From Gemmatimonadota bacterium (GTDB taxonomy: Bacteria; Gemmatimonadota; Gemmatimonadetes; Gemmatimonadales; Gemmatimonadaceae), in assembly GCA_026387915.1 (NCBI GenBank), contig JAPLKS010000007.1, forward strand, positions 62,001 through 126,000: DNA of 64,000 nucleotides. Reading direction: 5' to 3'. Below, in pieces: positions 1 through 64,000 of the stretch. The notes beneath the pieces are model-generated. The model saw only the letters and a list, made by a program, of their open reading frames with translations, ran no database searches and was not told the DNA's origin. The stretch's first letter is position 1. Each line of letters begins with the position of its first letter. Made by a program: the position numbers and the translations under genes.

Positions 1-140
1 TTTGGAGGGAGTGTGCCGAGGGCGTCCGGAGGTACGCGTGCTGGCCGGGGTGCGATACAGAACCGTGACAGCCCCTTCCTTCTCTTTCCTCCTTGCAAAC
101 CTGAGATTTGTAACGAAGGGTTCAAGGGCATATTTACAGT
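1..140. other. Window edge and udk leader, no gene seen
   Basis: No convincing coding sequence is visible in these bases. The segment just before udk turns AT-richer (from about position 90), as expected for a promoter and leader, but I cannot place a clean -35/-10 pair. A single GTAAC pentamer lies at 110-114 without an 11-bp partner, so I do not call a Pho box here. Confidence 0.4.
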
Positions 141-767
141 ATGAAACCTCTGATTATTGGCATCGCTGGCGGGTCTGGATCGGGGAAGTCCACCGTAGCG
201 CGGAAGATTGCCGATTCGATCACGCCGGCATCGGTCGCGTTTATCGATATGGATGCGTACTACCGCAACCATGTGGAGCTGACGCTCGACGAACGGCGCC
301 ATCTGAACTGGGATCACCCGGACGCGTTCGACCTCGACTTGCTGGCGCAACATCTCGATGCGCTGTCGCGCGGCGAGCCGATCCAGAAGCCGGTATACGA
401 TTTTGTCACGCACCTGCGCGACGATCGCACGGTGCGGGTCGCGGCCGCAGATGTGATTGTGCTCGACGGCATTCTGCTCTTTGTAGATGAGCGGGTGCGC
501 GCGCGCTGTGATGTGAAGGTGTTTGTGGATACCGATGCCGACGTGCGGCTCATCCGGCGCATTCGCCGCGACATGGCGAAGCGGGGTCGGCCACTGGATG
601 AGATTCTCGAGCAATACCTCACGACGGTGCAGCCCATGCACCTGCAGTTCGTAGAACCCAGCAAGCGGTACGCTGACATCATTGTTCCGCGAGGCGGCCA
701 CAATACCGTGGCCATCGACTTGATCATCTCGACCATCCTGCGACGCATGGGTAGTGCACCCTCATGA
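141..767 (+). CDS. udk: Uridine kinase
   Basis: 208 residues. Phosphorylates uridine (and cytidine) with ATP or GTP to give UMP/CMP in pyrimidine salvage; cytosolic. The N-terminus has the P-loop GGSGSGKST at about residues 10-18, and the downstream DAYYRN and NWDHPDAFD motifs are typical of the uridine kinase/phosphoribulokinase family. Length matches bacterial Udk (about 210). The stop overlaps the start of the PhoB-type regulator by 4 bp (ATGA), so it is very probably the first gene of a udk-phoB-phoR operon. Pairing a nucleoside kinase with the phosphate regulators is unexpected. Confidence 0.95.
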   Translation: MKPLIIGIAGGSGSGKSTVARKIADSITPASVAFIDMDAYYRNHVELTLDERRHLNWDHPDAFDLDLLAQHLDALSRGEPIQKPVYDFVTHLRDDRTVRVAAADVIVLDGILLFVDERVRARCDVKVFVDTDADVRLIRRIRRDMAKRGRPLDEILEQYLTTVQPMHLQFVEPSKRYADIIVPRGGHNTVAIDLIISTILRRMGSAPS

Positions 768-1495
768 ACGCCGAAGCAACCGCTGCTGACCGCATTCTCG
801 TGGTGGACGATGAGCCCGACATCGTCGCCCTCGTGGTCTACCATCTGGCCAAGGCGGGCTACAAAGTTTCGTCGGCACAAACGGGGCCGGACGCGCTCGC
901 CATCGCGCGACGCGAACGACCGGCGTTGGTGATTCTCGACCTCATGCTCCCCGGCCTTTCGGGGTTTGAAGTCCTTGAGCAGCTGCGTGCCGACCGCGCC
1001 ACAAAGCACGTCGCCGTCCTCATGCTCACGGCGCGGCGCGAAGAGCCCGATCGCATTCGCGGTCTCACTTTGGGCGCGGACGACTACCTCACCAAACCGT
1101 TCAGCCCGCAAGAACTCGTGTTGCGGATTAGCGCCATTCTCCGTCGCACCTCCGGCGGGATGCCCACCGCCGATGTGATCACCATCGACACCATTGCCAT
1201 TGATCGATCGGCCCACCGCGTCACGCGCGACGGCGCTGAGATTGAGCTGACGCCCACGGAGTTCAAGCTCTTGCTCACGCTCGCCGAGCGGCGTGGGCGC
1301 GTACAGTCGCGCGGGCACTTGCTCGAAACCGTTTGGGAAGCGGCGCCCGACATTCAGACGCGCACCGTGGACATGCATGTGCAGCGCCTCCGCTCCAAAC
1401 TGGGCGACGAAGGCGAACTCATTGAGACGGTGCGCGGCTTTGGGTATCGCCTGCGGTCGCCGGACGGCACACCCCCTAGCAAGCTCGCGCGGTAG
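764..1495 (+). CDS. phoB: Phosphate regulon response regulator, PhoB/OmpR type
   Basis: 243 residues. Receiver domain (about 10-125) with acidic pocket VVDDEPD, phospho-acceptor Asp59 in ILDLMLPG and the conserved Lys in LTKPF, then an OmpR/PhoB winged-helix DNA-binding domain (about 145-235) with the LTPTEFKLL and [15 protein letters not shown] signatures. Predicted to bind 11-bp direct repeats when phosphorylated by the kinase encoded next. The location beside phoR, ppx, ppk, phoU and pst makes PhoB a firm reading. Starts inside the udk stop (4-bp overlap) and is followed 11 bp later by phoR. Confidence 0.93.
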
Positions 1496-1506
1496 CGGCA
1501 CCTTCT

Positions 1507-3219
1507 ATGCGACTTCCCACTCGGCTCCTGCTCGGCGCCCTGACCATCGTCGGTGTGCTCGCGTTGTTTCTCACGCTCGTTGTGGATCAAAAGTTCTACG
1601 ATCGACTCTCGGTGATGGCGACCGAGGGGTTGGCGCGTGAAGCGCAACTCGTGGCGGCGGAATGGACGCCGAATGTGAACGCCGAGGAGTTGGCGGCACG
1701 AGCCGCGCGCGCGAGCGGCCATCGCGTGACGCTCATCGATTCCACGGGTCGCGTGATTGGCGACTCTGAGTTTCGCGGTGCGTTGTTGCAGCAGTTGGAA
1801 AATCACGCATCCCGTCCCGAAGTGGTACAGGCGCGCGCGACCGGTCAGGGATCGGCGCGCCGCCAGAGTCCGTCGGCGGGCGACTCTGAGCTGTATGTCG
1901 CCGTGCGGTCGCCGCTGGGCACGGCTCGTGTTTCGCTTGCCACGGTGACACTTGACGCGATTATTGCATCGGCGCGGCGCGACGTGGCCGTGGCGAGCGG
2001 ACTCGCCATGATGGGCGCGCTGGTGCTCGCGTGGCTCTTCGCGACGAATGTGTCGCGCCCGGTCCGCGAGTTGCGCGACGTGACCCGCGCACTGGCTGAG
2101 GGCGATTTTTCGCGGCGCCCCGCGCTGGCCGCACCGGGAGAAGTTGGCGAGCTCGCCGACGCGGTGCATCGACTTGCCGAACAACTGGCGATTCGAGTGG
2201 AGGCGCTTCGCGCCGAAGAAAACGTGATGCGCGAACTCGCCGAGTCGCTGAACGAAGGGATTTTTGCGGTGGATCAGCGCCAGCAAGTGGTGCGCATCAA
2301 TGACACCGGCCGCGCGCTGCTCGACCGCCGAGAGCCGTTGCCGTTTCCGTTTGACATTCTGCCGCGCGAACGCGCGCTCCGCGATGCGCTGGCGTCAGCG
2401 CTCGCCGGCGACACGGTGCGCGAAGTGGAAGCGTCCTTTGGTGGCCGCACGTTCTCCATTACGGCACGCCCGCTCGAGCAAGGGGGCGCGGTGGTCGCGC
2501 TCCTCGACCTCACGCGGTTGCGCCGACTCGAAACCGTGCGGCGCGACTTTGTGGCCAACGTCTCGCACGAGCTCAAGACACCGCTGACGGTGGTGCGCGG
2601 ATTCGCCGAAACGCTCGCGCAGGATGAGCCGGACGCGGAGACGCGCCGCCAGTTCACGACCACGATTCTGAACAACACGCGCCGGATGCAGCGCATTGTG
2701 GATGACCTGCTCGATCTCTCGCGCATTGAGTCAGGCAGTTGGGTGCCAGAGCCGGTGCAGGCGGATATTGCCTCTGCGGTGGCCGACGCCCTCGCGGTGG
2801 CGCGTCCGGCGGCGGATGCCAAGGGCATTGCGTTGCACGCCGAAATTGACAGTGACACCGCGCAGGCCTTTGCCGACCCTACTGCGCTGCGCCAGATCCT
2901 CGGCAACCTCGTGGACAACGCGGTGCGCCACACGGCGAAAGGCAGCGTGACGGTGTTTGCGACGCGCGCCGATGGACGCGTGACCGTTGGCGTCCGCGAC
3001 ACGGGCAGTGGCATTGGCGCGGAACACCTGCCGCGCATCTTCGAGCGGTTCTACCGCGTGGACCCAGCGCGCTCGCGCGCTGAGGGCGGCACCGGGCTGG
3101 GGCTGGCCATCGTGAAGCATCTGGTGGACGCACACGGCGGCCGCGTGTGGGCCGAGAGCGACGTAGGCCGCGGCACGACGATTCGCGCGACCTTTCCCGA
3201 CGCGGCGCTCCGCGGGTAG
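1507..3219 (+). CDS. phoR: Phosphate sensor histidine kinase, PhoR type
   Basis: 570 residues. A first membrane helix at about 7-27, an extracytoplasmic domain to about 150, a second helix at about 158-178, HAMP, a PAS-like segment (from about 240), then HisKA with the phosphorylated His354 in NVSHELKTP and an ATPase domain with N box ([10 protein letters not shown]), DTGSGIG and GGTGLGLA motifs. The sizeable periplasmic domain differs from E. coli PhoR and resembles Gram-positive PhoR. Predicted to phosphorylate PhoB under phosphate limitation, with PhoU and the Pst transporter as negative inputs. Operon with phoB. Confidence 0.9.
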
Positions 3220-3317
3220 CGTCAGCCCGTTTTATTGCCGTACCCCACTCCCGAAAATCCTCGACTGCTCGGGCTCGGCAAGCACAAGGCGCCCGCACGC
3301 ACCATATTATCGGAGCC

Positions 3318-4961
3318 ATGACCGTCCTCCCGATCCCCCGCCTGCAGCTCGGAGAGCATTCGTCGCGCGCACCGCGCGCCGAGGGCGAGCAACGCATTGC
3401 CGCGATCGACATTGGCTCCAACTCAATCCGCCAGATTGTGGCCGACGTGAGCGCGAGTGGCACGATTCGCGTCGTGGACGAAATGAAAGCGGCACCGCGC
3501 TTGGGGACGGGGCTACACGCGACCAAGCTCCTGGCCCCGGAACCCATGCGCCTCGCGCTCGAGTCGCTGGCGCGGATGGCGACACTCGCACGCCAGCTCG
3601 GCGCGAGCCGAGTGGTGGCGGTGGCCACCAGCGCAGTGCGCGACGCAACCAACGGTTCGCTCTTTCTCCAGCGCATTCGCCAGGAGACGGGTCTCAAGGT
3701 GCGCATTCTCGTCGGCGAGGAAGAAGCGCGCCTCGCCTACCGGTCGGCGCTTGCTCACTTTGAGCTCGGCAAGGGGCGCGCCGTTGTCATCGACATCGGC
3801 GGCGGCTCGCTTGAACTTGCGCTCGCGGCTGAGGGATTGGTGGAGCACCTGACGTCGCTCCCGTTTGGCGCGCTGCGCCTCACCGAGCAGTTTTTACGCG
3901 GGGGCAAGCGGTCGAAATCGATTCGCAAACTGCGCAAGTTCGTTCGTGAAGAGATCAAAAGCGCGATTCCCTCACGCGACTGGCGTGGCGCGACAGTCAT
4001 TGGCTCCGGCGGTACATTTACGAACCTCGCCGGTATTTACCTCGCCCGTCAGGGGATGCAGGCCGCGCGCACCGTGCATGGCACAAAGATTCCGCGCGCC
4101 GAAGTGGAGCATGTGCTCGACTTGCTCTCGGAGATGTCGCCGGATGAGTTGCTGGCGGTGCCGGGACTGAACAGCGGACGAGCGGACATTATTGTGGCCG
4201 GCCTCGCCGTTGTGGCGGAAGTGCTGGCACGGGTGGAGCCGCGTGACCTTACGGCATCCGCGTTCGGCATTCGCGAAGGGCTCCTGCTCGACGTCGCGCG
4301 CGTCATGCCAACGATCGCCGATCCGGGCGAAGCGCGGCAGCGGTCGGTGCGTGAGTTTGCAGAGCGCTGCCACTACGAGGAGCTTCACTCGCGGCAAGTG
4401 CAGCGACTGGCGCTCCAATTGTTTGACGCGCTGGGCAAACGGTTGGGCTGCGCGCCGGAAGACCGGCTGGTGCTTTCTGATGCCGCGCTCCTGCACGATG
4501 TGGGCTACCACATCAACTATCAGGGGCACCACAAACACTCACAGCACCTGATTCTCCACGCGGACCTTCTCGGGATCGCCCCGCACGAACAGGTCGTGAT
4601 TGCTCACGTCGCGCGTTACCACCGCGGGTCCGTACCGGATGCGCGCAAACACGAAGCGTTCGGCCGGCTCGACAAACCGACCCGCCAGCGCATCATCCGT
4701 CTCGCGGCGCTCTTGCGCGTGGCCGATGGATTTGACCGTGGTCACATCGCGGCCGTGGACACGCTCCGTCCGCGACGCACCACGCGCGCGCTCCGCATTA
4801 CCGCGACGCCGGTACCCAAGGCGAAGTCGCTGCGATTGGAGTTGTGGGGCGCGGCCCGCAAATGCACGCTCCTGGCGGAACTGCTTGGCACACCCGTGGA
4901 CATCGTGGGGCCCGATGGCGTTCCCGTACGTCCTGCGGAGATGGACGAAGTCGTCGAATAG
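3318..4961 (+). CDS. ppx: Exopolyphosphatase / guanosine pentaphosphatase (Ppx/GppA) with HD domain
   Basis: 547 residues. Hydrolyses terminal phosphates from polyphosphate and may act on pppGpp. The ASKHA fold is shown by the phosphate-1 motif AAIDIGSNSIRQ near residue 31 and the phosphate-2 motif VIDIGGGSLELA near 155; GSGGTFTNLA follows. The C-terminal third is an HD-type domain with H393-D394 in LLHDVGYH. I chose the ATG at 3318 because homology begins shortly after it; the open frame extends upstream into phoR but without family similarity. A TATTAT at 3305-3310 could be a -10 element, giving a very short leader. Near-neighbour of ppk on the other strand, so synthesis and breakdown of polyphosphate are encoded together. 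Confidence 0.9.
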   Translation: MTVLPIPRLQLGEHSSRAPRAEGEQRIAAIDIGSNSIRQIVADVSASGTIRVVDEMKAAPRLGTGLHATKLLAPEPMRLALESLARMATLARQLGASRVVAVATSAVRDATNGSLFLQRIRQETGLKVRILVGEEEARLAYRSALAHFELGKGRAVVIDIGGGSLELALAAEGLVEHLTSLPFGALRLTEQFLRGGKRSKSIRKLRKFVREEIKSAIPSRDWRGATVIGSGGTFTNLAGIYLARQGMQAARTVHGTKIPRAEVEHVLDLLSEMSPDELLAVPGLNSGRADIIVAGLAVVAEVLARVEPRDLTASAFGIREGLLLDVARVMPTIADPGEARQRSVREFAERCHYEELHSRQVQRLALQLFDALGKRLGCAPEDRLVLSDAALLHDVGYHINYQGHHKHSQHLILHADLLGIAPHEQVVIAHVARYHRGSVPDARKHEAFGRLDKPTRQRIIRLAALLRVADGFDRGHIAAVDTLRPRRTTRALRITATPVPKAKSLRLELWGAARKCTLLAELLGTPVDIVGPDGVPVRPAEMDEVVE

Positions 4962-4994
4962 CGCCCGCCGTTTCGTCGCGGGCGTCGACGAGTG

Positions 4995-7184
4995 TTAGCC
5001 GAAGAGCTCGGCCCGTAGTTCACGCGGCACGGCGATTTCCCGAGACGCCGTCATACCATCGCGCAATCCCGCAGCGTCACGCGGCTGTGCCCAAGCGTCA
5101 CGCTGGAATGCACGGTGCGCCGCTTGTTCGCGCGCATCACCAGGGGTGCGTTGCACATACTGCCCGTCGGCGGTGAGTTCCCACGCGTTCCGGTTGTCGG
5201 TGAGGTACGTCTCAAGCACGGCCGACAACTTCGCATGCCAGCGCACATCTTCGATTGGCACGACTGCTTCCACGCGCCGGTCGAAGTTGCGCGGCATCCA
5301 GTCGGCGCTGCCGATGTAGTACTCTCCCGCTCCATCATTCGCAAAGAAACTCATACGCGAGTGCTCGAGATAACGCCCGACCACGCTGGTCACGCGAATG
5401 TTCTCGCTAAGCCCCGATACCTGCGGACGCAGGCAGCAAATGCCACGGACAATGAGATCGATGGCCACCCCCGCCTCCGACGCGCGGTATAGTGCGTCGA
5501 CGGTCTCCGCGTCCACGAGCGCGTTCATCTTGGCGATGATGCGCGCCGGACGCCCGTTCCGTGCGTGTTCGGCTTCACGATCAATCAGCTGGATCATCCG
5601 GTTGCGCAGGCCGCTCGGTGCGACCACCAGCTTGCGATACACGCGCTGCCGCGAGAATCCGGTGAGCATATTAAAGATGTCGCTCACGTCGGCGCCAATC
5701 GCTTCGCTGCACGTAAACAACCCCATGTCCGTGTAGACGCGCGCTGTTCGGGAGTTGTAGTTACCGGTGCCCATATGCACATAACGGCGGAAACCGTCGG
5801 GCTCGCGGCGCACCACCAACGCGAGCTTGGCATGCGTCTTCAGGCCAGGCACACCATACGCCACGTGTACGCCGAACGATTCCAGCTCGCGCGCGAAGTT
5901 GATGTTATTCGTTTCTTCGAAACGTGCCTGGAGCTCCACTAACACGGCCACTTGGATGCCGCGCTGCGCGGCCTGCGTGAGGGCGCGCACAATCGCACCG
6001 TCAGCGGAGGTGCGGTAGAGCGTCATCTTGATGGCGAGCGTGTTGTCATCGCGCGACGCCGCTTCGATGAACTGCTCCACTGTTGCGCCAAACGACTCAA
6101 ATGGGTGGTGCACGAGCAGGTCGCGCTCACGGATGACGTCGAAGATAGATCGTTCGGCGTCGCGGAGCTCCTGTGGCACCGCCGCTTGAAATGGCGGATC
6201 GCGGAGTTCAGGGAGATCGCGCGACGACAACGAGAGTAGCTCACCGAGGTCGAGCAGTGGCCCGGCGTCATACACTTCGCGTTCGCCGAGCTGTTCAAAC
6301 TCCGGATCTTCACTCTCGCGCAATTCTTCGAGCAGCAGCGCCCGGAGTTCGCTCGGCATCCCCGTTTGCACTTCCAAGCGCACGACTTCACCAAAGCGGC
6401 GCTGGAACACCTGCTCTTCGATCATAGCGAGCAGATCTTCCGGCTCCTCGGTATTCGAGACCTCAAGATCGGAATAGCGCGTGATGCGGAAGGTGTGCCA
6501 TCCCACCACCTGCATCCCGGGAAAGAGCCGACCGAGATGCGAGCCGATGACGGCTTCCATCGGCACGAACTGGTGCGGGCGCCCGTCCACTGGCACCCAG
6601 CGCGGGAGCGACTTCGGCACTTTGACGCGCGCGAAATGATCCGTCCCACGCTCGGGATCACGCAGTTCGACAGCGAGTGAAATACTGAGATTGGAGATGT
6701 ACGGGAATGGATGCCCAGGATCGACGGCGAGCGGCGTGAGCACTGGGTACACGTTGCGCTCAAAGAACGCATCAACCTGCTCGCGCTCGGGTCCTGAGAG
6801 CTCCGACATCGCCAAAAGGCGTACACCGTGCGCAGCCAGCGCCGGCAATAGTTGCTCATGCAGGCAGGTGCCCGCCTGTGCCAGCAGCTCCGCCACGCGT
6901 CGCTCCACGCGCTCCAACTGATCGCGCGCGGTGAGACCATCTGGCGGCGTCTGCTGCACGCGCGCCGATACTTGGCGACGCAGGCCGGCCACGCGCACCA
7001 TGTAGAACTCGTCGAGGTTCGAGCTGAAGATGGCAAGAAACTTCAGCCGCTCGAGCAGTGGGTTGCGCACGTCGAAGGCTTCGGCGAGCACCCGCGCATT
7101 GAACTCCAGCCACGACAGCTCGCGATTGAGAAAGCGCGAGGGTTGGGTGCGGAGATTCTGGTCTACGGCCTGCAACGTGCTCAT
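4995..7184 (-). CDS. ppk1: Polyphosphate kinase 1
   Basis: 729 residues, close to the family norm (about 690-740). Reversibly transfers the ATP gamma-phosphate to polyphosphate. Domain order is N (FLNRELSWLEFNARVL at the start, SNLDEFYMVRV), H, C1 and C2. The two active-site histidines are visible: His470 in HMGTGNYN, the autophosphorylated residue, and His608 in EHSRMS. SADWMPRNFDRRVE near the C-terminus is also diagnostic. Lies 52 bp downstream of phoU on the same strand, at the end of the pst-phoU run, so it is probably expressed with phosphate uptake. Confidence 0.96.
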   Translation of the reverse strand: MSTLQAVDQNLRTQPSRFLNRELSWLEFNARVLAEAFDVRNPLLERLKFLAIFSSNLDEFYMVRVAGLRRQVSARVQQTPPDGLTARDQLERVERRVAELLAQAGTCLHEQLLPALAAHGVRLLAMSELSGPEREQVDAFFERNVYPVLTPLAVDPGHPFPYISNLSISLAVELRDPERGTDHFARVKVPKSLPRWVPVDGRPHQFVPMEAVIGSHLGRLFPGMQVVGWHTFRITRYSDLEVSNTEEPEDLLAMIEEQVFQRRFGEVVRLEVQTGMPSELRALLLEELRESEDPEFEQLGEREVYDAGPLLDLGELLSLSSRDLPELRDPPFQAAVPQELRDAERSIFDVIRERDLLVHHPFESFGATVEQFIEAASRDDNTLAIKMTLYRTSADGAIVRALTQAAQRGIQVAVLVELQARFEETNNINFARELESFGVHVAYGVPGLKTHAKLALVVRREPDGFRRYVHMGTGNYNSRTARVYTDMGLFTCSEAIGADVSDIFNMLTGFSRQRVYRKLVVAPSGLRNRMIQLIDREAEHARNGRPARIIAKMNALVDAETVDALYRASEAGVAIDLIVRGICCLRPQVSGLSENIRVTSVVGRYLEHSRMSFFANDGAGEYYIGSADWMPRNFDRRVEAVVPIEDVRWHAKLSAVLETYLTDNRNAWELTADGQYVQRTPGDAREQAAHRAFQRDAWAQPRDAAGLRDGMTASREIAVPRELRAELFG

Positions 7185-7236
7185 GGTGAAATATCGCTCA
7201 GGGTCGTGCGCGGGGGGGGGCGATCAGCACGCCGAG

Positions 7237-7959
7237 TTAGCGCTCCTCGAAATTATGCTTGATTTGCTTGCCTTCGGCGAGGTAGACCGCGTCTTCGCCC
7301 ACATTGGTGGCTAAGTCCGCTACCCGCTCCAAGTTACGGCTCACCAAGAACAGTTCGAGGGCGGCGGTAATGGCCTTGGGATCCTCCAACACGTGCGTAA
7401 TCACGATGCGAAACACGGAGTCATTGAGGGCGTCCACCTGGTCGTCCATGGCGCAGACGGCACGGCCGAGCACGCCGTCAGCGCGCACGAACGCATCGAG
7501 CGCGTCGCTGAGCATGCGGCGCGCGCGGCGCGCCATATCCTCGATTTCCGGCGACGGCACGATGTCGCCGCGTAGCTGCGAGAGCCGGAGCGCCGACTGC
7601 GCAATGTTCACCGCATGATCGCCCACCCGCTCGAGATCACTGGAGATCTTGATGGTGCTGACGATAAAGCGCAGGTCGCGGGCCATCGGCTGTTGCAGGG
7701 CGAGCAGCGAAATGGCCAGCTGCTCCACCTCGACTTCGAGCTGGTCCATACGATGGTCGCCAATGATTACCGCTTCGGCCTTTGCGTCATCGCGATGCAG
7801 CAGCGCGTCCACCGCGAGCTCCACGAGCGACTCCGCTCGCTCTGACATCTCGAGAAGCAGTTGCTTGAGGTCGCGCAGCTGCTCGTGAAAATGCCGGAAC
7901 GCCGGCGGGCCTGCTGGCATTTCGCCCTCGGCCGCCGCGCGCGTGGTGTCCGTGTTCAT
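7237..7959 (-). CDS. phoU: Phosphate signalling protein PhoU
   Basis: 240 residues, all-helical, with two PhoU repeats. Each repeat carries a metal-binding E/DxxxD type motif: [11 protein letters not shown] and [14 protein letters not shown] in the first half, [17 protein letters not shown] in the second. PhoU couples the Pst transporter to PhoR and prevents signalling when phosphate is plentiful. Its start overlaps the end of the second pstB by 4 bp (7956-7959), the canonical pstB-phoU arrangement. A separate DUF47 PhoU-like protein at 20916-21527 partners the PiT transporter, so the two should not be confused. Confidence 0.95.
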
Positions 7960-8789
7960 CCAAACCTCCCGGTGATATAAGCTTCCGTCTGCGCTTCGCG
8001 CGGACTCGTAAACAATGCTGCGGTATTGCCGATTTCGATCAGGCGTCCCATAAAAAAGAACGCGGTGCGGTCCGACACACGGGCCGCCTGCTGCATGTTG
8101 TGCGTGACAATCACAATCGTCAGTTCACGCTTCAGCTCCACGAGGAGCTCTTCGATACGCTGTGTCGCGATTGGATCGAGCGCCGAGCATGGCTCATCCA
8201 TCAACAGCACTTCGGGGTCGTTCGCCAGCGCGCGCGCGATGCACAAACGCTGTTGCTGTCCACCGGAGAGCCCGATGGCCGATTCTCGAAGGCGATCTTT
8301 GACCTCCTCCCAGAGGGCGGCGCGACGCAGCGCCCCTTCTACCACTTCATCGAGTTTGGCACGGTCCGTTTCACCGTTGATGCGCGGACCAAACGCCACA
8401 TTCTCATAGATCGATTTGGGAAAGCAGTTCCAGCGCTGAAACACCATCCCCGTACGCTGGCGCAACGCCACGACATCGGTACCGCGCGCATAGATGTCGG
8501 CATCGTCGAGAAATATCTTTCCTTCGTGCCGCGTGCCGGGAATCAACTCATTCAACCGGTTGATGGAGCGCAAGAATGTGGACTTGCCGCAGCCCGACGG
8601 TCCAATGAACGCCGTGATCGACCGCGCCTGAATGTCCATCGTGATTTCGTGCAGCGCCTGTTTCTTGCCATACCAAAACGAAAAGGCGCTCGCGTCAATT
8701 AGTCCCGGCGTGCCGGGCACGCCAAAGCCGGTCGGCCGATCAAGGATCGGCTCGCGCACCATCTGTTCCGTCAACGAGCCGGGGCTCAC
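7956..8789 (-). CDS. pstB: Phosphate ABC transporter ATPase, second copy
   Basis: 277 residues from the GTG at 8789, which overlaps the stop of the upstream pstB (GTGA). An ATG at 8762 would give 268 residues and is an alternative. Walker [10 protein letters not shown], signature LSGGQQQRL, Walker [13 protein letters not shown] and switch [13 protein letters not shown] are all intact, as is the PstB C-terminal YITGRFG. The Q-loop neighbourhood ([19 protein letters not shown]) is closer to the classical PstB form than that of the first copy. Energises phosphate import through PstC/PstA at the inner membrane. Followed directly by phoU (4-bp overlap). Confidence 0.93.
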
Positions 8790-9604
8790 CCGAACCGTCC
8801 CGTGATGTAGGCTTCGGTTCGCGCGTCCGCGGGCGCCGTGAAGATCTTGGCCGTGGGGGCGCACTCCACCATTTCGCCATGCAGGAAGAACGCCGTGACG
8901 TCGGACACACGTGCCGCCTGCTGCATGTTGTGCGTCACCATCACGACCGCCACATCCTTCCGCAACTCGTACACCAACTCCTCGACACTCTGCGTGCTGA
9001 TTGGGTCGAGTGAGGCCGTCGGCTCGTCGAGGAGCAAGACCTCGGGGTCGGTGGCAAGCGCGCGGGCGATGCACAGCCGCTGTTGCTGCCCGCCGGAGAG
9101 ACCGGTGGCCGGCGCACCGAGGCGATCTTTGACTTCGTCCCACAGCGCCGAGCGGCGAAGCGCACGTTCGACAATCGCCTCGAGCTCACGCCCCGTCGGA
9201 CTGGGGCGATGCACCTTGAGCCCAGCGGCGACATTCTCGCGAATCGACATCGTCGGAAACGGCGTCGGCTTTTGGAACACCATCCCGACGTGCTTTCGAA
9301 TGGCGGTCGGATTGACGCGTGGATCAAAAATATCGTGGCCGTCGAGCAACACGCGCCCAGTCGCGGTGGCGCCACTCACGGTTTCGTGCATCCGATTGAG
9401 GCAGCGCAAGAAGGTGGACTTGCCGCAGCCCGACGGCCCGATGATCGCGGTAACGCGGTGGTCGAGCACGTCCATCGAGACATCCTTCACCGCTCGCTTG
9501 CCACTGAATGACGCCGAGAGTTCTTCCACGCGAATACGCGCGGCGACCGGCGCCTCATCGGCACCGCCGCGCTCCACGCGGAGCGTAGTGATCGGCCGGC
9601 TCAT
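8786..9604 (-). CDS. pstB: Phosphate ABC transporter ATPase, first copy
   Basis: 272 residues from the ATG at 9604, 16 bp after the pstA stop; further in-frame GTG codons upstream overlap pstA but add no family similarity. Complete ABC ATPase: [30 protein letters not shown] and [13 protein letters not shown], ending YITGRFG exactly like the second copy. It differs in the Q-loop region ([18 protein letters not shown]) and in an inserted HRPSPTG segment. The two tandem ATPases diverge enough to be old duplicates and could form homodimers or a heterodimer under one PstC/PstA pair. Confidence 0.93.
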
Positions 9605-9620
9605 CGTGGCCACGGGGCGC

Positions 9621-10568
9621 TCACTCACTGCCGCTGTCGACACGTGACTGCGTTGCCGCACGGGCGACGAGGCTGATGGTGAGCACAAGGGCAATGAGGA
9701 CGAGGGCGCCTGCCCAGGCCTGGCGATGCCAGTCTTCATACGGACTCACCGCGTATTGAAAGATCTGCAACGGGAGCGCTGCAATAGGCTTGTTGAGCGA
9801 GTACGAGCGAAACTGATTGCCGAGCGCCGTAAACAACAACGGCGCGGTTTCGCCAGCGATACGGGCAATGGCGACGAGCGCTCCCGTCACGATTCCCGCC
9901 GTGGCCGTGCGGAGCACCACCGTGATTGCCGTACGCGAACGCGAATACCCCAACGCGAGCGCGGCTTCACGGAGTGACTGCGGCACGAGCCGAACCATTT
10001 CCTCCGTCGTCCGCGTCACCATCGGCACGAGCATCGCGGCCAACGCGACGGCACCGGCCCACGCCGAGAAGTGCCCCAGCGGACGCACTAGGAACTCCCA
10101 CGCAAAAATGCCCATCACAATCGACGGCAGGCCGTTGAGCACATCCGCCAAGAAGCGCACCACGGTGGCAAGCTTGGTGGCGCGTCGTTCGGCGACATAC
10201 AGCCCCGCCCCGATGCCAATCGGCATGCCGATGGCCGCGCCAACACCCACCACCATCAGCGTGCCGAGGATGGCATTCGCCATACCGCCGCCGACCTCAC
10301 CCACGGACTTTGGATCCTGCGTGAAGAACGCCACGTTGAGCGACGACAACCCCGAACGCCCGAGGTGATACACAATGAGCACGAGCGGAATTACAGCGAT
10401 CACCGCAGACAGCGCGAGCAACGTCACCATAATCGCATTCACCACGCGGCGGCGGCGAAGCGTGCGCGCGGTGCGGGCCACCGCATTCCGCTGCCGCGCG
10501 CTCGGCCGCGTCTCACGCGCGTCATGCGCGTTCAGCGAGCCGGCGGGCACCGTCTGCAGCGGACTCAT
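9621..10568 (-). CDS. pstA: Phosphate ABC transporter permease PstA
   Basis: 315 residues. Inner-membrane channel subunit with about six hydrophobic segments and the BPD_transp_1 EAA-type loop ([22 protein letters not shown]). The N-terminal 45 residues are polar and Arg-rich before the first helix (about 50-70). I chose the ATG at 10568 because it overlaps the pstC stop by 4 bp (ATGA); an upstream ATG would run far into pstC. The motif [14 protein letters not shown] is typical of PstA. Acts with PstC, PstB and PstS in high-affinity phosphate import. Confidence 0.94.
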
Positions 10569-11572
10569 GCCACCTTCCGTGTACCGCCGCTCGTCTGCCA
10601 CACGAGCCAGCGGGCCACAAAATTCACCAACAACGTGATCACGAAGAGCACAAAGCCCACGGCCATCAACGCCGAGAGATGCATATCGCCCGAGGCTTCG
10701 GCAAACTCGTTGGCGATGAGCGATGCAATGGTGTAACCGGGAGCGAAGAGCGAGGCGGCAATCTCGTGGCGGTTGCCGATGACCATCGTCACCGCCATCG
10801 TCTCGCCGAGCGCGCGTCCTAGGCCGAGGATGATGCCGCCAATGATTCCAGAGCGGGCAAAGGGCAACACCGCCCCGACGATCGCCTCCCAGCGCGTGGC
10901 ACCGAGCGCCAGCGCTGCTTCACGCTGTGACCGCGGCACGGCAAGCAACACTTCGCGCGAAACCGAAGAGATGTACGGCAGGATCATGATCGCCAGCACG
11001 ACACCGGCGGCGAGCATCGACGGCCCGTATGCCGGGCCACTGAAGAACGGCGTGGCACCCAAGTGCAGCGTGTCGCGCAGAAAGGGCATCACCGTTTCGC
11101 GCAGCGCGGGCACGAGCACAAAGATTCCCCACAGCCCGTAGACCACGCTGGGAATAGCGGCGAGCAAATCAATCAAAAAGCCAACGGGCTGACGCAGCCA
11201 GCGCGGGGCAAACTCGGCCACGAAGATAGCGACGCCAATCGCGAGCGGCGTCGCGATCACCAACGCAATCACCGACGACACGATGGTGCCGTAAATGGCC
11301 GGCGCGGCGCCAAAATGCTCGGCGGCGGGGTCCCAGTCACTTGAGGTCAAAAACCCGAAGCCGAAGTGCTTGAGCGCTGGCCATGCCGCCATCGTCAGCG
11401 CGATGATGAGCAGGACCAACAGCAACGGCACACACATCGCGAACGCCGTGAGCACGGCGTCGTAGATACGATCCGACCACCCGCCGCCCTGAAGGTCCTG
11501 CCCGTCGATGGCAGTATTCGGGGTCCCCTGGCCGGAATCAGGCAATGGGGCGGCGGCGTTCGAGGGCGTCAT
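10565..11572 (-). CDS. pstC: Phosphate ABC transporter permease PstC
   Basis: 335 residues. About six membrane segments after a polar N-terminus of roughly 35 residues. Family signatures are the periplasmic WDPAAEHFGAAPAIYGT segment, IPSVVYGLWG and the EAA loop [17 protein letters not shown]. Forms the transmembrane channel with PstA. It lies 90 bp downstream of the porin gene; a strong hairpin in that gap (11595-11622) would stop most readthrough, so pstCABB-phoU may need its own promoter or rely on partial readthrough from pstS. Confidence 0.94.
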   Translation of the reverse strand: MTPSNAAAPLPDSGQGTPNTAIDGQDLQGGGWSDRIYDAVLTAFAMCVPLLLVLLIIALTMAAWPALKHFGFGFLTSSDWDPAAEHFGAAPAIYGTIVSSVIALVIATPLAIGVAIFVAEFAPRWLRQPVGFLIDLLAAIPSVVYGLWGIFVLVPALRETVMPFLRDTLHLGATPFFSGPAYGPSMLAAGVVLAIMILPYISSVSREVLLAVPRSQREAALALGATRWEAIVGAVLPFARSGIIGGIILGLGRALGETMAVTMVIGNRHEIAASLFAPGYTIASLIANEFAEASGDMHLSALMAVGFVLFVITLLVNFVARWLVWQTSGGTRKVA

Positions 11573-11594
11573 GGAGACCTTAAATAAAGAAGAA

Positions 11595-11622
11595 GCGGGG
11601 GGCCTTTGATACGGCCCCCCGC
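11595..11622 (-). terminator. Rho-independent terminator after the porin gene
   Basis: A perfect 10-bp GC-only stem (GCGGGGGGCC at 11595-11604 against 11613-11622) with an 8-base loop. On the minus strand it is followed by TTCTTCTTTATTTA, which is rich in T. It sits between the porin and pstC and probably attenuates transcription between outer- and inner-membrane components. Confidence 0.75.
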
Positions 11623-11662
11623 TCCCCGGTACAGACTCGTGACAGAGTGGCGGTCCGACGGG

Positions 11663-12868
11663 CTAGAACGCCGCCGAGAGGTGCAGGAAGAGCACGTTCG
11701 TCTGGACCACCTGGGAACCGCTCGCACGTCCCAGATTCTGGATATCGAGCGACAGCGAGGTCTTCTGGTTCAGGTCGTAAATGATGCCGGCGATCAGCTG
11801 CTGGTTGGCCGCAGAGGTCGTCTGGGTCCCCGTGGCCGAACGCTGGTCGGAGTACGGCTTGAAGTTGTCGAGGCGGGCAAAGAGCTGCAGCGGCGACTTG
11901 TCCTTCGGCTCGGCGATCTCAAAGGGCCGGACGAGCACAAACGCCGAGGTCAGGGTGCCGCTGTTGGTGTAGGTGCCGCGGGCCGAGGCGGCGGTGTTCG
12001 CGCCGGTCTCGATCGTTTCGGTGCGCTGAGCAAACTCGGCGCCCGCCGTAAAGCGGCGGTCCTTGATGCCCGCGAACACGCCATAGCGGTTACGGTTGAG
12101 CGCGTCGCTGACCGTACCCACCTGGCCGGTGCCGCCGTTCTGGAACTTCGAAGCGGTGGAACCGAGGTACGCCCAGGGCGAAATCGTGAAGGTCTTCAGG
12201 AACCCGCTCTCGGCGCCGAACGGCGTCAGCGAGATGCGCGCCGACATGTCCTTGAAGCGGTCGGTCTCAGCGGCGCCGTAGCCCGGACCGTTAGCGATGC
12301 TGGCGTAGATCTCGCCCCATTTGTTCGGGAGCGTCACGAGGCCGGCGACGCCGACGTCGGACGAGGAGAAGAATCCATTGCGCTCGGCGGCCACCTGCGA
12401 CACCCAACGCGGCCAGAACCCTTCTTCGTGATCGATGAGCGAGGTGTGCAGCATGCCGAAGCGCGCCGTGGCGTTGAAGCCTTTCTCGCCGCCGATGTCA
12501 TGCAGGAAGTTGTACTGGAAGTAGGCGTACTTGAGGCGAATGGTCCACCCCGGGTAGTAGCCGTTCGTAGCGGCGGTCGTGTTGTTGAACACGTCCGTCG
12601 AGACGCGAATGCTGCCATCATCGCCGGCCGGCATGCGGAAGTTCAAATACACGCGTTCCACGTCGAACTTATTCGCGGCGTTGCCCGCGTTGCCCGCTTT
12701 GGCCGCCGAGTCCGATGCGTAGCGATAATTGGCGAGAATGACGCCGGAGAAGTCGAGCGCCGGAGTGACCGGCTTGACGTCCTGCGCAAGGGCGGACTGC
12801 CCGGAGAGGAGCGTCACTGCCGCAATCGTGGCGAGCAAGCCGCGGCGCAGCGTCGTCGAGAAAGTCAT
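11663..12868 (-). CDS. Outer-membrane porin of the phosphate cluster
   Basis: 401 residues from the ATG at 12868; a longer open frame upstream adds only non-signal sequence. An N-terminal signal peptide (RRGLLATIAAVTLLSG, cut near ALAQ) precedes alternating amphipathic strands with many aromatic residues, ending in a C-terminal Phe (LHLSAAF) as expected for a BamA-recognised beta-barrel. The pattern with EEGFWPRWVSQVA recalls phosphate-selective porins O/P and related families, but I rely mainly on position: it lies between pstS and pstC, 43 bp after pstS. Likely role is diffusion of phosphate or phosphate esters into the periplasm. A general porin is the alternative. Confidence 0.75.
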   Translation of the reverse strand: MTFSTTLRRGLLATIAAVTLLSGQSALAQDVKPVTPALDFSGVILANYRYASDSAAKAGNAGNAANKFDVERVYLNFRMPAGDDGSIRVSTDVFNNTTAATNGYYPGWTIRLKYAYFQYNFLHDIGGEKGFNATARFGMLHTSLIDHEEGFWPRWVSQVAAERNGFFSSSDVGVAGLVTLPNKWGEIYASIANGPGYGAAETDRFKDMSARISLTPFGAESGFLKTFTISPWAYLGSTASKFQNGGTGQVGTVSDALNRNRYGVFAGIKDRRFTAGAEFAQRTETIETGANTAASARGTYTNSGTLTSAFVLVRPFEIAEPKDKSPLQLFARLDNFKPYSDQRSATGTQTTSAANQQLIAGIIYDLNQKTSLSLDIQNLGRASGSQVVQTNVLFLHLSAAF

Positions 12869-12911
12869 GAGTCTCTTGGTTCGTGAGAGGACTGAGCGAG
12901 CGACGCGGCCG

Positions 12912-13949
12912 TTACTTGGCGACCGCGATGGATGCCACACGCGCCTTCACCTGCTTCACCACGGCGGAGGGGAGCGGCGCATAGTCGAGCCCAGCAGCCG
13001 TCGCCTGTCCATCGACCAACATCCAGTTCAGGAAGTCCACCAACTTCTTGCCCTTGGCGGCATCGGCCTGCTTCTGGTAGACCAGCAACCACGTCATCGA
13101 AGCAATCGGGTACGCGCTCTTGCCCGGCGCGTTGACGATCGACACGCGGAAGTCGGTGTCCTTCGGCAGGCCCTTGGCCACGCCCGCAGCGGCGTCGGTG
13201 ATCGTCTCGGTGGACGCCGTCACGAAGTTGCCGGAAGCGTTCTTCACGGCGCCGAACGAGATCTTGTTCTGACGCGCGTAGATCAGTTCCACATAGCCAA
13301 TGGCGCCGGGAAGCTGCTGGACCTGACCGGCCACGCCTTCGTTGCCCTTACCACCCAAACCAACGGGCCACTTCACATCCTTGCCCTTGCCCGGCCCCTT
13401 CGCCCATTCGGGGCTCACGGCGGTCAGGTAGTCGGTCCAGATGTAGGTGGTGCCGCTACCGTCGGAACGGTGCACGACGAGAATGTCCTGCGCAGGAAGC
13501 GCCTCACCCTTGTTGATCGCGGTGATGCGCGGGTCGTTCCACTTAGTGATTTTGCCGAGGAAGATGTCGGCGATCACATCGCCGCTGAACTTGAGCTGTC
13601 CCTTGGCGCCCGGCACGTTGTACACGACGACCACACCGCCCATGACGGTCGGGATGTGGAGGATCGGGCCGCCCTTGGCCTTCCCCATTTCGTCATCGCT
13701 CATCGGGCCGTCGGTCGCGCCAAAGTCCACCGTCTGCTCGGAGATCTGGCGCACACCGCCGCCGGAGCCGATCGACTGATAGTTGATCTTCACACCGCTC
13801 TTCGCGGCGTAATCGTTGAACCACTTCGAATACACAGGATACGGAAACGTGGCGCCGGCGCCGGTGAGGTCCTGCGCGGCAGCGGGAAGAACGGCGCCTG
13901 CGATACCCAGCAAGGCGAGCGCGGCGGAACGGAAGGCACGAAGAGTCAC
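12912..13949 (-). CDS. pstS: Periplasmic phosphate-binding protein PstS
   Basis: 345 residues. Signal peptide at about 1-25 (AALALLGIAGAVLPAAAQ, Sec type). The mature protein begins with the hallmark GAGATFPYPVYSKWF, and the phosphate-cage segments SIGSGGGVRQ, DFGATDGPM and VHRSDGSGTTYIWTDYL are present. Binds phosphate in the periplasm and delivers it to PstCA. The order pstS-porin-pstCABB-phoU-ppk on one strand suggests one regulon. Upstream lie two minus-oriented 11-bp direct-repeat arrays, the proximal one about 50 bp before the start, which I read as Pho boxes. Confidence 0.96.
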   Translation of the reverse strand: MTLRAFRSAALALLGIAGAVLPAAAQDLTGAGATFPYPVYSKWFNDYAAKSGVKINYQSIGSGGGVRQISEQTVDFGATDGPMSDDEMGKAKGGPILHIPTVMGGVVVVYNVPGAKGQLKFSGDVIADIFLGKITKWNDPRITAINKGEALPAQDILVVHRSDGSGTTYIWTDYLTAVSPEWAKGPGKGKDVKWPVGLGGKGNEGVAGQVQQLPGAIGYVELIYARQNKISFGAVKNASGNFVTASTETITDAAAGVAKGLPKDTDFRVSIVNAPGKSAYPIASMTWLLVYQKQADAAKGKKLVDFLNWMLVDGQATAAGLDYAPLPSAVVKQVKARVASIAVAK

Positions 13950-13999
13950 GGTGTCTGCTCCTTACGGTTGAGGGGGAGGCAGAAAGCTGCTCTGGCTCC

Positions 14000-14037
14000 G
14001 TCACGGTGTTGCGAGTTCGCGGTAACGGACGAGTAAC
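14000..14037 (-). promoter_or_regulatory. Pho-box array A (pstS)
   Basis: Read on the minus strand: GTTAC, GTTAC, CTCGC and GTGAC, starting exactly every 11 bp (plus-strand positions 14033, 14022, 14011, 14000). PhoB-type regulators bind head-to-tail repeats with 11-bp period. The pentamer resembles the GTTCACC (Streptomyces) and TTAACA-like (Bacillus) PhoP repeats more than E. coli CTGTCAT. The third unit is degenerate. The array ends about 50 bp before the pstS start. Confidence 0.75.
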
Positions 14038-14168
14038 CCGCCGAGAAAGCCGAGGCCGCCCATCATCGCAGTCGGTGCTTCGCTGCTACTGGCCGTGTCA
14101 TTCGGAGAACCGGCCTGCGCCGTACGAATCCAGTCCGAATGTCACGAAGAGAACGTTGTGTAACGACT

Positions 14169-14206
14169 GTCACGGCGAAGCCTCGCGCCCGTAACGGGGA
14201 CGTAAC
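14169..14206 (-). promoter_or_regulatory. Pho-box array B (pstS distal)
   Basis: Same architecture and orientation as the proximal array: minus-strand GTTAC (14206-14202), GTTAC (14195-14191), a degenerate unit (14184-14180) and GTGAC (14173-14169), each 11 bp apart. Repeating the same order of two good units, one poor and one GTGAC argues against chance. Could be a distal pstS site or a second pstS promoter. Confidence 0.65.
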
Positions 14207-14237
14207 AAGCCTCTCGCGCTCCGTGACCGCGGCCCCT

Positions 14238-14275
14238 GTTACGTCGCCGTTGCACGTCCGACACATCGCTGTCGC
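14238..14275 (+). promoter_or_regulatory. Pho-box array C (TonB receptor)
   Basis: Plus-strand units GTTAC (14238), GTTGC (14249), GACAC (14260) and GTCGC (14271), spaced exactly 11 bp and pointing toward the TonB-receptor gene that starts at 14343. Weaker than the pstS-facing arrays, with only the first two units close to consensus, but the phase is exact and the GACAC third unit recurs in the array at 17132-17158. Confidence 0.55.
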
Positions 14276-14342
14276 AAAGCGATGAGAAACTTCTGCGTTG
14301 CCAGCGCGCGCGGTGTTCGCGCCGCTCCTACTGGAGAACTCT

Positions 14343-17120
14343 ATGACTCGTCGCACGATCCTCGGCGTCCTGCTTCTTCTTGCAGTCGTGTCGCACCGCT
14401 CGGCCGCGCAGGCGCTTCCCAGCGGCCGCATTACTGGCCGCGTCATCGACGCGGCCACGGGGCATGCGCTACACGATGTGGTCGTTCAAGTGGTCGGCAC
14501 GACGCTCGGAGGGGCCACCAACGTCGACGGGCGGTATCGCCTGCAAGGGGTCGTGCCGGGCACGGTGACGCTGTATTTCCGCCGCATCGGCTATGCCGCA
14601 AAGACGGTCACGGGGCTTATGCTCGCGCCCGGCTCGAACCTCGAGCAGGATGTCGCGCTTCCGCCCGCGTCGGCGGCACTGGCCGAAATCGTCGTCACGG
14701 CGAGCGCCGAACGCGGCACCATCAATGAAGCGGTGGACCAGCAGCGCACGGCCACCGGCGTCGTGAACTCCATCACCGCGGAGCAGATTGCCAAGAGCCC
14801 AGACGGCAACGCCGCGCAGGCCGTCCAGCGCGTGAGTGGCGTGACGGTGACGGACGGCCGTTACATCGCCGTGCGCGGACTTGGCGAACGCTACACGACG
14901 AGTTCCCTGAACGGCGCGCGCGTCCCGAGCCCGGAACCGGAAAAGCGCATGGTGCCGCTCGATCTCTTCCCCGCCGGACTCGTGCAGTCCATCACGACCT
15001 CCAAGACCTTCACGCCGGACCAGCAGGGCGACTTTTCCGGTGCGCAGGTGGACATCAAGACGCGCGAATTTCCGGCGCGGCGTAGCTGGTCACTGAACCT
15101 CGGCAGCGGTTACGAATCCGACGCGACGGGCGCCAGCATTCTCAGCCCAGGCACGAGCGGTGGCGAAGGCATGGCGATGGTGAACCATGGGCGTGACTTG
15201 CCGTCGCTCGTGGAGTCGGTGGGCAATTTCGCGGGGCGCACACTGTCGCAGGGCGACAAGAACCTGCTCGTGAGTCAGTTCCGCAACTCGTGGATGCCGA
15301 AGGCCGCGACCGGCGCGCCGCTCGTCAACGGGTCGTTTTCGTTCGGTGGCAACGACCCGTTGCTGTTCGGCCACCGTCTCGGATATCTGCTTTCGGCGAC
15401 GATCAGCTCGTCGACGGACAGGAAGAACAACCAGGTGCGCGCGCTCGCCGACCGCGGCCCCGTGCGCGGCGAAACGATCGAACTCGACAAGTTCACCGGG
15501 GAGAGCGCACAGCAGAGCGTGTTATGGGGAGGACTTGCGAACCTGAGCACGATGATCGGCAACGGCTCGCGCCTTTCCATTAATACTTTATACAACCGCA
15601 CGGCCGACAACACCGCGCGCATCGAAACCGGCTACCTGAGCGCCAACGACAACCGCGCCAAGATTACGCGCATGCAATACGTAGAGCGTGCGGTGCATTC
15701 CCTGCAGCTGGCCGGCGACCATCAGTTCGGCGACCGGCATCACGTCGAGTGGGCAGGCACGGTGAGCGGCGTGCGCCGCTCCGAGCCGGACAAGTCGGAG
15801 TTCGTGCAGGTGATCGAGCGGGACACACCGGCCGGCCCGGACGTGCTGCGCTGGTTCGGCAGCGGCAACGGCGGCGCGGTCCGCACGTTCTCGGACCTCG
15901 CGGAAAACAGCCGGGAGTTCAGCGCCAAGTACGCCCTGTCGTTCGGCGACGCCGGTCGCCAGTCGACGGTGAAGATCGGCACGCTGCTCCGGTCGACGGA
16001 CCGCAGCGCCGACAATCGCGCCTTCAATATCAATGGCCGCGGGCTGTCGAACGCCACGCGCGAACTCGCGCCCGAACAACTGTTTGACGGTCGCTTCACG
16101 CAGGCGACCTCGGCGGTGTTCGACATCGGCCCGCTGTCACAGGGCGGTGCGTACGATGCCCACGACCAACTGTCGGCGACGTTCGCGATGGCCGAGGTGC
16201 CGGTCGGCACGCGGCTCCGCGTGATCGGCGGGGCGCGCTACGAACTCGACCACCTTGGCGTGAACGCGACGTCGACGCTCGGCCGCTCGGTGAGCACACG
16301 AAAAGTCTGGGCCGACGTGCTGCCGTCCCTCGCGGTGAACTACAAGCTCACCGAGACGCAGCAGCTGCGCCTGGCCGCGTCGCGCACGCTGGCGCGCCCC
16401 GAGTACCGTGAGCTGTCGCCGATCATCAGCCGCGACGTGGTGGGCGGCGACGATCTGCAGGGTGACGAAAACCTCAAGCGCACCAACGTCACGAACGTGG
16501 ACGTGCGATGGGAATGGTATCCGAACGCCGGCGAGTTGATCAGCATCGCGGTCTTCGGGAAGCAGTTCACAAACCCTATCGAACGCGTCTATCGCGCGTC
16601 GTCGAGCGCGCGTCAGGTGCTGTACGCGAACGCCGAACGCGCCGACAACTTTGGCGTGGAACTCGAAGCGCGGAAGGATCTCGGCTTCCTCGGCCGCCCA
16701 TTGGCGCCGTTCGCTGTATTCAGCAACGTCACCGTGATGTCGAGCCAGATTCACCTCTCGGCGGCCGCGGGCGCGAGCCTCACGAACTTGAGCCGCCGCA
16801 TGGTGGGGCAAGCTCCCTATGTGATCAATGGCGGGTTGACATACACCAGTAACCGCGGCTCGTCGACGGCCACCCTGCTGTTCAACCGGGTGGGCGAACG
16901 CATCGACGTGGCCGGAGAGTCTCCGTTGCCTGATGTGGTGATCAAGCCGCGCAACGTCATGGATCTCTCGCTCCGCCTCGGCGTCACCGCCGCGGTGACG
17001 ATTCGCGCGGACGTGCGCAATCTGCTTGACGCGCCCTACGAGACCATGCAGGGAACGGTAACGCGCGAGCGGTATCTGGCGGGCCGCACCATTCAGGCGG
17101 GCGTGCAGTTCCGGCCGTAG
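14343..17120 (+). CDS. TonB-dependent outer-membrane receptor, probably Pho-regulated
   Basis: 925 residues from the ATG at 14343, which has GGAG at 14333-14336. A signal peptide (about 1-22, ends near SAAQA) is followed by a carboxypeptidase-regulatory-like Ig domain (ITGRVIDAATGHAL ... DGRYRLQGV, about 30-105), a plug domain (about 130-250, with AVQRVSGVTVTDGRYIAVRG and LNGARVPSPEPEKR) and a beta-barrel ending in FRP. No SusD-type partner follows; instead a beta-helix lipoprotein does. Pho-box-like repeats precede both genes, so uptake of phosphate, phosphate esters or polyphosphate is a reasonable inference; the substrate cannot be read from the sequence. Confidence 0.88.
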   Translation: MTRRTILGVLLLLAVVSHRSAAQALPSGRITGRVIDAATGHALHDVVVQVVGTTLGGATNVDGRYRLQGVVPGTVTLYFRRIGYAAKTVTGLMLAPGSNLEQDVALPPASAALAEIVVTASAERGTINEAVDQQRTATGVVNSITAEQIAKSPDGNAAQAVQRVSGVTVTDGRYIAVRGLGERYTTSSLNGARVPSPEPEKRMVPLDLFPAGLVQSITTSKTFTPDQQGDFSGAQVDIKTREFPARRSWSLNLGSGYESDATGASILSPGTSGGEGMAMVNHGRDLPSLVESVGNFAGRTLSQGDKNLLVSQFRNSWMPKAATGAPLVNGSFSFGGNDPLLFGHRLGYLLSATISSSTDRKNNQVRALADRGPVRGETIELDKFTGESAQQSVLWGGLANLSTMIGNGSRLSINTLYNRTADNTARIETGYLSANDNRAKITRMQYVERAVHSLQLAGDHQFGDRHHVEWAGTVSGVRRSEPDKSEFVQVIERDTPAGPDVLRWFGSGNGGAVRTFSDLAENSREFSAKYALSFGDAGRQSTVKIGTLLRSTDRSADNRAFNINGRGLSNATRELAPEQLFDGRFTQATSAVFDIGPLSQGGAYDAHDQLSATFAMAEVPVGTRLRVIGGARYELDHLGVNATSTLGRSVSTRKVWADVLPSLAVNYKLTETQQLRLAASRTLARPEYRELSPIISRDVVGGDDLQGDENLKRTNVTNVDVRWEWYPNAGELISIAVFGKQFTNPIERVYRASSSARQVLYANAERADNFGVELEARKDLGFLGRPLAPFAVFSNVTVMSSQIHLSAAAGASLTNLSRRMVGQAPYVINGGLTYTSNRGSSTATLLFNRVGERIDVAGESPLPDVVIKPRNVMDLSLRLGVTAAVTIRADVRNLLDAPYETMQGTVTRERYLAGRTIQAGVQFRP

Positions 17121-17131
17121 CACCCGAGGTC

Positions 17132-17172
17132 GTGACGGTGTCGTGACGGTGACGACACCGGACGAATACACT
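17132..17172 (+). promoter_or_regulatory. Pho-box array D and possible -10 (beta-helix lipoprotein)
   Basis: GTGAC at 17132, GTGAC at 17143 and GACAC at 17154, exactly 11 bp apart, with an additional overlapping GTGAC at 17149. Eight bases later is TACACT (17167-17172), a passable -10 hexamer at the distance expected for a PhoB-activated promoter that lacks a -35. Points to the lipoprotein gene starting at 17266. Confidence 0.6.
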
Positions 17173-17188
17173 TGGGCATTTGTTTTGA

Positions 17189-17220
17189 GGGCGGAGCGGC
17201 GCTGGTGCGCCGCTCCGCCC
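17189..17220 (+). terminator. Strong hairpin between TonB receptor and lipoprotein
   Basis: Perfect 13-bp inverted repeat (17189-17201 with 17208-17220, loop CTGGTG) followed by TGTTTCAT. It may terminate the TonB-receptor transcript. Because it lies downstream of the putative Pho promoter at 17132-17172, it would also sit in the 5' leader of the lipoprotein mRNA, where it could act as an attenuator or stabilising structure. Confidence 0.6.
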
Positions 17221-17265
17221 TGTTTCATACGACACCCACCGCATCCATCACACCGAGGTTTTCGC

Positions 17266-19008
17266 ATGTCCGTGTCCCGTCGAGCGCTGACAACCGCGTT
17301 GGCATTCATTTCGTTCGTCGCCGCGTGCAGCAGCGACAAGACTACCGCTCCATCGGCGCCGAACCCAGTGCTCGGCGCGTCCGCGTCGGCCAAGAGCGCC
17401 AGTTCGGTGCAGGTGACGTTCGCCAGCGTCGCCGGTGATGTGAGCTACGATCTCGAGCGCGCCGAGGGCGCGACGGGCACGTTTGCCGCGGTCACGAACA
17501 TCGCCGCGCCGGCCACCGCCGGTGTGGTGAACTACACCGACGCGAACCTCAAGGTGAGCACGTTGTACAGGTACCGCCTGTATGCGAACAAGAACAGTCT
17601 AAAGAGCATCGCGTCGGGCGAGTTCACGGCGACGACGCTGGCGTTCGGCAACGCCGCCGCGACGATCAACACCGACATCACGGCGAACCGCACGCTCTAC
17701 GCCGACACCGCCTACACGCTGCAGGGCTTCATCCACGTGGCCAACGGCGCCACGCTGACCATCCAGCCCGGCACGACGATCAAGGGCGACTTCAACACGG
17801 TGGGCTCGTCGCTCTTCGTGCTGCGCGGCGCCAAGATTCAGGCCGTGGGCACGGCGGACGCTCCGATTGTCTTCACGTCGTCGCGCGCCGCCGGCCAGCG
17901 TCAGCCCGGTGACTGGGGCGGCCTGCTGATCATCGGCAACGCCATCGACAACCGTAGCGGTGTCGTGAACATCGAAGGCACCGGCACAGACGGCGCGACG
18001 GTCGCCGGCGGCAAGAACTACTTCGTTCAGTACAACGGCGGCACGGTCGCCACCGACAACTCCGGCACATTGCAGTACGTGCGCGTCGAGTTTGGCGGCT
18101 ACGCGACGCTGATCGATCAGGAGTTCAACGCCTTCACGTTCGCGGCGGTGGGTTCGGGCACGCGCGTGTCGTACACGGAAGCGATGGCCGGCCTCGATGA
18201 CTCGTACGAGTTCTTCGGCGGCGGCTTCGATATCGACCACATCGTCGCCTACGAAACGGCAGACGACATGTTCGACATGTCCGAAGGCTGGTCGGGGCGC
18301 ATGCAGTTTCTGATCGGCTACAACTCGGTGCAGCTGACGCCGCGCACCGGCGCGGGCTTCTATTCGGTGGACATTGAAGGCATCGAAAATGACGGCTGCA
18401 ACGGCACCGGTTGCGACCTCGGCTTCAACACCGCGCCGTTCACCATTCCGCTGGTCGCCAACTTCACGATGATCGGCTGCGGCGATTTGGCCTGCTCCGG
18501 CACGGGCGGCGGCTACGGCCTGATGCTCCGCCGCGGCACGGGCGGCTTCTACGTGAACGGCGTCGTCTCTCGCTGGGCGCGCGCCGGTATCTCACTGCGT
18601 GACAGCCTCACGTACGTGCGCGCCGGTTCCGCGGCGACCCCGGATCTCGCCACGACGGATCTCGCCGTGCGCAATATTCTCTTCTCCGAAGTGCCCAGTG
18701 TCTTCCAAGCGTCGTCGGCCACGCAGAACGCGTTCGACCTCGCGGGCAACAGCCTCGTGAACAGCTCGGCGCTGACCGCGTCGCTGTTCACTCTGATCCC
18801 GGCCACCGGCGTGGCACCGACCAGCCCGTCCTCGTTCGACTTCTCTCCGGCTGCCAACTCGCCGATCGCGACGGGCGGCATGGCAACATTCACCGGTAAG
18901 ATCCTGACGAAGGCCGGCTCGTTCGTCGTACCGACCGCGTACATGGGCGCCGTGGCTCCCGGCGGAACAAAGTGGTGGCAGGGTTGGACGGCGTACACCC
19001 GCAACTAG
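17266..19008 (+). CDS. Beta-helix surface lipoprotein next to TonB receptor
   Basis: 580 residues from the ATG at 17266 (GAGG at 17255-17258). Lipoprotein signal with lipobox VAAC and lipidated Cys21. Residues about 35-125 look like a fibronectin type III-like domain (SSVQVTFASVAGDVSYDLER, YRYRLYANKNS). The remainder is Gly/Thr/Val-rich with short repeating turns (LTIQPGTTIKGD, GDWGGLLIIGNA, VEFGGYA), as in right-handed parallel beta-helix proteins. Four cysteines cluster in DGCNGTGCDLGF and GCGDLACSG and may form disulfides. No catalytic motif is recognised. Similar lipoproteins often accompany TonB receptors and may bind or process substrate at the surface. Preceded by its own Pho-box-like array. 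Confidence 0.75.
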   Translation: MSVSRRALTTALAFISFVAACSSDKTTAPSAPNPVLGASASAKSASSVQVTFASVAGDVSYDLERAEGATGTFAAVTNIAAPATAGVVNYTDANLKVSTLYRYRLYANKNSLKSIASGEFTATTLAFGNAAATINTDITANRTLYADTAYTLQGFIHVANGATLTIQPGTTIKGDFNTVGSSLFVLRGAKIQAVGTADAPIVFTSSRAAGQRQPGDWGGLLIIGNAIDNRSGVVNIEGTGTDGATVAGGKNYFVQYNGGTVATDNSGTLQYVRVEFGGYATLIDQEFNAFTFAAVGSGTRVSYTEAMAGLDDSYEFFGGGFDIDHIVAYETADDMFDMSEGWSGRMQFLIGYNSVQLTPRTGAGFYSVDIEGIENDGCNGTGCDLGFNTAPFTIPLVANFTMIGCGDLACSGTGGGYGLMLRRGTGGFYVNGVVSRWARAGISLRDSLTYVRAGSAATPDLATTDLAVRNILFSEVPSVFQASSATQNAFDLAGNSLVNSSALTASLFTLIPATGVAPTSPSSFDFSPAANSPIATGGMATFTGKILTKAGSFVVPTAYMGAVAPGGTKWWQGWTAYTRN

Positions 19009-19022
19009 TAGGCGCTAGCTTT

Positions 19023-19061
19023 GGGAAGCGGCCAGCGTCCTCGCGGGCGCTGGCCGCTTCC
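19023..19061 (+). terminator. Hairpin after beta-helix lipoprotein gene
   Basis: Perfect 14-bp stem (19024-19037 with 19048-19061) and a 10-base loop, starting 15 bases after the stop codon. No clear T-run follows; the next bases are C-rich with a direct repeat CCACTCCGCC (19071-19090). Probably a terminator or mRNA-stabilising end. Confidence 0.6.
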
Positions 19062-19095
19062 GCACCCTCCCCACTCCGCCCCACTCCGCCCCAGC

Positions 19096-19779
19096 ATGCT
19101 CCGTTGCAACGTTCGACCGATCCTCTGCCTCGTCACGGCCGCCCTCCTCTCCGGATGCGCTGCCCCCGCGGACCGCAGCGCCGCGCGTGGATTGCTGCCG
19201 GCTGCGGATTCGGCGCGCCGAGACTCCATCGCCCGCGCCCAGCAGGATTCTCTCAACCGCACCATGCCCGGCTACGTCGTGGACTCGATACTCCCCGTGG
19301 CAGAGCAGGTGCGCCGGTTCGCAGCGCAGCTTCGCGAGGCGCCGGTCGCTGAACTGCAGGGGGCAAGCCAGTCGCGCGACGCCCTCGTGAAGCGCTTCGT
19401 TCAGGCCGTGGTGGCCGCCGATTCCGCCGACCTGCTCGCGATGGCGCTCACCGCGCGCGAGTTCATTGACCTCGTCTATCCCGAATCACCCGCCACGCAC
19501 CCGCCATACCAACAGGATCCGGCACTGGTGTGGCGCACGATTCAGAACCCGAGCGTCTCCGGATTCAAGCGGCTCGTGCGCCGGGCCGGCGGCATTCGCA
19601 TGACGCTGGCCGATTACGCCTGTGATCCCGCAGCGCAGCAAGGGAAGAACCGCCTGTGGGCCAATTGCCGGCTTCGGCTGGTCGGCGCCACAGGCGACAC
19701 CACGACGCACCGATTCTTCGGCACGATTCTCGAACGGAACGGCCGCTTCAAGATCATCTCGTTCAAGAACGAGTTCTGA
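19096..19779 (+). CDS. Putative lipoprotein of unknown function
   Basis: 227 residues from the ATG at 19096. Signal with lipobox LSGC and Cys21, then a helical, Arg/Asp/Ala-rich stretch (about 25-75) and a mixed domain containing four aromatic and charged blocks (AREFIDLVYPESPA, NPSVSGFKRLVRRAGG, HRFFGTILERNGRFK). I do not recognise a family. It sits between the beta-helix lipoprotein and the PiT transporter and ends at a shared bidirectional terminator, so it may belong with the outer-membrane phosphate genes, but nothing in the protein proves that. Confidence 0.75.
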   Translation: MLRCNVRPILCLVTAALLSGCAAPADRSAARGLLPAADSARRDSIARAQQDSLNRTMPGYVVDSILPVAEQVRRFAAQLREAPVAELQGASQSRDALVKRFVQAVVAADSADLLAMALTAREFIDLVYPESPATHPPYQQDPALVWRTIQNPSVSGFKRLVRRAGGIRMTLADYACDPAAQQGKNRLWANCRLRLVGATGDTTTHRFFGTILERNGRFKIISFKNEF

Positions 19780-19784
19780 CCGAC

Positions 19785-19845
19785 CGAACACATTCCGGAA
19801 GCACGAGGGGGCCGCCGGAAATCCGGCGGCCCCCTCGATGTGTTC
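19785..19845. terminator. Bidirectional terminator between convergent genes
   Basis: A perfect 16-bp stem (19804-19819 with 19822-19837; the two-base gap means the top pairs open as loop) is nested inside an outer 8-bp match (GAACACAT at 19785 onward and ATGTGTTC at 19838-19845). It lies between the stops of the convergent lipoprotein and PiT genes and should serve both. Confidence 0.8.
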
Positions 19846-19868
19846 GATCGTGCGCGTCGACCCCGACT

Positions 19869-20906
19869 CTATGATCCCGGCAACGCCGCCGACAGCAGCA
19901 GGAATGCGATGGCTGCGATCATCCCGGCCATCGGAATAGTGAGCACCCACGCCCACAGGATGCGCCGCGCCAGTCCCCAGCGCACGCCGGACAGCCGGTT
20001 CGTCGCACCGACGCCGACGATCGCACCGGTAATCGTGTGCGTGGTGCTGACCGGAATTCCAAAGTGCGACGCAGCAAAGATCACAATCGCCCCACCCGTC
20101 TCCGCGCAGAACCCACCCACCGGCCGCAGCCGCGTGATGCGCGAGCCCATCGTGTGCACAATGCGCCATCCACCGAACAGCGTGCCGAGCGAAATACAGG
20201 TATAGGCCGCGAGCTTCACCCATACGGGAATCGCGTCGAAGGTCTCGACGAACAGATAGCGCCCCCAGCCGGTCTCGTTGCGAAACGTTTCTTTTGACGC
20301 GACGAGCAACCCGACGATAATCCCCATCGTCTTTTGCGCGTCGTTCGTGCCGTGGGCCAGCGAGAGCCACGCCGAGGAGATCAACTGCCCCGGACGGAAC
20401 AGCTTATCGATGCGGCGTGGCGTCACCTTCTGGAACAGGTTGAACACCAGCGCCATCAGCGCAAACCCAATGAGCATCCCGAACAGCGGCGAAAGCGCGA
20501 TCGCGGAGAGCGTCTCGATCCACTTCCGCCCCCACAGCAATCCGCTGATGCCGGCTTTGGCCACCGCTGCGCCCGAAAACCCACCGATGAGCGCGTGCGA
20601 CGAACTCGACGGAATGCCGAAATACCAGGTAAACAAATTCCAGACAATCGCGCCCAGCAGACCGGCAAAGATCACGTTCGGCGTGACGATCGACTGCGCC
20701 ACGAATCCACCGCTCACGGCCTTGGCCACCGCCGAGCTGCCGAAGAACACCGCCGCGAAGTTGAACGTCGCCGCCCACAGCACCGCCGCAAACGGCGAGA
20801 GCACGCGCGTGCCCACGATGGTGGCAATGGAGTTAGCCGAATCGTGAAAGCCGTTGATGAAGTCAAAGGCAAACGCGAACAGGATGATGATCACAACGTA
20901 CGTCAT
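19869..20906 (-). CDS. pit: Low-affinity inorganic phosphate transporter, PiT family
   Basis: 345 residues, polytopic inner-membrane protein. The family's duplicated signature is visible: GFHDSANSIATIVGTR at about 19-34 and LAHGTNDAQKTMG at about 181-193, plus the repeated GIPSSSSHALIGG and GIPVSTTHTITGA halves. Couples phosphate (as metal phosphate) entry to the proton gradient. The DUF47 gene ends 9 bp upstream on the same strand, the usual two-gene pit operon. Complements the high-affinity Pst system encoded nearby. Confidence 0.94.
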   Translation of the reverse strand: MTYVVIIILFAFAFDFINGFHDSANSIATIVGTRVLSPFAAVLWAATFNFAAVFFGSSAVAKAVSGGFVAQSIVTPNVIFAGLLGAIVWNLFTWYFGIPSSSSHALIGGFSGAAVAKAGISGLLWGRKWIETLSAIALSPLFGMLIGFALMALVFNLFQKVTPRRIDKLFRPGQLISSAWLSLAHGTNDAQKTMGIIVGLLVASKETFRNETGWGRYLFVETFDAIPVWVKLAAYTCISLGTLFGGWRIVHTMGSRITRLRPVGGFCAETGGAIVIFAASHFGIPVSTTHTITGAIVGVGATNRLSGVRWGLARRILWAWVLTIPMAGMIAAIAFLLLSAALPGS

Positions 20907-20915
20907 CCGCGACGC

Positions 20916-21527
20916 TCAGCTGTTCTTGAGGGCAATGCTCTCGAGCACGTTCAACACGTCGTCCGCTTCGTCAATCGCGTGCTCAATATTGTCGTACAGT
21001 TCCTTCCACTTGATCACCTCAAGCGCGTCCGGCTTGCCCTCAAACAGCGCGCCGACCGCTGCCGAGTAGATGGCATCCGCTTCTTCCTCAAGCTTTTTCA
21101 CGTCGCGCCCAATGAGCGCGACCTTGTGCGAATCTCGAACTGATGTCACCGCCTGAGCGATGGCCTCGGTGGCCTGCAGCAAAACGCGGGTGAGTTCCTT
21201 CGCCGGTTCCTTGCGGTCGGCGAGGTGGAACATCTGCGCGCGACGTGCCGTGCCGTCCATGAGATCCACCACGTTGTCGAGGCGCGACGCCAGGAGATGG
21301 ATGTCCTCGCGATCGAGCGGCGTCACGAAGCTCCGGTCGATGCGGTTCATAATCTCGTGCGTGATTTCGTCCGCTTGGTGTTCGAGCTCTTTGATTTGCG
21401 CCGCATAGTGATCGAGGCGCGTGGGCTCCGTGAAGAGCGCATTGAGCAGGGCAGCCGAGCGGGTCATCAGCACCGCTAAGCCGTCGAACATTTCAAAAAA
21501 GCCTTCGTCTTTCGGAATGAGACGCAC
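20916..21527 (-). CDS. DUF47 family PhoU-like protein, partner of PiT
   Basis: 203 residues, predicted all-helical with the PhoU-like metal motifs EHQADEITHEI and ASRLDNVVDLMD in the first half and DNIEHAIDEADD near the end. The N-terminus (LIPKDEGFFEMF) is characteristic of DUF47 proteins, which sit upstream of PiT transporters and are thought to regulate them. Translated first in a two-gene operon with pit, with 9 bp between them. Distinct from the true PhoU at 7237-7959. Confidence 0.92.
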   Translation of the reverse strand: MRLIPKDEGFFEMFDGLAVLMTRSAALLNALFTEPTRLDHYAAQIKELEHQADEITHEIMNRIDRSFVTPLDREDIHLLASRLDNVVDLMDGTARRAQMFHLADRKEPAKELTRVLLQATEAIAQAVTSVRDSHKVALIGRDVKKLEEEADAIYSAAVGALFEGKPDALEVIKWKELYDNIEHAIDEADDVLNVLESIALKNS

Positions 21528-21557
21528 GGGGTCCAGTCTCCGGAGAAAGCGCCAGCC

Positions 21558-21647
21558 GTTACAACCGTGAGAGGGAAAGCTACCGCGCCGTTACAATTGG
21601 ACGCAAACAGAACTCTGCCTTTCTTGGGTATGTAACGAGACCGTTAC
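21558..21647. promoter_or_regulatory. Cluster of GTTAC elements upstream of DUF47-pit
   Basis: GTTAC occurs at 21558-21562, 21590-21594 (with GCTAC exactly 11 bp before it) and 21643-21647, and GTAAC at 21632-21636 exactly 11 bp from the last, making an inverted pair. The density is like that of the pstS region but no array has two good units pointing toward the DUF47 gene, so Pho control here is only a possibility. Confidence 0.3.
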
Positions 21648-22447
21648 ACAGCGCCTGGGTGCCTTAGATCTCCCGAGCCCGCCGGCCCGAATCGCAAAGC
21701 ATCGAGCGCGCGCCTCCGGCCCATCAGTACCGGATCCTCGAACAGCTTCACGAGGACCACCCCAGCAACAAACCCGCCAACGTGCGCCCAGACAGCCACC
21801 CCGCCGGCCACTTCGGGATTGGCACGCAGCACTTCCGGCAAGCCGGTTACTACCTGCATCCCAAACCACCAGAGCAGCACCGCCCACGCCGGTAGCGGAA
21901 TCACTTTCCAGAAAATGATGAAAATGAACAGCATCCGCACGCGCACACGCGGAAAGAGCATGAGGTATGCCCCCATCACGCCGGAGATCGCGCCGCTCGC
22001 TCCCACCGTCGGCACCGGAGAGGCAGGCCCCACCAGCACGTGCGCAGCGGCCGCAGCAAGCCCGCACACGAGGTAGAACAGCAGAAACCGTCCGCGCCCC
22101 ATCACATCCTCAATGTTGTTGCCAAACACCCAGAAAAAGAGCGCGTTGCCGAGGATGTGCCCCCAACTCCCATGCAGAAAGAGGGAGATCACCGGCGTCA
22201 GCCAGTTGATCCGGTCGTGGTCCACAACGCACACGAGGTCATTCCCCATCGGCACCGCTAGGCCGAGCGCGGCCTGCCCCGAGAGCTCCCCAGGCACCAT
22301 CCCGAGGTTACAGACGCTCGTCACCAGCGCGCGGTCGTCAAAGCCCGCGCCCTGCACAAACACCCAGACCGCAAACATCCCCGCGAGGATGAAAATGGTC
22401 ATCCACGGTGTGCGAAGCGTTGGATTATCGTCGGAGAGCGGGATCAC
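21644..22447 (-). CDS. Rhomboid family intramembrane serine protease
   Basis: 267 residues with about six membrane helices. The catalytic serine is in GASGAISG and the paired histidine in AHVGGFVAG; the L1-loop segment FLHGSWGHILGNALFFWVFG with HGSWGH and N is also present. Cleaves membrane-embedded substrates. N- and C-terminal tails are cytosolic-looking and short, so this is the basic bacterial form. Its stop overlaps the GTAAC/GTTAC pair noted upstream of DUF47. No functional link to its neighbours is evident. Confidence 0.9.
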   Translation of the reverse strand: MIPLSDDNPTLRTPWMTIFILAGMFAVWVFVQGAGFDDRALVTSVCNLGMVPGELSGQAALGLAVPMGNDLVCVVDHDRINWLTPVISLFLHGSWGHILGNALFFWVFGNNIEDVMGRGRFLLFYLVCGLAAAAAHVLVGPASPVPTVGASGAISGVMGAYLMLFPRVRVRMLFIFIIFWKVIPLPAWAVLLWWFGMQVVTGLPEVLRANPEVAGGVAVWAHVGGFVAGVVLVKLFEDPVLMGRRRALDALRFGPAGSGDLRHPGAV

Positions 22448-22659
22448 GCGCGGCTCGGCGGGGGTGAACTGTCGTTTTGGCGCACCGCAACTGCTTCAAA
22501 ATCAAGGAGTTTGCGTCATCTTGGCTGAATTTACTGGCCTTGTCCTTGCTCTTTCAACTGGCAAGCGGCGGCCCGGTCTTCGGTCCGGCGCCGTCCGTCG
22601 CAGAACCGCACTGGGCTCCGCGACCCAGAAACTCTCAAAAAGTTACTCCCGAGGATCTC

Positions 22660-24594
22660 ATGGCAGACAAAGTTATCGGCATTGACTTGGGCACCACCAA
22701 CTCGGTGGTCGCCGTCATGGAAGGAGGCGACCCGGTCGTCATTCCGAACGCGGAAGGCGGACGGACCACGCCGTCGGTGGTGGGATTCAGCAAGGACGGC
22801 GAGCGCCTCGTGGGGCAGATCGCTAAGCGTCAGGCGGTCACTAATCCGCAGAACACCGTCTTCTCCATCAAGCGCTTCATGGGGCGCAAGATGCCGGAGA
22901 TCACGGAAGAACTGAAGCGCGTCCCGTACGCCGTAAAGAGCGGCACCAACGACGTCGCCTCCGTCGAGGTGCAGGGCAAGCGTTACACGCCGCCCGAAAT
23001 CTCGGCGATGATTCTCCAAAAAATGAAGCAGACCGCCGAAGACTACCTCGGCCACCCGGTGACCAAGGCGGTCGTGACGGTGCCGGCCTACTTCAACGAC
23101 TCGCAGCGCCAGGCCACCAAGGACGCGGGCAAGATCGCGGGCCTCGAAGTGCTGCGCATTGTCAACGAACCGACGGCCGCCGCACTCGCGTACGGCCTCG
23201 ACAAGCAAGGGAAGAAGGACGAGAAAGTTGCCGTGTTCGATCTCGGCGGCGGCACGTACGACATCTCCGTGCTCGATTTCTACGAAGTGGACGGCACCAA
23301 GCAGTTCGAGGTGAAGTCCACCAACGGCGACACGCACCTCGGCGGCGACGACTTTGACCAGAAGGTGATTGACTGGCTCGTGGCCGAGTTCCGCAAGGAT
23401 CAGGCGATTGACCTCTCCAAGGACCCGATGGCGCTCCAGCGCCTCAAGGAAGCCGCGGAAAAGGCGAAGATCGAACTGTCGGGCACGATGAGCACGGATA
23501 TCAATCTTCCGTTCATCACGGCCGATCAGTCGGGCCCGAAGCACCTCAACTACCAGCTCACACGCGCCAAGTTCGAACAGCTCGTGGACGACCTCGTACA
23601 GCGTACGCTCGAGCCCATGAAGAAGGCGCTCGCCGACGCCGGCATGCAGCCGTCAGAAGTGGACGAAGTGCTCCTCGTGGGTGGCTCGACGCGTATTCCG
23701 AAGGTGCAGGAAGTGGTGAAGGCGTTCTTCGGCAAGGAGCCGAACAAGGGCGTGAACCCGGATGAAGTCGTAGCCGTGGGCGCGGCCATTCAGGGCGCGG
23801 TTCTCACGGGCGAGCAGAAGGACGTGCTGCTTCTCGACGTGAGCCCGCTCTCGCTCGGCATTGAGACGCTCGGCGGCGTGACCACCGTGCTCATTCCGCG
23901 CAACACGACGATCCCCACCAAGAAGTCGGAGACGTTCAGCACCGCCGACGACAACCAGACGACGGTGGTAATTCACGTGCTGCAGGGCGAACGCGAACTG
24001 GCCGTGTATAACAAGACGATTGGTAAATTTCAGCTGACGGGGATTCCGCCGGCTCCGCGCGGTTTGCCGCAGGTTGAGGTCACGTTTGACATTGACGCCA
24101 ACGGCATTCTGCACGTGACGGCCAAGGACAAGGCCACGAACAAGGAACAGAAAATCAAGATCGAAGCGTCGAGCGGCTTGAGCGACGCCGAAATTGACAA
24201 GATGGTGAAGGACGCCGAAGTGAACGCCTCCGAGGACAAGCGGAAGCGCGAGGAGATTGACACGCGGAACCGCCTCGACACTCTGGCGTATCAAGTGGAG
24301 AAGGAGTCGAAGGAATGGGCCGACAAGGTGCCGGCCGAACTCAAGACCCGTCTCGACGCTGCGGTGGAACGTGCGCGACGCGCCCACAAGGGCGACGACA
24401 TGAACGAGATCAAGGGCGCGCTCGAAGAACTGAACGCGTCCTTCCAGGCTGCTGGGACGGCGGTGTATGCGGCGCAGGCCGCGCAGCCGTCGGCTGAAGC
24501 CGGCACGGAGGCGGGAGCGGCAGGTGCCGCCGACGCGAAGAAGGAAGAAGTGGTCGAAGCCGACTACGAGATCGTGGACGAACCCAAGAAGTAG
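22660..24594 (+). CDS. dnaK: Chaperone DnaK (Hsp70)
   Basis: 644 residues from the ATG at 22660 with GAGG at 22651-22654; an in-frame extension of 61 codons upstream lacks Hsp70 similarity. ATPase domain begins [18 protein letters not shown], with [26 protein letters not shown] and [11 protein letters not shown]; the linker [17 protein letters not shown] leads into the substrate-binding domain and a lid, and the C-terminus ends Asp/Glu-rich ([14 protein letters not shown]), matching the EEVD-like tail. No dnaJ or grpE is adjacent and I see no CIRCE element in the 212-bp leader. Terminated by a strong hairpin. Confidence 0.98.
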
Positions 24595-24610
24595 CCCCGT
24601 CCGCACCTCT

Positions 24611-24645
24611 CGGCCGCCGACAGTAGATTTGACTGTCGGCGGCCG
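24611..24645 (+). terminator. Terminator after dnaK
   Basis: Perfect 14-bp stem (24611-24624 with 24632-24645) and a 7-base loop AGATTTG, 16 bases after the dnaK stop. A TTTTTT run lies a little downstream (about 24664). Confidence 0.75.
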
Positions 24646-24731
24646 CGTGCGAACTGGCAACCGTTTTTTCAGCAGGCGTGACTAAGCCGTACAGGAAGCA
24701 GCATTCACACCGCAGAACCGGATTCAACCGC

Positions 24732-26294
24732 ATGAGCCTCAAAATGACCAAGCCAAAATTTGCCGCCATTGCGGCGATCGCCTTCATCTCCGGCGTCGCC
24801 TTTGCGTCGTCCATGGATTGGACGAAAATCCTTTCGGCCCAGAGCAAATCGAACGGGTCGAAGCCGCTGTCCGCCGCCGTGCAGACGCTGGCCGATCAGG
24901 GGAACGCATTCGTAGCGATCGCCGAGCATGTGACGCCGGCGGTGGTGTCGATTACCGCGCAGCGCGATCCGCGCCCGGCCGACGCGCGCCGTCAGCGGCA
25001 GGTGCCGCCTGGGATGCAGGGCTTTGAAGAACTGTTCCAGGACCCGCGCCAACAGGGCCCGCAGGAATCGTCGGGCACAGGTTTCATTGTGACCGGCGAG
25101 GGCTACATCCTCACCAACAACCACGTGGTGGAAGGCGCCGATCGCGTGAAGGTGGCGCTCTCCGACCGCCGCACGTTCACGGCCAAGATCATTGGCCGCG
25201 ATCCGCAGACGGATGTGGCCGTGCTCAAAATCGAAGGCAAGGATCTCCCGACGATCTCGCTCGGCGACGACGCCAAAGTACGCGTCGGCGAATGGGCCGT
25301 GGCCGTGGGCAATCCGCTCGGGCTCGACTTTACGGTGACGGCGGGCATCATCAGCGCGAAGGGGCGTTCGTATGAACTCGCGCAGCTCAATCAGAATCTG
25401 TACGCCATTCAGGATTTCATTCAGACGGACGCGGCGATCAACCCCGGCAACTCGGGCGGGCCGCTCGTGAACATTCGCGGCGAAGTGATTGGCATCAATA
25501 GCGCCATTGCGAGCCCGACGGGCACATACGCCGGCTACGGCTTTGCGATTCCGATTACGCTCGCCAAGACGGTGATGGATGACATCATCACGCACGGCCG
25601 CGTGCGCCGCGCCATTATGGGCGCGACGATCGGCGAAGTGAGTGCGGAAGATGCCGCGGTCAATAAACTGCCGAGCATTTCTGGCGTGAAGATCGGCAGC
25701 TTCAGCCCGGCCGATGGTCCGGCTGAGAAGGCGGGGCTCGAGAGTGGCGACATTGTGCTCAAGGCCGACGGCAAGCCGATTGATCGGGTGAGCACGTTGC
25801 AGCGCGTGATTCGCTCGCACCAGCCGGGTGAGACGGTGCAACTCGAAGGGGTGCGCTACGGCGACAAGAAGTCGTTCAAGGTGAAACTCATGGAAGCGCC
25901 GAGCGACGATAAGGCCGTGGTGGCGGCGGCCCGTCCCACGGAGAACCCGGAAGCTGCCGCGACCGCGACCGCCAAGAAGCTCGGCTTTAGCGTGGAAGCG
26001 CTGACGGCGACGACGCTCAAGGCCAACAAGCTGAAGGACTCGCAGACCGGCGTGATCGTGAAGGAAGTCGAGCGCAATGCGCCCGCGTTCCAGAAGCTTT
26101 TTGTGAGCGACATTATTACCGAGGTGACCTTCCCCGAGAAGGCGCGTGGCCAGGTGCGCAACGCGGCCGACCTGATGAAGGCGCTCGGTGGCTTGAAGGA
26201 CGGCGATTTTGTGGGACTCAAGGTGATGTTCCCCGACAGCCGGAACCCTGGGGAGCTGGCGACGCGGGTCGTGAACCTACGGGTCGGCAACTGA
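24732..26294 (+). CDS. degP: Periplasmic serine protease/chaperone, DegP/HtrA (Do) type
   Basis: 520 residues from the ATG at 24732; this start is uncertain because no good ribosome site precedes it, and 24744 or a GTG at 24678 are options. A signal-anchor (FAAIAAIAFISGVAFASS) leads to a trypsin-like domain with His in TNNHVVEGAD, Asp in QTDVAVLKI and Ser in NPGNSGGPL. Two PDZ domains follow: the first from about residue 300 (SGVKIGSFSPADGPAEKAG), the second from about 410. Degrades or holds misfolded envelope proteins. Lies after dnaK but with a terminator between them. Confidence 0.93.
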   Translation: MSLKMTKPKFAAIAAIAFISGVAFASSMDWTKILSAQSKSNGSKPLSAAVQTLADQGNAFVAIAEHVTPAVVSITAQRDPRPADARRQRQVPPGMQGFEELFQDPRQQGPQESSGTGFIVTGEGYILTNNHVVEGADRVKVALSDRRTFTAKIIGRDPQTDVAVLKIEGKDLPTISLGDDAKVRVGEWAVAVGNPLGLDFTVTAGIISAKGRSYELAQLNQNLYAIQDFIQTDAAINPGNSGGPLVNIRGEVIGINSAIASPTGTYAGYGFAIPITLAKTVMDDIITHGRVRRAIMGATIGEVSAEDAAVNKLPSISGVKIGSFSPADGPAEKAGLESGDIVLKADGKPIDRVSTLQRVIRSHQPGETVQLEGVRYGDKKSFKVKLMEAPSDDKAVVAAARPTENPEAAATATAKKLGFSVEALTATTLKANKLKDSQTGVIVKEVERNAPAFQKLFVSDIITEVTFPEKARGQVRNAADLMKALGGLKDGDFVGLKVMFPDSRNPGELATRVVNLRVGN

Positions 26295-26312
26295 CCCACG
26301 GCTGAAGGGCTT

Positions 26313-26354
26313 GAGCGCCCGCAGTCGATTCGACTGCGGGCGCTCTTTTGTTTT
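26313..26354 (+). terminator. Terminator after degP
   Basis: Textbook intrinsic terminator: perfect 15-bp stem (26313-26327 with 26331-26345), 3-base loop ATT, then TTTTGTTTT. It insulates degP from the tRNA gene that begins 22 bp later. Confidence 0.93.
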
Positions 26355-26376
26355 ATCTTTCGGGGGTAGGTGTAGC

Positions 26377-26460
26377 GCGAGAGTGGCGGAACTGGCAGAC
26401 GCGCAGGACTTAGGATCCTGTGGGGTAACACCCGTCCGGGTTCGACTCCCGGCTTTCGCA
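26377..26460 (+). tRNA. tRNA-Leu (anticodon UAG)
   Basis: 84 nt. The acceptor stem pairs GCGAGAG (26377-26383) with CTTTCGC (26453-26459), followed by discriminator A at 26460. The anticodon arm has stem CAGGA/TCCTG around loop CTTAGGA, giving anticodon TAG at 26411-26413 (reads CUA and CUG). A long variable arm (GGGTAACACCC) marks it as class II, and the T arm GGGTTCGACTCCC is intact. CCA is not encoded. Confidence 0.96.
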
Positions 26461-26589
26461 TGGATTTCGGATTACCGGGGCGTAGCTTGGTTCCGCCCCC
26501 CCATCTATATAGATTTCACCCCAGACAGACCGACCTTCCCCACCCCGCCCCGGGCCATCCTGTGGCGGGGTTCTTACCCATAGCGACCC

Positions 26590-27834
26590 ATGGACATTCA
26601 GGTTCTTTCCCGGCAGGCCGAAGGAGTGGAGCGTCGTCTCCAGATCTCCATTTCGGCAACGCGCGTTGCCAGCGCCAAGGATTCCGCGGCCAAGAAGGTG
26701 GCGCTGCAGGTGCGTCTTCCCGGCTTCCGCGTCGGCAAGGCGCCGGCGGGCGTGGTCCGTAAGAAGTACGCGCAGGAGATCGAGGCCGAGGCTATCGACC
26801 AGCTGATGCGTGAGGCGTACGACAGCGTGATTGAGAGCGAAAAGCTCCAGCCCATTACGCAGCCGCATGCCCACGACGTGAAGCTCGACGACGCCACCGG
26901 ACTCACCTTTGAGCTCCACTGCGAAGTGAAGCCCGAGCTGACGCTGGAGCGCCTCACCGGCTTCACCGCGACGCGACCGAACCCGATGGTGACTGATGCG
27001 CAGATCACCGAGCAGATCGACTCCATGCGCGATCAAAAGGCAACGTGGACGCCGGTGGAAGAGAAGCCGCTCGAGGGCGACATGGTCGCGGTGATGCTGG
27101 CCGTAGCCGGCGAAGACGGCACGATTCCCGAGGGGAAGGAATATCGGATCGTGATCGGCGCTGGGCAGGCGATTTCGGCGATCGAGGAAGTGATTCTCGG
27201 CCTCACCCCTGGCTCGACGGCTGAGCAGTTGGTGAAGTGGCCGGATGATTTTCCGGACGAGGAGCAGGCCGGCAAGTCCAAGATGGTGCGCGCGCAGCTC
27301 ACCGAGGTGAAGCGCAAGTCGATGCCGCCGCTGGATGACGCGCTCGCGCGTGAGATGGGCGATTTTGACTCGTTGGAGGCGCTCACCAAGGCCGTGCGTG
27401 AGGATCTCGAGGGGAACGCGGTGCGTGAGGCCGATGCGGCTGTGCGTGGCGCGTTGCTCGAGCAGGTGATCGAGGCCAATCCGTTTGACGTGCCGCCGTC
27501 GTGGGTGAAGCAGCTCGTGAAGGCCTATGCACAGGCCTATCAGGTGCCAGAGAGCGAGATTGAGCAGTTCTCGGGGCAGTTTGGCGCGACCGCCGAGCGG
27601 CAGGTGCGCCGCGACCTCGTGATTGAGACGCTGGCCGAGCGCGAAAAGTTGGCCGCGACCGAAAAAGATGTGGACGAAAAAGTGGCAGAGATGGCTGGCA
27701 AGCGCGGTGCCGATACTGGACAGGTGTACGCGGCGTTGCAGAAGGCCGGACGGCTCCGCGAGATCGAGCGGGGTATTACTGAGGAGCGGGTGTTTGAGTG
27801 GCTCCTGAAGCAGAACACCGTGACGCAGGCGTGA
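26590..27834 (+). CDS. tig: Trigger factor
   Basis: 414 residues. Ribosome-associated chaperone and prolyl isomerase that meets nascent chains. The ribosome-binding tail signature appears as [18 protein letters not shown] (about 44-61), followed by a PPIase domain (about 150-240) and a helical C-terminal domain. The PPIase is somewhat divergent and the protein slightly shorter than E. coli Tig (432). First gene of the classic tig-clpP-clpX set. The 129 bp before it contain a 12-bp palindrome ATCTATATAGAT (26503-26514). Confidence 0.95.
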
Positions 27835-27929
27835 AGCACCGGCAGGGGAACCACGAGGGAACCGCGGGCGCGATTGCGCCGCCGCCCCTGTGGGACCGCC
27901 GCCGTCAACCCGACGAAGAGGACGAGGAC

Positions 27930-28565
27930 ATGGCGATCATTCCGAACCCGTATGTCATTGAACGGTCGAGCCGCGGTGAGCGGAGCTACGACGTGTATTC
28001 GCGGCTCCTCATGGACCGCATCATTTTCCTCGGCACGCCGATCAACGACGACGTGGCGAACATGATCATTGCACAGTTGCTCTTTCTCGAGGCGGACAAC
28101 CCCGGCCGAGATATTCACCTGTACATCAACTCGCCGGGCGGCAGTGTGTCGAGCGGCATGGCGATTTACGACACGATGCAGTTCCTGAAGTCGCCGGTGA
28201 ACACGATCTGCATGGGGATGGCCGCGTCGATGGGGTCGTTCCTGCTGGCGGCTGGCCGCGCGGGCAAGCGTTCGGCGCTGCCGCATTCGCGCATCATGAT
28301 TCACCAGCCGAGCGGCGGTGCCTCGGGTACGGCGGCGGACATTGAGATTCAGGCCAAGGAAATTCTGTACCTGCGCGCGCAGATGAACGGGTTGTACGCC
28401 AAGCACACCGGGCGGAATCTCGAGCAGATTGAGCGCGACATGGAGCGCGATTTCTTTATGTCGGCCGAAGAAGCCAAGAAATACGGCCTGATTGACCAGG
28501 TGATTTCGCAGCGTGAAGAAGTGGCGGCCGCGCACGCGTTGGCGGCGAGCGAGAACGCCAAGTAA
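27930..28565 (+). CDS. clpP: ATP-dependent Clp protease proteolytic subunit
   Basis: 211 residues from the ATG at 27930 (GAGG at 27924-27927), about 95 bp after tig. Serine peptidase that assembles into a double heptameric barrel. The catalytic Ser is in [12 protein letters not shown], the His in [12 protein letters not shown], and the Asp lies in the [12 protein letters not shown] region. [20 protein letters not shown] is the oxyanion-hole signature. Works with ClpX encoded next. Confidence 0.97.
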
Positions 28566-28607
28566 CTCGTTGGAAGATCAGCGTTTTTGAGGGTTGGGGT
28601 GCCGGGC

Positions 28608-28637
28608 TTGTGAATTGCTTCACAAAGCCGATACTAT
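28608..28637 (+). promoter_or_regulatory. Putative promoter for clpX
   Basis: TTGTGA (28608-28613) and TACTAT (28632-28637) are 18 bp apart and resemble sigma70 -35 and -10 hexamers. The -35 lies in an inverted repeat TTGTGAA-N4-TTCACAA (28608-28625) that could be an operator. It sits in the 193-bp gap between clpP and clpX, which otherwise shows no gene. Confidence 0.45.
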
Positions 28638-28758
28638 GGACTAGAAGCTTGCCCCGCTTTGGGGGTACTGTTACACATCAGGAAGTCGCGCGTCGCACCG
28701 GTACATCCCACGATGGGAATGTCCCTCAGCGACCGTCACAGAGGCTCGTTTTCGATCG

Positions 28759-30024
28759 ATGACAACCATGTCACACGACCGGCACCTCCGGTGCTCGTTC
28801 TGCGGAAAGTCCAAGGACTCGGTGAGGAAGTTTATCTCCGGGCCCTCGGTCTACATCTGCAACGAGTGCATCGCGCTGTGCAACGAGATTCTCGCCGAGG
28901 ATGAAGAGCGCGAAGTGGCGGAGTCGGTCACGTCGGTGCCGGCGCCGCAGGAAATTAAGGACACACTCGACCAGTACGTGATCGGTCAGGAAGCGGCCAA
29001 GAAGGCGCTCGCCGTGGCCGTGTACAACCACTACAAGCGCATCAACGCCAGTGCCTCGCGCCGCGAGAACGACGTTGAGCTCGATAAGTCGAACATCCTC
29101 TTGCTCGGCCCGACGGGCGTGGGCAAGACGCTGCTGGCGCAGACGCTGGCGCGCATGCTCGACGTGCCGTTTACGATTGCCGATGCCACGACGCTCACCG
29201 AAGCTGGCTATGTGGGTGAGGACGTCGAGAACATTCTGGTGCGTCTGCTGCAGGCAGGCGACTTCAATGTGGCGGAGTGCGAGCGCGGCATCGTCTACAT
29301 CGACGAAATCGACAAGATTGCGCGCAAGAGCGAAAACCCGAGCATTACGCGTGACGTCAGCGGCGAAGGCGTGCAGCAGGCGTTGCTCAAGATTCTCGAG
29401 GGGACGGTAGCCAGCGTTCCGCCGCAGGGCGGCCGCAAGCACCCGCAGCAGGAATACATCCAGATCAACACCAAGGACATCCTGTTCATTTGCGGCGGGG
29501 CGTTCGACGGGCTGGAAAAGATTATCGAAGCGCGGTTGGGCCGTCGTCAGATTGGCTTCAACGACTCCGAGGCGAAGACGGCGAGCGGCACCCCCAAGCC
29601 CGCGACGCATATCTTTGGCGACGTGGAGCCGGACGATCTGCTCCGTTACGGGCTCATTCCTGAGCTCGTGGGGCGTCTGCCGGTGACCGTGCCGTTGCAG
29701 GCGCTGGACGAAGACGCGCTCGTGACGATTCTCAAGGAGCCGCGGAACGCGCTCACCAAACAGTACTCCAAGCTGTTTGAGCTTGAGGACGTGACGATCA
29801 CGTTTGAGGAGTCGGCGCTCAAGGCCATTGCCCGCAAGGCGATTGCCCGCGGCACGGGCGCGCGCGGATTGCGGGCGATTCTCGAAGAGATTCTGCTCGA
29901 CACGATGTTCGACCTGCCGGCGCGCGACGATGTGGTGGAAGTGCGCGTGACCGAGGCGTGCATCACCAACGGCGCCCCGCCAATGCTAGAGATCGCGCCC
30001 AAGCGCGTGAAGAAAGAAGCCTAA
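28759..30024 (+). CDS. clpX: Clp protease ATP-binding subunit ClpX
   Basis: 421 residues; a second ATG at 28768 is an equally possible start. The N-terminal zinc-binding domain has CSFC and CNEC pairs (LRCSFCGKS ... ICNECIALC). The AAA+ core has Walker [16 protein letters not shown], Walker [14 protein letters not shown] and sensor/arginine motifs, and the IGF-type ClpP-docking loop appears as IGFND. Unfolds tagged proteins and feeds ClpP. A hairpin downstream (30070-30092) ends the transcript. Confidence 0.97.
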
Positions 30025-30069
30025 AGCGCTTCTCTACGGGCGACGGACGGGCGATTGGCTGAAAAAGAG

Positions 30070-30100
30070 CGGCGGAACCAGGGGTTCCGCCGTTATCTTT
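30070..30100 (+). terminator. Terminator after clpX, directly before engB
   Basis: Perfect 10-bp stem (30070-30079 with 30083-30092), loop AGG, then TTATCTTTT. The engB start codon lies only 13 bp past the stem, so the same bases may also act on engB translation or leave engB with a very short or absent leader. Confidence 0.75.
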
Positions 30101-30105
30101 TAAGT

Positions 30106-30777
30106 ATGGAAGACGCCACACCCGCCACACCCGACACACCCGCCACGCCGGCGTTACCGACTAAGGATCCGATGGTCATTCGGCACCTCGAATTCTTGGG
30201 GCCGATGGCGCAGGACGGTGGGTGGCGGCCCACGCCAGGGTTGCCCGAGGTGGCCTTTGCGGGGCGGTCGAACGTTGGCAAGTCGTCGCTCCTCAACAAG
30301 CTGGTGCGGCGCAAAGCCTTTGCCCGCGTGAGTAACACGCCGGGACGTACGCGCGAAATTAATTTCTTTGCGGTCAACAAGACGTTCACGTTCGTGGATT
30401 TACCGGGCTACGGGTACGCGCGGATTTCCAAGGGGCGGCGCGAAGAGTGGAAACCGCTGATTGAGGGCTATCTGCGTACGAGCGCGGAGCTTCGCGGCAT
30501 TGTGCAGCTCCTCGACGTGCGGCACGACCCCACGGTGGAAGATGTGGCGATGTTTGACCTGCTGGCCGATCTTGGGATCCCCACGATTGTGGTGGCCACG
30601 AAGATCGACAAGTTGAAGCCGCGTGAACTGAAGGACCGGATGCACGCGATTGCCGTGCTGCTTGAACTCGAAGAAGATCAGATGATCGCGTTCAGCGCCG
30701 TGAGCGGCGTGGGGCGCGATACGTTGGCGGAGGCCATCGTCGAGCTGTTGTCCCACCCGTCGTGGAGGGCACCGTGA
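30106..30777 (+). CDS. engB: Ribosome biogenesis GTPase EngB/YsxC
   Basis: 223 residues from the ATG at 30106. An upstream start at 30055 would place the clpX terminator hairpin inside the coding region, so I reject it. GTPase motifs: G1 GRSNVGKSSL, G2 NTPGRTREI, G3 DLPGYGYA, G4 ATKIDKL, G5 SAVSG. Acts in late 50S subunit assembly. The N-terminal 25 residues are a low-complexity Thr/Pro/Ala run (from CCCGCCACACC-like repeats). No Shine-Dalgarno is visible. The stop overlaps the next gene's GTG start by 4 bp. Confidence 0.93.
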   Translation: MEDATPATPDTPATPALPTKDPMVIRHLEFLGPMAQDGGWRPTPGLPEVAFAGRSNVGKSSLLNKLVRRKAFARVSNTPGRTREINFFAVNKTFTFVDLPGYGYARISKGRREEWKPLIEGYLRTSAELRGIVQLLDVRHDPTVEDVAMFDLLADLGIPTIVVATKIDKLKPRELKDRMHAIAVLLELEEDQMIAFSAVSGVGRDTLAEAIVELLSHPSWRAP

Positions 30778-31400
30778 TCCGTATGCGAATGGCGTTTGCT
30801 CTGCTGGTGGGGTTTGCGGGCGCGCTGGGTGCGCAGGCAGGCGCGGCAACCTCCGCGAGCGCGGGGTTGGTGCCGGAAGGCTTTGGCTCGCGCAAGCAGG
30901 ATGAGATTGCGGTGAAGCTGCAGCACATGGGACTCTCCATCAAAGCGATTCCGCTCGACGAAGCAATTTTGCGGCTACTGGCGCCGGACTCGCACCGTGC
31001 GTTGCGCGGCATTCGCGAGAGTCGCGCCAAGCAGCTCGAGGCGATTGCCGCGCGCACGGGCGTGGCGCGTGTTCAGGCGTGGTATGTGACCTACTACACG
31101 CTGGAGCCGGGCGAGGCGCGGTACGAACCGATGGATGTGGTGCTCCGCAGTGGCGGGCGCGATTACCGTCCGCTCGACGTCATTGCCGTGACGCCAGGAT
31201 TTGGTGAGGGACGCGTGGCACAGCGGCAGCAGCAGAGTGCAATTTTCGTGTACGATGCCTCGATTGATCTCTCGCAACCTGTGACGGTGCTGGCCGCTGG
31301 TCAGCAGAGCACGGGCTGGACCGAGACTCTCTCGCTACTCGACGCCGAACGCTCGGCGGTGTGGTCGCGGGCTTCAGCAGGCACGCAGAAAAAACCTTAA
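30774..31400 (+). CDS. Secreted protein of unknown function
   Basis: 208 residues from the GTG at 30774, which overlaps the engB stop (GTGA) and has GGAGG five bases upstream; ATG codons at 30783 and 30789 are alternatives. An N-terminal signal peptide (FALLVGFAGALGAQAGA) precedes a predicted alpha/beta region with HMGLSIKAIPLDEAILRLLA and a conserved-looking ARVQAWYVTYYTLEPGEARYEPMD stretch in two parts. No known domain is recognised. Coupling to engB may only reflect compact packing. Confidence 0.7.
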   Translation: MIRMRMAFALLVGFAGALGAQAGAATSASAGLVPEGFGSRKQDEIAVKLQHMGLSIKAIPLDEAILRLLAPDSHRALRGIRESRAKQLEAIAARTGVARVQAWYVTYYTLEPGEARYEPMDVVLRSGGRDYRPLDVIAVTPGFGEGRVAQRQQQSAIFVYDASIDLSQPVTVLAAGQQSTGWTETLSLLDAERSAVWSRASAGTQKKP

Positions 31401-31424
31401 CCCGCGCATCGCGAGGCGGTTGGT

Positions 31425-32279
31425 ATGGTGCTTCGTCCCCTCCGGTTACTGGCGCCCACGCCAGCCAACTCGCTCGTGGAGCAGTGGCTCGAGCAGTTGC
31501 GCGGCCAACTGGCGGACCCCGCGCTCGACCGTGCGCGCTTTTGCCGCGACACGCTCGGCGAACTCGCGTGGCCTGCGTATGCGGCGCACTGGGAAACCGC
31601 GGTCACCGACACGAAGCTGCCGCTCGGCACACGACTCGCGCTGTCGGCGCTCGACCCGCGCAACGTGACGCTCGAGCCGGAGTACTACGCCGAGTGTGAT
31701 GATGTGCAGTTTCAGCGCGTGAAGCCGCTGCTCTGGCTTTGGTATTCGTTTGATCGATTGCCGTTGGCCGGGCAGAACGTGGACTTGGGCGTGCGCTTTC
31801 GCCGGCTCCTGGCGCCGTACATTTTCCGCAGCTGCGGCGAGCGGTTCAAGGCGTTTCAGCATGTGGAATTCACCTTCGGCTACAACATCGATTGTGGCGA
31901 CGACGTGGTGGTGCACCGCCACGTGTTGCTGGACGACCGCGGCGGCATTGTGATGGGGAATGGCGTGAGCATTAGCGACTACGCCAACATTTACAGTCAT
32001 ACGCATAGCATTGTGGATCAAGCAGACGTCACGAATGCCGTCACAGTGCTCGAGGACGGTGTGCGCATTACGTACCACGCCACGGTCTTGGCCGGTGTAC
32101 ACGTGGGGACGCAGGGGATGGTGGGCGCGAATGCGGTGGCCACCAAAGACGTGCGCGCCTACCACGTGAACGTGGGGATTCCGGCGAAGTCGGTGCGGGT
32201 GAAGCCGAACGCGCCGGCGGGTGGGAGCGACCGTTTGTCGACGACGGCGGAGCGGGCGGTGCCGATCAAGGGAGAGTAG
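31425..32279 (+). CDS. Hexapeptide-repeat acyltransferase
   Basis: 284 residues. The C-terminal half is a left-handed beta-helix of the LbetaH acyltransferase type, with stacked hexapeptides (DCGDDVVVHRHVLLDDRG, IVMGNGVSISDYANI, VLAGVHVGTQGMVGANAV) and ending GIPAKSVRV, typical of O-acetyltransferases such as maltose/NodL-like or serine acetyltransferases. The N-terminal 120 residues are helical and not recognised. Catalytic His candidates lie in IYSHTHSIVDQ. The acceptor is unknown. Starts 24 bp after the secreted protein with GAGG upstream. Confidence 0.8.
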   Translation: MVLRPLRLLAPTPANSLVEQWLEQLRGQLADPALDRARFCRDTLGELAWPAYAAHWETAVTDTKLPLGTRLALSALDPRNVTLEPEYYAECDDVQFQRVKPLLWLWYSFDRLPLAGQNVDLGVRFRRLLAPYIFRSCGERFKAFQHVEFTFGYNIDCGDDVVVHRHVLLDDRGGIVMGNGVSISDYANIYSHTHSIVDQADVTNAVTVLEDGVRITYHATVLAGVHVGTQGMVGANAVATKDVRAYHVNVGIPAKSVRVKPNAPAGGSDRLSTTAERAVPIKGE

Positions 32280-32292
32280 CGCGGGCGGCGCA

Positions 32293-32324
32293 TGCGGCGG
32301 CACTTGCGGCGGCACTTGCGGCGG
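32293..32324. repeat. 12-bp tandem repeat between genes
   Basis: TGCGGCGGCACT occurs twice in tandem (32293-32304, 32305-32316) and partly a third time to 32324, between the convergent acyltransferase and Nudix genes. Short GC microsatellite with no evident role. Confidence 0.7.
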
Positions 32325-32370
32325 GCGGAGTGAGCGGTACAGGCGAGTTTACCGCGACCGGCGCTCGTGA

Positions 32371-32850
32371 CTACTCGTCGAGGGGCATGCGCAGGACGTC
32401 ATCCACCGCGCCGCCGTGTCCGTTTGGAAAGAGCTTGCGAATGTGCGCAATCGCTTCCGCTTCACGCGGCCACGAGAATCGTTTTGTGGCGGCAGTGGGG
32501 GTGAGCCATTCGTAGGCGTCGTGTTCGTCGGCGGTGGTGACGGCGTCGGATGACACGAAGGCTGCGAAGACGGCGGCCAGTTGGACTTCGCCGGTGCGAT
32601 GGAGATAGAACGGGTGCACCGTCACGCTATAGAGGCGGTCGGGGGTGAGCCCGGTTTCTTCGCGGAGTTCGCGGCAGGCGGCCTGCGGTAGCGATTCGCC
32701 GCGCTCCACGCGCCCGTGGACGGTCTCCCATGAGCCGGGGCTACGCCCAGGGGCCTGACGGCGCAGGACGAGCACCTTCCACCGTCCGCGTACGATGCGG
32801 ACGACGTAGACATCCACCACGCCCACACGCACGGTGGTCGGGTTGGTCAT
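32371..32850 (-). CDS. Nudix hydrolase
   Basis: 159 residues. The Nudix box fits G-x5-E-x7-REUxEExGU exactly (GRVERGE, then RELREETGL), providing the Mg-binding loop. Hydrolyses a nucleoside diphosphate linked to another moiety. The opening (VGVVDVYVVRIVRGRWKVLVLRR) and WETVHGRV resemble dATP pyrophosphohydrolase-type or dihydroneopterin triphosphate-type Nudix enzymes, but substrate cannot be assigned. Lies 8 bp after the ATPase-receiver gene on the same strand. Confidence 0.88.
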   Translation of the reverse strand: MTNPTTVRVGVVDVYVVRIVRGRWKVLVLRRQAPGRSPGSWETVHGRVERGESLPQAACRELREETGLTPDRLYSVTVHPFYLHRTGEVQLAAVFAAFVSSDAVTTADEHDAYEWLTPTAATKRFSWPREAEAIAHIRKLFPNGHGGAVDDVLRMPLDE

Positions 32851-32858
32851 TGTTGAAC

Positions 32859-35186
32859 TCAGACGGCGCGGTGGCCGCGGGCGAGGAGCGAGTGCAGGCG
32901 CGCGGAGAGCGCGCGCGGGCGGAACGGCTTGGTGAGGTAATCGCTCGCGCCGTACTCGAAGACGCGCACTTCACTGTCTTCGTCGCCCTTGGCCGTGAGG
33001 ACAATCACCGGCAGATTCGCGGTGCCGGGGCGCGCGCGCAGATGACTGAGCACGCCGTAGCCGTCGAGGCGCGGGAGGTTCAAGTCGAGCACCACGATGT
33101 CGGGGGCGGCGCGGTCGATTTCATCGAGGGCTTTCACACCGTCGGCGGCCTCGAACACCGTAAACCCCTCGCGCTCGAGGAGATCTTTGAGCACGCGACG
33201 GAGGGAGTCTTCGTCCTCCACCAGCAACACCTTTTTGGATTCGCCGGCGGCGTTGACGTTCTCGTCGTCCACGAGCTGGAACGACGCGCCGGTAAAGGAC
33301 GGCGCCGGCGTATGGTGCAACGTGGGGACGTGACCGCGCGTGGGCGGCGGAAGCAGCCCACCGTCGATGGACGGTGGCGCGGCGGTCGCGCCGGAAGCCG
33401 ATGGCGGCTCACGGTGCGTGCCATTGTCGTCGTCCACCGCGCGCTGTGCGCTGCTCGCACGCGTTGACGTACTCGGCCGCGGCTGCGCGCTCGCCTCAAC
33501 GGGAGCCTCGAGCACGCGCAGCAGTTCTTCGATGGTGGTGATGCCGTTGCGCGTGTGCTGAACGCCCGATTCCCACAGTCCGCGCATGCCCCCCTCGCGC
33601 GCCGCGTCGGCGATGCGCTCGGAATGTTCGTTGGCGGCAATGCGGCGTTCCATTTCGGTGCTCGTCGAGAGCACTTCGGTGATCGCGAGACGACCGCGAT
33701 AGCCCGTGTTGGAGCACTCGGAGCAGCCGACGGGCCGGTAGAGCGTGGAGCCGTCGGGGAACCACTTCTTGAGACGATCCGGCACCTGTCCCACCGCGAG
33801 CTCGCGGCAGTGGGGGCAGAGTCGGCGGAGGAGTCGTTGCGCGACGACGCCCTTGAGCGACGCGGCAATCTTGTAGCTCTCAATGCCGATGTCGAGCAGA
33901 CGCGTGACCGAACTCGCGGCGTCGATGGTGTGCAGCGTCGTGAGCACCAAGTGGCCCGTGAGCGACGCCTGCACGGCGATCATGGCCGTTTCTTTGTCTC
34001 GAATTTCGCCGACGAGAATGACGTCGGGGTCTTGGCGCAGAATGGAGCGCAGCGCGGCCGGAAAGGTGAGCCCCGCTTTTTCGTTGACCTGCACCTGCAC
34101 AATGCCTTGCAGGCGATACTCGACCGGGTCTTCGACGGTGACGATGTTGACGCCACGCGCCTGCACGGTGCGAAGCATCGAGTACAGCGTGGTGGTCTTG
34201 CCGCTGCCGGTGGGACCGGTGACGAGCAGCAGCCCTTCGCGCGACTGCAAGAGGCCGTGAATGCGTTCGAGTTCGTCGGGATTGAGTCCGAGTCCGTCGA
34301 GCGAGAGCACGGTGGAGCGCTGGTCGAGAATACGAATGACGACTTTTTCGCCCTGCGACGCCGGCAGCGTGGAGATACGCAAATCCACGCGATTGCCGCT
34401 CACCACCACGCGCGCACGACCGTCTTGCGGGCGCAGGCGGTCGGCAATGTCGAGTTGCGCCATGATCTTCACGCGCGACACGAGCGGAATGCCGGCCGCC
34501 TTGGGCAACACCATCACCTGCCGGAGTACACCGTCAATACGATAGCGAACGGCGACGCCGCCTTCCTCGGGCTCCAAGTGGATGTCCGACGCGCGCGACG
34601 AAATCCCTTCGGCGACGATGCGGTCCACCAGCTGAATAACGGGGCGCGCCGTGGCCTGATTGGCACCGAGTTCGAGGTCGGAATCCTCGATCTGCTCGGT
34701 GAGCGTTTCGATGTCGTAGTCGATGCCGACGTTCTCGAGAATTTTCTCGATGACGTTTTCGGGGCGGTAGACTTCGTCGAGGCGTTCCTGAATTTTTGTC
34801 GGCGAGGCCAGCGACATACGCACGGTGCGGCCAAGGGCGAACGCGAGGGTGCGTTCGCAGTCGAGATCGTGCGGGTCAGCAGTGGCGATGTCGAGAATGG
34901 AATCGCTGATCTGGAGCGGGAGCACGCGATATTTGCGCACCAACGTTTCCGGCACCAGTTCGCGCGCCTGCTGCGAGATAGACGCGATGTTGGCGATCTT
35001 CATCCGGAACCGCGACGAGAGTGCGGTGAGGATTTGGTCGTCGGAGACGAAGCCGCGGCGGACGGCAGTTTCCCAGTAGCTCTCCTCGCGCGCGGCTTTG
35101 AGCTGCACGAACTGCTCGGGGGTCATAAGACCCTCGAGCGTCGGGAGCAGCCATTCGTCTCGTGCCGGGCGGGCGGACGTCCCCAT
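32859..35186 (-). CDS. Type IV pilus/type II secretion ATPase fused to a response-regulator receiver
   Basis: 775 residues. About 1-150 is a MshEN-like N-domain, 165-570 a PilB/GspE secretion ATPase with Walker A GPTGSGKTTT, Asp box and Walker B (DPDVILVGEIRD), the His box (TLHTIDAASSVTRL) and the tetracysteine zinc motif (CPHC ... CSEC). A Ser/Pro/Thr-rich linker of about 75 residues then leads to a full receiver domain (about 650-775) with VEDED, phospho-acceptor Asp701 in VVLDLNLPRLDG and Lys in LTKPF. Predicted inner-membrane-associated motor for pilus assembly or secretion with a built-in phosphorylation input. No pilin or other pilus genes are adjacent. Confidence 0.9.
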   Translation of the reverse strand: MGTSARPARDEWLLPTLEGLMTPEQFVQLKAAREESYWETAVRRGFVSDDQILTALSSRFRMKIANIASISQQARELVPETLVRKYRVLPLQISDSILDIATADPHDLDCERTLAFALGRTVRMSLASPTKIQERLDEVYRPENVIEKILENVGIDYDIETLTEQIEDSDLELGANQATARPVIQLVDRIVAEGISSRASDIHLEPEEGGVAVRYRIDGVLRQVMVLPKAAGIPLVSRVKIMAQLDIADRLRPQDGRARVVVSGNRVDLRISTLPASQGEKVVIRILDQRSTVLSLDGLGLNPDELERIHGLLQSREGLLLVTGPTGSGKTTTLYSMLRTVQARGVNIVTVEDPVEYRLQGIVQVQVNEKAGLTFPAALRSILRQDPDVILVGEIRDKETAMIAVQASLTGHLVLTTLHTIDAASSVTRLLDIGIESYKIAASLKGVVAQRLLRRLCPHCRELAVGQVPDRLKKWFPDGSTLYRPVGCSECSNTGYRGRLAITEVLSTSTEMERRIAANEHSERIADAAREGGMRGLWESGVQHTRNGITTIEELLRVLEAPVEASAQPRPSTSTRASSAQRAVDDDNGTHREPPSASGATAAPPSIDGGLLPPPTRGHVPTLHHTPAPSFTGASFQLVDDENVNAAGESKKVLLVEDEDSLRRVLKDLLEREGFTVFEAADGVKALDEIDRAAPDIVVLDLNLPRLDGYGVLSHLRARPGTANLPVIVLTAKGDEDSEVRVFEYGASDYLTKPFRPRALSARLHSLLARGHRAV

Positions 35187-35272
35187 CCCTATCCTCTTTT
35201 CCGGGGGTCAGGCGCCGACAGGGGGCGCCTTAGAACCATAAAACTAACCGCTGGGGCACCGTCGGTCAGGGG

Positions 35273-37339
35273 CTAGAGGACCCGCCAGTAACCGCGGGTC
35301 ATATCTACCGAGAAAGTCCAACGACCGTCACGCATTCCGCGGGCAACATCCAACCGCAGCAGGTCGAAGAGGGAAATGACGCCGACACCGACACTGCCGT
35401 ACCAGCCCCGTTGCTGTGCCCCAGGCTCCCCCTGAAGCCAGATCCCTTGGGCAAAGGGGGCAATGACGACTGGCATAGACATCGTGCCAAAGCGCCCCAG
35501 CGAGAGGGGGAGGGCGCCGGCCAGGTGCCGCCACTCCACGCGCTGTGACAGGGCTCCGAGCGCGGCAAACTGGTGAAAATCGTAGCCGGGGCCGGTGACG
35601 GGGCCGCCCATATGCACGAGCCACTGGGCGGGCGGCGCTGCGCCAATGATGGCCGCCGCGGTGGTGTGCAGGGCGAGTTTATCCGTGCCAAAATCGTGTT
35701 CGGCGTCCGCCGTTAGCACGAGCCGGGCGAATCGCGAGCTGTGGCTGGCACTGGATACGTCGCGCGTTTGCAGTGCCTCAAGGAAGAACGCCCCCTGCCC
35801 TCGCGATCCCCACGGGGCGTCACTGAGGGCGCGCGTGATGCTGAGCGAGATGCGATCCACCGTGAGCGGCACGGCGCCAAAAGCGGGCCGAAATGCTCCG
35901 ACCGCTGGGCGCGCTCGCAGCGCGAGCGGGGAGTCGTGCGCACGTTCGGCGGTCACGCGCCAGAGCAGGCCGCCAACGTTTCCTGCGTCGAGGGCGAGTT
36001 GCACGCCGCGGGCGCGGTAGCTGTCGGTGAAGTCGCTTCCGAATTCCTGCGCGGCAATGGAGTTGCGGACGCCGCTGGTTTCGGCTTCGTCTCCAGCGTC
36101 GCGCCAGTCGTCGTGTGCGGTGATCGAAAGCCCTGCTCCACTGGCGTGCAGCCAACCGAGCGAGAGTTCGTGTTTGAGTTGGTGGTCGTCGAGGCCAAAA
36201 CGCGCGCGCCCTTTGGCGACAACGCCCGCGCCGAATCGTTGTGCGAGGCCCGCGCCAATGGCGAGCCCTTCGTTGCGGTCAAAGCGCACGACGTCGCTCA
36301 CGCCGCGGGCGCTGGGCGTGGTGGATTGCGCGCGCGAGAGCGCTTCGGCGCGGACGAGCTCGCGGGCGGCGTCCTGCACGTGGCGGACGTCGTCATCCGC
36401 GCTGAGTTTGAGGTCGCCGGGGAGCACTTCGAGAATGCCGCCGTCGAATTTGTAGGCTTTGAGCTGTGCGGGCGGCAGGGACACCACTTCCTCGCCGGCA
36501 AACCACGGGGCGGGGAGTTTTTGATTGACCTGCACGCAGCAGATTTCCCAACGGCCGCGAATGATGCCGCGGGTGGGGAAATCCATCCAAGTGGCGGTGC
36601 GTCGAATTTCGATCTCTTGGCGCCGTGGTAGCCAGAAGCGCCCTTCGAAGAGGCCGTTTTCGAGAATTACCGAGACATCCTCGAGCTGTGGATCTTTGAG
36701 GGCCACGCGGGTGAAGCTGACGGCCATCCGTACGACGGAGCCCGTTTCGCGGTCGAGATAGACGGCGCCGATGGCCCGTGGTTGCTGGTCGTCGCGCGGC
36801 CGGACATTGACGGTGAGGACGTCAAAGGCGCGCTCCTGCGTCTTGATGCGCAGGGAATCGACGATCGCAAAATCGTAGGCGTCGCGCCCGGCGGTGGAAA
36901 GCGGGTGCGGAACATCGCGGACTTCGTCACCGTCCCCGAGGCGAATGATGCCTGGGAAGTTGTTCTGGACGATCGCGAGATGATCGCGGTGATAGGCGAT
37001 ATCCGTGGGGAGCAGGAGCGTGTCGCGACGGCCGACGATCCGTTGCTTGCTCTGATTTGGTGCGCGCCAATAGACTTCGAGGGCGAGCTCGTCCGTACGC
37101 ACGACCTTCGGCGGATCGGGGTAGCCTTCGCCAATTTGGGCGAGGAAGGTCAGGAACCCGTGGGCGTTGGCGCGGTAGTCTGTGAGGCCGGTGTCGGCGA
37201 GCTGCGCCGCGCGGCGCGCGATTGCGCGATCAACGAGATTCATCGTGCGCGGATCGTTCCACGTTTGTGCGTGCACCAATGTTGGCGCACCCACACCCGC
37301 AATCACGCACGCGGCGAATGCCGCGATCAGAGGACGCAT
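35273..37339 (-). CDS. Putative outer-membrane beta-barrel protein of unknown function
   Basis: 688 residues from the ATG at 37339. Signal peptide (PLIAAFAACVIAGVGAPTLVHAQ). Residues about 25-290 form a beta-rich periplasmic-like domain (VDRAIARRAAQLADTG at the start; AIGAVYLDRETGSVVRM, RFWLPRRQEIEIRRTATW), resembling surface proteins with an N-terminal lipoprotein-sorting-like fold. From about 370 on, repeated amphipathic strands end in a barrel-like C-terminus (FSVDMTRGYWRVL), although the last residue is Leu rather than Phe. Two adjacent Cys (WEICCVQV) stand out. Divergent from trpE with 43 bp between starts. Confidence 0.65.
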   Translation of the reverse strand: MRPLIAAFAACVIAGVGAPTLVHAQTWNDPRTMNLVDRAIARRAAQLADTGLTDYRANAHGFLTFLAQIGEGYPDPPKVVRTDELALEVYWRAPNQSKQRIVGRRDTLLLPTDIAYHRDHLAIVQNNFPGIIRLGDGDEVRDVPHPLSTAGRDAYDFAIVDSLRIKTQERAFDVLTVNVRPRDDQQPRAIGAVYLDRETGSVVRMAVSFTRVALKDPQLEDVSVILENGLFEGRFWLPRRQEIEIRRTATWMDFPTRGIIRGRWEICCVQVNQKLPAPWFAGEEVVSLPPAQLKAYKFDGGILEVLPGDLKLSADDDVRHVQDAARELVRAEALSRAQSTTPSARGVSDVVRFDRNEGLAIGAGLAQRFGAGVVAKGRARFGLDDHQLKHELSLGWLHASGAGLSITAHDDWRDAGDEAETSGVRNSIAAQEFGSDFTDSYRARGVQLALDAGNVGGLLWRVTAERAHDSPLALRARPAVGAFRPAFGAVPLTVDRISLSITRALSDAPWGSRGQGAFFLEALQTRDVSSASHSSRFARLVLTADAEHDFGTDKLALHTTAAAIIGAAPPAQWLVHMGGPVTGPGYDFHQFAALGALSQRVEWRHLAGALPLSLGRFGTMSMPVVIAPFAQGIWLQGEPGAQQRGWYGSVGVGVISLFDLLRLDVARGMRDGRWTFSVDMTRGYWRVL

Positions 37340-37382
37340 GCAGGGAAGATCACCGAGCGAAACGAGTGGGGCAACCGGCGTG

Positions 37383-38846
37383 ATGATTCCCGTGTGGCGG
37401 GACATTCTGCTGGATACCGACACGCCGGTGGCGGCCTTCGCAAAGTTGCGCGACGCGGGCAGCCCGGACGCGAGTCCTTTTGCGTTCTTACTGGAATCGG
37501 CACCGGCGGGGAGCGAAACCTGGGCCCGCTACACCTTCCTCGGCGCCGAAGCGCTCGGCGCGTGGCGCCTGAGCGACGGTGTTGTTGAGGATTGGGATGC
37601 GGTGCGTGGCTGGCACGGCGCCCGAACGCCGGATGACCCGTTTGCCGACCTCCGTGACTTGCTCACCGCGTGGGAGCCCGTCGCGGCACCCGAACTCGGG
37701 GCCTTCTGGGGCGGCGCCGTAGGGTATTTCTCGTATGACGCCGTGCGACACATCGAGCGCCTCCCTTCCCCGCCCCCTCGCGGGGTGATGGCGCCGGATG
37801 CGCTGTTTGTCTTTACGGGCACCGTCGTGATCGTGGACAATCTCCGCTCACAGGCACGAGTGGTGACGCCGATGCGCGTGCCGCGGGGCGCGAGCGAGCA
37901 GGCGGTGGCTGAGTTGGAGCGTGCGGCACATGCGGCCATCGATCGCTCGATCCTGCGCCTCCGCACGGGCCCGTCGCTACCGCCCCTCGACCTAAACGCG
38001 CAGGCGGTGCCCGCTACGGGCCGCTCGACGTACGAACGTGAGCGCTTTATGGCTGACGTGGCGCGCATCAAAGAACACATTGTGGCCGGCGACTGCTTTC
38101 AGGCGCTGTTGGCGCGACGCATTGTGGTGCCCTACGACTTTGACAGCACCTCGCTCTACCGTGCAATTCGAGCGCTCAATCCGAGTCCATACATGTATCA
38201 CCTCGCCCTCGACGGCGTGGAACTCGTGGGGAGCTCGCCCGAGTTGCAGGTGCGCGTGGCGGATGACCGCGTGATTGTGCGGCCGATTGCGGGAACCCGT
38301 GCGCGGGGCCGCGATGCAGCGCAGGATGCCCTGGCGACCGCCGAGTTGCTGGCGGACGAAAAAGAGCGCGCCGAGCATGTGATGCTGGTGGACTTGGGCC
38401 GCAATGATGTGGGGCGTGTGGCGGAATACGGCTCGGTGGAAGTCACCGACCTGATGACCGTCGAGAAGTATTCACACGTGCTTCATCTCGTGAGTCAGGT
38501 GGAGGGACGACTGCCCGCCGGGCGCTCCACGCTCGATGTGTTCCGGGCAACCTTTCCGGCGGGCACGATGACCGGCGCGCCGAAGGTTCGGGCAATGGAG
38601 ATCATCGACTCCCTCGAGCCGGAACGGCGGGGGCCGTATGCCGGAGCGGTAGGCTACATCGCGTACGGGGACCGGCGGATGGATCTCGCCATCACCATCC
38701 GGACCTGTGTGATTGCCGGTGGAGAGGCCAACGTGCAGTGTGGCGCGGGGATTGTCGCGGACTCCGTGCCGGCCTCCGAGTGGGAGGAGACCGAGAACAA
38801 AGCGCGCGCGATGCTGACGGCTATCGGGCGCGTACGCCATAATTAG
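37383..38846 (+). CDS. trpE: Anthranilate synthase component I
   Basis: 487 residues from the ATG at 37383; the longer open frame overlaps the divergent outer-membrane gene and lacks similarity. Converts chorismate plus ammonia (from glutamine via TrpG) to anthranilate, the first step to tryptophan. The feedback-site LLES motif ([11 protein letters not shown]) is present near residue 35. The chorismate-binding domain has [48 protein letters not shown] and [14 protein letters not shown] favours TrpE over PabB. No trpG or other trp gene is adjacent. Confidence 0.92.
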
Positions 38847-38849
38847 GGC

Positions 38850-40559
38850 ATGACGTACCGGCTCACAGGAATCGCGAACGAGTACTCGTTCGACTTGAGC
38901 GCCTCCTCCACGATGGTGGTGGGGCGCGCGGTGAACAGCGACTGCCCTGTCGTAGATCCGACGGTGTCGCGCCGGCACGCGGAGTTGCGCGTGGAAGACA
39001 CCGGCATTCAGGTAAAGGACATCGGGTCGAGCAACGGCACCTTCGTGAATGGCGTGAAGGTGGAAAGTTATTTCGTTGTTCCGGGGGACACCCTGACGTT
39101 TGGGAGCGTCATGTTTCGGGTGGAAGTGGCGGGAGGCGATTTTTCGAACGCCACCACCGCAACGTCACACGCGGCAGATGCGGCAGATGCGGCAGATGCG
39201 GCGGACGCGGCACACGCGCCCGAAGCCCCAGCCCCACCGCACGCGTATTCGGACGCAACGCCGGTGGTGAGCGCAGCCCCCACCCCGAAGGGTCCGAAGC
39301 CCGGCGGCACGATTGTCCGCCACGTTCCCACGAGCGCTGAGTCGTTCGCCGCGATCAGCAAGCAGAGCGGCAGCGTCCAGGCGGTCATGGCGACGGCGCT
39401 GGACCCCGCCGAGAAGGATCGCGAGAAGTTGCGCATTCTGCTCGAGGTGTCGAAAGGGCTGACGCGTTCGGCGGACGTGGACGTACTGCTGCGCAAAGTC
39501 GCGGACTACGCCTTTGAAACGCTCGAGGCAGACCGGTGCGCCATTTCGTTGCTCGACGAGCACGGGCAGATGGTGAGTAAGGTCTCGCGGGACCGTCGTG
39601 GTACCGCGGAGGGCGCTCCTGTTCCGCAGTCCATTGCCCGCACGGCGGTGGAAGACAAAGTCGCGGTGCTCAGTGACGATGCCGGAGAAGACGAACGTTT
39701 TGCTGGGCAATCGGTGCTGATGCAACAGGTGCGGTCCGCCATGTGCGCGCCGCTCATTGGCTCGGAAGATCGCGTACTCGGCGTGCTGTACGTCGACAAC
39801 TCGGTGACGACGCACCGCTTTAGCGAAGCGGACCTGGATTTCCTTATTGCATTTGCGGGGATTGCCGCCGTCGCGCTTGAGAACGGGCAGTTCTCCGACC
39901 GGATTCGGCGCGAGGCGTTGGTACGGAGCAACTTTGAGCGGTTCTTTACGCCGCACCTTGCCGCCCGTATTGCGAACAGTGCCGATGCGGTCAAACTGGG
40001 CGGCGATAAGCGCCCCGTTGCGGTATTGTTCAGCGATATTCGCGGCTTTACTGCGCTCTCCGAAACGATGAACCCCGACGCGATGGCGCGCCTGCTGACG
40101 GAATACTTCACCGAAATGGTGGAGTGTGTGTTCCGGCACGGTGGAACGCTCGACAAATTCATTGGCGACGCCGTGATGGCGCAGTGGGGCGCGCCACTCG
40201 GCGAGAGTGACGACGTAGACCGCGCGATGGAAGCCGCGCTCGACATGATGATTGCGCTCGACCAACTGAATGAGCGCTGGACGCGCGAGTCGCGTCCGAC
40301 GCTACAGATTGGTATTGGGCTCAACTTTGGCGAGGCGTTCGCCGGGAATATTGGCAGTGAGCGGCGGTTGGAGTACACCGTCATCGGGAACACCGTGAAC
40401 ACGGCCAGCCGGCTCTGTTCGGCGGCGGGCCCAGGGGAGATTCTCTTGAGCGAGGACTTCCGTCAGGCGCTCAAGACGCCGCCGCGACTTATGCCGCTAC
40501 CGCCGATGGAGCTCAAAGGCAAAAGCCAGGTAGTTCCCGTGTACCAAGTGGTGCGCTAA
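38850..40559 (+). CDS. FHA-GAF-class III adenylate/guanylate cyclase
   Basis: 569 residues. An N-terminal FHA domain (about 1-92: VVGRAVNSDCPV, SRRHAEL, DIGSSNGTFVNG) binds phosphothreonine. A disordered Ala/Asp and Pro-rich linker includes five in-frame 9-bp repeats. A GAF domain spans about 190-345 (DADRCAISLLDEHGQ, APLIGSEDRVLGVLYVDN). The cyclase domain (about 380-569) has both metal aspartates (VLFSDIRGFTAL and KFIGDAVMAQWG) and the transition-state Asn/Arg in IGNTVNTASRL, so it should be active. The FHA implies input from a Ser/Thr kinase encoded elsewhere. Starts 3 bp after trpE. Confidence 0.92.
   Translation: MTYRLTGIANEYSFDLSASSTMVVGRAVNSDCPVVDPTVSRRHAELRVEDTGIQVKDIGSSNGTFVNGVKVESYFVVPGDTLTFGSVMFRVEVAGGDFSNATTATSHAADAADAADAADAAHAPEAPAPPHAYSDATPVVSAAPTPKGPKPGGTIVRHVPTSAESFAAISKQSGSVQAVMATALDPAEKDREKLRILLEVSKGLTRSADVDVLLRKVADYAFETLEADRCAISLLDEHGQMVSKVSRDRRGTAEGAPVPQSIARTAVEDKVAVLSDDAGEDERFAGQSVLMQQVRSAMCAPLIGSEDRVLGVLYVDNSVTTHRFSEADLDFLIAFAGIAAVALENGQFSDRIRREALVRSNFERFFTPHLAARIANSADAVKLGGDKRPVAVLFSDIRGFTALSETMNPDAMARLLTEYFTEMVECVFRHGGTLDKFIGDAVMAQWGAPLGESDDVDRAMEAALDMMIALDQLNERWTRESRPTLQIGIGLNFGEAFAGNIGSERRLEYTVIGNTVNTASRLCSAAGPGEILLSEDFRQALKTPPRLMPLPPMELKGKSQVVPVYQVVR
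39171..39215 (+). repeat. Five 9-bp in-frame tandem repeats
   Basis: GCGGCAGAT three times, then GCGGCGGAC and GCGGCACAC, coding for Ala-Ala-Asp units in the FHA-GAF linker. Prone to copy-number change, which would vary linker length by three residues per step without a frameshift. Confidence 0.85.
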
Positions 40560-40561
40560 AC

Positions 40562-41323
40562 GTGACGCGTTCGCTCGCGCCATACCACGAGACCACGACC
40601 CGCGGCATCCGCGTGATGGCGCACGAGTCCGTGGCGTCGGCCCTCACCGCGGTTCTCGCGGGTGGAAACACGTTGCACACATGGGCGGCACGCACACCAA
40701 ACGCCGTGGCATTGCAGGGGCGCGCGACGGCGTGGCGCGTGACGCTCGCGTCCGGCGAAGATGTCGTGGTGCGGCATTCCGTGCACGGCGGCATGCTGGC
40801 GGCGCTCACGGGCGATCTTTTTCTGTCGCCGACCCGTGCGCCAGCGGAGTTGGCAGCGTCGCTCCGGTTAAGAGCGGCAGGTGTGCCGACACCCGAGGTG
40901 CTCGCGTACGCGATTTACCCCGCGTTTGGACCGCTGGTGCGCGCGGACGTGGTGACGCGCACGCTCGAGGGCCGCGATCTTCCCGACGCGTGGCGCGCGA
41001 CCACCGAGCCCGCGGCGCGCACCGCCATCGTGCAGGCCGTGGCTGAGTTGCTGCGCCGCCTGCGGCACGCCGGTGCGGTGCACCCCGACCTCAATCTCAA
41101 AAACGTGTTCATTATGCCGACGCGTGACGGCGTGCAGGCGGCCGTACTCGACGTGGACCGCGTGTTGTTTGGTGAAGCGAACAGTGCGACGGCCGCGTAC
41201 CGCAATCTCATCCGTCTCGTGCGATCGGCGCGGAAGTGGCGGCGGACGGTCGGTCTCGATTTTGATGACCCCGCGGTGCTGATGCCGTTGACGGCCACCG
41301 CTGGACCGGAGCGTGCGTCATGA
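40562..41323 (+). CDS. Kdo/LPS-core kinase-like protein
   Basis: 253 residues, GTG start 2 bp after the cyclase stop. Resembles the lipopolysaccharide kinase (Kdo/WaaP, KdkA) branch of the protein-kinase fold: a beta-rich N-lobe (WRVTLASGEDVVVRHSVHGG), the GGMLAALTGDLFLSPTRAPAELA region, and a catalytic loop AVHPDLNLKNVFI with the Asp of HxDLxxxN, followed by a metal site AVLDVDRV. Predicted to phosphorylate Kdo or heptose of the LPS inner core. Its stop overlaps the family 9 glycosyltransferase start by 4 bp, which supports an LPS-core role. Confidence 0.82.
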   Translation: MTRSLAPYHETTTRGIRVMAHESVASALTAVLAGGNTLHTWAARTPNAVALQGRATAWRVTLASGEDVVVRHSVHGGMLAALTGDLFLSPTRAPAELAASLRLRAAGVPTPEVLAYAIYPAFGPLVRADVVTRTLEGRDLPDAWRATTEPAARTAIVQAVAELLRRLRHAGAVHPDLNLKNVFIMPTRDGVQAAVLDVDRVLFGEANSATAAYRNLIRLVRSARKWRRTVGLDFDDPAVLMPLTATAGPERAS

Positions 41324-42369
41324 CGCGCGTCGCGATGGACCGGATTTGCATTGTGATGATGAGCGCCGTTGGCGATGCCGTGCACGTGTTGCCCGTGCTG
41401 CACGCAATCAAACGGGCGCATCCGGCGGCGCACATCACGTGGGTGCTGCAGCCTGGCCCTGCCGCTTTGGTGCGCGGGCATCCGCTGATTGATGACATCA
41501 TTCTCTTCGACCGCACTGCGGGCGTCCGTGGCTTTCTCGACATCCGGCGCACGCTCGCTGGACGTCGGTTTGACCTCGTCGTCAACCTGCAGGTCTACTT
41601 CAAGGCCGGGATTATCACTGGCTTTACGCAGGCACCGGTCAAGTTGGGCTTTGACCGCGCCCGCGCGCGCGACTTCAACTGGCTCTTTACCACGCATCGC
41701 ATTCCAGCGCACGCGATGCAGCACGTGCAGGATCAATACCTCGAGTTCACCGATTGGCTCGGCGTGCCATCGGCTCCGGTGACGTGGAATCTTGGTCCGT
41801 GGAACGAGGCCGAACGCGAGTGGCAGCGCGCATTCATCGCGCGCTTTGAGCGCCCCACCGCGCCGATCGTGGTGGCCACCAGCAAGGCGGAGAAGGACTG
41901 GGCCCCTGAACGCTGGGCGGAAGTATGCGATGCACTGTGGCACGACTTTGGCCTGCAGCCCGTGCTGGTGGGCGGGCGATCGCCGCGCGAGGTACACGCG
42001 GAGCAGGTGATTATGGAACGCGCGTCGGTGAAGCCGTTCAGCGCGCTCGGAAATGGCGGGTTGCGCGGGCTCGTGGGGATTTTTGATGCGGCGGCGCTGG
42101 TACTATCGCCCGACACGGGACCGCTGCACATCAGTGTGGCGCTAAACCGGCCGGTGGTATCGCTCGTCGGGTATTCAAATCCGAAACGCGTGGGTCCGTA
42201 CCGCGCGTTCGGCGACTTGATGATCGACGCCTATGGCGAGCCGGGCGAGGCGTATCCGATCTCAATGGAGAATCGCCTCGGGCGCATGCCGCGCATCAGC
42301 GTGCGCGACGTCCTCGACCGTGTCGAACGGTGGCGCAGCGCCTACGGCGCGCGCATCGCTGGCAGCTGA
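41320..42369 (+). CDS. Glycosyltransferase family 9 (heptosyltransferase-like)
   Basis: 349 residues. GT-B fold: N-terminal MSAVGDAVHVLPVLHAIKR is the GT9 signature (short loop with the catalytic Asp, here GDAVHVLP), and the C-terminal half contains SPDTGPLHISVALNRPVVSLVG, the donor-binding motif. Such enzymes add ADP-heptose or related sugars to the LPS core at the cytoplasmic face of the inner membrane. Overlaps the Kdo-kinase-like gene by 4 bp, so the two make a core-modification pair. Confidence 0.9.
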   Translation: MTRVAMDRICIVMMSAVGDAVHVLPVLHAIKRAHPAAHITWVLQPGPAALVRGHPLIDDIILFDRTAGVRGFLDIRRTLAGRRFDLVVNLQVYFKAGIITGFTQAPVKLGFDRARARDFNWLFTTHRIPAHAMQHVQDQYLEFTDWLGVPSAPVTWNLGPWNEAEREWQRAFIARFERPTAPIVVATSKAEKDWAPERWAEVCDALWHDFGLQPVLVGGRSPREVHAEQVIMERASVKPFSALGNGGLRGLVGIFDAAALVLSPDTGPLHISVALNRPVVSLVGYSNPKRVGPYRAFGDLMIDAYGEPGEAYPISMENRLGRMPRISVRDVLDRVERWRSAYGARIAGS

Positions 42370-42435
42370 CCCCCGTACTCCCGGTGTCCCCCCGGACCCG
42401 CGAAGCACGACGATCAACTGCCAACGAATACTGCG

Positions 42436-42867
42436 TTACTTCTTGACGACGACGCGGCCCTTCATGCCGAGTGCCGCGTGCGGATCGCACTGGAAGTAGA
42501 AATCGCCTTCGCCGAACGTGAGCGGGATGTCGATCGTCTGCCCTGGGAGCTGAAGGAACGCAGACGCGGCCGGCAGGCCGGCTTTGCCGGGGTTCGAGTC
42601 CGGAAGAAAATTCACGTTGTGCACGCCCGTGATGAGCTTGACGCGCAGCACGTCGCCCGGCTTCGCGGTGATTTCTTTGGGTTCGTAGTACGAGCCTTTG
42701 TCATCGGTCGTGGCGGAGATTTCAATGACGGTTCCCGTCGCGGCGACCGCCGATTGCGCGGCACCACCCGCGGAGGCATCCGCTGGCTTCGACTCTCCAC
42801 CACCGCATGCGGCGGCGACGAGGACGAGGGCGATTCCAAAAATGGCCGTGCGGTGTGACGTGCGCAT
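42436..42867 (-). CDS. Cupredoxin (plastocyanin-like) lipoprotein
   Basis: 143 residues from the ATG at 42867 (GGAG ten bases upstream). Lipobox AAAC with Cys21, then a short Gly/Ala linker and a cupredoxin domain. Type 1 copper ligands are evident: His in GVHNVNF, then Cys-x2-His-x4-Met in QCDPHAALGM. A periplasmic electron carrier anchored to a membrane. It is the last gene of the nos run, 35 bp after nosY, so it may donate electrons to NosZ or carry copper. Confidence 0.88.
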   Translation of the reverse strand: MRTSHRTAIFGIALVLVAAACGGGESKPADASAGGAAQSAVAATGTVIEISATTDDKGSYYEPKEITAKPGDVLRVKLITGVHNVNFLPDSNPGKAGLPAASAFLQLPGQTIDIPLTFGEGDFYFQCDPHAALGMKGRVVVKK

Positions 42868-42902
42868 GCGTGATTCTCCAAGAGTGCGAAGGAAGTGAAA
42901 CA

Positions 42903-43691
42903 TTAGAAGTCGCGCCGCTGAAACCGCCGAGCGGCGAGCGCGAGCGGCACCGCGCACCAGGCGGTGAGCGTCGCGACCGCGATGCTCGTGCCCAGGCCGG
43001 TGCCGAAGGTGCGCTCGAACAGCGCGCCGGTATAGCCCATCAGAGCGGACACATCGAGTTGCGTGAGGACGAGCATGCGCGCCAGATCCACCGGGTTGGC
43101 GAGCATCAATCCGAGAAGCGGTTTTTCAAGCGGGTAGTCGGCGAACGCCGCCGCCGCCGCGAGCACGAGCCCGTCGTACACAATCGTTGAAGCGAGCCAG
43201 ACGCCGAGCGAGAGGCCGACGCCTTTGAGTCGGTCCTCCGTGGACAGGGCAATCCACGTGGCGATCGCGGAGAACGCTACGGAGAGTGCGATGCCCGCGG
43301 TAAAGAGCGCGAGCAGCGCGCCGCCGCCGGTGCCCGCGCCTGCATGCCAGGCAAACGGTATCCCCGCACCGACGGCGAACGCACCGCTCAAGGGGAGAGC
43401 CAGTCCAAGAAAAAGCCCCGCGAAGAGCTGCGGCCGCGGCACCGGTTGCGCGAGCAGGAGCTCAACAAACTCGCGCGAGGCATACATGTGAATCGTGCCA
43501 AAGACGAGCGCCACCAGCGGCACGATCATCAGGACGATGTTCAGGAGACTCAGCGCCACCTGCGGGCCCGTACCGCCAAACCAAAAGAGTCCTTCGGCGA
43601 GCAGCAGAAAGCAGAGTCCATAGGCAACAATCCAGCGATTGCGCGTAAGATCGCGCAGCCCTGCCTCCAGCACGAGCAGCACGATCTTCAC
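42903..43691 (-). CDS. nosY: NosY-like ABC permease
   Basis: 262 residues from the GTG at 43691, which overlaps the nosF stop (GTGA). Six hydrophobic segments, with the ABC-2 pattern of NosY: ASREFVELLLAQPVPRPQLFAG after the second helix, LSTEDRLKGVGLSLGVWL and LANPVDLARMLVLTQLD. With NosF it makes the ABC complex needed to assemble the CuZ sulfide centre of nitrous oxide reductase, together with NosD and NosL. Confidence 0.9.
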   Translation of the reverse strand: MKIVLLVLEAGLRDLTRNRWIVAYGLCFLLLAEGLFWFGGTGPQVALSLLNIVLMIVPLVALVFGTIHMYASREFVELLLAQPVPRPQLFAGLFLGLALPLSGAFAVGAGIPFAWHAGAGTGGGALLALFTAGIALSVAFSAIATWIALSTEDRLKGVGLSLGVWLASTIVYDGLVLAAAAAFADYPLEKPLLGLMLANPVDLARMLVLTQLDVSALMGYTGALFERTFGTGLGTSIAVATLTAWCAVPLALAARRFQRRDF

Positions 43692-44461
43692 AGGGCCTCC
43701 GGGGCTGGCGTCGGCCAACCAGCCGCGGTGGCTGGTTCGACGAGCGCGCTCCGGCGTGATCCCTCAAGCCGCATCAGCGCCGCAATGGCGGGTTCGAGGC
43801 GCGTCTGCCCCGTGCGTTCGAGGAGCGCCGCCACTGTGCCGGCAAAGCGGAGCCGCCCATCACACAAGAACGCGACGTCGTCGGCCAGTTCTTCGAGCTC
43901 GGCGAGAATGTGCGAGGTGATGAGCACCGAACGTCCTTCGGCGCGCACCTGACGAATCTTTTCCTTGAGAATGCCGCTCGCCACAGGATCGAGTCCGGCG
44001 GTCGGTTCATCGAGAATGAGCAACGACGGGCGGAAGAGGAACGCGATGGCGGCATTCACTTTCTGGCGGGTGCCGCCGGAGAGCGTGCCGACGGCCTTTT
44101 CCATTTCGGCAGCCAATCCGAACGCCGTGATGAGTTCTTCGTCGCGCGCTTCGTCTGGGCGCAGGGCGCGAATCAGCGCGAGGACGTCCTGGACCTTGAG
44201 GTTCTCGGGAAAGCGCGCCGCCTGCGGCATGTAGCCGATGTGCCGACGATAGGCACCCGCGGCATCCGAGAGCTGTCCGTCAACCGAAAAACTTCCCGCG
44301 TCGGCACGGGTGAGGCCGAGCACGATCTTGATGAACGTGGTCTTCCCTGACCCATTGGGGCCGACGAGCGCGGTGACCGCGCCCGGGCGCACATTGAGTG
44401 TGACGTCGTCGAGGACTTCGAGTGCCGCAAATTTCTTGCGCAGGCCGTTGGCAGAAATCAT
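43688..44461 (-). CDS. nosF: NosF-like ABC ATPase
   Basis: 257 residues from the ATG at 44461, overlapping the nosD stop by 4 bp. Complete ATPase: Walker A GPNGSGKTTFIKI, Q-loop IGYMPQAARFPENL, signature LSGGTRQKV, Walker B LLILDEPTAGLDP and switch SHILAEL. The IGYMPQAARFPENL motif is characteristic of NosF. Energises NosY and NosD in CuZ maturation. Confidence 0.93.
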   Translation of the reverse strand: MISANGLRKKFAALEVLDDVTLNVRPGAVTALVGPNGSGKTTFIKIVLGLTRADAGSFSVDGQLSDAAGAYRRHIGYMPQAARFPENLKVQDVLALIRALRPDEARDEELITAFGLAAEMEKAVGTLSGGTRQKVNAAIAFLFRPSLLILDEPTAGLDPVASGILKEKIRQVRAEGRSVLITSHILAELEELADDVAFLCDGRLRFAGTVAALLERTGQTRLEPAIAALMRLEGSRRSALVEPATAAGWPTPAPEAL

Positions 44462-45705
44462 GGCCGCGGCCTCATGTGTGGATGGTGATCGACCAGCGCC
44501 TCGGGCGTGAGCACCGGGAGCACTCGTTCGGCGGCGTCGAGCACCGCGACCATCGGGCTCCGCAGCAGAACGAGGGCCGCTGGATGCTGCTCCACGATGA
44601 GCGCAAAGAGGCGCACGGGGTGAAAGGGCACGTCCCCGATGCCGTCGCGGTTCAAGTCGTAGCCGCGATAGGCGTCCCACCAGTTCCCGTCGAAGGTCGA
44701 ACTCGCGGAGCGCGAGTTAGTGCCAACATCAAAGGCGTTCCCTGAAAAGCGGTTGCCGGTGAACTGATTATCCTCGGCATTCGCCAGGACTTTGGCCGCC
44801 CAGCCGTTCTGTACGAAATCGTTATCGGCCACCGCCATCCGCACGGCCCCCTCGAGGTAAAGGCCGATGGAGTTGTGGCTGAAGGTGTTGCCGCGAATCT
44901 CGCCGCCGAGGATTTCCTTGAGCAGCAGTCCATACGCGCCGCTGCCCCAGGCCCGCTCGAAGCGATTGTGCGAAATCACGACGCCGCGGCTGTACATCAC
45001 GGCCACACCAGAGGTATTGTCGCGAAACACATTGCGCTCGTAGCGGCACGAGTCCGAGAACATGAAGTGCAGGCCGTAGCGCTGACTGTGTTCACTGACA
45101 TTGTCCGTGGTGACGCCACCAGGCGAAAACTCAAAGTAGATACCGTCGCGCTGACCGCTCACACGATTGCGCTCAACGCGCGTACCAGGCGAATACCACA
45201 TGTGAATGCCGTTGCCGCTGGTGGTCTGCGAGGCACCGTGTGCTTCCACATCGTTGTCGCGCACGATGCAATCGGCGCTCCGTTGGATGTAGATCCCAAA
45301 GAGATTGTCACGCAGACGATTGTGCTCGATGATGCACCCGCGCACATCTTCGGCGCGGATGCCGGCTCGGTCGTCGAGATTCGACACCCCGGTGTGCTCC
45401 AGCACCAACCCGCGCACGGTCACCGAATCGGCGGCAATGACGAACACCGTGCGTACCGACTCGCCGTCGAGCACGGGCCAGCCGCGCCCTTCAACGGTGA
45501 TGTGCGGCGTGCGCACGACGAGCGTCGGCTCGCGGTAGAGTCCCGCGGTAATCACGACGCGATCACCCGGGCGGGCCGCCGCGAGCGCTTGGGCGATCGT
45601 GGTATACGGCGCGTGCGGCCCTACCACGAGGTCCGCGGCGCGGAGCGGTGGCGCTACGGCTGCGAGCGCGGCAACGAAGCCCGCGAGCGAGAGCAGCCGC
45701 TTCAC
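44458..45705 (-). CDS. nosD: NosD copper-site maturation protein
   Basis: 415 residues, GTG start overlapping the nosL stop by 4 bp. Signal peptide (LLSLAGFVAALAAVAPPLRA). The body is a right-handed parallel beta-helix of NosD/CASH type: repeats such as VRDNDVEAHG, RVERNRVSGQRDGIYFEFS, YGLHFMFSDSCRYERNVF and SIGLYLEGAVRMAVADNDF. Periplasmic component of the NosDFY complex that assembles CuZ in NosZ. Confidence 0.95.
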   Translation of the reverse strand: MKRLLSLAGFVAALAAVAPPLRAADLVVGPHAPYTTIAQALAAARPGDRVVITAGLYREPTLVVRTPHITVEGRGWPVLDGESVRTVFVIAADSVTVRGLVLEHTGVSNLDDRAGIRAEDVRGCIIEHNRLRDNLFGIYIQRSADCIVRDNDVEAHGASQTTSGNGIHMWYSPGTRVERNRVSGQRDGIYFEFSPGGVTTDNVSEHSQRYGLHFMFSDSCRYERNVFRDNTSGVAVMYSRGVVISHNRFERAWGSGAYGLLLKEILGGEIRGNTFSHNSIGLYLEGAVRMAVADNDFVQNGWAAKVLANAEDNQFTGNRFSGNAFDVGTNSRSASSTFDGNWWDAYRGYDLNRDGIGDVPFHPVRLFALIVEQHPAALVLLRSPMVAVLDAAERVLPVLTPEALVDHHPHMRPRP

Positions 45706-46175
45706 GGCGCCCCCGGTGCGGTGGTTTGCGTGGTATCGGCCAGCAGTTCACGCCACGTCATCACCGTGCCACCCAGCATGGCGCGTTGCTCCTCGGCGCG
45801 CTGCAGCGACGCGAAGGCGACGAGCCCGCGACCCATAGGGCTCTTCATCATGCCGGCTTTGAGGAACCCGGCGCTGTCGGCGGCGACGAAGGAACCCGGA
45901 TGCTGCGTGTCGATCACATAGAGGGCGCGCGTGTCTTTCGCACTGGCCGTGCGCGACCAGCTCAGCAGGCACTCAATGGAATCGAACGTGTGTCGACGGC
46001 CAGTGGACGTCACCGCTTCGCCGCCGAAACGGCTATCGGAAATCGTCATACGGCAGAAGTCGCACGCGTCTTCGTTCATCCGGATCGGCACAGGGCCGGC
46101 GGCGCTACACGCGGCCATCAGCCACGCGAATGCGAGGAACAAAGCGGTGCGTCGTGGGGGGACAGTGCGGCGCAT
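45702..46175 (-). CDS. nosL: NosL copper chaperone lipoprotein
   Basis: 157 residues. Lipobox MAAC with Cys23. The Cu(I)-binding motif CDFCRM lies at 38-43 (Cys38, Cys41, Met43), with the NosL pattern continuing in GRRHTFDSIECLLSW and a later MKSPMGRGLVAF. Delivers copper to the Nos assembly machinery at the membrane. Overlaps nosD by 4 bp. Confidence 0.94.
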   Translation of the reverse strand: MRRTVPPRRTALFLAFAWLMAACSAAGPVPIRMNEDACDFCRMTISDSRFGGEAVTSTGRRHTFDSIECLLSWSRTASAKDTRALYVIDTQHPGSFVAADSAGFLKAGMMKSPMGRGLVAFASLQRAEEQRAMLGGTVMTWRELLADTTQTTAPGAP

Positions 46176-46208
46176 AGTGAGAAGGGGGGACAGGGACGAC
46201 GTGACCGA

Positions 46209-46814
46209 TCAGGACGAAGAAAGAGTGGACTGGGGGGGCGTCGCGGTGTGTTTGAACGAGAGCAACAGGGCGTAGGCCACGAGCCCAGCCGCAATGACCA
46301 GCGCCCATCCTCCGATGTCTGGCCAGGAGGTGGCTCTGAAGTTGAGCAACTGCTTAGGACCAATGAGCGGTGGCTGATAGCTCATGCCGGGAATTTTGAT
46401 GATCGCGTCATCGGCGAGGTTGTGTCCGTACTCGTAGCCCCATCGCCAGAAGTCGTACAGCCCACCAATAAAGACGCCGGCGAGCATGACCGCCCACACC
46501 ACGAGCGCGGCGCGCTTGCCCGACGCGGCCACGAGCAGGCCCACGACGATGAGTGTGCCGAGAATGGCCGGCATGAAACGCAACTCGGGAATGCCATCGG
46601 GTTCAATGCGGGCCATGCCGATGTAGTGGTTGAGCCCGTTGATGCTATTGAGATCGTTCTCCTTGATCCCAACGATGTTGTTGATGCGAATGAGCATGCC
46701 AAGTCCTTCCGGGTACTGCGGCGCAATAAGCGAAATGCGCCAGAGCGGAAAGACAAACGCGACGCTCATGAGGAGCGCGGCAACCAGTGTGAAGATGCGA
46801 GCGGGACGACGCAC
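46209..46814 (-). CDS. Four-helix membrane protein of the nos cluster
   Basis: 201 residues from the GTG at 46814, preceded by GGAG; an upstream GTG at 46856 would start inside the loop of a strong hairpin, so I prefer 46814. Hydrophobic segments at about 7-27, 80-98, 105-125 and 165-185. A periplasmic loop LIAPQYPEGLGMLIRINNI, with INGLNHYIGM and a short DFWRWGYEYGHNL stretch carrying His, Tyr and Trp, stands out and could bind metal or quinone. Similar small membrane proteins occur in clade II-type nos clusters; I cannot name the family. Placement between nosZ and nosL implies a role in N2O reduction. Confidence 0.75.
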   Translation of the reverse strand: MRRPARIFTLVAALLMSVAFVFPLWRISLIAPQYPEGLGMLIRINNIVGIKENDLNSINGLNHYIGMARIEPDGIPELRFMPAILGTLIVVGLLVAASGKRAALVVWAVMLAGVFIGGLYDFWRWGYEYGHNLADDAIIKIPGMSYQPPLIGPKQLLNFRATSWPDIGGWALVIAAGLVAYALLLSFKHTATPPQSTLSSS

Positions 46815-46842
46815 AGCCTCGGACTCCGGCGAGAGAAGTGGT

Positions 46843-46870
46843 GCTGGGGGCGGCACACGCCGCCCCCAGC
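46843..46870 (-). terminator. Hairpin just after nosZ
   Basis: Perfect 12-bp GC stem (46843-46854 with 46859-46870), loop ACAC, beginning 13 bases after the nosZ stop on the minus strand. No T-run follows. Within an operon this is likely to stabilise the nosZ transcript 3' end or attenuate the maturation genes downstream. Confidence 0.65.
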
Positions 46871-46883
46871 TCCCACGGACGTT

Positions 46884-48902
46884 CTACTTTTTGGCTTCGG
46901 TCTTTGCCGGCGCTGGCTTCGGCGCCGCCGTCGGACCCTTCGAGAGCGTGGCCGTCAGCGGGATATTGCTCCCCGCCGCCGAGACGCGCACATACCCCTG
47001 CATTTCCTGGTGCAGCGCCGAGCAGAAGTCGGTGCAGTACATCGGGTAGACCGCCGGCTTGCGCGGAATCCAGAGCAGCGCCCGCGTTTCGCCTGGCATG
47101 ACGAGCAGTTCACCGTTCTGCGCGCCCATGATGGCAAAGCCGTGTGGGACGTCCCAATCCTGCTCGAGGTTGGTGAGGTGGAAGAGCACCGTGTCGCCGA
47201 CCATCACGCCTTCGATGTTGTCCGGCGAGAAGTGCGAGCGAATCGCCGTCATACGCACGTGCACTTTCTTCCCTTCGCGGCTGACACCGGTCTCTTTCTC
47301 AGCCTTCACCGCCATCGCGTTTTTATTTTCGGCGAGCTTGAAGAACTTCACCTGGCGGTCCACGATCTTTTTGGCTTCGATCGCCTGGGCGTAGTGCGGT
47401 TCGCCTTCCGTGGGGAAGTCGAGCAGCAGCTTCATCTTGTCGCCGGTGTTGTCATAGAGCTGTGCGCTCTGTGTGAGTTCCGGCCCCGTGGGGAGATAAC
47501 GGTCCTTGGTGATCTTGTTCATCGCGACGACGTACTTCGCGTTGGGCTTGCGAGTGCCGCCGCCCGGAATCATCAGGTGACCCACGGAGTAGTAGGTCGG
47601 CACGCGGTCCACGACTTCCCACGTACCCAGCTTCCACTTCACGATTTCAGACGAGATGAACATCGAGGTGTAGGCGTAGCCCTTGCCGTCGAACTCGGTG
47701 TGGAGGGGGCCAAGGCCCGGGTTCTTCACTTCGCCGGCAATCGTGGACTCGTACTTGAGCACCGGAATGCCGTCGAGGTCGCCTTCAAAGGCTTTGTCGG
47801 CGATGGCCTTCTGGAGCTTGGTGAACGAGTGCACGGGGATCACCGAGGCGAGCTTGCCGCCGGCCACGATGTACTCGCCCGTCGGATCGACGTCCGCGCC
47901 GTGCGGCGACTTGGGCGTCGGCATAAAGTAGACGGCGCCGGGGCAGTTCTTCGGCTCGACCACCAGCACGCTGCTGATCTTCTCGCTGGTCGCGGTGCGC
48001 GTAAAGGCGTCGATGGTGTTGTGCATGTAATCCACGGGCTGCGGCACGCCCTTGCCCGCCTTGACGCATTCTTCGATAGCCTTCCAGTGCACCGCCGCGA
48101 CAAAGTCCTTGTCGTGCTGCGACGCGTTGACTTCGAGCAGCGAGTTGGCCTGCTCCGTGTTGTACGAGCTCAGGAACATCCAGCCGTGGCTCGGCCCCTT
48201 GCCGGCGCGGGCGAGGTCATAGTCAAAGCCAGGCATGGCGAGCTGGAACGCCACCGCCATCTTGCCGGGCTTGTCGGCGGTGATGAACGAGATCTGTCCC
48301 TTGAAGAACTTTTTGAACTCGGCGATCGGCACGTCGCGGTTCGGCACCGGCACCGAGAATCGCGTCGAGGCCACGACGTATTCGCTGTTTTCGGTCACGA
48401 ACGGCGAGCCGTGATTGCCACCGGCGTTCGGGATCTCGAGAATTTCCTCGGTTTCCATGCGCGTGAGGTCGATACGGGCGATACGCGGCGTGTTGTTGCC
48501 GTTGATGAAGAGCCAGCGGCCATCATCTTCACCAGCCGTCTGCGACAGCGCGGGATGGTGCGAGTCGTCCCACGGCACGAAGCCGTAGGAGGTGTTGAGC
48601 ATGGCTTTGGTTTCTTCCGTGTAGCCGTACCCGTTCTCGGGATACTGCGAGAACACGGGGATCGTCTTGAGGCGACGGCCCGACGGCAAACCGTAGACAC
48701 CGACTTGTCCGTTGAAGCCACCAGAAAAGAACGCGTAGAATTCGTCTTTTGCCCCAGGCGCGACATATACTTTCTGTGCCGCGTCGGATGCGAGGATCGA
48801 CGGCGCACCACTTTGGCGCGCCGTGCACGCGTAGCCGATCACGAGCGTCGATGCGACGGCCGCAATGCCGAGCAGCGCACGGGAGCGGAAGATTTTTACC
48901 AT
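46884..48902 (-). CDS. nosZ: Nitrous oxide reductase, Sec-type (clade II-like)
   Basis: 672 residues from the ATG at 48902, with GAGG six bases upstream. Reduces N2O to N2 in the periplasm. No twin-arginine motif: the N-terminus (KIFRSRALLGIAAV ... GYAC) is Sec-like and could even be a lipoprotein signal, a mark of clade II NosZ. The seven-bladed propeller carries CuZ histidines in DDSHHPALS and elsewhere (NHGSPF, SHGWMFLS, EPHYAQ). The C-terminal cupredoxin domain binds CuA through Cys623, Cys627, His631 and Met634 (CTDFCSALHQEM). First gene of the operon; divergent from an Rrf2 regulator. Confidence 0.96.
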   Translation of the reverse strand: MVKIFRSRALLGIAAVASTLVIGYACTARQSGAPSILASDAAQKVYVAPGAKDEFYAFFSGGFNGQVGVYGLPSGRRLKTIPVFSQYPENGYGYTEETKAMLNTSYGFVPWDDSHHPALSQTAGEDDGRWLFINGNNTPRIARIDLTRMETEEILEIPNAGGNHGSPFVTENSEYVVASTRFSVPVPNRDVPIAEFKKFFKGQISFITADKPGKMAVAFQLAMPGFDYDLARAGKGPSHGWMFLSSYNTEQANSLLEVNASQHDKDFVAAVHWKAIEECVKAGKGVPQPVDYMHNTIDAFTRTATSEKISSVLVVEPKNCPGAVYFMPTPKSPHGADVDPTGEYIVAGGKLASVIPVHSFTKLQKAIADKAFEGDLDGIPVLKYESTIAGEVKNPGLGPLHTEFDGKGYAYTSMFISSEIVKWKLGTWEVVDRVPTYYSVGHLMIPGGGTRKPNAKYVVAMNKITKDRYLPTGPELTQSAQLYDNTGDKMKLLLDFPTEGEPHYAQAIEAKKIVDRQVKFFKLAENKNAMAVKAEKETGVSREGKKVHVRMTAIRSHFSPDNIEGVMVGDTVLFHLTNLEQDWDVPHGFAIMGAQNGELLVMPGETRALLWIPRKPAVYPMYCTDFCSALHQEMQGYVRVSAAGSNIPLTATLSKGPTAAPKPAPAKTEAKK

Positions 48903-48974
48903 GAGCATCCTCGAACGTGTGGGAGTAACCGCGAAGAGCGTGACAAGGACTTGTAGGGCGGAGTACAACGCACA

Positions 48975-48992
48975 TAAGTTGCTTTTTACTTA
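48975..48992. promoter_or_regulatory. Candidate Rrf2/NsrR operator between nosZ and its regulator
   Basis: Inverted repeat TAAGT-N8-ACTTA (18 bp), AT-rich in an otherwise GC-rich genome, 73 bp upstream of the nosZ start and 78 bp upstream of the Rrf2 gene. The half-sites AAGT/ACTT fit the dyad length expected for an Rrf2 dimer. No FNR-type TTGAT-N4-ATCAA site is seen in this 167-bp region. Confidence 0.45.
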
Positions 48993-49069
48993 CCACTTTC
49001 GAGAGTCAGAACATGCCTGATTCCCTGTACGTTTTTCCCCTACACACTGACTCGCGCTGAGAGGAAGTG

Positions 49070-49501
49070 ATGCGCCTTACCCGACACACCGACAATGCGT
49101 TGCGTTGTCTCACATACCTTGCAATTCACACCGATGGACCGGTTACGGCTGGTGAAATCGCGAGGCGAATGCGGATGTCCGAGGATCACCTCGCCAAGGT
49201 GATCGCCCGCCTCTCCCAGATGGGCTACGTCGAAACGCTGCGCGGGCGCTCCGGCGGCGTGAAGCTCGCTCGGCCGGCCACCGACATCCGCATTGGCGAC
49301 GTCGTGCGCGAGACGGAAGACAACCTCTGCCTCGTCGAGTGCTTCAACGCCGAGACCAATCAGTGCCCCATCGCTGCGGTCTGTGCGCTCGCGGGAATAC
49401 TCGACAACGCCTTGCGCGAGTTTCTCACTGCACTCGACGGGGTCACGCTGGCCGATCTCGCCAAGAACCCGAAGGAGTTGGACGCGCGGATGCCAGCCTA
49501 G
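49070..49501 (+). CDS. nsrR: Rrf2 family regulator, NsrR-like
   Basis: 143 residues from the ATG at 49070 (GAGG at 49061-49064; GTG at 49067 also possible). Winged helix-turn-helix at about 10-75 (VTAGEIARRMRMSEDHLAKV, GGVKLARP). Iron-sulfur ligands: Cys91, Cys99 and Cys105, plus Asp8, which matches the fourth ligand known from NsrR; Cys87 is extra. NsrR senses NO through its cluster. Being divergent from nosZ makes control of N2O reduction likely. It ends with a CTAG overlap with convergent maf. Confidence 0.82.
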   Translation: MRLTRHTDNALRCLTYLAIHTDGPVTAGEIARRMRMSEDHLAKVIARLSQMGYVETLRGRSGGVKLARPATDIRIGDVVRETEDNLCLVECFNAETNQCPIAAVCALAGILDNALREFLTALDGVTLADLAKNPKELDARMPA

Positions 49502-50091
49502 CCCTCGAGGGGCTTCTGGAAGTGATAGGTGAGTCCGACGCGTGAGAGGAGCTCCACCAGACGGCGAAGCCCGAGCCCCATCACGCTGAAGTAGTCGCCG
49601 TCCACCCGCTCCACGATCGTCGCGCCGTAGCCCTGAATGCCGTACGCGCCGGCCTTATCCATGGGCTCGCCGGTGGCCACATAATCGGTGATCTCCCCGG
49701 CGCTCAGCGCACGAAAGGTCACGGTCACCGCCTCCACCGCCGACTCCGTGCGCTCCCCCCGCGCCACCGCGATCGCCGTGTACACGATGTGCGAGCGGCC
49801 ACTCAAGCGCCCCAGCATCACACCGGCATCCGCCGCATCGCGCGGCTTCCCGAGGATGTCTCCGTCCACCACGACGATCGTGTCGGCGGCGATCACCACG
49901 GCGTCTGGCTCCAATGCCGCCAGCGCATGCGCCTTGGCCCGCGCGAGACGCTCCGCGTGCGGCACGGGGAGTTCACCGGCGAGCGGCGTTTCGTCGATGT
50001 CGGCGGGCCGCACCTCGTGCGGAATGCCAATCAACGTCAGCAGTTCGCGGCGGCGCGGCGACTGCGAGGCCAAGATGACGCGCTGGCTCAT
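49498..50091 (-). CDS. maf: Maf-like nucleoside triphosphate pyrophosphatase
   Basis: 197 residues from the ATG at 50091, overlapping the dtd stop by 4 bp. Signature [13 protein letters not shown] at the N-terminus, then [15 protein letters not shown] and [14 protein letters not shown], all diagnostic of Maf/YhdE. Hydrolyses non-canonical or dTTP/UTP nucleotides. The stop codon shares bases with the convergent Rrf2 stop (49498-49501, CTAG). Confidence 0.94.
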
Positions 50092-50525
50092 CGCTCGAGC
50101 CACAGTGTGACAGGGCCGTCGTTCACGAGTTCCACATCCATCATCGCGCCGAACTCTCCCGTTTCCACCGTGAGCGCGCGGTCGCGCAGTAGTCCGAGGA
50201 ACAGCTCGTATAGGGGAATCGCTACCTCGGGGCGCGCGGCGTCAATAAAACTCGGCCGACGGCCCTTCTCGGCGTCGCCGTAGAGCGTGAACTGACTCAC
50301 GACGAGCACCGCGCCGCCCACATCGGGGAGCGCGAGATTCATCTTGCCGTCGGCATCGCCAAAGATGCGCAGGCCGGCAATCTTGTCGGCCATCCAGGTG
50401 AGTTGATCACCCGTATCGGCGTGCGTAAAGCCGACGAGCAGGAGCAATCCCTGCGCGATTCGGCCGGTGACCCGCCCCTCGACTCGGACTTCGGCGCGCG
50501 TCACGCGCTGGATGAGGACTCGCAT
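50088..50525 (-). CDS. dtd: D-aminoacyl-tRNA deacylase
   Basis: 145 residues, the family length. Removes D-amino acids (and Gly from tRNA-Ala) from mis-charged tRNA. Both motifs are intact: SQFTLYGD (catalytic Thr in the SQFTL turn) and the Gly-cisPro motif NDGPVT near the C-terminus. Start [11 protein letters not shown] is typical. Operon with maf (4-bp overlap). Confidence 0.97.
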
Positions 50526-50546
50526 TCAGGGTAAGATAACGAACGT

Positions 50547-51197
50547 ATGGAAAGCCGCCGCTACGTCGCATGGATTCACCGAGGGAACCTCCACGGGGTG
50601 TGGGGGGCCATTGTGATGGTCATCTGGACTGGGATTGCCACCGCGCTGGGATTCCCGGGGTTGGGCGGCAAGCTGTGGCTCATTCCGATCGCGGCCCTGA
50701 TTGGCTTTGCCATGGGCAAGGCCATTGGGTACACGCTGCTCACCGCGTCCGGTGCAACGGCGCAACAGGTGTACGCGCCGGCGGCCAAGGGGACATACGC
50801 GCAAACGTTCTCGCAGATCGAGACGCTGGAGGCGAGGGGTCTCTTCGCGAAGGCGGCCGACGCGTGGGAAGCCGTGGCCGTCTCGCAGCCGGGCAATGCG
50901 TTTCCGCTGATTCGCGCCGGCGAGTTGTACCTCCGCAAACTGAACGAGCCCAGCAAAGCGCTCGACCGATTCCGCATGGCGCGCGAGACGCCTGGGGTTC
51001 GCGCGGAGCACCACCGGTATGCGTCGTTGAAGATCATCGACCTGCATCTCGGGCCGCTCGCCGACGAAGGACGCGGGCTGGTCGAATTGCGGCGGCTGAT
51101 TGAGCAGCATCCCGACTCGCGTGAAGCCGAGTCGGCGCGTGAGGCGCTCGCTCGGCTCAAGCGGCCGAGCGAGTCCGGAGACACGGGCGCCCCGTAA
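50547..51197 (+). CDS. Membrane-anchored TPR-like protein
   Basis: 216 residues. Two membrane helices at about 15-36 and 42-66 (GVWGAIVMVIWTGIATALGF, LWLIPIAALIGFAMGKAIGY), then a cytosolic-looking helical region (about 85-205) resembling tetratricopeptide repeats (GLFAKAADAWEAVAVSQPGN, AFPLIRAGELYLRKLNEPSK, ALDRFRMARET). Probably a scaffold for protein interactions; no enzyme motif. Divergent from dtd and convergent with glmS. Confidence 0.75.
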   Translation: MESRRYVAWIHRGNLHGVWGAIVMVIWTGIATALGFPGLGGKLWLIPIAALIGFAMGKAIGYTLLTASGATAQQVYAPAAKGTYAQTFSQIETLEARGLFAKAADAWEAVAVSQPGNAFPLIRAGELYLRKLNEPSKALDRFRMARETPGVRAEHHRYASLKIIDLHLGPLADEGRGLVELRRLIEQHPDSREAESAREALARLKRPSESGDTGAP

Positions 51198-51232
51198 ACG
51201 CCGCCGCGCGGCGCATCCGAGACGCCAGCGGC

Positions 51233-53059
51233 CTACTCGACCGTGACGCTCTTGGCGAGGTTGCGCGGCTGGTCCACATTCGAGCCGCGCTTGACGGCGA
51301 TGTAGTACGCCAGCAACTGCAGCGGCACCGACGCGAGAATCGGCATGAGCATGTCGACCGTCTCAGGAATGCGGATTTCATAATCCACGAGTCCCTTGAG
51401 TGACGGTTCATCGCGCGACGTAATGACAATCGTCTTGCCCTTGCGTGCTTTTACTTCCTGCACGTTCGACACGACTTTGTCGAACACCGCGTCGTGCGGG
51501 GCGATGAACACCACCGGCATCATCTCGTCGATGAGCGCGATCGGCCCGTGCTTCATCTCCGCCGCGGGATAGCCCTCGGCGTGGATGTACGAGATTTCCT
51601 TGAGCTTGAGCGCGCCTTCGAGCGCTGCCGGAAAATTGAAGCCGCGGCCGAGGTACAGAAAATTCGATGCGCGCTTGAACTCTTCGGCAATCTCCTCGAT
51701 CACCGACGCGGTATCGAGCACCGTCTTGATCTGCCCCGGCAGTGCGGCCAGCGCCTGCGCAAACTCGCGCCCTCGCGCCACAGAGAGCTCGCGCTTGCGC
51801 GCCAGCTTGAGCGTGAAGAGCGCGAGCGCCACCACCTGGCTCGTGAACGCCTTGGTGCTGGCCACGCCGATCTCAGGGCCCGCGTGGAGGTACACGCCGC
51901 CGTCGTCTTCGCGCGCAATCGTGGAACCCACCACGTTCACGAGTCCGAGCGTGCGCGCACCGCGACGCTTGGCCTCGCGCATCGCGGCCAGCGTATCGGC
52001 CGTCTCGCCGGACTGCGACATGACAATGCAGAGCGTGCGCTCGGTGACGATCGGATTTTTGTAGCGGAACTCCGACGCGTACTCCACTTCCACCGGAATG
52101 CGCGCCAGCTCTTCAATCATCATTTCGCCAATCAACGCCGAGTGCCAGCTGGTGCCGCAAGCGGTGATGATGATGTTGTCAATATTCAGCAGCTGTTCGT
52201 GCGAGAGATTGATGCCGCCGAGCTTGGCCGTGCCATCTTCGAGGATCAAACGGCCACGCATCGTATTTTCGATGGTGGTGGGCTGCTCAAAGATTTCCTT
52301 GAGCATGAAGTGTGCGTAGCCACCGCGCTCGATGGCCGCGAGATCCCAGTTGATGCGATCCACGGTCCGCGGCTGCGGCATGGCATCGATGTCAATCACT
52401 TTGTACTTATCGCGCTCAATCACCGCCACATCGCCGTCGTTCAGGTACACAACCTGGCGCGTGTGTGCGAGAATGGCCGAGGGATCGGAGGCGAGGAAGG
52501 TTTCCCCTTCTCCGACGCCGATGAGCAGCGGACTGCCTTTCCGCGCCGCGACGATTTTGTCGCGATCTTTGCTCGAGACCACCGCGAGCCCGTACGTGCC
52601 TTCGATTTTGCGCAGCGCGTTGATGACCGCTTCCTCGAGCGAGCCGTCGAACAGCTCCTGCACGAGGTGCGCGATGACTTCGGTGTCGGTGTCGCTGCGG
52701 AACTCGTAGCCGAGGTCCTGCAAGGCGGCCTTGAGTGCGGTGGAGTTTTCGATAATGCCGTTATGGACAACGGCAATCGTGCCGTCCGCCGAGAGATGCG
52801 GATGCGCGTTGCGTTCGGTCGGCGGACCGTGCGTGGCCCAGCGGGTGTGCCCGATGCCCACGGTGCCGCTCAGCGGCGACGCCACCAGCGCGGCCTCGAG
52901 CTTGGCAATCTTTCCGGCGGCGCGTCGTACCTCGAGCGCATCGCCCGTCCAAACGGCGACGCCCGCGGAGTCATAGCCACGGTACTCCATGCGCCGAAGT
53001 CCCTCAATCAAATAGGGAACGGCGTCCTTGGGACCGATGTAACCGATGATACCGCACAT
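51233..53059 (-). CDS. glmS: Glutamine-fructose-6-phosphate aminotransferase
   Basis: 608 residues from the ATG at 53059, so that Cys2 is the glutaminase nucleophile after Met removal (MCGIIGYIG). The N-terminal class II glutaminase has GHTRWATHG and HNGIIEN; two SIS domains follow, with CGTSWHSALIG, SQSGETADTLA and the C-terminal DQPRNLAKSVTVE. Makes glucosamine-6-phosphate, the first step to UDP-GlcNAc. Lies 78 bp after glmM on the same strand, giving a glmM-glmS operon. Confidence 0.97.
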   Translation of the reverse strand: MCGIIGYIGPKDAVPYLIEGLRRMEYRGYDSAGVAVWTGDALEVRRAAGKIAKLEAALVASPLSGTVGIGHTRWATHGPPTERNAHPHLSADGTIAVVHNGIIENSTALKAALQDLGYEFRSDTDTEVIAHLVQELFDGSLEEAVINALRKIEGTYGLAVVSSKDRDKIVAARKGSPLLIGVGEGETFLASDPSAILAHTRQVVYLNDGDVAVIERDKYKVIDIDAMPQPRTVDRINWDLAAIERGGYAHFMLKEIFEQPTTIENTMRGRLILEDGTAKLGGINLSHEQLLNIDNIIITACGTSWHSALIGEMMIEELARIPVEVEYASEFRYKNPIVTERTLCIVMSQSGETADTLAAMREAKRRGARTLGLVNVVGSTIAREDDGGVYLHAGPEIGVASTKAFTSQVVALALFTLKLARKRELSVARGREFAQALAALPGQIKTVLDTASVIEEIAEEFKRASNFLYLGRGFNFPAALEGALKLKEISYIHAEGYPAAEMKHGPIALIDEMMPVVFIAPHDAVFDKVVSNVQEVKARKGKTIVITSRDEPSLKGLVDYEIRIPETVDMLMPILASVPLQLLAYYIAVKRGSNVDQPRNLAKSVTVE

Positions 53060-53137
53060 AGTCAGATTGGGGAGAGACGGTGAAGTCGAGCGCCGGCGCC
53101 GTGCCGCGCACAACGAACCACGACGTGTCCTGCGCGC

Positions 53138-54505
53138 TTACGCCAGCTGGCCTAGCAACTGTCGGCCACGTTCCACTAACTGCGCCGCGGCCTCTCGGGT
53201 GGGCGCCTCGGCGATCACCCGCACAATCGGTTCCGTGCCCGACGGCCGCACATGCACCCATCGGTCTGGCCAGCCGAGTCGCAGTCCATCTTGCGTGTCC
53301 GCTTCCGCGTCTGGGAAGGCCGCACGCAATGCGGCGTACACGGTATCGAGCGGTGCGTTTGGGCGGTCGAGCTTTTCTTTGAGAATCGCGTAGCGAGGCG
53401 AGTCCGACACAATCTTCGAAATCGGACGCGGATCCTCGAGCATGAGTTGCAAGACAAGTGCCACGCCGAGCGGTGCGTCACGTCCCAGATGCAACTCTGG
53501 TAGAATCACGCCACCGTTGCCTTCGCCGCCAATCACCGCATGCTCTGCTTTCATTCGGAGCGCCACGTTCACCTCACCCACCGGCGCGCGAATCACACGC
53601 TGTCCGTGGTCGGCGGCGGCATCGTCCACCACGCGTGAGGTGGAAAGATTGGTGACCACACTTCCCTTGCGGTGTCGCAGGACGACACGGCACGCGAGTG
53701 CGAGTGTGTAGTCTTCGCCGATGGCCGTGCCCGCGTCTGAGACGAGCGCCAAACGGTCTACATCGGGGTCGGTGGCAAAGCCCACCTGCGCGCCCGTTTG
53801 CTGCACGAGCTTTTCGAGATCGCCCAGATTTTCAGGGATCGGCTCGGGGGGCCTCGGAAAGCGGCCATCGGTTTCGATGTTGATTTCGTGTACTTCGCAG
53901 CCGAGCAACTCGAGCAGGTGCGGAATCACGGCGCCACCGGCACCGCGGCAGGCGTCGTACGCCACGCGGAATCCGCGCGCGCGAATGGCCTGCACGTTGA
54001 TGAACGGCAGTTTGAGAATGGCGTCGAGGTGGCGCTTGATCGCGTCGCCGTCGAAGGTTGTTTTTCCGAGCTGATTCCATTCGACGTAGGGCACGCCGCT
54101 CTCGACGAGCGCGCGCATTTGCGCCCCTTCGGTAGCCGACAGAAAGAGCCCCGACGCGCCGATGAACTTGAGCGCATTCCATTCGATGGGATTGTGACTC
54201 GCGGTAATGCCAAGCCCGCCCGCCGCGTGGTGATGCTCCACCCCCATCTGAATGGTGGGCGTGGTGGTGAGGCCGAGGTCAATGACGTCGGCGCCCACGG
54301 ATTCGAGCGCTGCGCGCGCGATGGTATGGAACAGAGGCCCGGAGACGCGGCTGTCGCGGCCCAACACGACGGCGCGTGACCCGCCCTGCGCCACCGCCCA
54401 GGCACCAAAGGCCGCCGCGTAGCGTGCGACCACTTCCGGCGAGAGGCCGTGGCCGACGCGGCCACGAATGCCGGACACGGAGATCATCAGTCGAGGGTCT
54501 GTCAT
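53138..54505 (-). CDS. glmM: Phosphoglucosamine mutase (alpha-D-phosphohexomutase family)
   Basis: 455 residues from the ATG at 54505; upstream in-frame sequence is not family-like. The phosphoserine loop is TASHNP, the metal loop DPDVDR, the sugar-binding loop GEGNGG and the phosphate-binding loop RPSGTEP. These are shared with phosphomannomutase; I choose GlmM because glmS follows. Length and the opening (MISVSGIRGRVG) fit either. Isomerises glucosamine-6-phosphate to glucosamine-1-phosphate. Confidence 0.85.
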   Translation of the reverse strand: MTDPRLMISVSGIRGRVGHGLSPEVVARYAAAFGAWAVAQGGSRAVVLGRDSRVSGPLFHTIARAALESVGADVIDLGLTTTPTIQMGVEHHHAAGGLGITASHNPIEWNALKFIGASGLFLSATEGAQMRALVESGVPYVEWNQLGKTTFDGDAIKRHLDAILKLPFINVQAIRARGFRVAYDACRGAGGAVIPHLLELLGCEVHEINIETDGRFPRPPEPIPENLGDLEKLVQQTGAQVGFATDPDVDRLALVSDAGTAIGEDYTLALACRVVLRHRKGSVVTNLSTSRVVDDAAADHGQRVIRAPVGEVNVALRMKAEHAVIGGEGNGGVILPELHLGRDAPLGVALVLQLMLEDPRPISKIVSDSPRYAILKEKLDRPNAPLDTVYAALRAAFPDAEADTQDGLRLGWPDRWVHVRPSGTEPIVRVIAEAPTREAAAQLVERGRQLLGQLA

Positions 54506-54604
54506 TGTGATAAAGCTACCGGAACGCGAGCGGGAGCGACAACGCCCACGGTTGGCGGAGGGGTGTCCCGCGGGTAGCTTGCCATCGGTCACTTACCCCG
54601 CCGC

Positions 54605-56026
54605 ATGACCCTGCTACCGCTCGCTGCCGCCGCTGGCGGCGGCTCGATTGACGGCCTCTCCGCGCCACAGCTTGTGGCCGCTGGCTTTACGCTCCTGCAA
54701 CGGAGCGCCCCGCTGGTTCGCGCCCTTGCCGGCCGACGGAGCGCACTGCTACTCCCGAGCGGGCCGCAGTTCCTCACGGCACTGGCGGCGAGCGACGGGC
54801 GAGGCGCGGTGTTGATCAACCCGCTGGCCGCCCCTGCCGAAATCGCGTTTCAACTTGCCGACGCCAACGTGGGCGCGGTGTTCACGGTGGCGTCACTGGC
54901 CAGGCGGTTGGCGCCGTCGGTGACGTATGTGCTTCTCGACGAGGCGCCGCGCGCCGCGCGCATCGTAACGCCCGACGGCACCACCGACGTGGACCTCGGC
55001 TCGCATTTTGGGATCGATCTCTCCATCGACACCGACACCCCCGGCCGCGACGAAGAGTGCGCCATCGTGTACACCTCGGCGATGGCAGGCACGCCGCTCG
55101 GGGCGGTGCTGACGCATCGCAACCTGCTGGCCAATGCGCGACAAACAGTGGAAGCTGCGCAGATGACGCCGCAGGGACATTGCCTCGCGGTACTCCCCTT
55201 TGCGCATCTCTTTGGCCTGACCGTCACGGCGATGGCGCCGATGCTCTCCGGCGGGCGGGTGACGACGATGGCAAAGTTCAATCCGCTCACCGCAGTCGAT
55301 CTCATGCGGTCGGCCGGGATCACCGAGTTTGTGGGTGTGCCTGCGGTGTTCGCTGGCCTGCTGGCGGCGATTGAGCGCAAAGGGGGCGCCGCGGGTTTTG
55401 ACATGCTACGCCTCTGCATTTGCGGTGGCGCGCCACTTTCCGTGGCACTGCAGGATCGATGGTTTGACGCCACGGGGGTCGAACTGCGGCAGGGGTACGG
55501 ACTCACGGAGTCGTCGCCCGTCTGCTTGTTCAATCCCCCGGACCGGCCGAACCAGCGCGGCGCGCTGGGGGAGCCATTCCCAGGCTGCGAAGTGACGGTG
55601 CGCGACCACGAGACCAATGCCCCACTGCCAGACGGTACGGCCGGCGAGATCTGCGTCCGTGGCCCCACGGTGTTTGCCGGCTACCTGCACGACGGTGACA
55701 AGGGCCTGCAGCTACGCGACGGCTGGCTCGGCAGCGGTGATCGTGGCATTCGTCACGCCGACGGCACGGTGACATTCGAGGGGCTCATCAAGCCGATGTT
55801 CACGCGCAACGGGTTCAACGTGTATCCGCGCGAAATCGAGCGAGCGCTCTGTGAACTCGCCGGTGTGCGGTCCGCGCGGGTGTACGCCATTCCCGAGCCG
55901 TCGCGCGAGCACGATGTGGGGGTGGAGATCGTTGGTGACGTCAGTGAAGCCGAGGTTCGGCGGTGGTGTGAGAGCCGGCTGTCGGTGTACAAACAACCCA
56001 CGGACATCTCGATCGTCGCCGGTTGA
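54605..56026 (+). CDS. AMP-dependent synthetase/ligase-like protein with degenerate P-loop
   Basis: 473 residues of the acyl-adenylating (ANL) fold. Motifs A5 (GYGLTESSPV), A7 (GWLGSGDRG) and A8 (FTRNGFNVYPREIE) are recognisable, as is the small C-terminal domain ending YKQPTDISIVAG with a candidate catalytic Lys. The P-loop motif A3, normally YTSGTTGxPKGA, is YTSAMAGTPLGA, so the Gly and the Lys are lost. The protein is also shorter than typical acyl-CoA ligases (about 520-560). It may be a slow or altered ligase, or bind substrate without adenylating it. Divergent from glmM (99 bp). Confidence 0.82.
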   Translation: MTLLPLAAAAGGGSIDGLSAPQLVAAGFTLLQRSAPLVRALAGRRSALLLPSGPQFLTALAASDGRGAVLINPLAAPAEIAFQLADANVGAVFTVASLARRLAPSVTYVLLDEAPRAARIVTPDGTTDVDLGSHFGIDLSIDTDTPGRDEECAIVYTSAMAGTPLGAVLTHRNLLANARQTVEAAQMTPQGHCLAVLPFAHLFGLTVTAMAPMLSGGRVTTMAKFNPLTAVDLMRSAGITEFVGVPAVFAGLLAAIERKGGAAGFDMLRLCICGGAPLSVALQDRWFDATGVELRQGYGLTESSPVCLFNPPDRPNQRGALGEPFPGCEVTVRDHETNAPLPDGTAGEICVRGPTVFAGYLHDGDKGLQLRDGWLGSGDRGIRHADGTVTFEGLIKPMFTRNGFNVYPREIERALCELAGVRSARVYAIPEPSREHDVGVEIVGDVSEAEVRRWCESRLSVYKQPTDISIVAG

Positions 56027-56128
56027 ACGGCGGCGCTGCCGCGGCCACTCGCGCGTCAGCCCGCCCCGCCCATTCCGCGCTCCGGCGGAATAGATTTCTC
56101 GCATCCTTCTCACTCAGGGTACTGCCTC

Positions 56129-57298
56129 GTGACCCGCGCCTTCGACGACGACTTCAAGTACCGCTTCGCCACCCGCGCCATTCACGCGGGCCAGCGCCCC
56201 GATCCGACCACGGGCGCGATTATGCCAGCCATCGTCCAGACGTCTACGTACGTCCAGGAAGGGCTCGGGCAGAACAAAGGCTACGAGTATGCGCGAGGAA
56301 AGAACCCCACGCGTGAAGCGCTCGAGCGCAACGTGGCCGCTCTCGAAGGCGCCAAGCACGGCTTTGCGTTCTCGAGCGGCATGGGCTGTCTCGACTCGCT
56401 CATGAAGCTCTTCAAGTCTGGCGACCACATTGTGGTGGGTGAGAACGTCTACGGCGGCACCTACCGCCTGATGGACAAGATTCTCACGAACTTCGGCCTG
56501 AGCTTCTCGTTTGTGGACACGCGCGACGTGCAGAAGATTGCCGACGCGATCAAAAAGAACACCGTCGCCGTACTGCTCGAAACGCCGACGAATCCGCTGA
56601 TGCGCCTTACCGATCTCGCAGAAGCCGCGAGCGTCATCAAGCCGAGCGGCGCGCTGATGATCGTCGACAACACCTTCGCCTCACCGGTGCTGCAGCAGCC
56701 GCTCGCACTCGGCGCAGACATTGTGTATCACTCGACGACGAAATATCTGAACGGCCACAGCGATATGATTGGCGGCATCTGCGTGCTCAACGACGACGAC
56801 CTCGCCGCGCGCATTCAGTTCATTGCCAACTCCGCTGGCGCCGTGCCGGGCCCCATGGACTCGTGGCTCGCGCTCCGCGGCACCAAGACGCTCGCCCTGC
56901 GCGTCCGGCAGAGCGATGCCAACGGCCGAGAGATTGCCGCGATGCTCGCGAAGCGCATGGGCGACGAACGCGTCTTTTATCCCGGCCTCACCTCGCACGC
57001 GCAGCACGAACTGGCCAAAAAGCAGATGACTGGCTTTGGCGGCATGATCTCGGTGGAGACGGGCTCCAAGGAAAATGCCAACACGGTGCTCACGCGTGTG
57101 CGCGTGTTTAGTCTCGCGGAGTCGCTGGGTGGTGTGGAGTCGCTCATCAGCCATCCCGCCTCCATGACCCACGCCTCGGTGGAGCCAGCGCGCCGCCAGC
57201 AGCTCGGCGTCACGGAAGGGCTCGTGCGCCTGTCGTGCGGAATTGAGGACGTGCAGGACCTGCTGGAAGACTTGGAACAGGCATTTCGGGGCATCTGA
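56129..57298 (+). CDS. Cystathionine gamma-synthase/lyase-type PLP enzyme
   Basis: 389 residues, GTG start with AGGG upstream. Trans-sulfuration family: YEYARGKNPTREALE, SSGMGCLDSLMKLFKSGDHI, and the PLP-lysine motif STTKYLNGHSDMIGG; SLGGVESLISHPASMTHAS is the substrate-phosphate loop. Either synthesises cystathionine from an activated homoserine and Cys or cleaves it; sequence inspection does not separate the two. Followed 81 bp later by the M48 gene, with a 14-bp palindrome in between. Confidence 0.9.
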   Translation: MTRAFDDDFKYRFATRAIHAGQRPDPTTGAIMPAIVQTSTYVQEGLGQNKGYEYARGKNPTREALERNVAALEGAKHGFAFSSGMGCLDSLMKLFKSGDHIVVGENVYGGTYRLMDKILTNFGLSFSFVDTRDVQKIADAIKKNTVAVLLETPTNPLMRLTDLAEAASVIKPSGALMIVDNTFASPVLQQPLALGADIVYHSTTKYLNGHSDMIGGICVLNDDDLAARIQFIANSAGAVPGPMDSWLALRGTKTLALRVRQSDANGREIAAMLAKRMGDERVFYPGLTSHAQHELAKKQMTGFGGMISVETGSKENANTVLTRVRVFSLAESLGGVESLISHPASMTHASVEPARRQQLGVTEGLVRLSCGIEDVQDLLEDLEQAFRGI

Positions 57299-57318
57299 TT
57301 GGCACTTTCTGAGGTCCG

Positions 57319-57332
57319 CACCCGTACGGGTG
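57319..57332. promoter_or_regulatory. 14-bp palindrome upstream of the M48 peptidase gene
   Basis: CACCCGTACGGGTG is a perfect palindrome about 48 bp before the M48 peptidase start and 21 bp after the PLP-enzyme stop. Operator or short transcription stop are both possible. Confidence 0.4.
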
Positions 57333-57379
57333 TGTGACCGCCCCGACACCGCCGGTTTCATCTCCGCGAGGAGTTTCCA

Positions 57380-58360
57380 ATGCCCGACCGCAAAATCCTG
57401 ACTGACATCGCCTCGCAAACGTGGGAGCACCCGGCCGACCGCGCCGCGCTGAACACGCTGCGTTCCATTCCCGCGTTCGACGAAGTCATCCGCAAGATTG
57501 CGTCGTTCTTTGGGGAACGTGGACTGCGCCAGCTCTTTCTGGCCAATGCGGTGCGCGTGGGGCCCACACAGCGCCCCACGCTCGACCGCTTGCTCACCGA
57601 AGTGCTCGCCACTTTCGACTACCCCGAACGGCCGCAGCTGTACGTCACGCAGTCGCCGGTCATCAATGCTGCGGCGATTGGTTTTGACAAACCGTTCATC
57701 GTCATCAACTCGGCGGTGATTGAACTGCTGACAGAAGACGAGCAGCGGGTGATCATCGCACACGAAGTGGCGCACATCGTGAGCGGACATGTGCTCTACC
57801 GCACGGTGGCGCTGATCATCATGACGGTCGGCCTGTCCTCGCTACCGATGGTGGCCGCGGCCGTGCTCTTCCCCATTCAGATGGCGCTCTTTGAATGGTA
57901 CCGAAAGAGCGAACTGAGCTCGGATCGCGGCGCACTGGTCGTGGTGCAAGACGCGCGGACCGTGATGATGACGTTCCTGAAATTGGCGGGCGGCCCCGCG
58001 CACGGCGATCCAATTGACCTCGACGCCTTTATTGCGCAGGCCAAGGAATACGAAACGCAGGGCGATGTGGTGGACCGCGTCTGGCAGATTATCAACACCG
58101 TCTTCCGCGATCACCCGTTCCACACGGTGCGCGCCGGTGAGTTGCAGCGCTGGATTGAGTCGGGCGCGTACGATAAAGTCATGGCCGGCGAGTACGCGCG
58201 CCGCAGTGACGCCAAGCCCGCCGACGAAGTGCGGCACGATGTGAACGAAGCGGCGCAGTATTACGGCGACCAAGCACGCGCCGCCGTCGGCAAACTCGGC
58301 GACGTGTTGGACCGTGCCAAAGATGCCTTTGACGACGCCTTCAAGGGCGGTCGTCGATGA
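57380..58360 (+). CDS. M48 family metallopeptidase
   Basis: 326 residues, ATG with AGGAG upstream. Zinc site HEVAH (His128, Glu129, His132) and a later Glu in RKSELSSDRGALV, the third ligand, as in HtpX/Ste24-like M48 proteases. One hydrophobic hairpin (TVALIIMTVGLSSLPMVAAA region, about 143-170) lies between, so it is probably membrane-associated. The C-terminal 100 residues are helical and charged. Overlaps purD by 4 bp (ATGA). Confidence 0.9.
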   Translation: MPDRKILTDIASQTWEHPADRAALNTLRSIPAFDEVIRKIASFFGERGLRQLFLANAVRVGPTQRPTLDRLLTEVLATFDYPERPQLYVTQSPVINAAAIGFDKPFIVINSAVIELLTEDEQRVIIAHEVAHIVSGHVLYRTVALIIMTVGLSSLPMVAAAVLFPIQMALFEWYRKSELSSDRGALVVVQDARTVMMTFLKLAGGPAHGDPIDLDAFIAQAKEYETQGDVVDRVWQIINTVFRDHPFHTVRAGELQRWIESGAYDKVMAGEYARRSDAKPADEVRHDVNEAAQYYGDQARAAVGKLGDVLDRAKDAFDDAFKGGRR

Positions 58361-59640
58361 AGATCTTGGTCGTCGGTGGCGGCGGGCGCGAGCACGCGCT
58401 CGCGTGGCGGTTCCGCCATGACGACCCGCATTGCGAGATTATCGCCGCCCCGGGGAATCCGGGGATCGGCGAACTCGGGCGTTGTGAACCAATCAAAGCC
58501 ACCGACGTAGCCGCTCTCGCCGCACTCGCACGGCGTGAGCAGGTGTCGCTCACGATTGTCGGGCCGGAAGCGCCGCTCGAAGCGGGGATCGTCGATCATT
58601 TTCGTACGCTCGGCCTGCCTGTCTTTGGACCCACGGCGGCCGCAGCGCGAATTGAAACATCCAAGCGCTTCGCCAAAGAGTTGATGCTGGCCGCGGGCAT
58701 TCCCACAGCCAGCGCCCGCACCTTCACCAACGCGGCGGAAGCCAAAGCCGAAGTGCGTCGCCTCGGCGCGCCGGTGGTGGTCAAGGCGTCTGGGCTCGCC
58801 GCTGGCAAAGGGGTGATCGTCGCCGAGACGGTGGCAGAGGCGGAGTCGGCAATCACGATGATGCTCGAGGGGAATGCGTTCGGCGAAGCCGGACACGAAG
58901 TACTCGTCGAGGAGTTCATGAGTGGCGAGGAGATTTCGGTGTTCGCGCTCACCGACGGCACGCACGTGCTGCCAATGATCGCCGCGCAGGATCACAAGCG
59001 GATTGGTGAACGCGATACCGGCCCCAACACAGGCGGCATGGGAGCATATGCCCCCGTCTCACTTGCGACGGCGGCGGTGGCGGACGACACGGTTGAGCGC
59101 GTATTCCTTCCCACACTCGCCGCGATGCGCGCCGCAGGCTGTCCGTTCACCGGTCTGCTCTACGCGGGACTGATGCTCACGCCGCAGGGCGCGAAGGTCG
59201 TTGAATTCAACTGTCGTTTTGGCGATCCTGAAACCGAGACGCTGCTTCCGCTACTGGCGTCGAGCTTGCTCGAACCCGTGCGTGCGATTGCCAATGGCGA
59301 TTCGCTGGCTGGGGCGTCGCCGCTTCTCTGGCGCGGGGCGGCCGTCACGACGGTTGTGGCCGCGGCTGGCTATCCAGGTACAGTACGCTCCGGCGATCTG
59401 ATCACACTCCCACCGGCCGAAGAAGGCGTGATCGTCTTTCATGCCGGTACGGCGCGCGATGCACAGCAACGGCTTATCAGTTCGGGTGGTCGCGTCTTTG
59501 CCATCACAGCTGTCGCCGACTCACTAGCCGAGGCGCAACGCCGCAGTACGGCGCACGCCGAACGTGTGCAGCTGGACGGTCGCCAACTGCGCCGCGACAT
59601 TGGATGGCGCGAGCTCGCGCGCAGTGCCGGAACTTCCTGA
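58357..59640 (+). CDS. purD: Phosphoribosylamine-glycine ligase (GAR synthetase)
   Basis: 427 residues. Second step of purine synthesis: joins glycine to phosphoribosylamine using ATP. ATP-grasp fold with start ILVVGGGGREHALAW, GPEAPLEAGIVD, VVKASGLAAGKGV, and the DTGPNTGGMGAYAP and EFNCRFGDPETE motifs. Complete at usual length. Overlaps the M48 gene by 4 bp upstream and mutM by 17 bp downstream. Confidence 0.97.
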   Translation: MKILVVGGGGREHALAWRFRHDDPHCEIIAAPGNPGIGELGRCEPIKATDVAALAALARREQVSLTIVGPEAPLEAGIVDHFRTLGLPVFGPTAAAARIETSKRFAKELMLAAGIPTASARTFTNAAEAKAEVRRLGAPVVVKASGLAAGKGVIVAETVAEAESAITMMLEGNAFGEAGHEVLVEEFMSGEEISVFALTDGTHVLPMIAAQDHKRIGERDTGPNTGGMGAYAPVSLATAAVADDTVERVFLPTLAAMRAAGCPFTGLLYAGLMLTPQGAKVVEFNCRFGDPETETLLPLLASSLLEPVRAIANGDSLAGASPLLWRGAAVTTVVAAAGYPGTVRSGDLITLPPAEEGVIVFHAGTARDAQQRLISSGGRVFAITAVADSLAEAQRRSTAHAERVQLDGRQLRRDIGWRELARSAGTS

Positions 59641-60466
59641 AACTGAGACGATAGCGCGCGATTTGCACGGTGCCGTGGGTGGCGCTGTCATCGGCGCGAC
59701 CTCCGTCCCGCGCCCCGACGTCCTGCGCGAGGTCACGGCGGTGGAGTTCGCCGAGCGCACAACTGGCGCACAGATCGGCCGCGTGTGGCGACGCGCAAAG
59801 TCGGTGATTCTCGATATCTCTACGGGAGATCGCCTGGTGGTCACGCCGCGGTTCACCGGCGCCCTGCTGATTGAAGCTGCGGACGCCACTGCGGCCTCCC
59901 CTGCGCCGACATCGGCCGACTACACCGCCATCCACTGGCAACTCACCGACGGCCGCACCCTCCGCTACCGTGACGTCCGCCGACTCGGCACTGTCGCCCT
60001 GATGTCGCCTGAGCGATTTGAGCGCTGGACGGCGGCGCTTGGCCCTGAGCCGCTTGACCCAGCCCTTACCGCCGAGCGATTTTCGGGTATTGTTCGGGTC
60101 TCCTCCCGGGCGGTCAAGAGCATCCTCATGGATCAGCGGCGTATGGCGGGCATCGGCAACATCTACGCAAACGAAGCGCTCTGGCGTGCCAAGATCCGCC
60201 CCACGCGGCGCGGCACGGCTCTCTCGCGCGCCGCCGCTACCACGCTGCTCGCCGAAATTCGCGCGGTGCTAACGGAATCCATCGCACTTCGCGGAACCAG
60301 TTTTCGCGATTATCGCGACGCCTTTGGAGGGCGCGGTGGTTTTGTGGAGCGCCTCGCTGTGTACGGGCGCGCCGGCGAACCCTGCACACGATGCGGCACG
60401 ACGCTCCGCTCCACGCACGCGATTGAAGGGCGCAGCACTGTCTTTTGCCCCACGTGCCAACGATGA
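59624..60466 (+). CDS. mutM: Formamidopyrimidine-DNA glycosylase
   Basis: 280 residues from the GTG at 59624; the family needs the catalytic Pro2-Glu3 right after the start (here V-PELPETETI), which fixes this start within purD. Excises 8-oxoguanine and other oxidised purines with AP-lyase activity. The H2TH region is MDQRRMAGIGNIYANEALW and the C-terminal zinc finger CTRCGTTL ... FCPTCQR has all four cysteines. Overlaps the following gene by 4 bp. Confidence 0.95.
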   Translation: MPELPETETIARDLHGAVGGAVIGATSVPRPDVLREVTAVEFAERTTGAQIGRVWRRAKSVILDISTGDRLVVTPRFTGALLIEAADATAASPAPTSADYTAIHWQLTDGRTLRYRDVRRLGTVALMSPERFERWTAALGPEPLDPALTAERFSGIVRVSSRAVKSILMDQRRMAGIGNIYANEALWRAKIRPTRRGTALSRAAATTLLAEIRAVLTESIALRGTSFRDYRDAFGGRGGFVERLAVYGRAGEPCTRCGTTLRSTHAIEGRSTVFCPTCQR

Positions 60467-61593
60467 GCAGGCGCCGGCGCAAGAAACGCGCGGCCACCCC
60501 TGAGGTCGAGGCGCGCGTCGCCGCGATGCGCGAAGTCGTACGCGCCGACGTGAAAGATCGGCCTGGCGTGTATCGCATGATCTCCCCGGACGGTGAGATC
60601 GTGTACGTGGGGAAGGCCAAAAAACTCCGCACACGCCTCATGAGCTATTTCCGCGCCGAGTATCCGGCGGAGAAAGGCGCACGCATTCTGCGCGAGGCTG
60701 GCGAGATTGCGTGGGACTATCACCCAAGCGAATTCGCCGCGCTACTCGAGGAGTTGCGGCTCATCAAACGGTGGCGCCCGCGCTTCAACGTGATGATGAA
60801 GCGAGACGCGCGCCACTACGCATTTGTGCGCATCACCCGTGGGCCAGCGCCCAAGTTTCAGGTGGTGCGCTCGGCTGCTGCTGACGACAACGGTATGTAT
60901 TTCGGCCCATTCAGCGGCGCGCTGCAACTCGAGAACGCACTCCGCGAACTCAATGACGTACTCGGCCTCCGCGACTGCGCCAGCGACACGCGTATGTATT
61001 TTGCCGACCAAGTGGAACTGCCGGTGGCGCCGCCGCGCACGCCCGGATGCATTCGCCACGAGATTGGCCGCTGCCTCGGCCCCTGCGTTGCGGCCACCAC
61101 GGTGTCCGAATACGCCTCACGGCTCGAACTTGCCCGCGAGTTTCTCGAAGGGGCGCACGATGCACCGGTGGCGACGCTCCGAGTAGCAATGGAAGCCAGC
61201 AGCGACGCCCTCGACTTTGAGCGCGCCGCGAGCCTGCGCGACAAGATTCTGCGGCTCGAGTCGCTGCAAGATCAGTTCGCGCGACTGCGCTTTGCGGTGG
61301 AATCGCTGTCGTTCGTGTACACCGTGCCCGGATTTGGCGACGAAAACCGCGCGTACATTATTCGTCGCGGGCGCGTGCGTGCCGAGCTCCCCGCCCCTCG
61401 TACACCCGCTGAGCGCGCCACGCTCGCGGCGCTGGCCGCCGAGGTATTTGTCCCCTCCGAGTCGACGCGACTCACCGTTCCCGCGCACGAAGTAGACGAG
61501 CTCCTCCTGCTCTCGAGCTTCTTCCGAAAGTTTCCGGAGGAGCTGGAGGGAACCGAGCCGGCGAGTTCATTTCTGCAGGCCCGCAGCGCGTAG
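60463..61593 (+). CDS. Short UvrC-like (Cho-type) GIY-YIG endonuclease
   Basis: 376 residues from the ATG at 60463, overlapping mutM by 4 bp. A GIY-YIG nuclease domain (about 38-118: GVYRMISPDGEIVYVGKAKK) is followed by the UvrC cysteine cluster (RDCAS, then CIRHEIGRCLGPC), which binds an iron-sulfur cluster in UvrC, and a UVR coiled-coil motif (DALDFERAASLRDKILRLE). The sequence ends where UvrC's RNase H-like and helix-hairpin-helix domains would start. So it could make only the 3' incision, as Cho does in E. coli. Coupled to mutM, hence probably DNA repair. Confidence 0.85.
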   Translation: MSRRRRKKRAATPEVEARVAAMREVVRADVKDRPGVYRMISPDGEIVYVGKAKKLRTRLMSYFRAEYPAEKGARILREAGEIAWDYHPSEFAALLEELRLIKRWRPRFNVMMKRDARHYAFVRITRGPAPKFQVVRSAAADDNGMYFGPFSGALQLENALRELNDVLGLRDCASDTRMYFADQVELPVAPPRTPGCIRHEIGRCLGPCVAATTVSEYASRLELAREFLEGAHDAPVATLRVAMEASSDALDFERAASLRDKILRLESLQDQFARLRFAVESLSFVYTVPGFGDENRAYIIRRGRVRAELPAPRTPAERATLAALAAEVFVPSESTRLTVPAHEVDELLLLSSFFRKFPEELEGTEPASSFLQARSA

Positions 61594-61604
61594 CATTGCG
61601 CGGG

Positions 61605-62069
61605 TTAGGCCAGCGTCAACAGCTCCGCGTCGGCACGCCCGTCCACAATCGTCAGCCGCGCCACCGTCGCAGGCAGCGCGAACCGCTTTGGTCCAGCGGC
61701 ACCCGGGTTGATCACCAACTGCTTTCCCACGCGTTCAATCAGCTGCACGTGCGTGTGTCCGTACACAATCACATCCGCGTCGTACGCAGCGGCGAGCGCC
61801 GCGGGCTTTGGCCGGCCGAGTTCGTGCCCGTGGCTCACATGTATGCGGAGTCCACCCAGCTCCAGCTCCAGCTGCTGCGAGAGCCCCGGCGTCCACGGAT
61901 CATCGCAGTTGCCATAAACAGCGCGCACCGGCGCAATGAGCGAGAGTTCGTCGAGAATCGTGTCGCTGCACACGTCGCCGGCATGCAGAATCAACTCCAC
62001 ACCGGCGAGCGCCTCGTAGACTTCGGGCCGCAACAGCCCGTGCGTGTCGCTAATGAGCCCGATCAGCAC
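61605..62069 (-). CDS. Metallophosphoesterase, YfcE/MJ0936 type
   Basis: 154 residues, GTG start. Calcineurin-like fold with all metal motifs: GLISDTHG, HAGDVCS, VYGNCDD, VSHGHELG and YGHTHVQ. Hydrolyses phosphodiesters; the physiological substrate is unknown for most of this family. Overlaps the 3' end of the MFS gene by 20 bp on the same strand. Confidence 0.93.
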   Translation of the reverse strand: MLIGLISDTHGLLRPEVYEALAGVELILHAGDVCSDTILDELSLIAPVRAVYGNCDDPWTPGLSQQLELELGGLRIHVSHGHELGRPKPAALAAAYDADVIVYGHTHVQLIERVGKQLVINPGAAGPKRFALPATVARLTIVDGRADAELLTLA

Positions 62070-63273
62070 CGCGAATCCTCCCGGCCAAAATCACGAACAA
62101 CACCAAACAGCCAAGCGACACCAACGCCTCTGCGGCGAGCATCCCCTGCGTGCCGAAGCGGTCGTGCACGGCGCCATCAAAGCGGATCATGGCCAATCCA
62201 CCCAGCGTATTGAATGCAAAGAACACGTTGATCTTGGTGGCGGCTGCGTGGTCGCCAATGAGCGCGAGCACCATCCCAGTGAGCGACGCGGTACACAAGC
62301 CGAGCGAAAACGTATAGAACAGCGTGGCGGCAGCAAACCCCATACTATTGCGCGGCGACAGCATCATCAGCGCGGCGGCCGCGGCGGATATGGCACAGGC
62401 CCACGCATACGCCGTGGGCTTGGCCATTCGATCTGCCACCCACCCGCCCGCAAAACAGCCGGCCACAATCGCCACGCCGCCACCGGCGCCGAGCACGAAG
62501 CCAACCGTGTCGGCGCCAGCATTCCACTCGGCGCCAAGCGATCCAAACAGGAACTGCGACGCGCCGCTCCCAATGGGCAACAACGCGAGGAGCAGGCCAA
62601 TGCGGCCATCGCGTGTGCGCAGCATCAGCGTCAACGCTCGTACGGCAGCCGCAAGTTTTGTCGCCACCGTTTCACCGACCACGCCGCGCCCAGGCTCGTC
62701 TAGAAACCGCAGCGCAAATGCGCACGCAAATACAATCGCCGCCAGCGCAACGCCCGCGAGCCAGGTGGACGGCAGATGCTTGACGAGCAACAACCCTACG
62801 CCGCCACCGGCCGTTTGACCAAACTGATTCCCGCTCTGGAACCACCCGGCGGCGCGACCGCGCGTGGCCAGCGTGGTGTTGTGCGCCATCAACCCTTCGG
62901 TGGCAAACGCAAGGAACGACGCCCCCACATTCGACGCTAGCACCACCACCGAGAGCAGCGGCACGTTCGACGCTTGCATCGGCGTCACCGTCAACACAAA
63001 CAGACCGAGCGCAATCGCTGCGACCGCGAGCAGGTACCACGTTTTGCGCGTGAGTGTTGCGTCGCCGAGCGGCGCCCACACGAACTTGAACGCGTGCGCA
63101 AAAAAGGCCATCCCCACAATGGCCGCGCTCGTGGACACCGGCAAACCAGCGCGACTCGCGAGGTACCCGAGCGCGACCGACGGATAGCCGATAGTAAGAC
63201 CCATCGGAAAGTAGAGCACCGCGAACACCCACGGATGCGGCGCACGCCCACCAAGAGCGGCGCCCGACACCAC
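62050..63273 (-). CDS. MFS transporter, AmpG-like
   Basis: 407 residues from the GTG at 63273, which shares one base with the ubiX stop (TAGTG); GTG at 63270 is equivalent. About 12 membrane segments. The N-terminus (VLYFPMGLTIGYPSVALGYL ... FKFVWAPLGD) resembles the AmpG/acetyl-CoA transporter branch of the major facilitator superfamily, which imports muropeptides or siderophores. The substrate is unknown. Third in a tight ubiA-ubiX-transporter-phosphoesterase run. Confidence 0.82.
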   Translation of the reverse strand: MVSGAALGGRAPHPWVFAVLYFPMGLTIGYPSVALGYLASRAGLPVSTSAAIVGMAFFAHAFKFVWAPLGDATLTRKTWYLLAVAAIALGLFVLTVTPMQASNVPLLSVVVLASNVGASFLAFATEGLMAHNTTLATRGRAAGWFQSGNQFGQTAGGGVGLLLVKHLPSTWLAGVALAAIVFACAFALRFLDEPGRGVVGETVATKLAAAVRALTLMLRTRDGRIGLLLALLPIGSGASQFLFGSLGAEWNAGADTVGFVLGAGGGVAIVAGCFAGGWVADRMAKPTAYAWACAISAAAAALMMLSPRNSMGFAAATLFYTFSLGLCTASLTGMVLALIGDHAAATKINVFFAFNTLGGLAMIRFDGAVHDRFGTQGMLAAEALVSLGCLVLFVILAGRIRGADRAH

Positions 63274-63887
63274 TACGCGTTCTCCGACTGACCGCCCCAC
63301 CGAATGGCCAGCGTGTTGTCCACGCCGAGATGATCGAGCACGCGCGCCACCACGAAGTCCACCAGCTCTTCGATGCGCGTGGGGCGATTGTAGAAGCCGG
63401 GCGAAGCCGGCATGATCGTCGCGCCGGCGCGGGTCAGCCGCAGCATGTTCTCGAGATGGATGGCGCTGAGCGGCGTCTCGCGCGGCACCAGCACGAGCGG
63501 ACGGCGCTCCTTGAGCGCCACATCCGCTGCGCGCTCCACCAGCGAACGCGACGTACCGGCAGCAATCGACGCGAGCGTTCCCATAGAACACGGGCAAATC
63601 ACCATGCCGGCGCTCTTCGCGGAGCCAGACGCGGGCGCCGCGCCGCGGTCGGCGTCGTCAAACACCGTTACCTGTGCATCCCAGGCCGCCGCGCCCGCAA
63701 ACGTGCGCAGCCCCTCCACATCCACCAGATCGGTCTCGGTGCGCAACAAGCGAAGTCCGTGCGACGACATGATCAACGACACGCGGCGCTGTGACGCCAC
63801 CAACTGCTGCAACAGGCGCACTCCGTACGGCGCGCCCGACGCGCCGGTGAAGGCCATCACAATCGGAGCATCAGCGTGCGTGCTCAC
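63273..63887 (-). CDS. ubiX: Flavin prenyltransferase UbiX
   Basis: 204 residues, GTG start overlapping the upstream ubiA stop (GTGA). Makes prenylated FMN for UbiD-type decarboxylases. Diagnostic motifs are AFTGASGAPYGVRLLQ at the N-terminus, CPCSMGTLASIAAG (Ser of the FMN site), RPLVLVPRETPLSAIHLENM and ASPGFYNRP near the C-terminus. Neighbouring ubiA indicates quinone synthesis. Confidence 0.96.
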   Translation of the reverse strand: MSTHADAPIVMAFTGASGAPYGVRLLQQLVASQRRVSLIMSSHGLRLLRTETDLVDVEGLRTFAGAAAWDAQVTVFDDADRGAAPASGSAKSAGMVICPCSMGTLASIAAGTSRSLVERAADVALKERRPLVLVPRETPLSAIHLENMLRLTRAGATIMPASPGFYNRPTRIEELVDFVVARVLDHLGVDNTLAIRWGGQSENA

Positions 63888-64000
63888 GTTAGCACCCGTT
63901 CGGCGAGCGCAAACATAAAGAACGCGATGCTAATCACCCCGTTCATCGTAAAGAACGCGGCGTCCAACTTGGACTGATCCTCGGCGCTGACCAATGAATG
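63884..64000 (-). CDS. ubiA: UbiA family prenyltransferase, C-terminal fragment (runs off window)
   Basis: Only the last 38 residues are inside the window, read from the edge to the TGA at 63884-63886. The end KLDAAFFTMNGVISIAFF is characteristic of UbiA/4-hydroxybenzoate (or menaquinone-type) polyprenyltransferases, membrane enzymes that prenylate quinone precursors. Overlaps ubiX by 4 bp, which fits one quinone operon. The identity rests on this short tail plus context. Confidence 0.72.
   Translation of the reverse strand, partial: HSLVSAEDQSKLDAAFFTMNGVISIAFFMFALAERVLT

Follow-up and report, generated by a model that had tools for sequence, protein, structure and literature searches.

A candidate phosphate-starvation TonB receptor and lipoprotein system of the ElpS/CC0171 type in a Gemmatimonadota Pho locus

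TonB-dependent receptors (TBDTs) usually import iron, B12 or carbon sources. What might such a receptor do when its gene diverges from pstS and is followed by the genes of two lipoproteins? Outer-membrane uptake of organic phosphorus is poorly understood, and the pair formed by this receptor and the first lipoprotein offers a specific candidate for it that can be put to the test.

A receptor and two lipoproteins within a phosphate locus

The window, the whole stretch of 64,000 nucleotides analysed here, is positions 62001-126000 of contig 7 in a 3.58-Mb genome. Its first 21.6 kb form a phosphate block in the order udk, phoB, phoR, ppx, ppk1, phoU, two pstB, pstA, pstC, a porin-like gene, pstS, a triad (the TBDT and the lipoproteins LP1 and LP2), pit and DUF47, and beyond the left edge of the window the block continues into a tandem 5′-nucleotidase gene. 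The triad, at 14343-19779, therefore lies within a full Pho locus, the features of which are as follows.

54..71, minus strand: PHO-box match CTGTCACGGTTCTGTATC, preceding the 5′-nucleotidase gene just outside the window
764..3219, plus strand: phoB-phoR (TIGR02154, 248.8 bits; PhoR-type kinase; both under the equivalog cut-offs)
4995..7959, minus strand: ppk1 and phoU
7956..11572, minus strand: pstC, pstA and two pstB genes, assigned from sequence features and synteny
11628-11645: PHO-box match CTGTCACGAGTCTGTACC, at the pstC/pstA/pstB genes
11663..12940, minus strand: porin-like candidate between pstS and pstC, of presumed function, kept in loci L023 and L028
12912..13949, minus strand: pstS (TIGR00975, 403.9 bits), divergent from the TBDT gene
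14022..14037, no strand assigned: PHO box GTAACGGACGAGTAAC, pstS-proximal, strict pattern
14191..14206, no strand assigned: PHO box GTAACGGGGACGTAAC, pstS/TBDT intergenic region, strict pattern
14343..17120, plus strand: TBDT, 925 aa from ATG with a signal peptide, CC0171-like putative partner of LP1
17132..17147, no strand assigned: PHO box GTGACGGTGTCGTGAC, ahead of LP1, strict pattern with an 11-bp period
17266..19008, plus strand: LP1, 580-aa lipoprotein assigned to the ElpS family (lipobox ...FVAAC, Cys21; Fn3 at about 30-127, beta-helix at about 127-505 and beyond)
19096..19779, plus strand: LP2, 227-aa lipoprotein (lipobox ...LLSGC; tentative C-terminal NTF2/cystatin-like domain)
19869..21527, minus strand: PiT phosphate permease (PHO4) and PhoU_div/DUF47 operon, with a PHO box at 21632-21647

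The reading frames of 925, 580 and 227 residues and the divergence of the receptor gene from pstS (TIGR00975) agree with an initial annotation made from the letters alone, as does the lack of a SusD gene, none having been found in the triad. The porin-like protein, LP1 and LP2 each fall in no family of Pfam or NCBIfam, and PDB sequence searches gave nothing useful for either lipoprotein.

In Pfam terms, the receptor has CarboxypepD_reg, Plug and barrel domains. It is distantly similar to haem and SusC models. Its score is 260 bits against TIGR01782, under the cut-off of 310, and 49.8 bits against the SusC/RagA model, far under the cut-off of 368.25. It is the sole full-length match of its type in the host genome; the family alignment comprised 22 sequences.

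For LP1, an Fn3-like domain and a beta-helix had been proposed, and both the AlphaFold2 model (pLDDT 91.4), with an Fn3 domain followed by a right-handed beta-helix, and a structure search agree. Among the best structural matches is the pectate lyase Pel9A (Z 20.8, 312 aligned); polygalacturonases match at Z 17-19, and tailspikes and a PL6 lyase are also among the closest solved folds. The beta-helix resembles proteins that bind and cleave polysaccharides. Of 26 homologues, 92-100% retain the acidic residues D264, E286, D311/D312 and D333/D334, which follow one another at intervals of 22, 25 and 22 residues, approximately one helix turn. This ladder could form a site for a metal, for binding or for catalysis; it could also be calcium-binding or structural. 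The four Cys residues pointed out near 18400-18500 do exist (378, 383, 405 and 410). Their interpretation as a folded platform, or as a family feature, was rejected, since only the 378/383 pair is conserved, and that in the window's own lineage only; 405/410 are present in 3 of the 26 homologues.

LP2 is probably NTF2/cystatin-like, a weakly supported assignment from the model: no Foldseek match reached E < 0.001, and the best match was VIA, at Z 9.3.

PHO boxes and conservation of the pair

PHO boxes of the E. coli type consist of two 7-bp direct repeats with an 11-bp period. A strict PHO-type pattern, GTNAC-N6-GTNAC, occurs four times in the window (14022, 14191, 17132 and 21632), in every case preceding phosphate genes, and a copy with one mismatch, at 14238-14253, follows the box at 14191. 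The 11-bp repeat arrays that had been reported ahead of the receptor and LP1 genes are thus real and are PHO boxes, the strict matches at 14191 and 17132 being two of the four. Across the whole 3.58-Mb genome there are 26 strict matches versus 37 for the reversed pattern, which is chance frequency; 4 of the 26 fall in a span of 7.6 kb at this locus, and at several of 15 genomic loci inspected the site is inside a gene. Because the genome-wide frequency is that of chance and some sites are intragenic, the strict box marks Pho promoters only by virtue of its clustering and conservation.

Over 20 regions from related genomes, 36 GTNAC pairs are at distance 11, compared with 1-12 at other distances; the exception is distance 22, or two periods, with 17 pairs. 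The boxes lie approximately 80-140 bases upstream of most LP1 and TBDT starts. A strict box is found in 10 of 17 LP1 promoters, 7 of 15 TBDT promoters and 0 of 15 LP2 promoters of the lineage; 17 of the 32 LP1/TBDT promoters thus have a strict 11-bp box, versus 0.1 expected from shuffles.

The genes themselves are inherited together. A search of 61 related genomes with LP1 gave 20 matches, one of them judged spurious (G056, E 9e-4), and the TBDT (E < 1e-60) is present in exactly the 19 genomes with a genuine LP1; LP2 is present in 18 of these. The related genomes are not independent, so that the hypergeometric value for this co-occurrence, though small, is not a true probability. Presence and absence are scattered even inside the genus. 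The full triad in the same order was seen at 15 of the related loci fetched, and 15 of the 19 other loci of the lineage lie beside phoBR, pst, ppk/ppx or pit in the fetched flank. Three of the remaining four (L029, L031 and L035) carry a strict box before LP1, and L035 also has a glycerophosphodiesterase gene nearby.

Relatives in other groups were sampled by tblastn of plasmid records and by one named-genome scan (motif DD[GSA][IYF]E[WFI][FW]GG, best 80 of 593 kept); the sample is not random. LP1 relatives occur in Sphingomonas, Brevundimonas, Xanthomonas, Alteromonas, Shewanella, Chitinophaga, Hymenobacter, Bacteroides, Planctomycetota and others. Among 88 such loci (Pseudomonadota, Bacteroidota, Planctomycetota and others, the scan contributing its best 80 of 593), 79 have a TBDT of the same family at most 1.5 kb from the LP1 homologue, 17 have phosphate genes next to the pair and 71 lack them in the examined flank, 10 have ExbD/TonB genes in that flank, and none, all being outside the window's lineage, has a match to LP2. 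We propose that LP2 is a lineage-specific accessory lipoprotein. Alteromonas, Salinimonas and Colwellia relatives have their own ExbB/ExbD/TonB genes adjoining the pair, the order in Alteromonas being phoB-phoR-pstS-like-oxygenase-LP-TBDT-DUF3450-exbB. At the Bacteroidota loci examined the order is usually TBDT and then LP, without LP2.

PHO boxes accompany the pair in distant groups too, common soil and aquatic bacteria among them. A canonical PHO-box consensus that was not derived from the window, applied with start codons approximated, is matched with 2 or fewer mismatches in 15 of 50 Pseudomonadota promoters (one of them perfectly), versus 0.3 in shuffles. The Bacteroidota signal is weak, with 6 of 26 at 3 mismatches and 1.7 expected at 3 or fewer.

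The Brevundimonas family, in which the pair adjoins gsp genes in certain genomes and pst in others (with phosphate genes at loci L171 and L177), connects the triad to a described system. In Caulobacter crescentus, the surface lipoprotein ElpS (CC0170) is made only in phosphate starvation, and the neighbours of its gene are the TonB receptor gene CC0171 and gsp genes (Le Blastier et al., PMC2996285). This published arrangement recurs at the Brevundimonas, Sphingomonas and Xanthomonas loci of the sample, and LP1 shares 30% identity over 438 aa (E 4e-30) with a Brevundimonas member in the LP-TBDT-gsp order. By homology through the relatives in Caulobacteraceae, the Brevundimonas family, the core of the triad can be assigned to the ElpS/CC0171-type pairs.

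Proposed route of phosphorus uptake and its alternatives

Phosphate control is strongly supported as a prediction from sequence: both PHO boxes and Pho synteny, which bear on the predicted phosphate-starvation expression of the pair, were observed in the window. Together with strict co-inheritance, they argue for what the initial annotation had suggested, a phosphate-starvation unit of a TBDT and a lipoprotein that would work without SusD. The narrower suggestion of that annotation, import of phosphate esters or polyphosphate in particular, found no support. That this is a real phosphate-starvation system is well supported, and its two core proteins are of a described and poorly understood kind.

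We think it fairly probable that the pair is an outer-membrane nutrient system of the Pho regulon, of the ElpS/CC0171 type, in which LP1 captures a phosphorus cargo for the receptor. Beyond the gene content, conserved pairing, synteny and PHO boxes observed, we infer an LP1-TBDT complex, its position at the surface, a phosphorus-bearing ligand and an order of steps. At low phosphate, PhoB would bind the PHO boxes with their 11-bp period and so induce both the receptor and LP1. Held by its lipid anchor, LP1 would act at the outer membrane as the partner of the receptor, and its beta-helix would capture, and possibly trim, a molecule that contains phosphorus and is most probably large or polymeric. 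The cargo would then be handed to the receptor for import driven by TonB energy, and in the periplasm phosphate would be released for PstSCAB by the 5′-nucleotidase and further phosphatases. LP2 may serve as an accessory lipoprotein peculiar to the window's lineage. In favour of this reading are the conserved pairing, the phosphate signals, the ExbB/ExbD/TonB genes beside some pairs, the known homologues and the fold of LP1. Against it stand the Caulobacter results on intracellular phosphate and extracellular phosphatase, the reported constitutive expression of CC0171 (PMC2996285), the 71 of 88 pairs with no phosphate genes in the examined flank and the weak PHO-box signal of Bacteroidota. One can envision a wider scheme, of SusD-independent, Pho-controlled TonB import across phyla, in which a stacked acidic site on LP1 binds or cuts a phosphorus polymer at the surface (extracellular nucleic acid, phosphorylated glycan or polyphosphate, for example), the receptor takes in the pieces and LP2 is a lineage-specific third subunit; taken whole, this is tentative, and we are rather doubtful of it.

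LP1 might instead be a surface beta-helix lyase or hydrolase that cuts a phosphorus polymer, or the glycan holding it, leaving the receptor to import the fragments. Its best structural matches, Pel9A, polygalacturonases and tailspikes, fit such an enzyme, and conserved acidic residues about one turn apart are as expected of a stacked acidic site. However, a common fold shows no function, the catalytic set of no named enzyme family was matched, and ElpS itself showed no phosphatase activity (PMC2996285); given also that the ladder could be calcium-binding or structural, we regard an enzyme of this sort as unlikely. A role mainly in activating or anchoring secreted phosphatases, as proposed for ElpS, with the receptor only loosely connected, would accord with the Caulobacter study, in which intracellular phosphate was unchanged and ElpS was tied to extracellular alkaline phosphatase activity, which rose when ElpS was overproduced (PMC2996285). 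It would also accord with the type II secretion genes beside the pair in 22 of the 88 loci of the non-random sample. We nevertheless consider it quite improbable: unless the two proteins cooperate directly, it is difficult to account for so consistent an association with a single type of receptor in different phyla, or for the coinciding presence and absence among relatives, and the T2SS-like genes of the host genome are unlinked to the triad, on contig C17.

Import of iron, B12 or a carbon source, with the place beside pst incidental, would be the usual role of a TBDT and would suit the receptor's remote resemblance to haem and SusC models. Yet PHO boxes and Pho synteny recur in many loci, and when 89 neighbours, mostly from Bacteroidota loci, were scanned, genes for iron, B12 or sugar did not recur in the leading families. 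Pairs accompanied by such genes in place of pst, named in the initial annotation as evidence to the contrary, did not emerge at the loci examined, and we hold this reading to be very improbable indeed. The same 89 neighbours held no dominant enzyme, the commonest being metallophosphoesterases, in only 3-4 members.

Comparison with known systems

The likeness to ElpS/CC0171 consists of a lipoprotein of the same family (through the Brevundimonas member), an adjacent TBDT and signs of phosphate-starvation control. In Caulobacter, ElpS on cells is accessible to proteinase-K and expression of CC0171 was reported to be constitutive (PMC2996285); type II secretion and several TonB receptors belong to its PhoB regulon (PMC11208175). 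Unlike ElpS/CC0171, the pair in the window is beside pst/pho genes rather than type II secretion genes, its LP1 has an N-terminal Fn3 domain, and a third lipoprotein follows. Flavobacterium johnsoniae has three ElpS-related lipoproteins, FI/FII/FIII (PUSIII, PUSIV), strongly induced by low phosphate, of which FI clusters with a co-induced TBDT/SusC-like porin and FII is in a phoBR cluster (Lidbury et al., PMC8115612). From these published descriptions, the resemblance is that of low-phosphate lipoproteins found with TBDT or phoBR clusters. No ligand, binding or uptake was shown for any member in the Caulobacter (PMC2996285) and Flavobacterium (PMC8115612) reports. The initial annotation had missed the homology to both described groups, ElpS/CC0171 (PMC2996285) and FI/FII/FIII (PMC8115612).

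With SusC-SusD/PusCD the triad shares a CarboxypepD_reg TonB receptor that would work with a lipoprotein. It differs in that LP1 is modelled as a beta-helix and not as the helical SusD fold, LP2 has no Pfam family, and the receptor misses the SusC/RagA cut-off.

A phosphate-starvation pair of TBDT and non-SusD lipoprotein is thus already described and is not a new idea. The variant features here are the lineage-specific third lipoprotein and the domain addition. What is new is the presence of the pair beside pst in the window's lineage, its consistent pairing, the PHO boxes across groups and the lineage-specific third lipoprotein. Our findings link the separate Caulobacter and Flavobacterium reports to a widespread paired system and add a third component to it.

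LP1 and LP2 in related genomes and in the window

In two related LP1 loci (L029 and L031), the triad of TonB-dependent receptor and lipoproteins LP1 and LP2 has no adjoining phosphate-response genes, and its neighbours resemble engB-clpX-clpP-tig; tig-clpP is also present in the window, some 7 kb downstream from its own triad. At L042, an additional LP1 copy without a receptor adjoins phoBR/ppx, and at L038, LP2 is flanked by two LP1 copies. Between LP1 and LP2 of the window is a strong, G+C-rich inverted repeat (19022-19062; gcggccagcg...cgctggccgc), possibly an attenuator or a terminator, the latter without a T run.

The pst operon and the 5'-nucleotidase gene

Within one pst operon, two pstB-type ATPase genes follow one another (7956-9739), an arrangement common to several relatives (L027, L033, L034). 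Just outside the window's left edge, a secreted tandem 5'-nucleotidase gene (G000:C7:59198-61975) is oriented divergently from udk-phoB-phoR, and a PHO box with two mismatches lies upstream of it, at window 54-71.

A PHO-type box on contig 10

Elsewhere in the same genome, a PHO-type box (L180 site 2959; G000:C10:22958) is flanked by two divergent genes, one encoding a GT4 glycosyltransferase, the other a type I phosphodiesterase; its position between these genes suggests lipid remodelling under Pho control at this locus.
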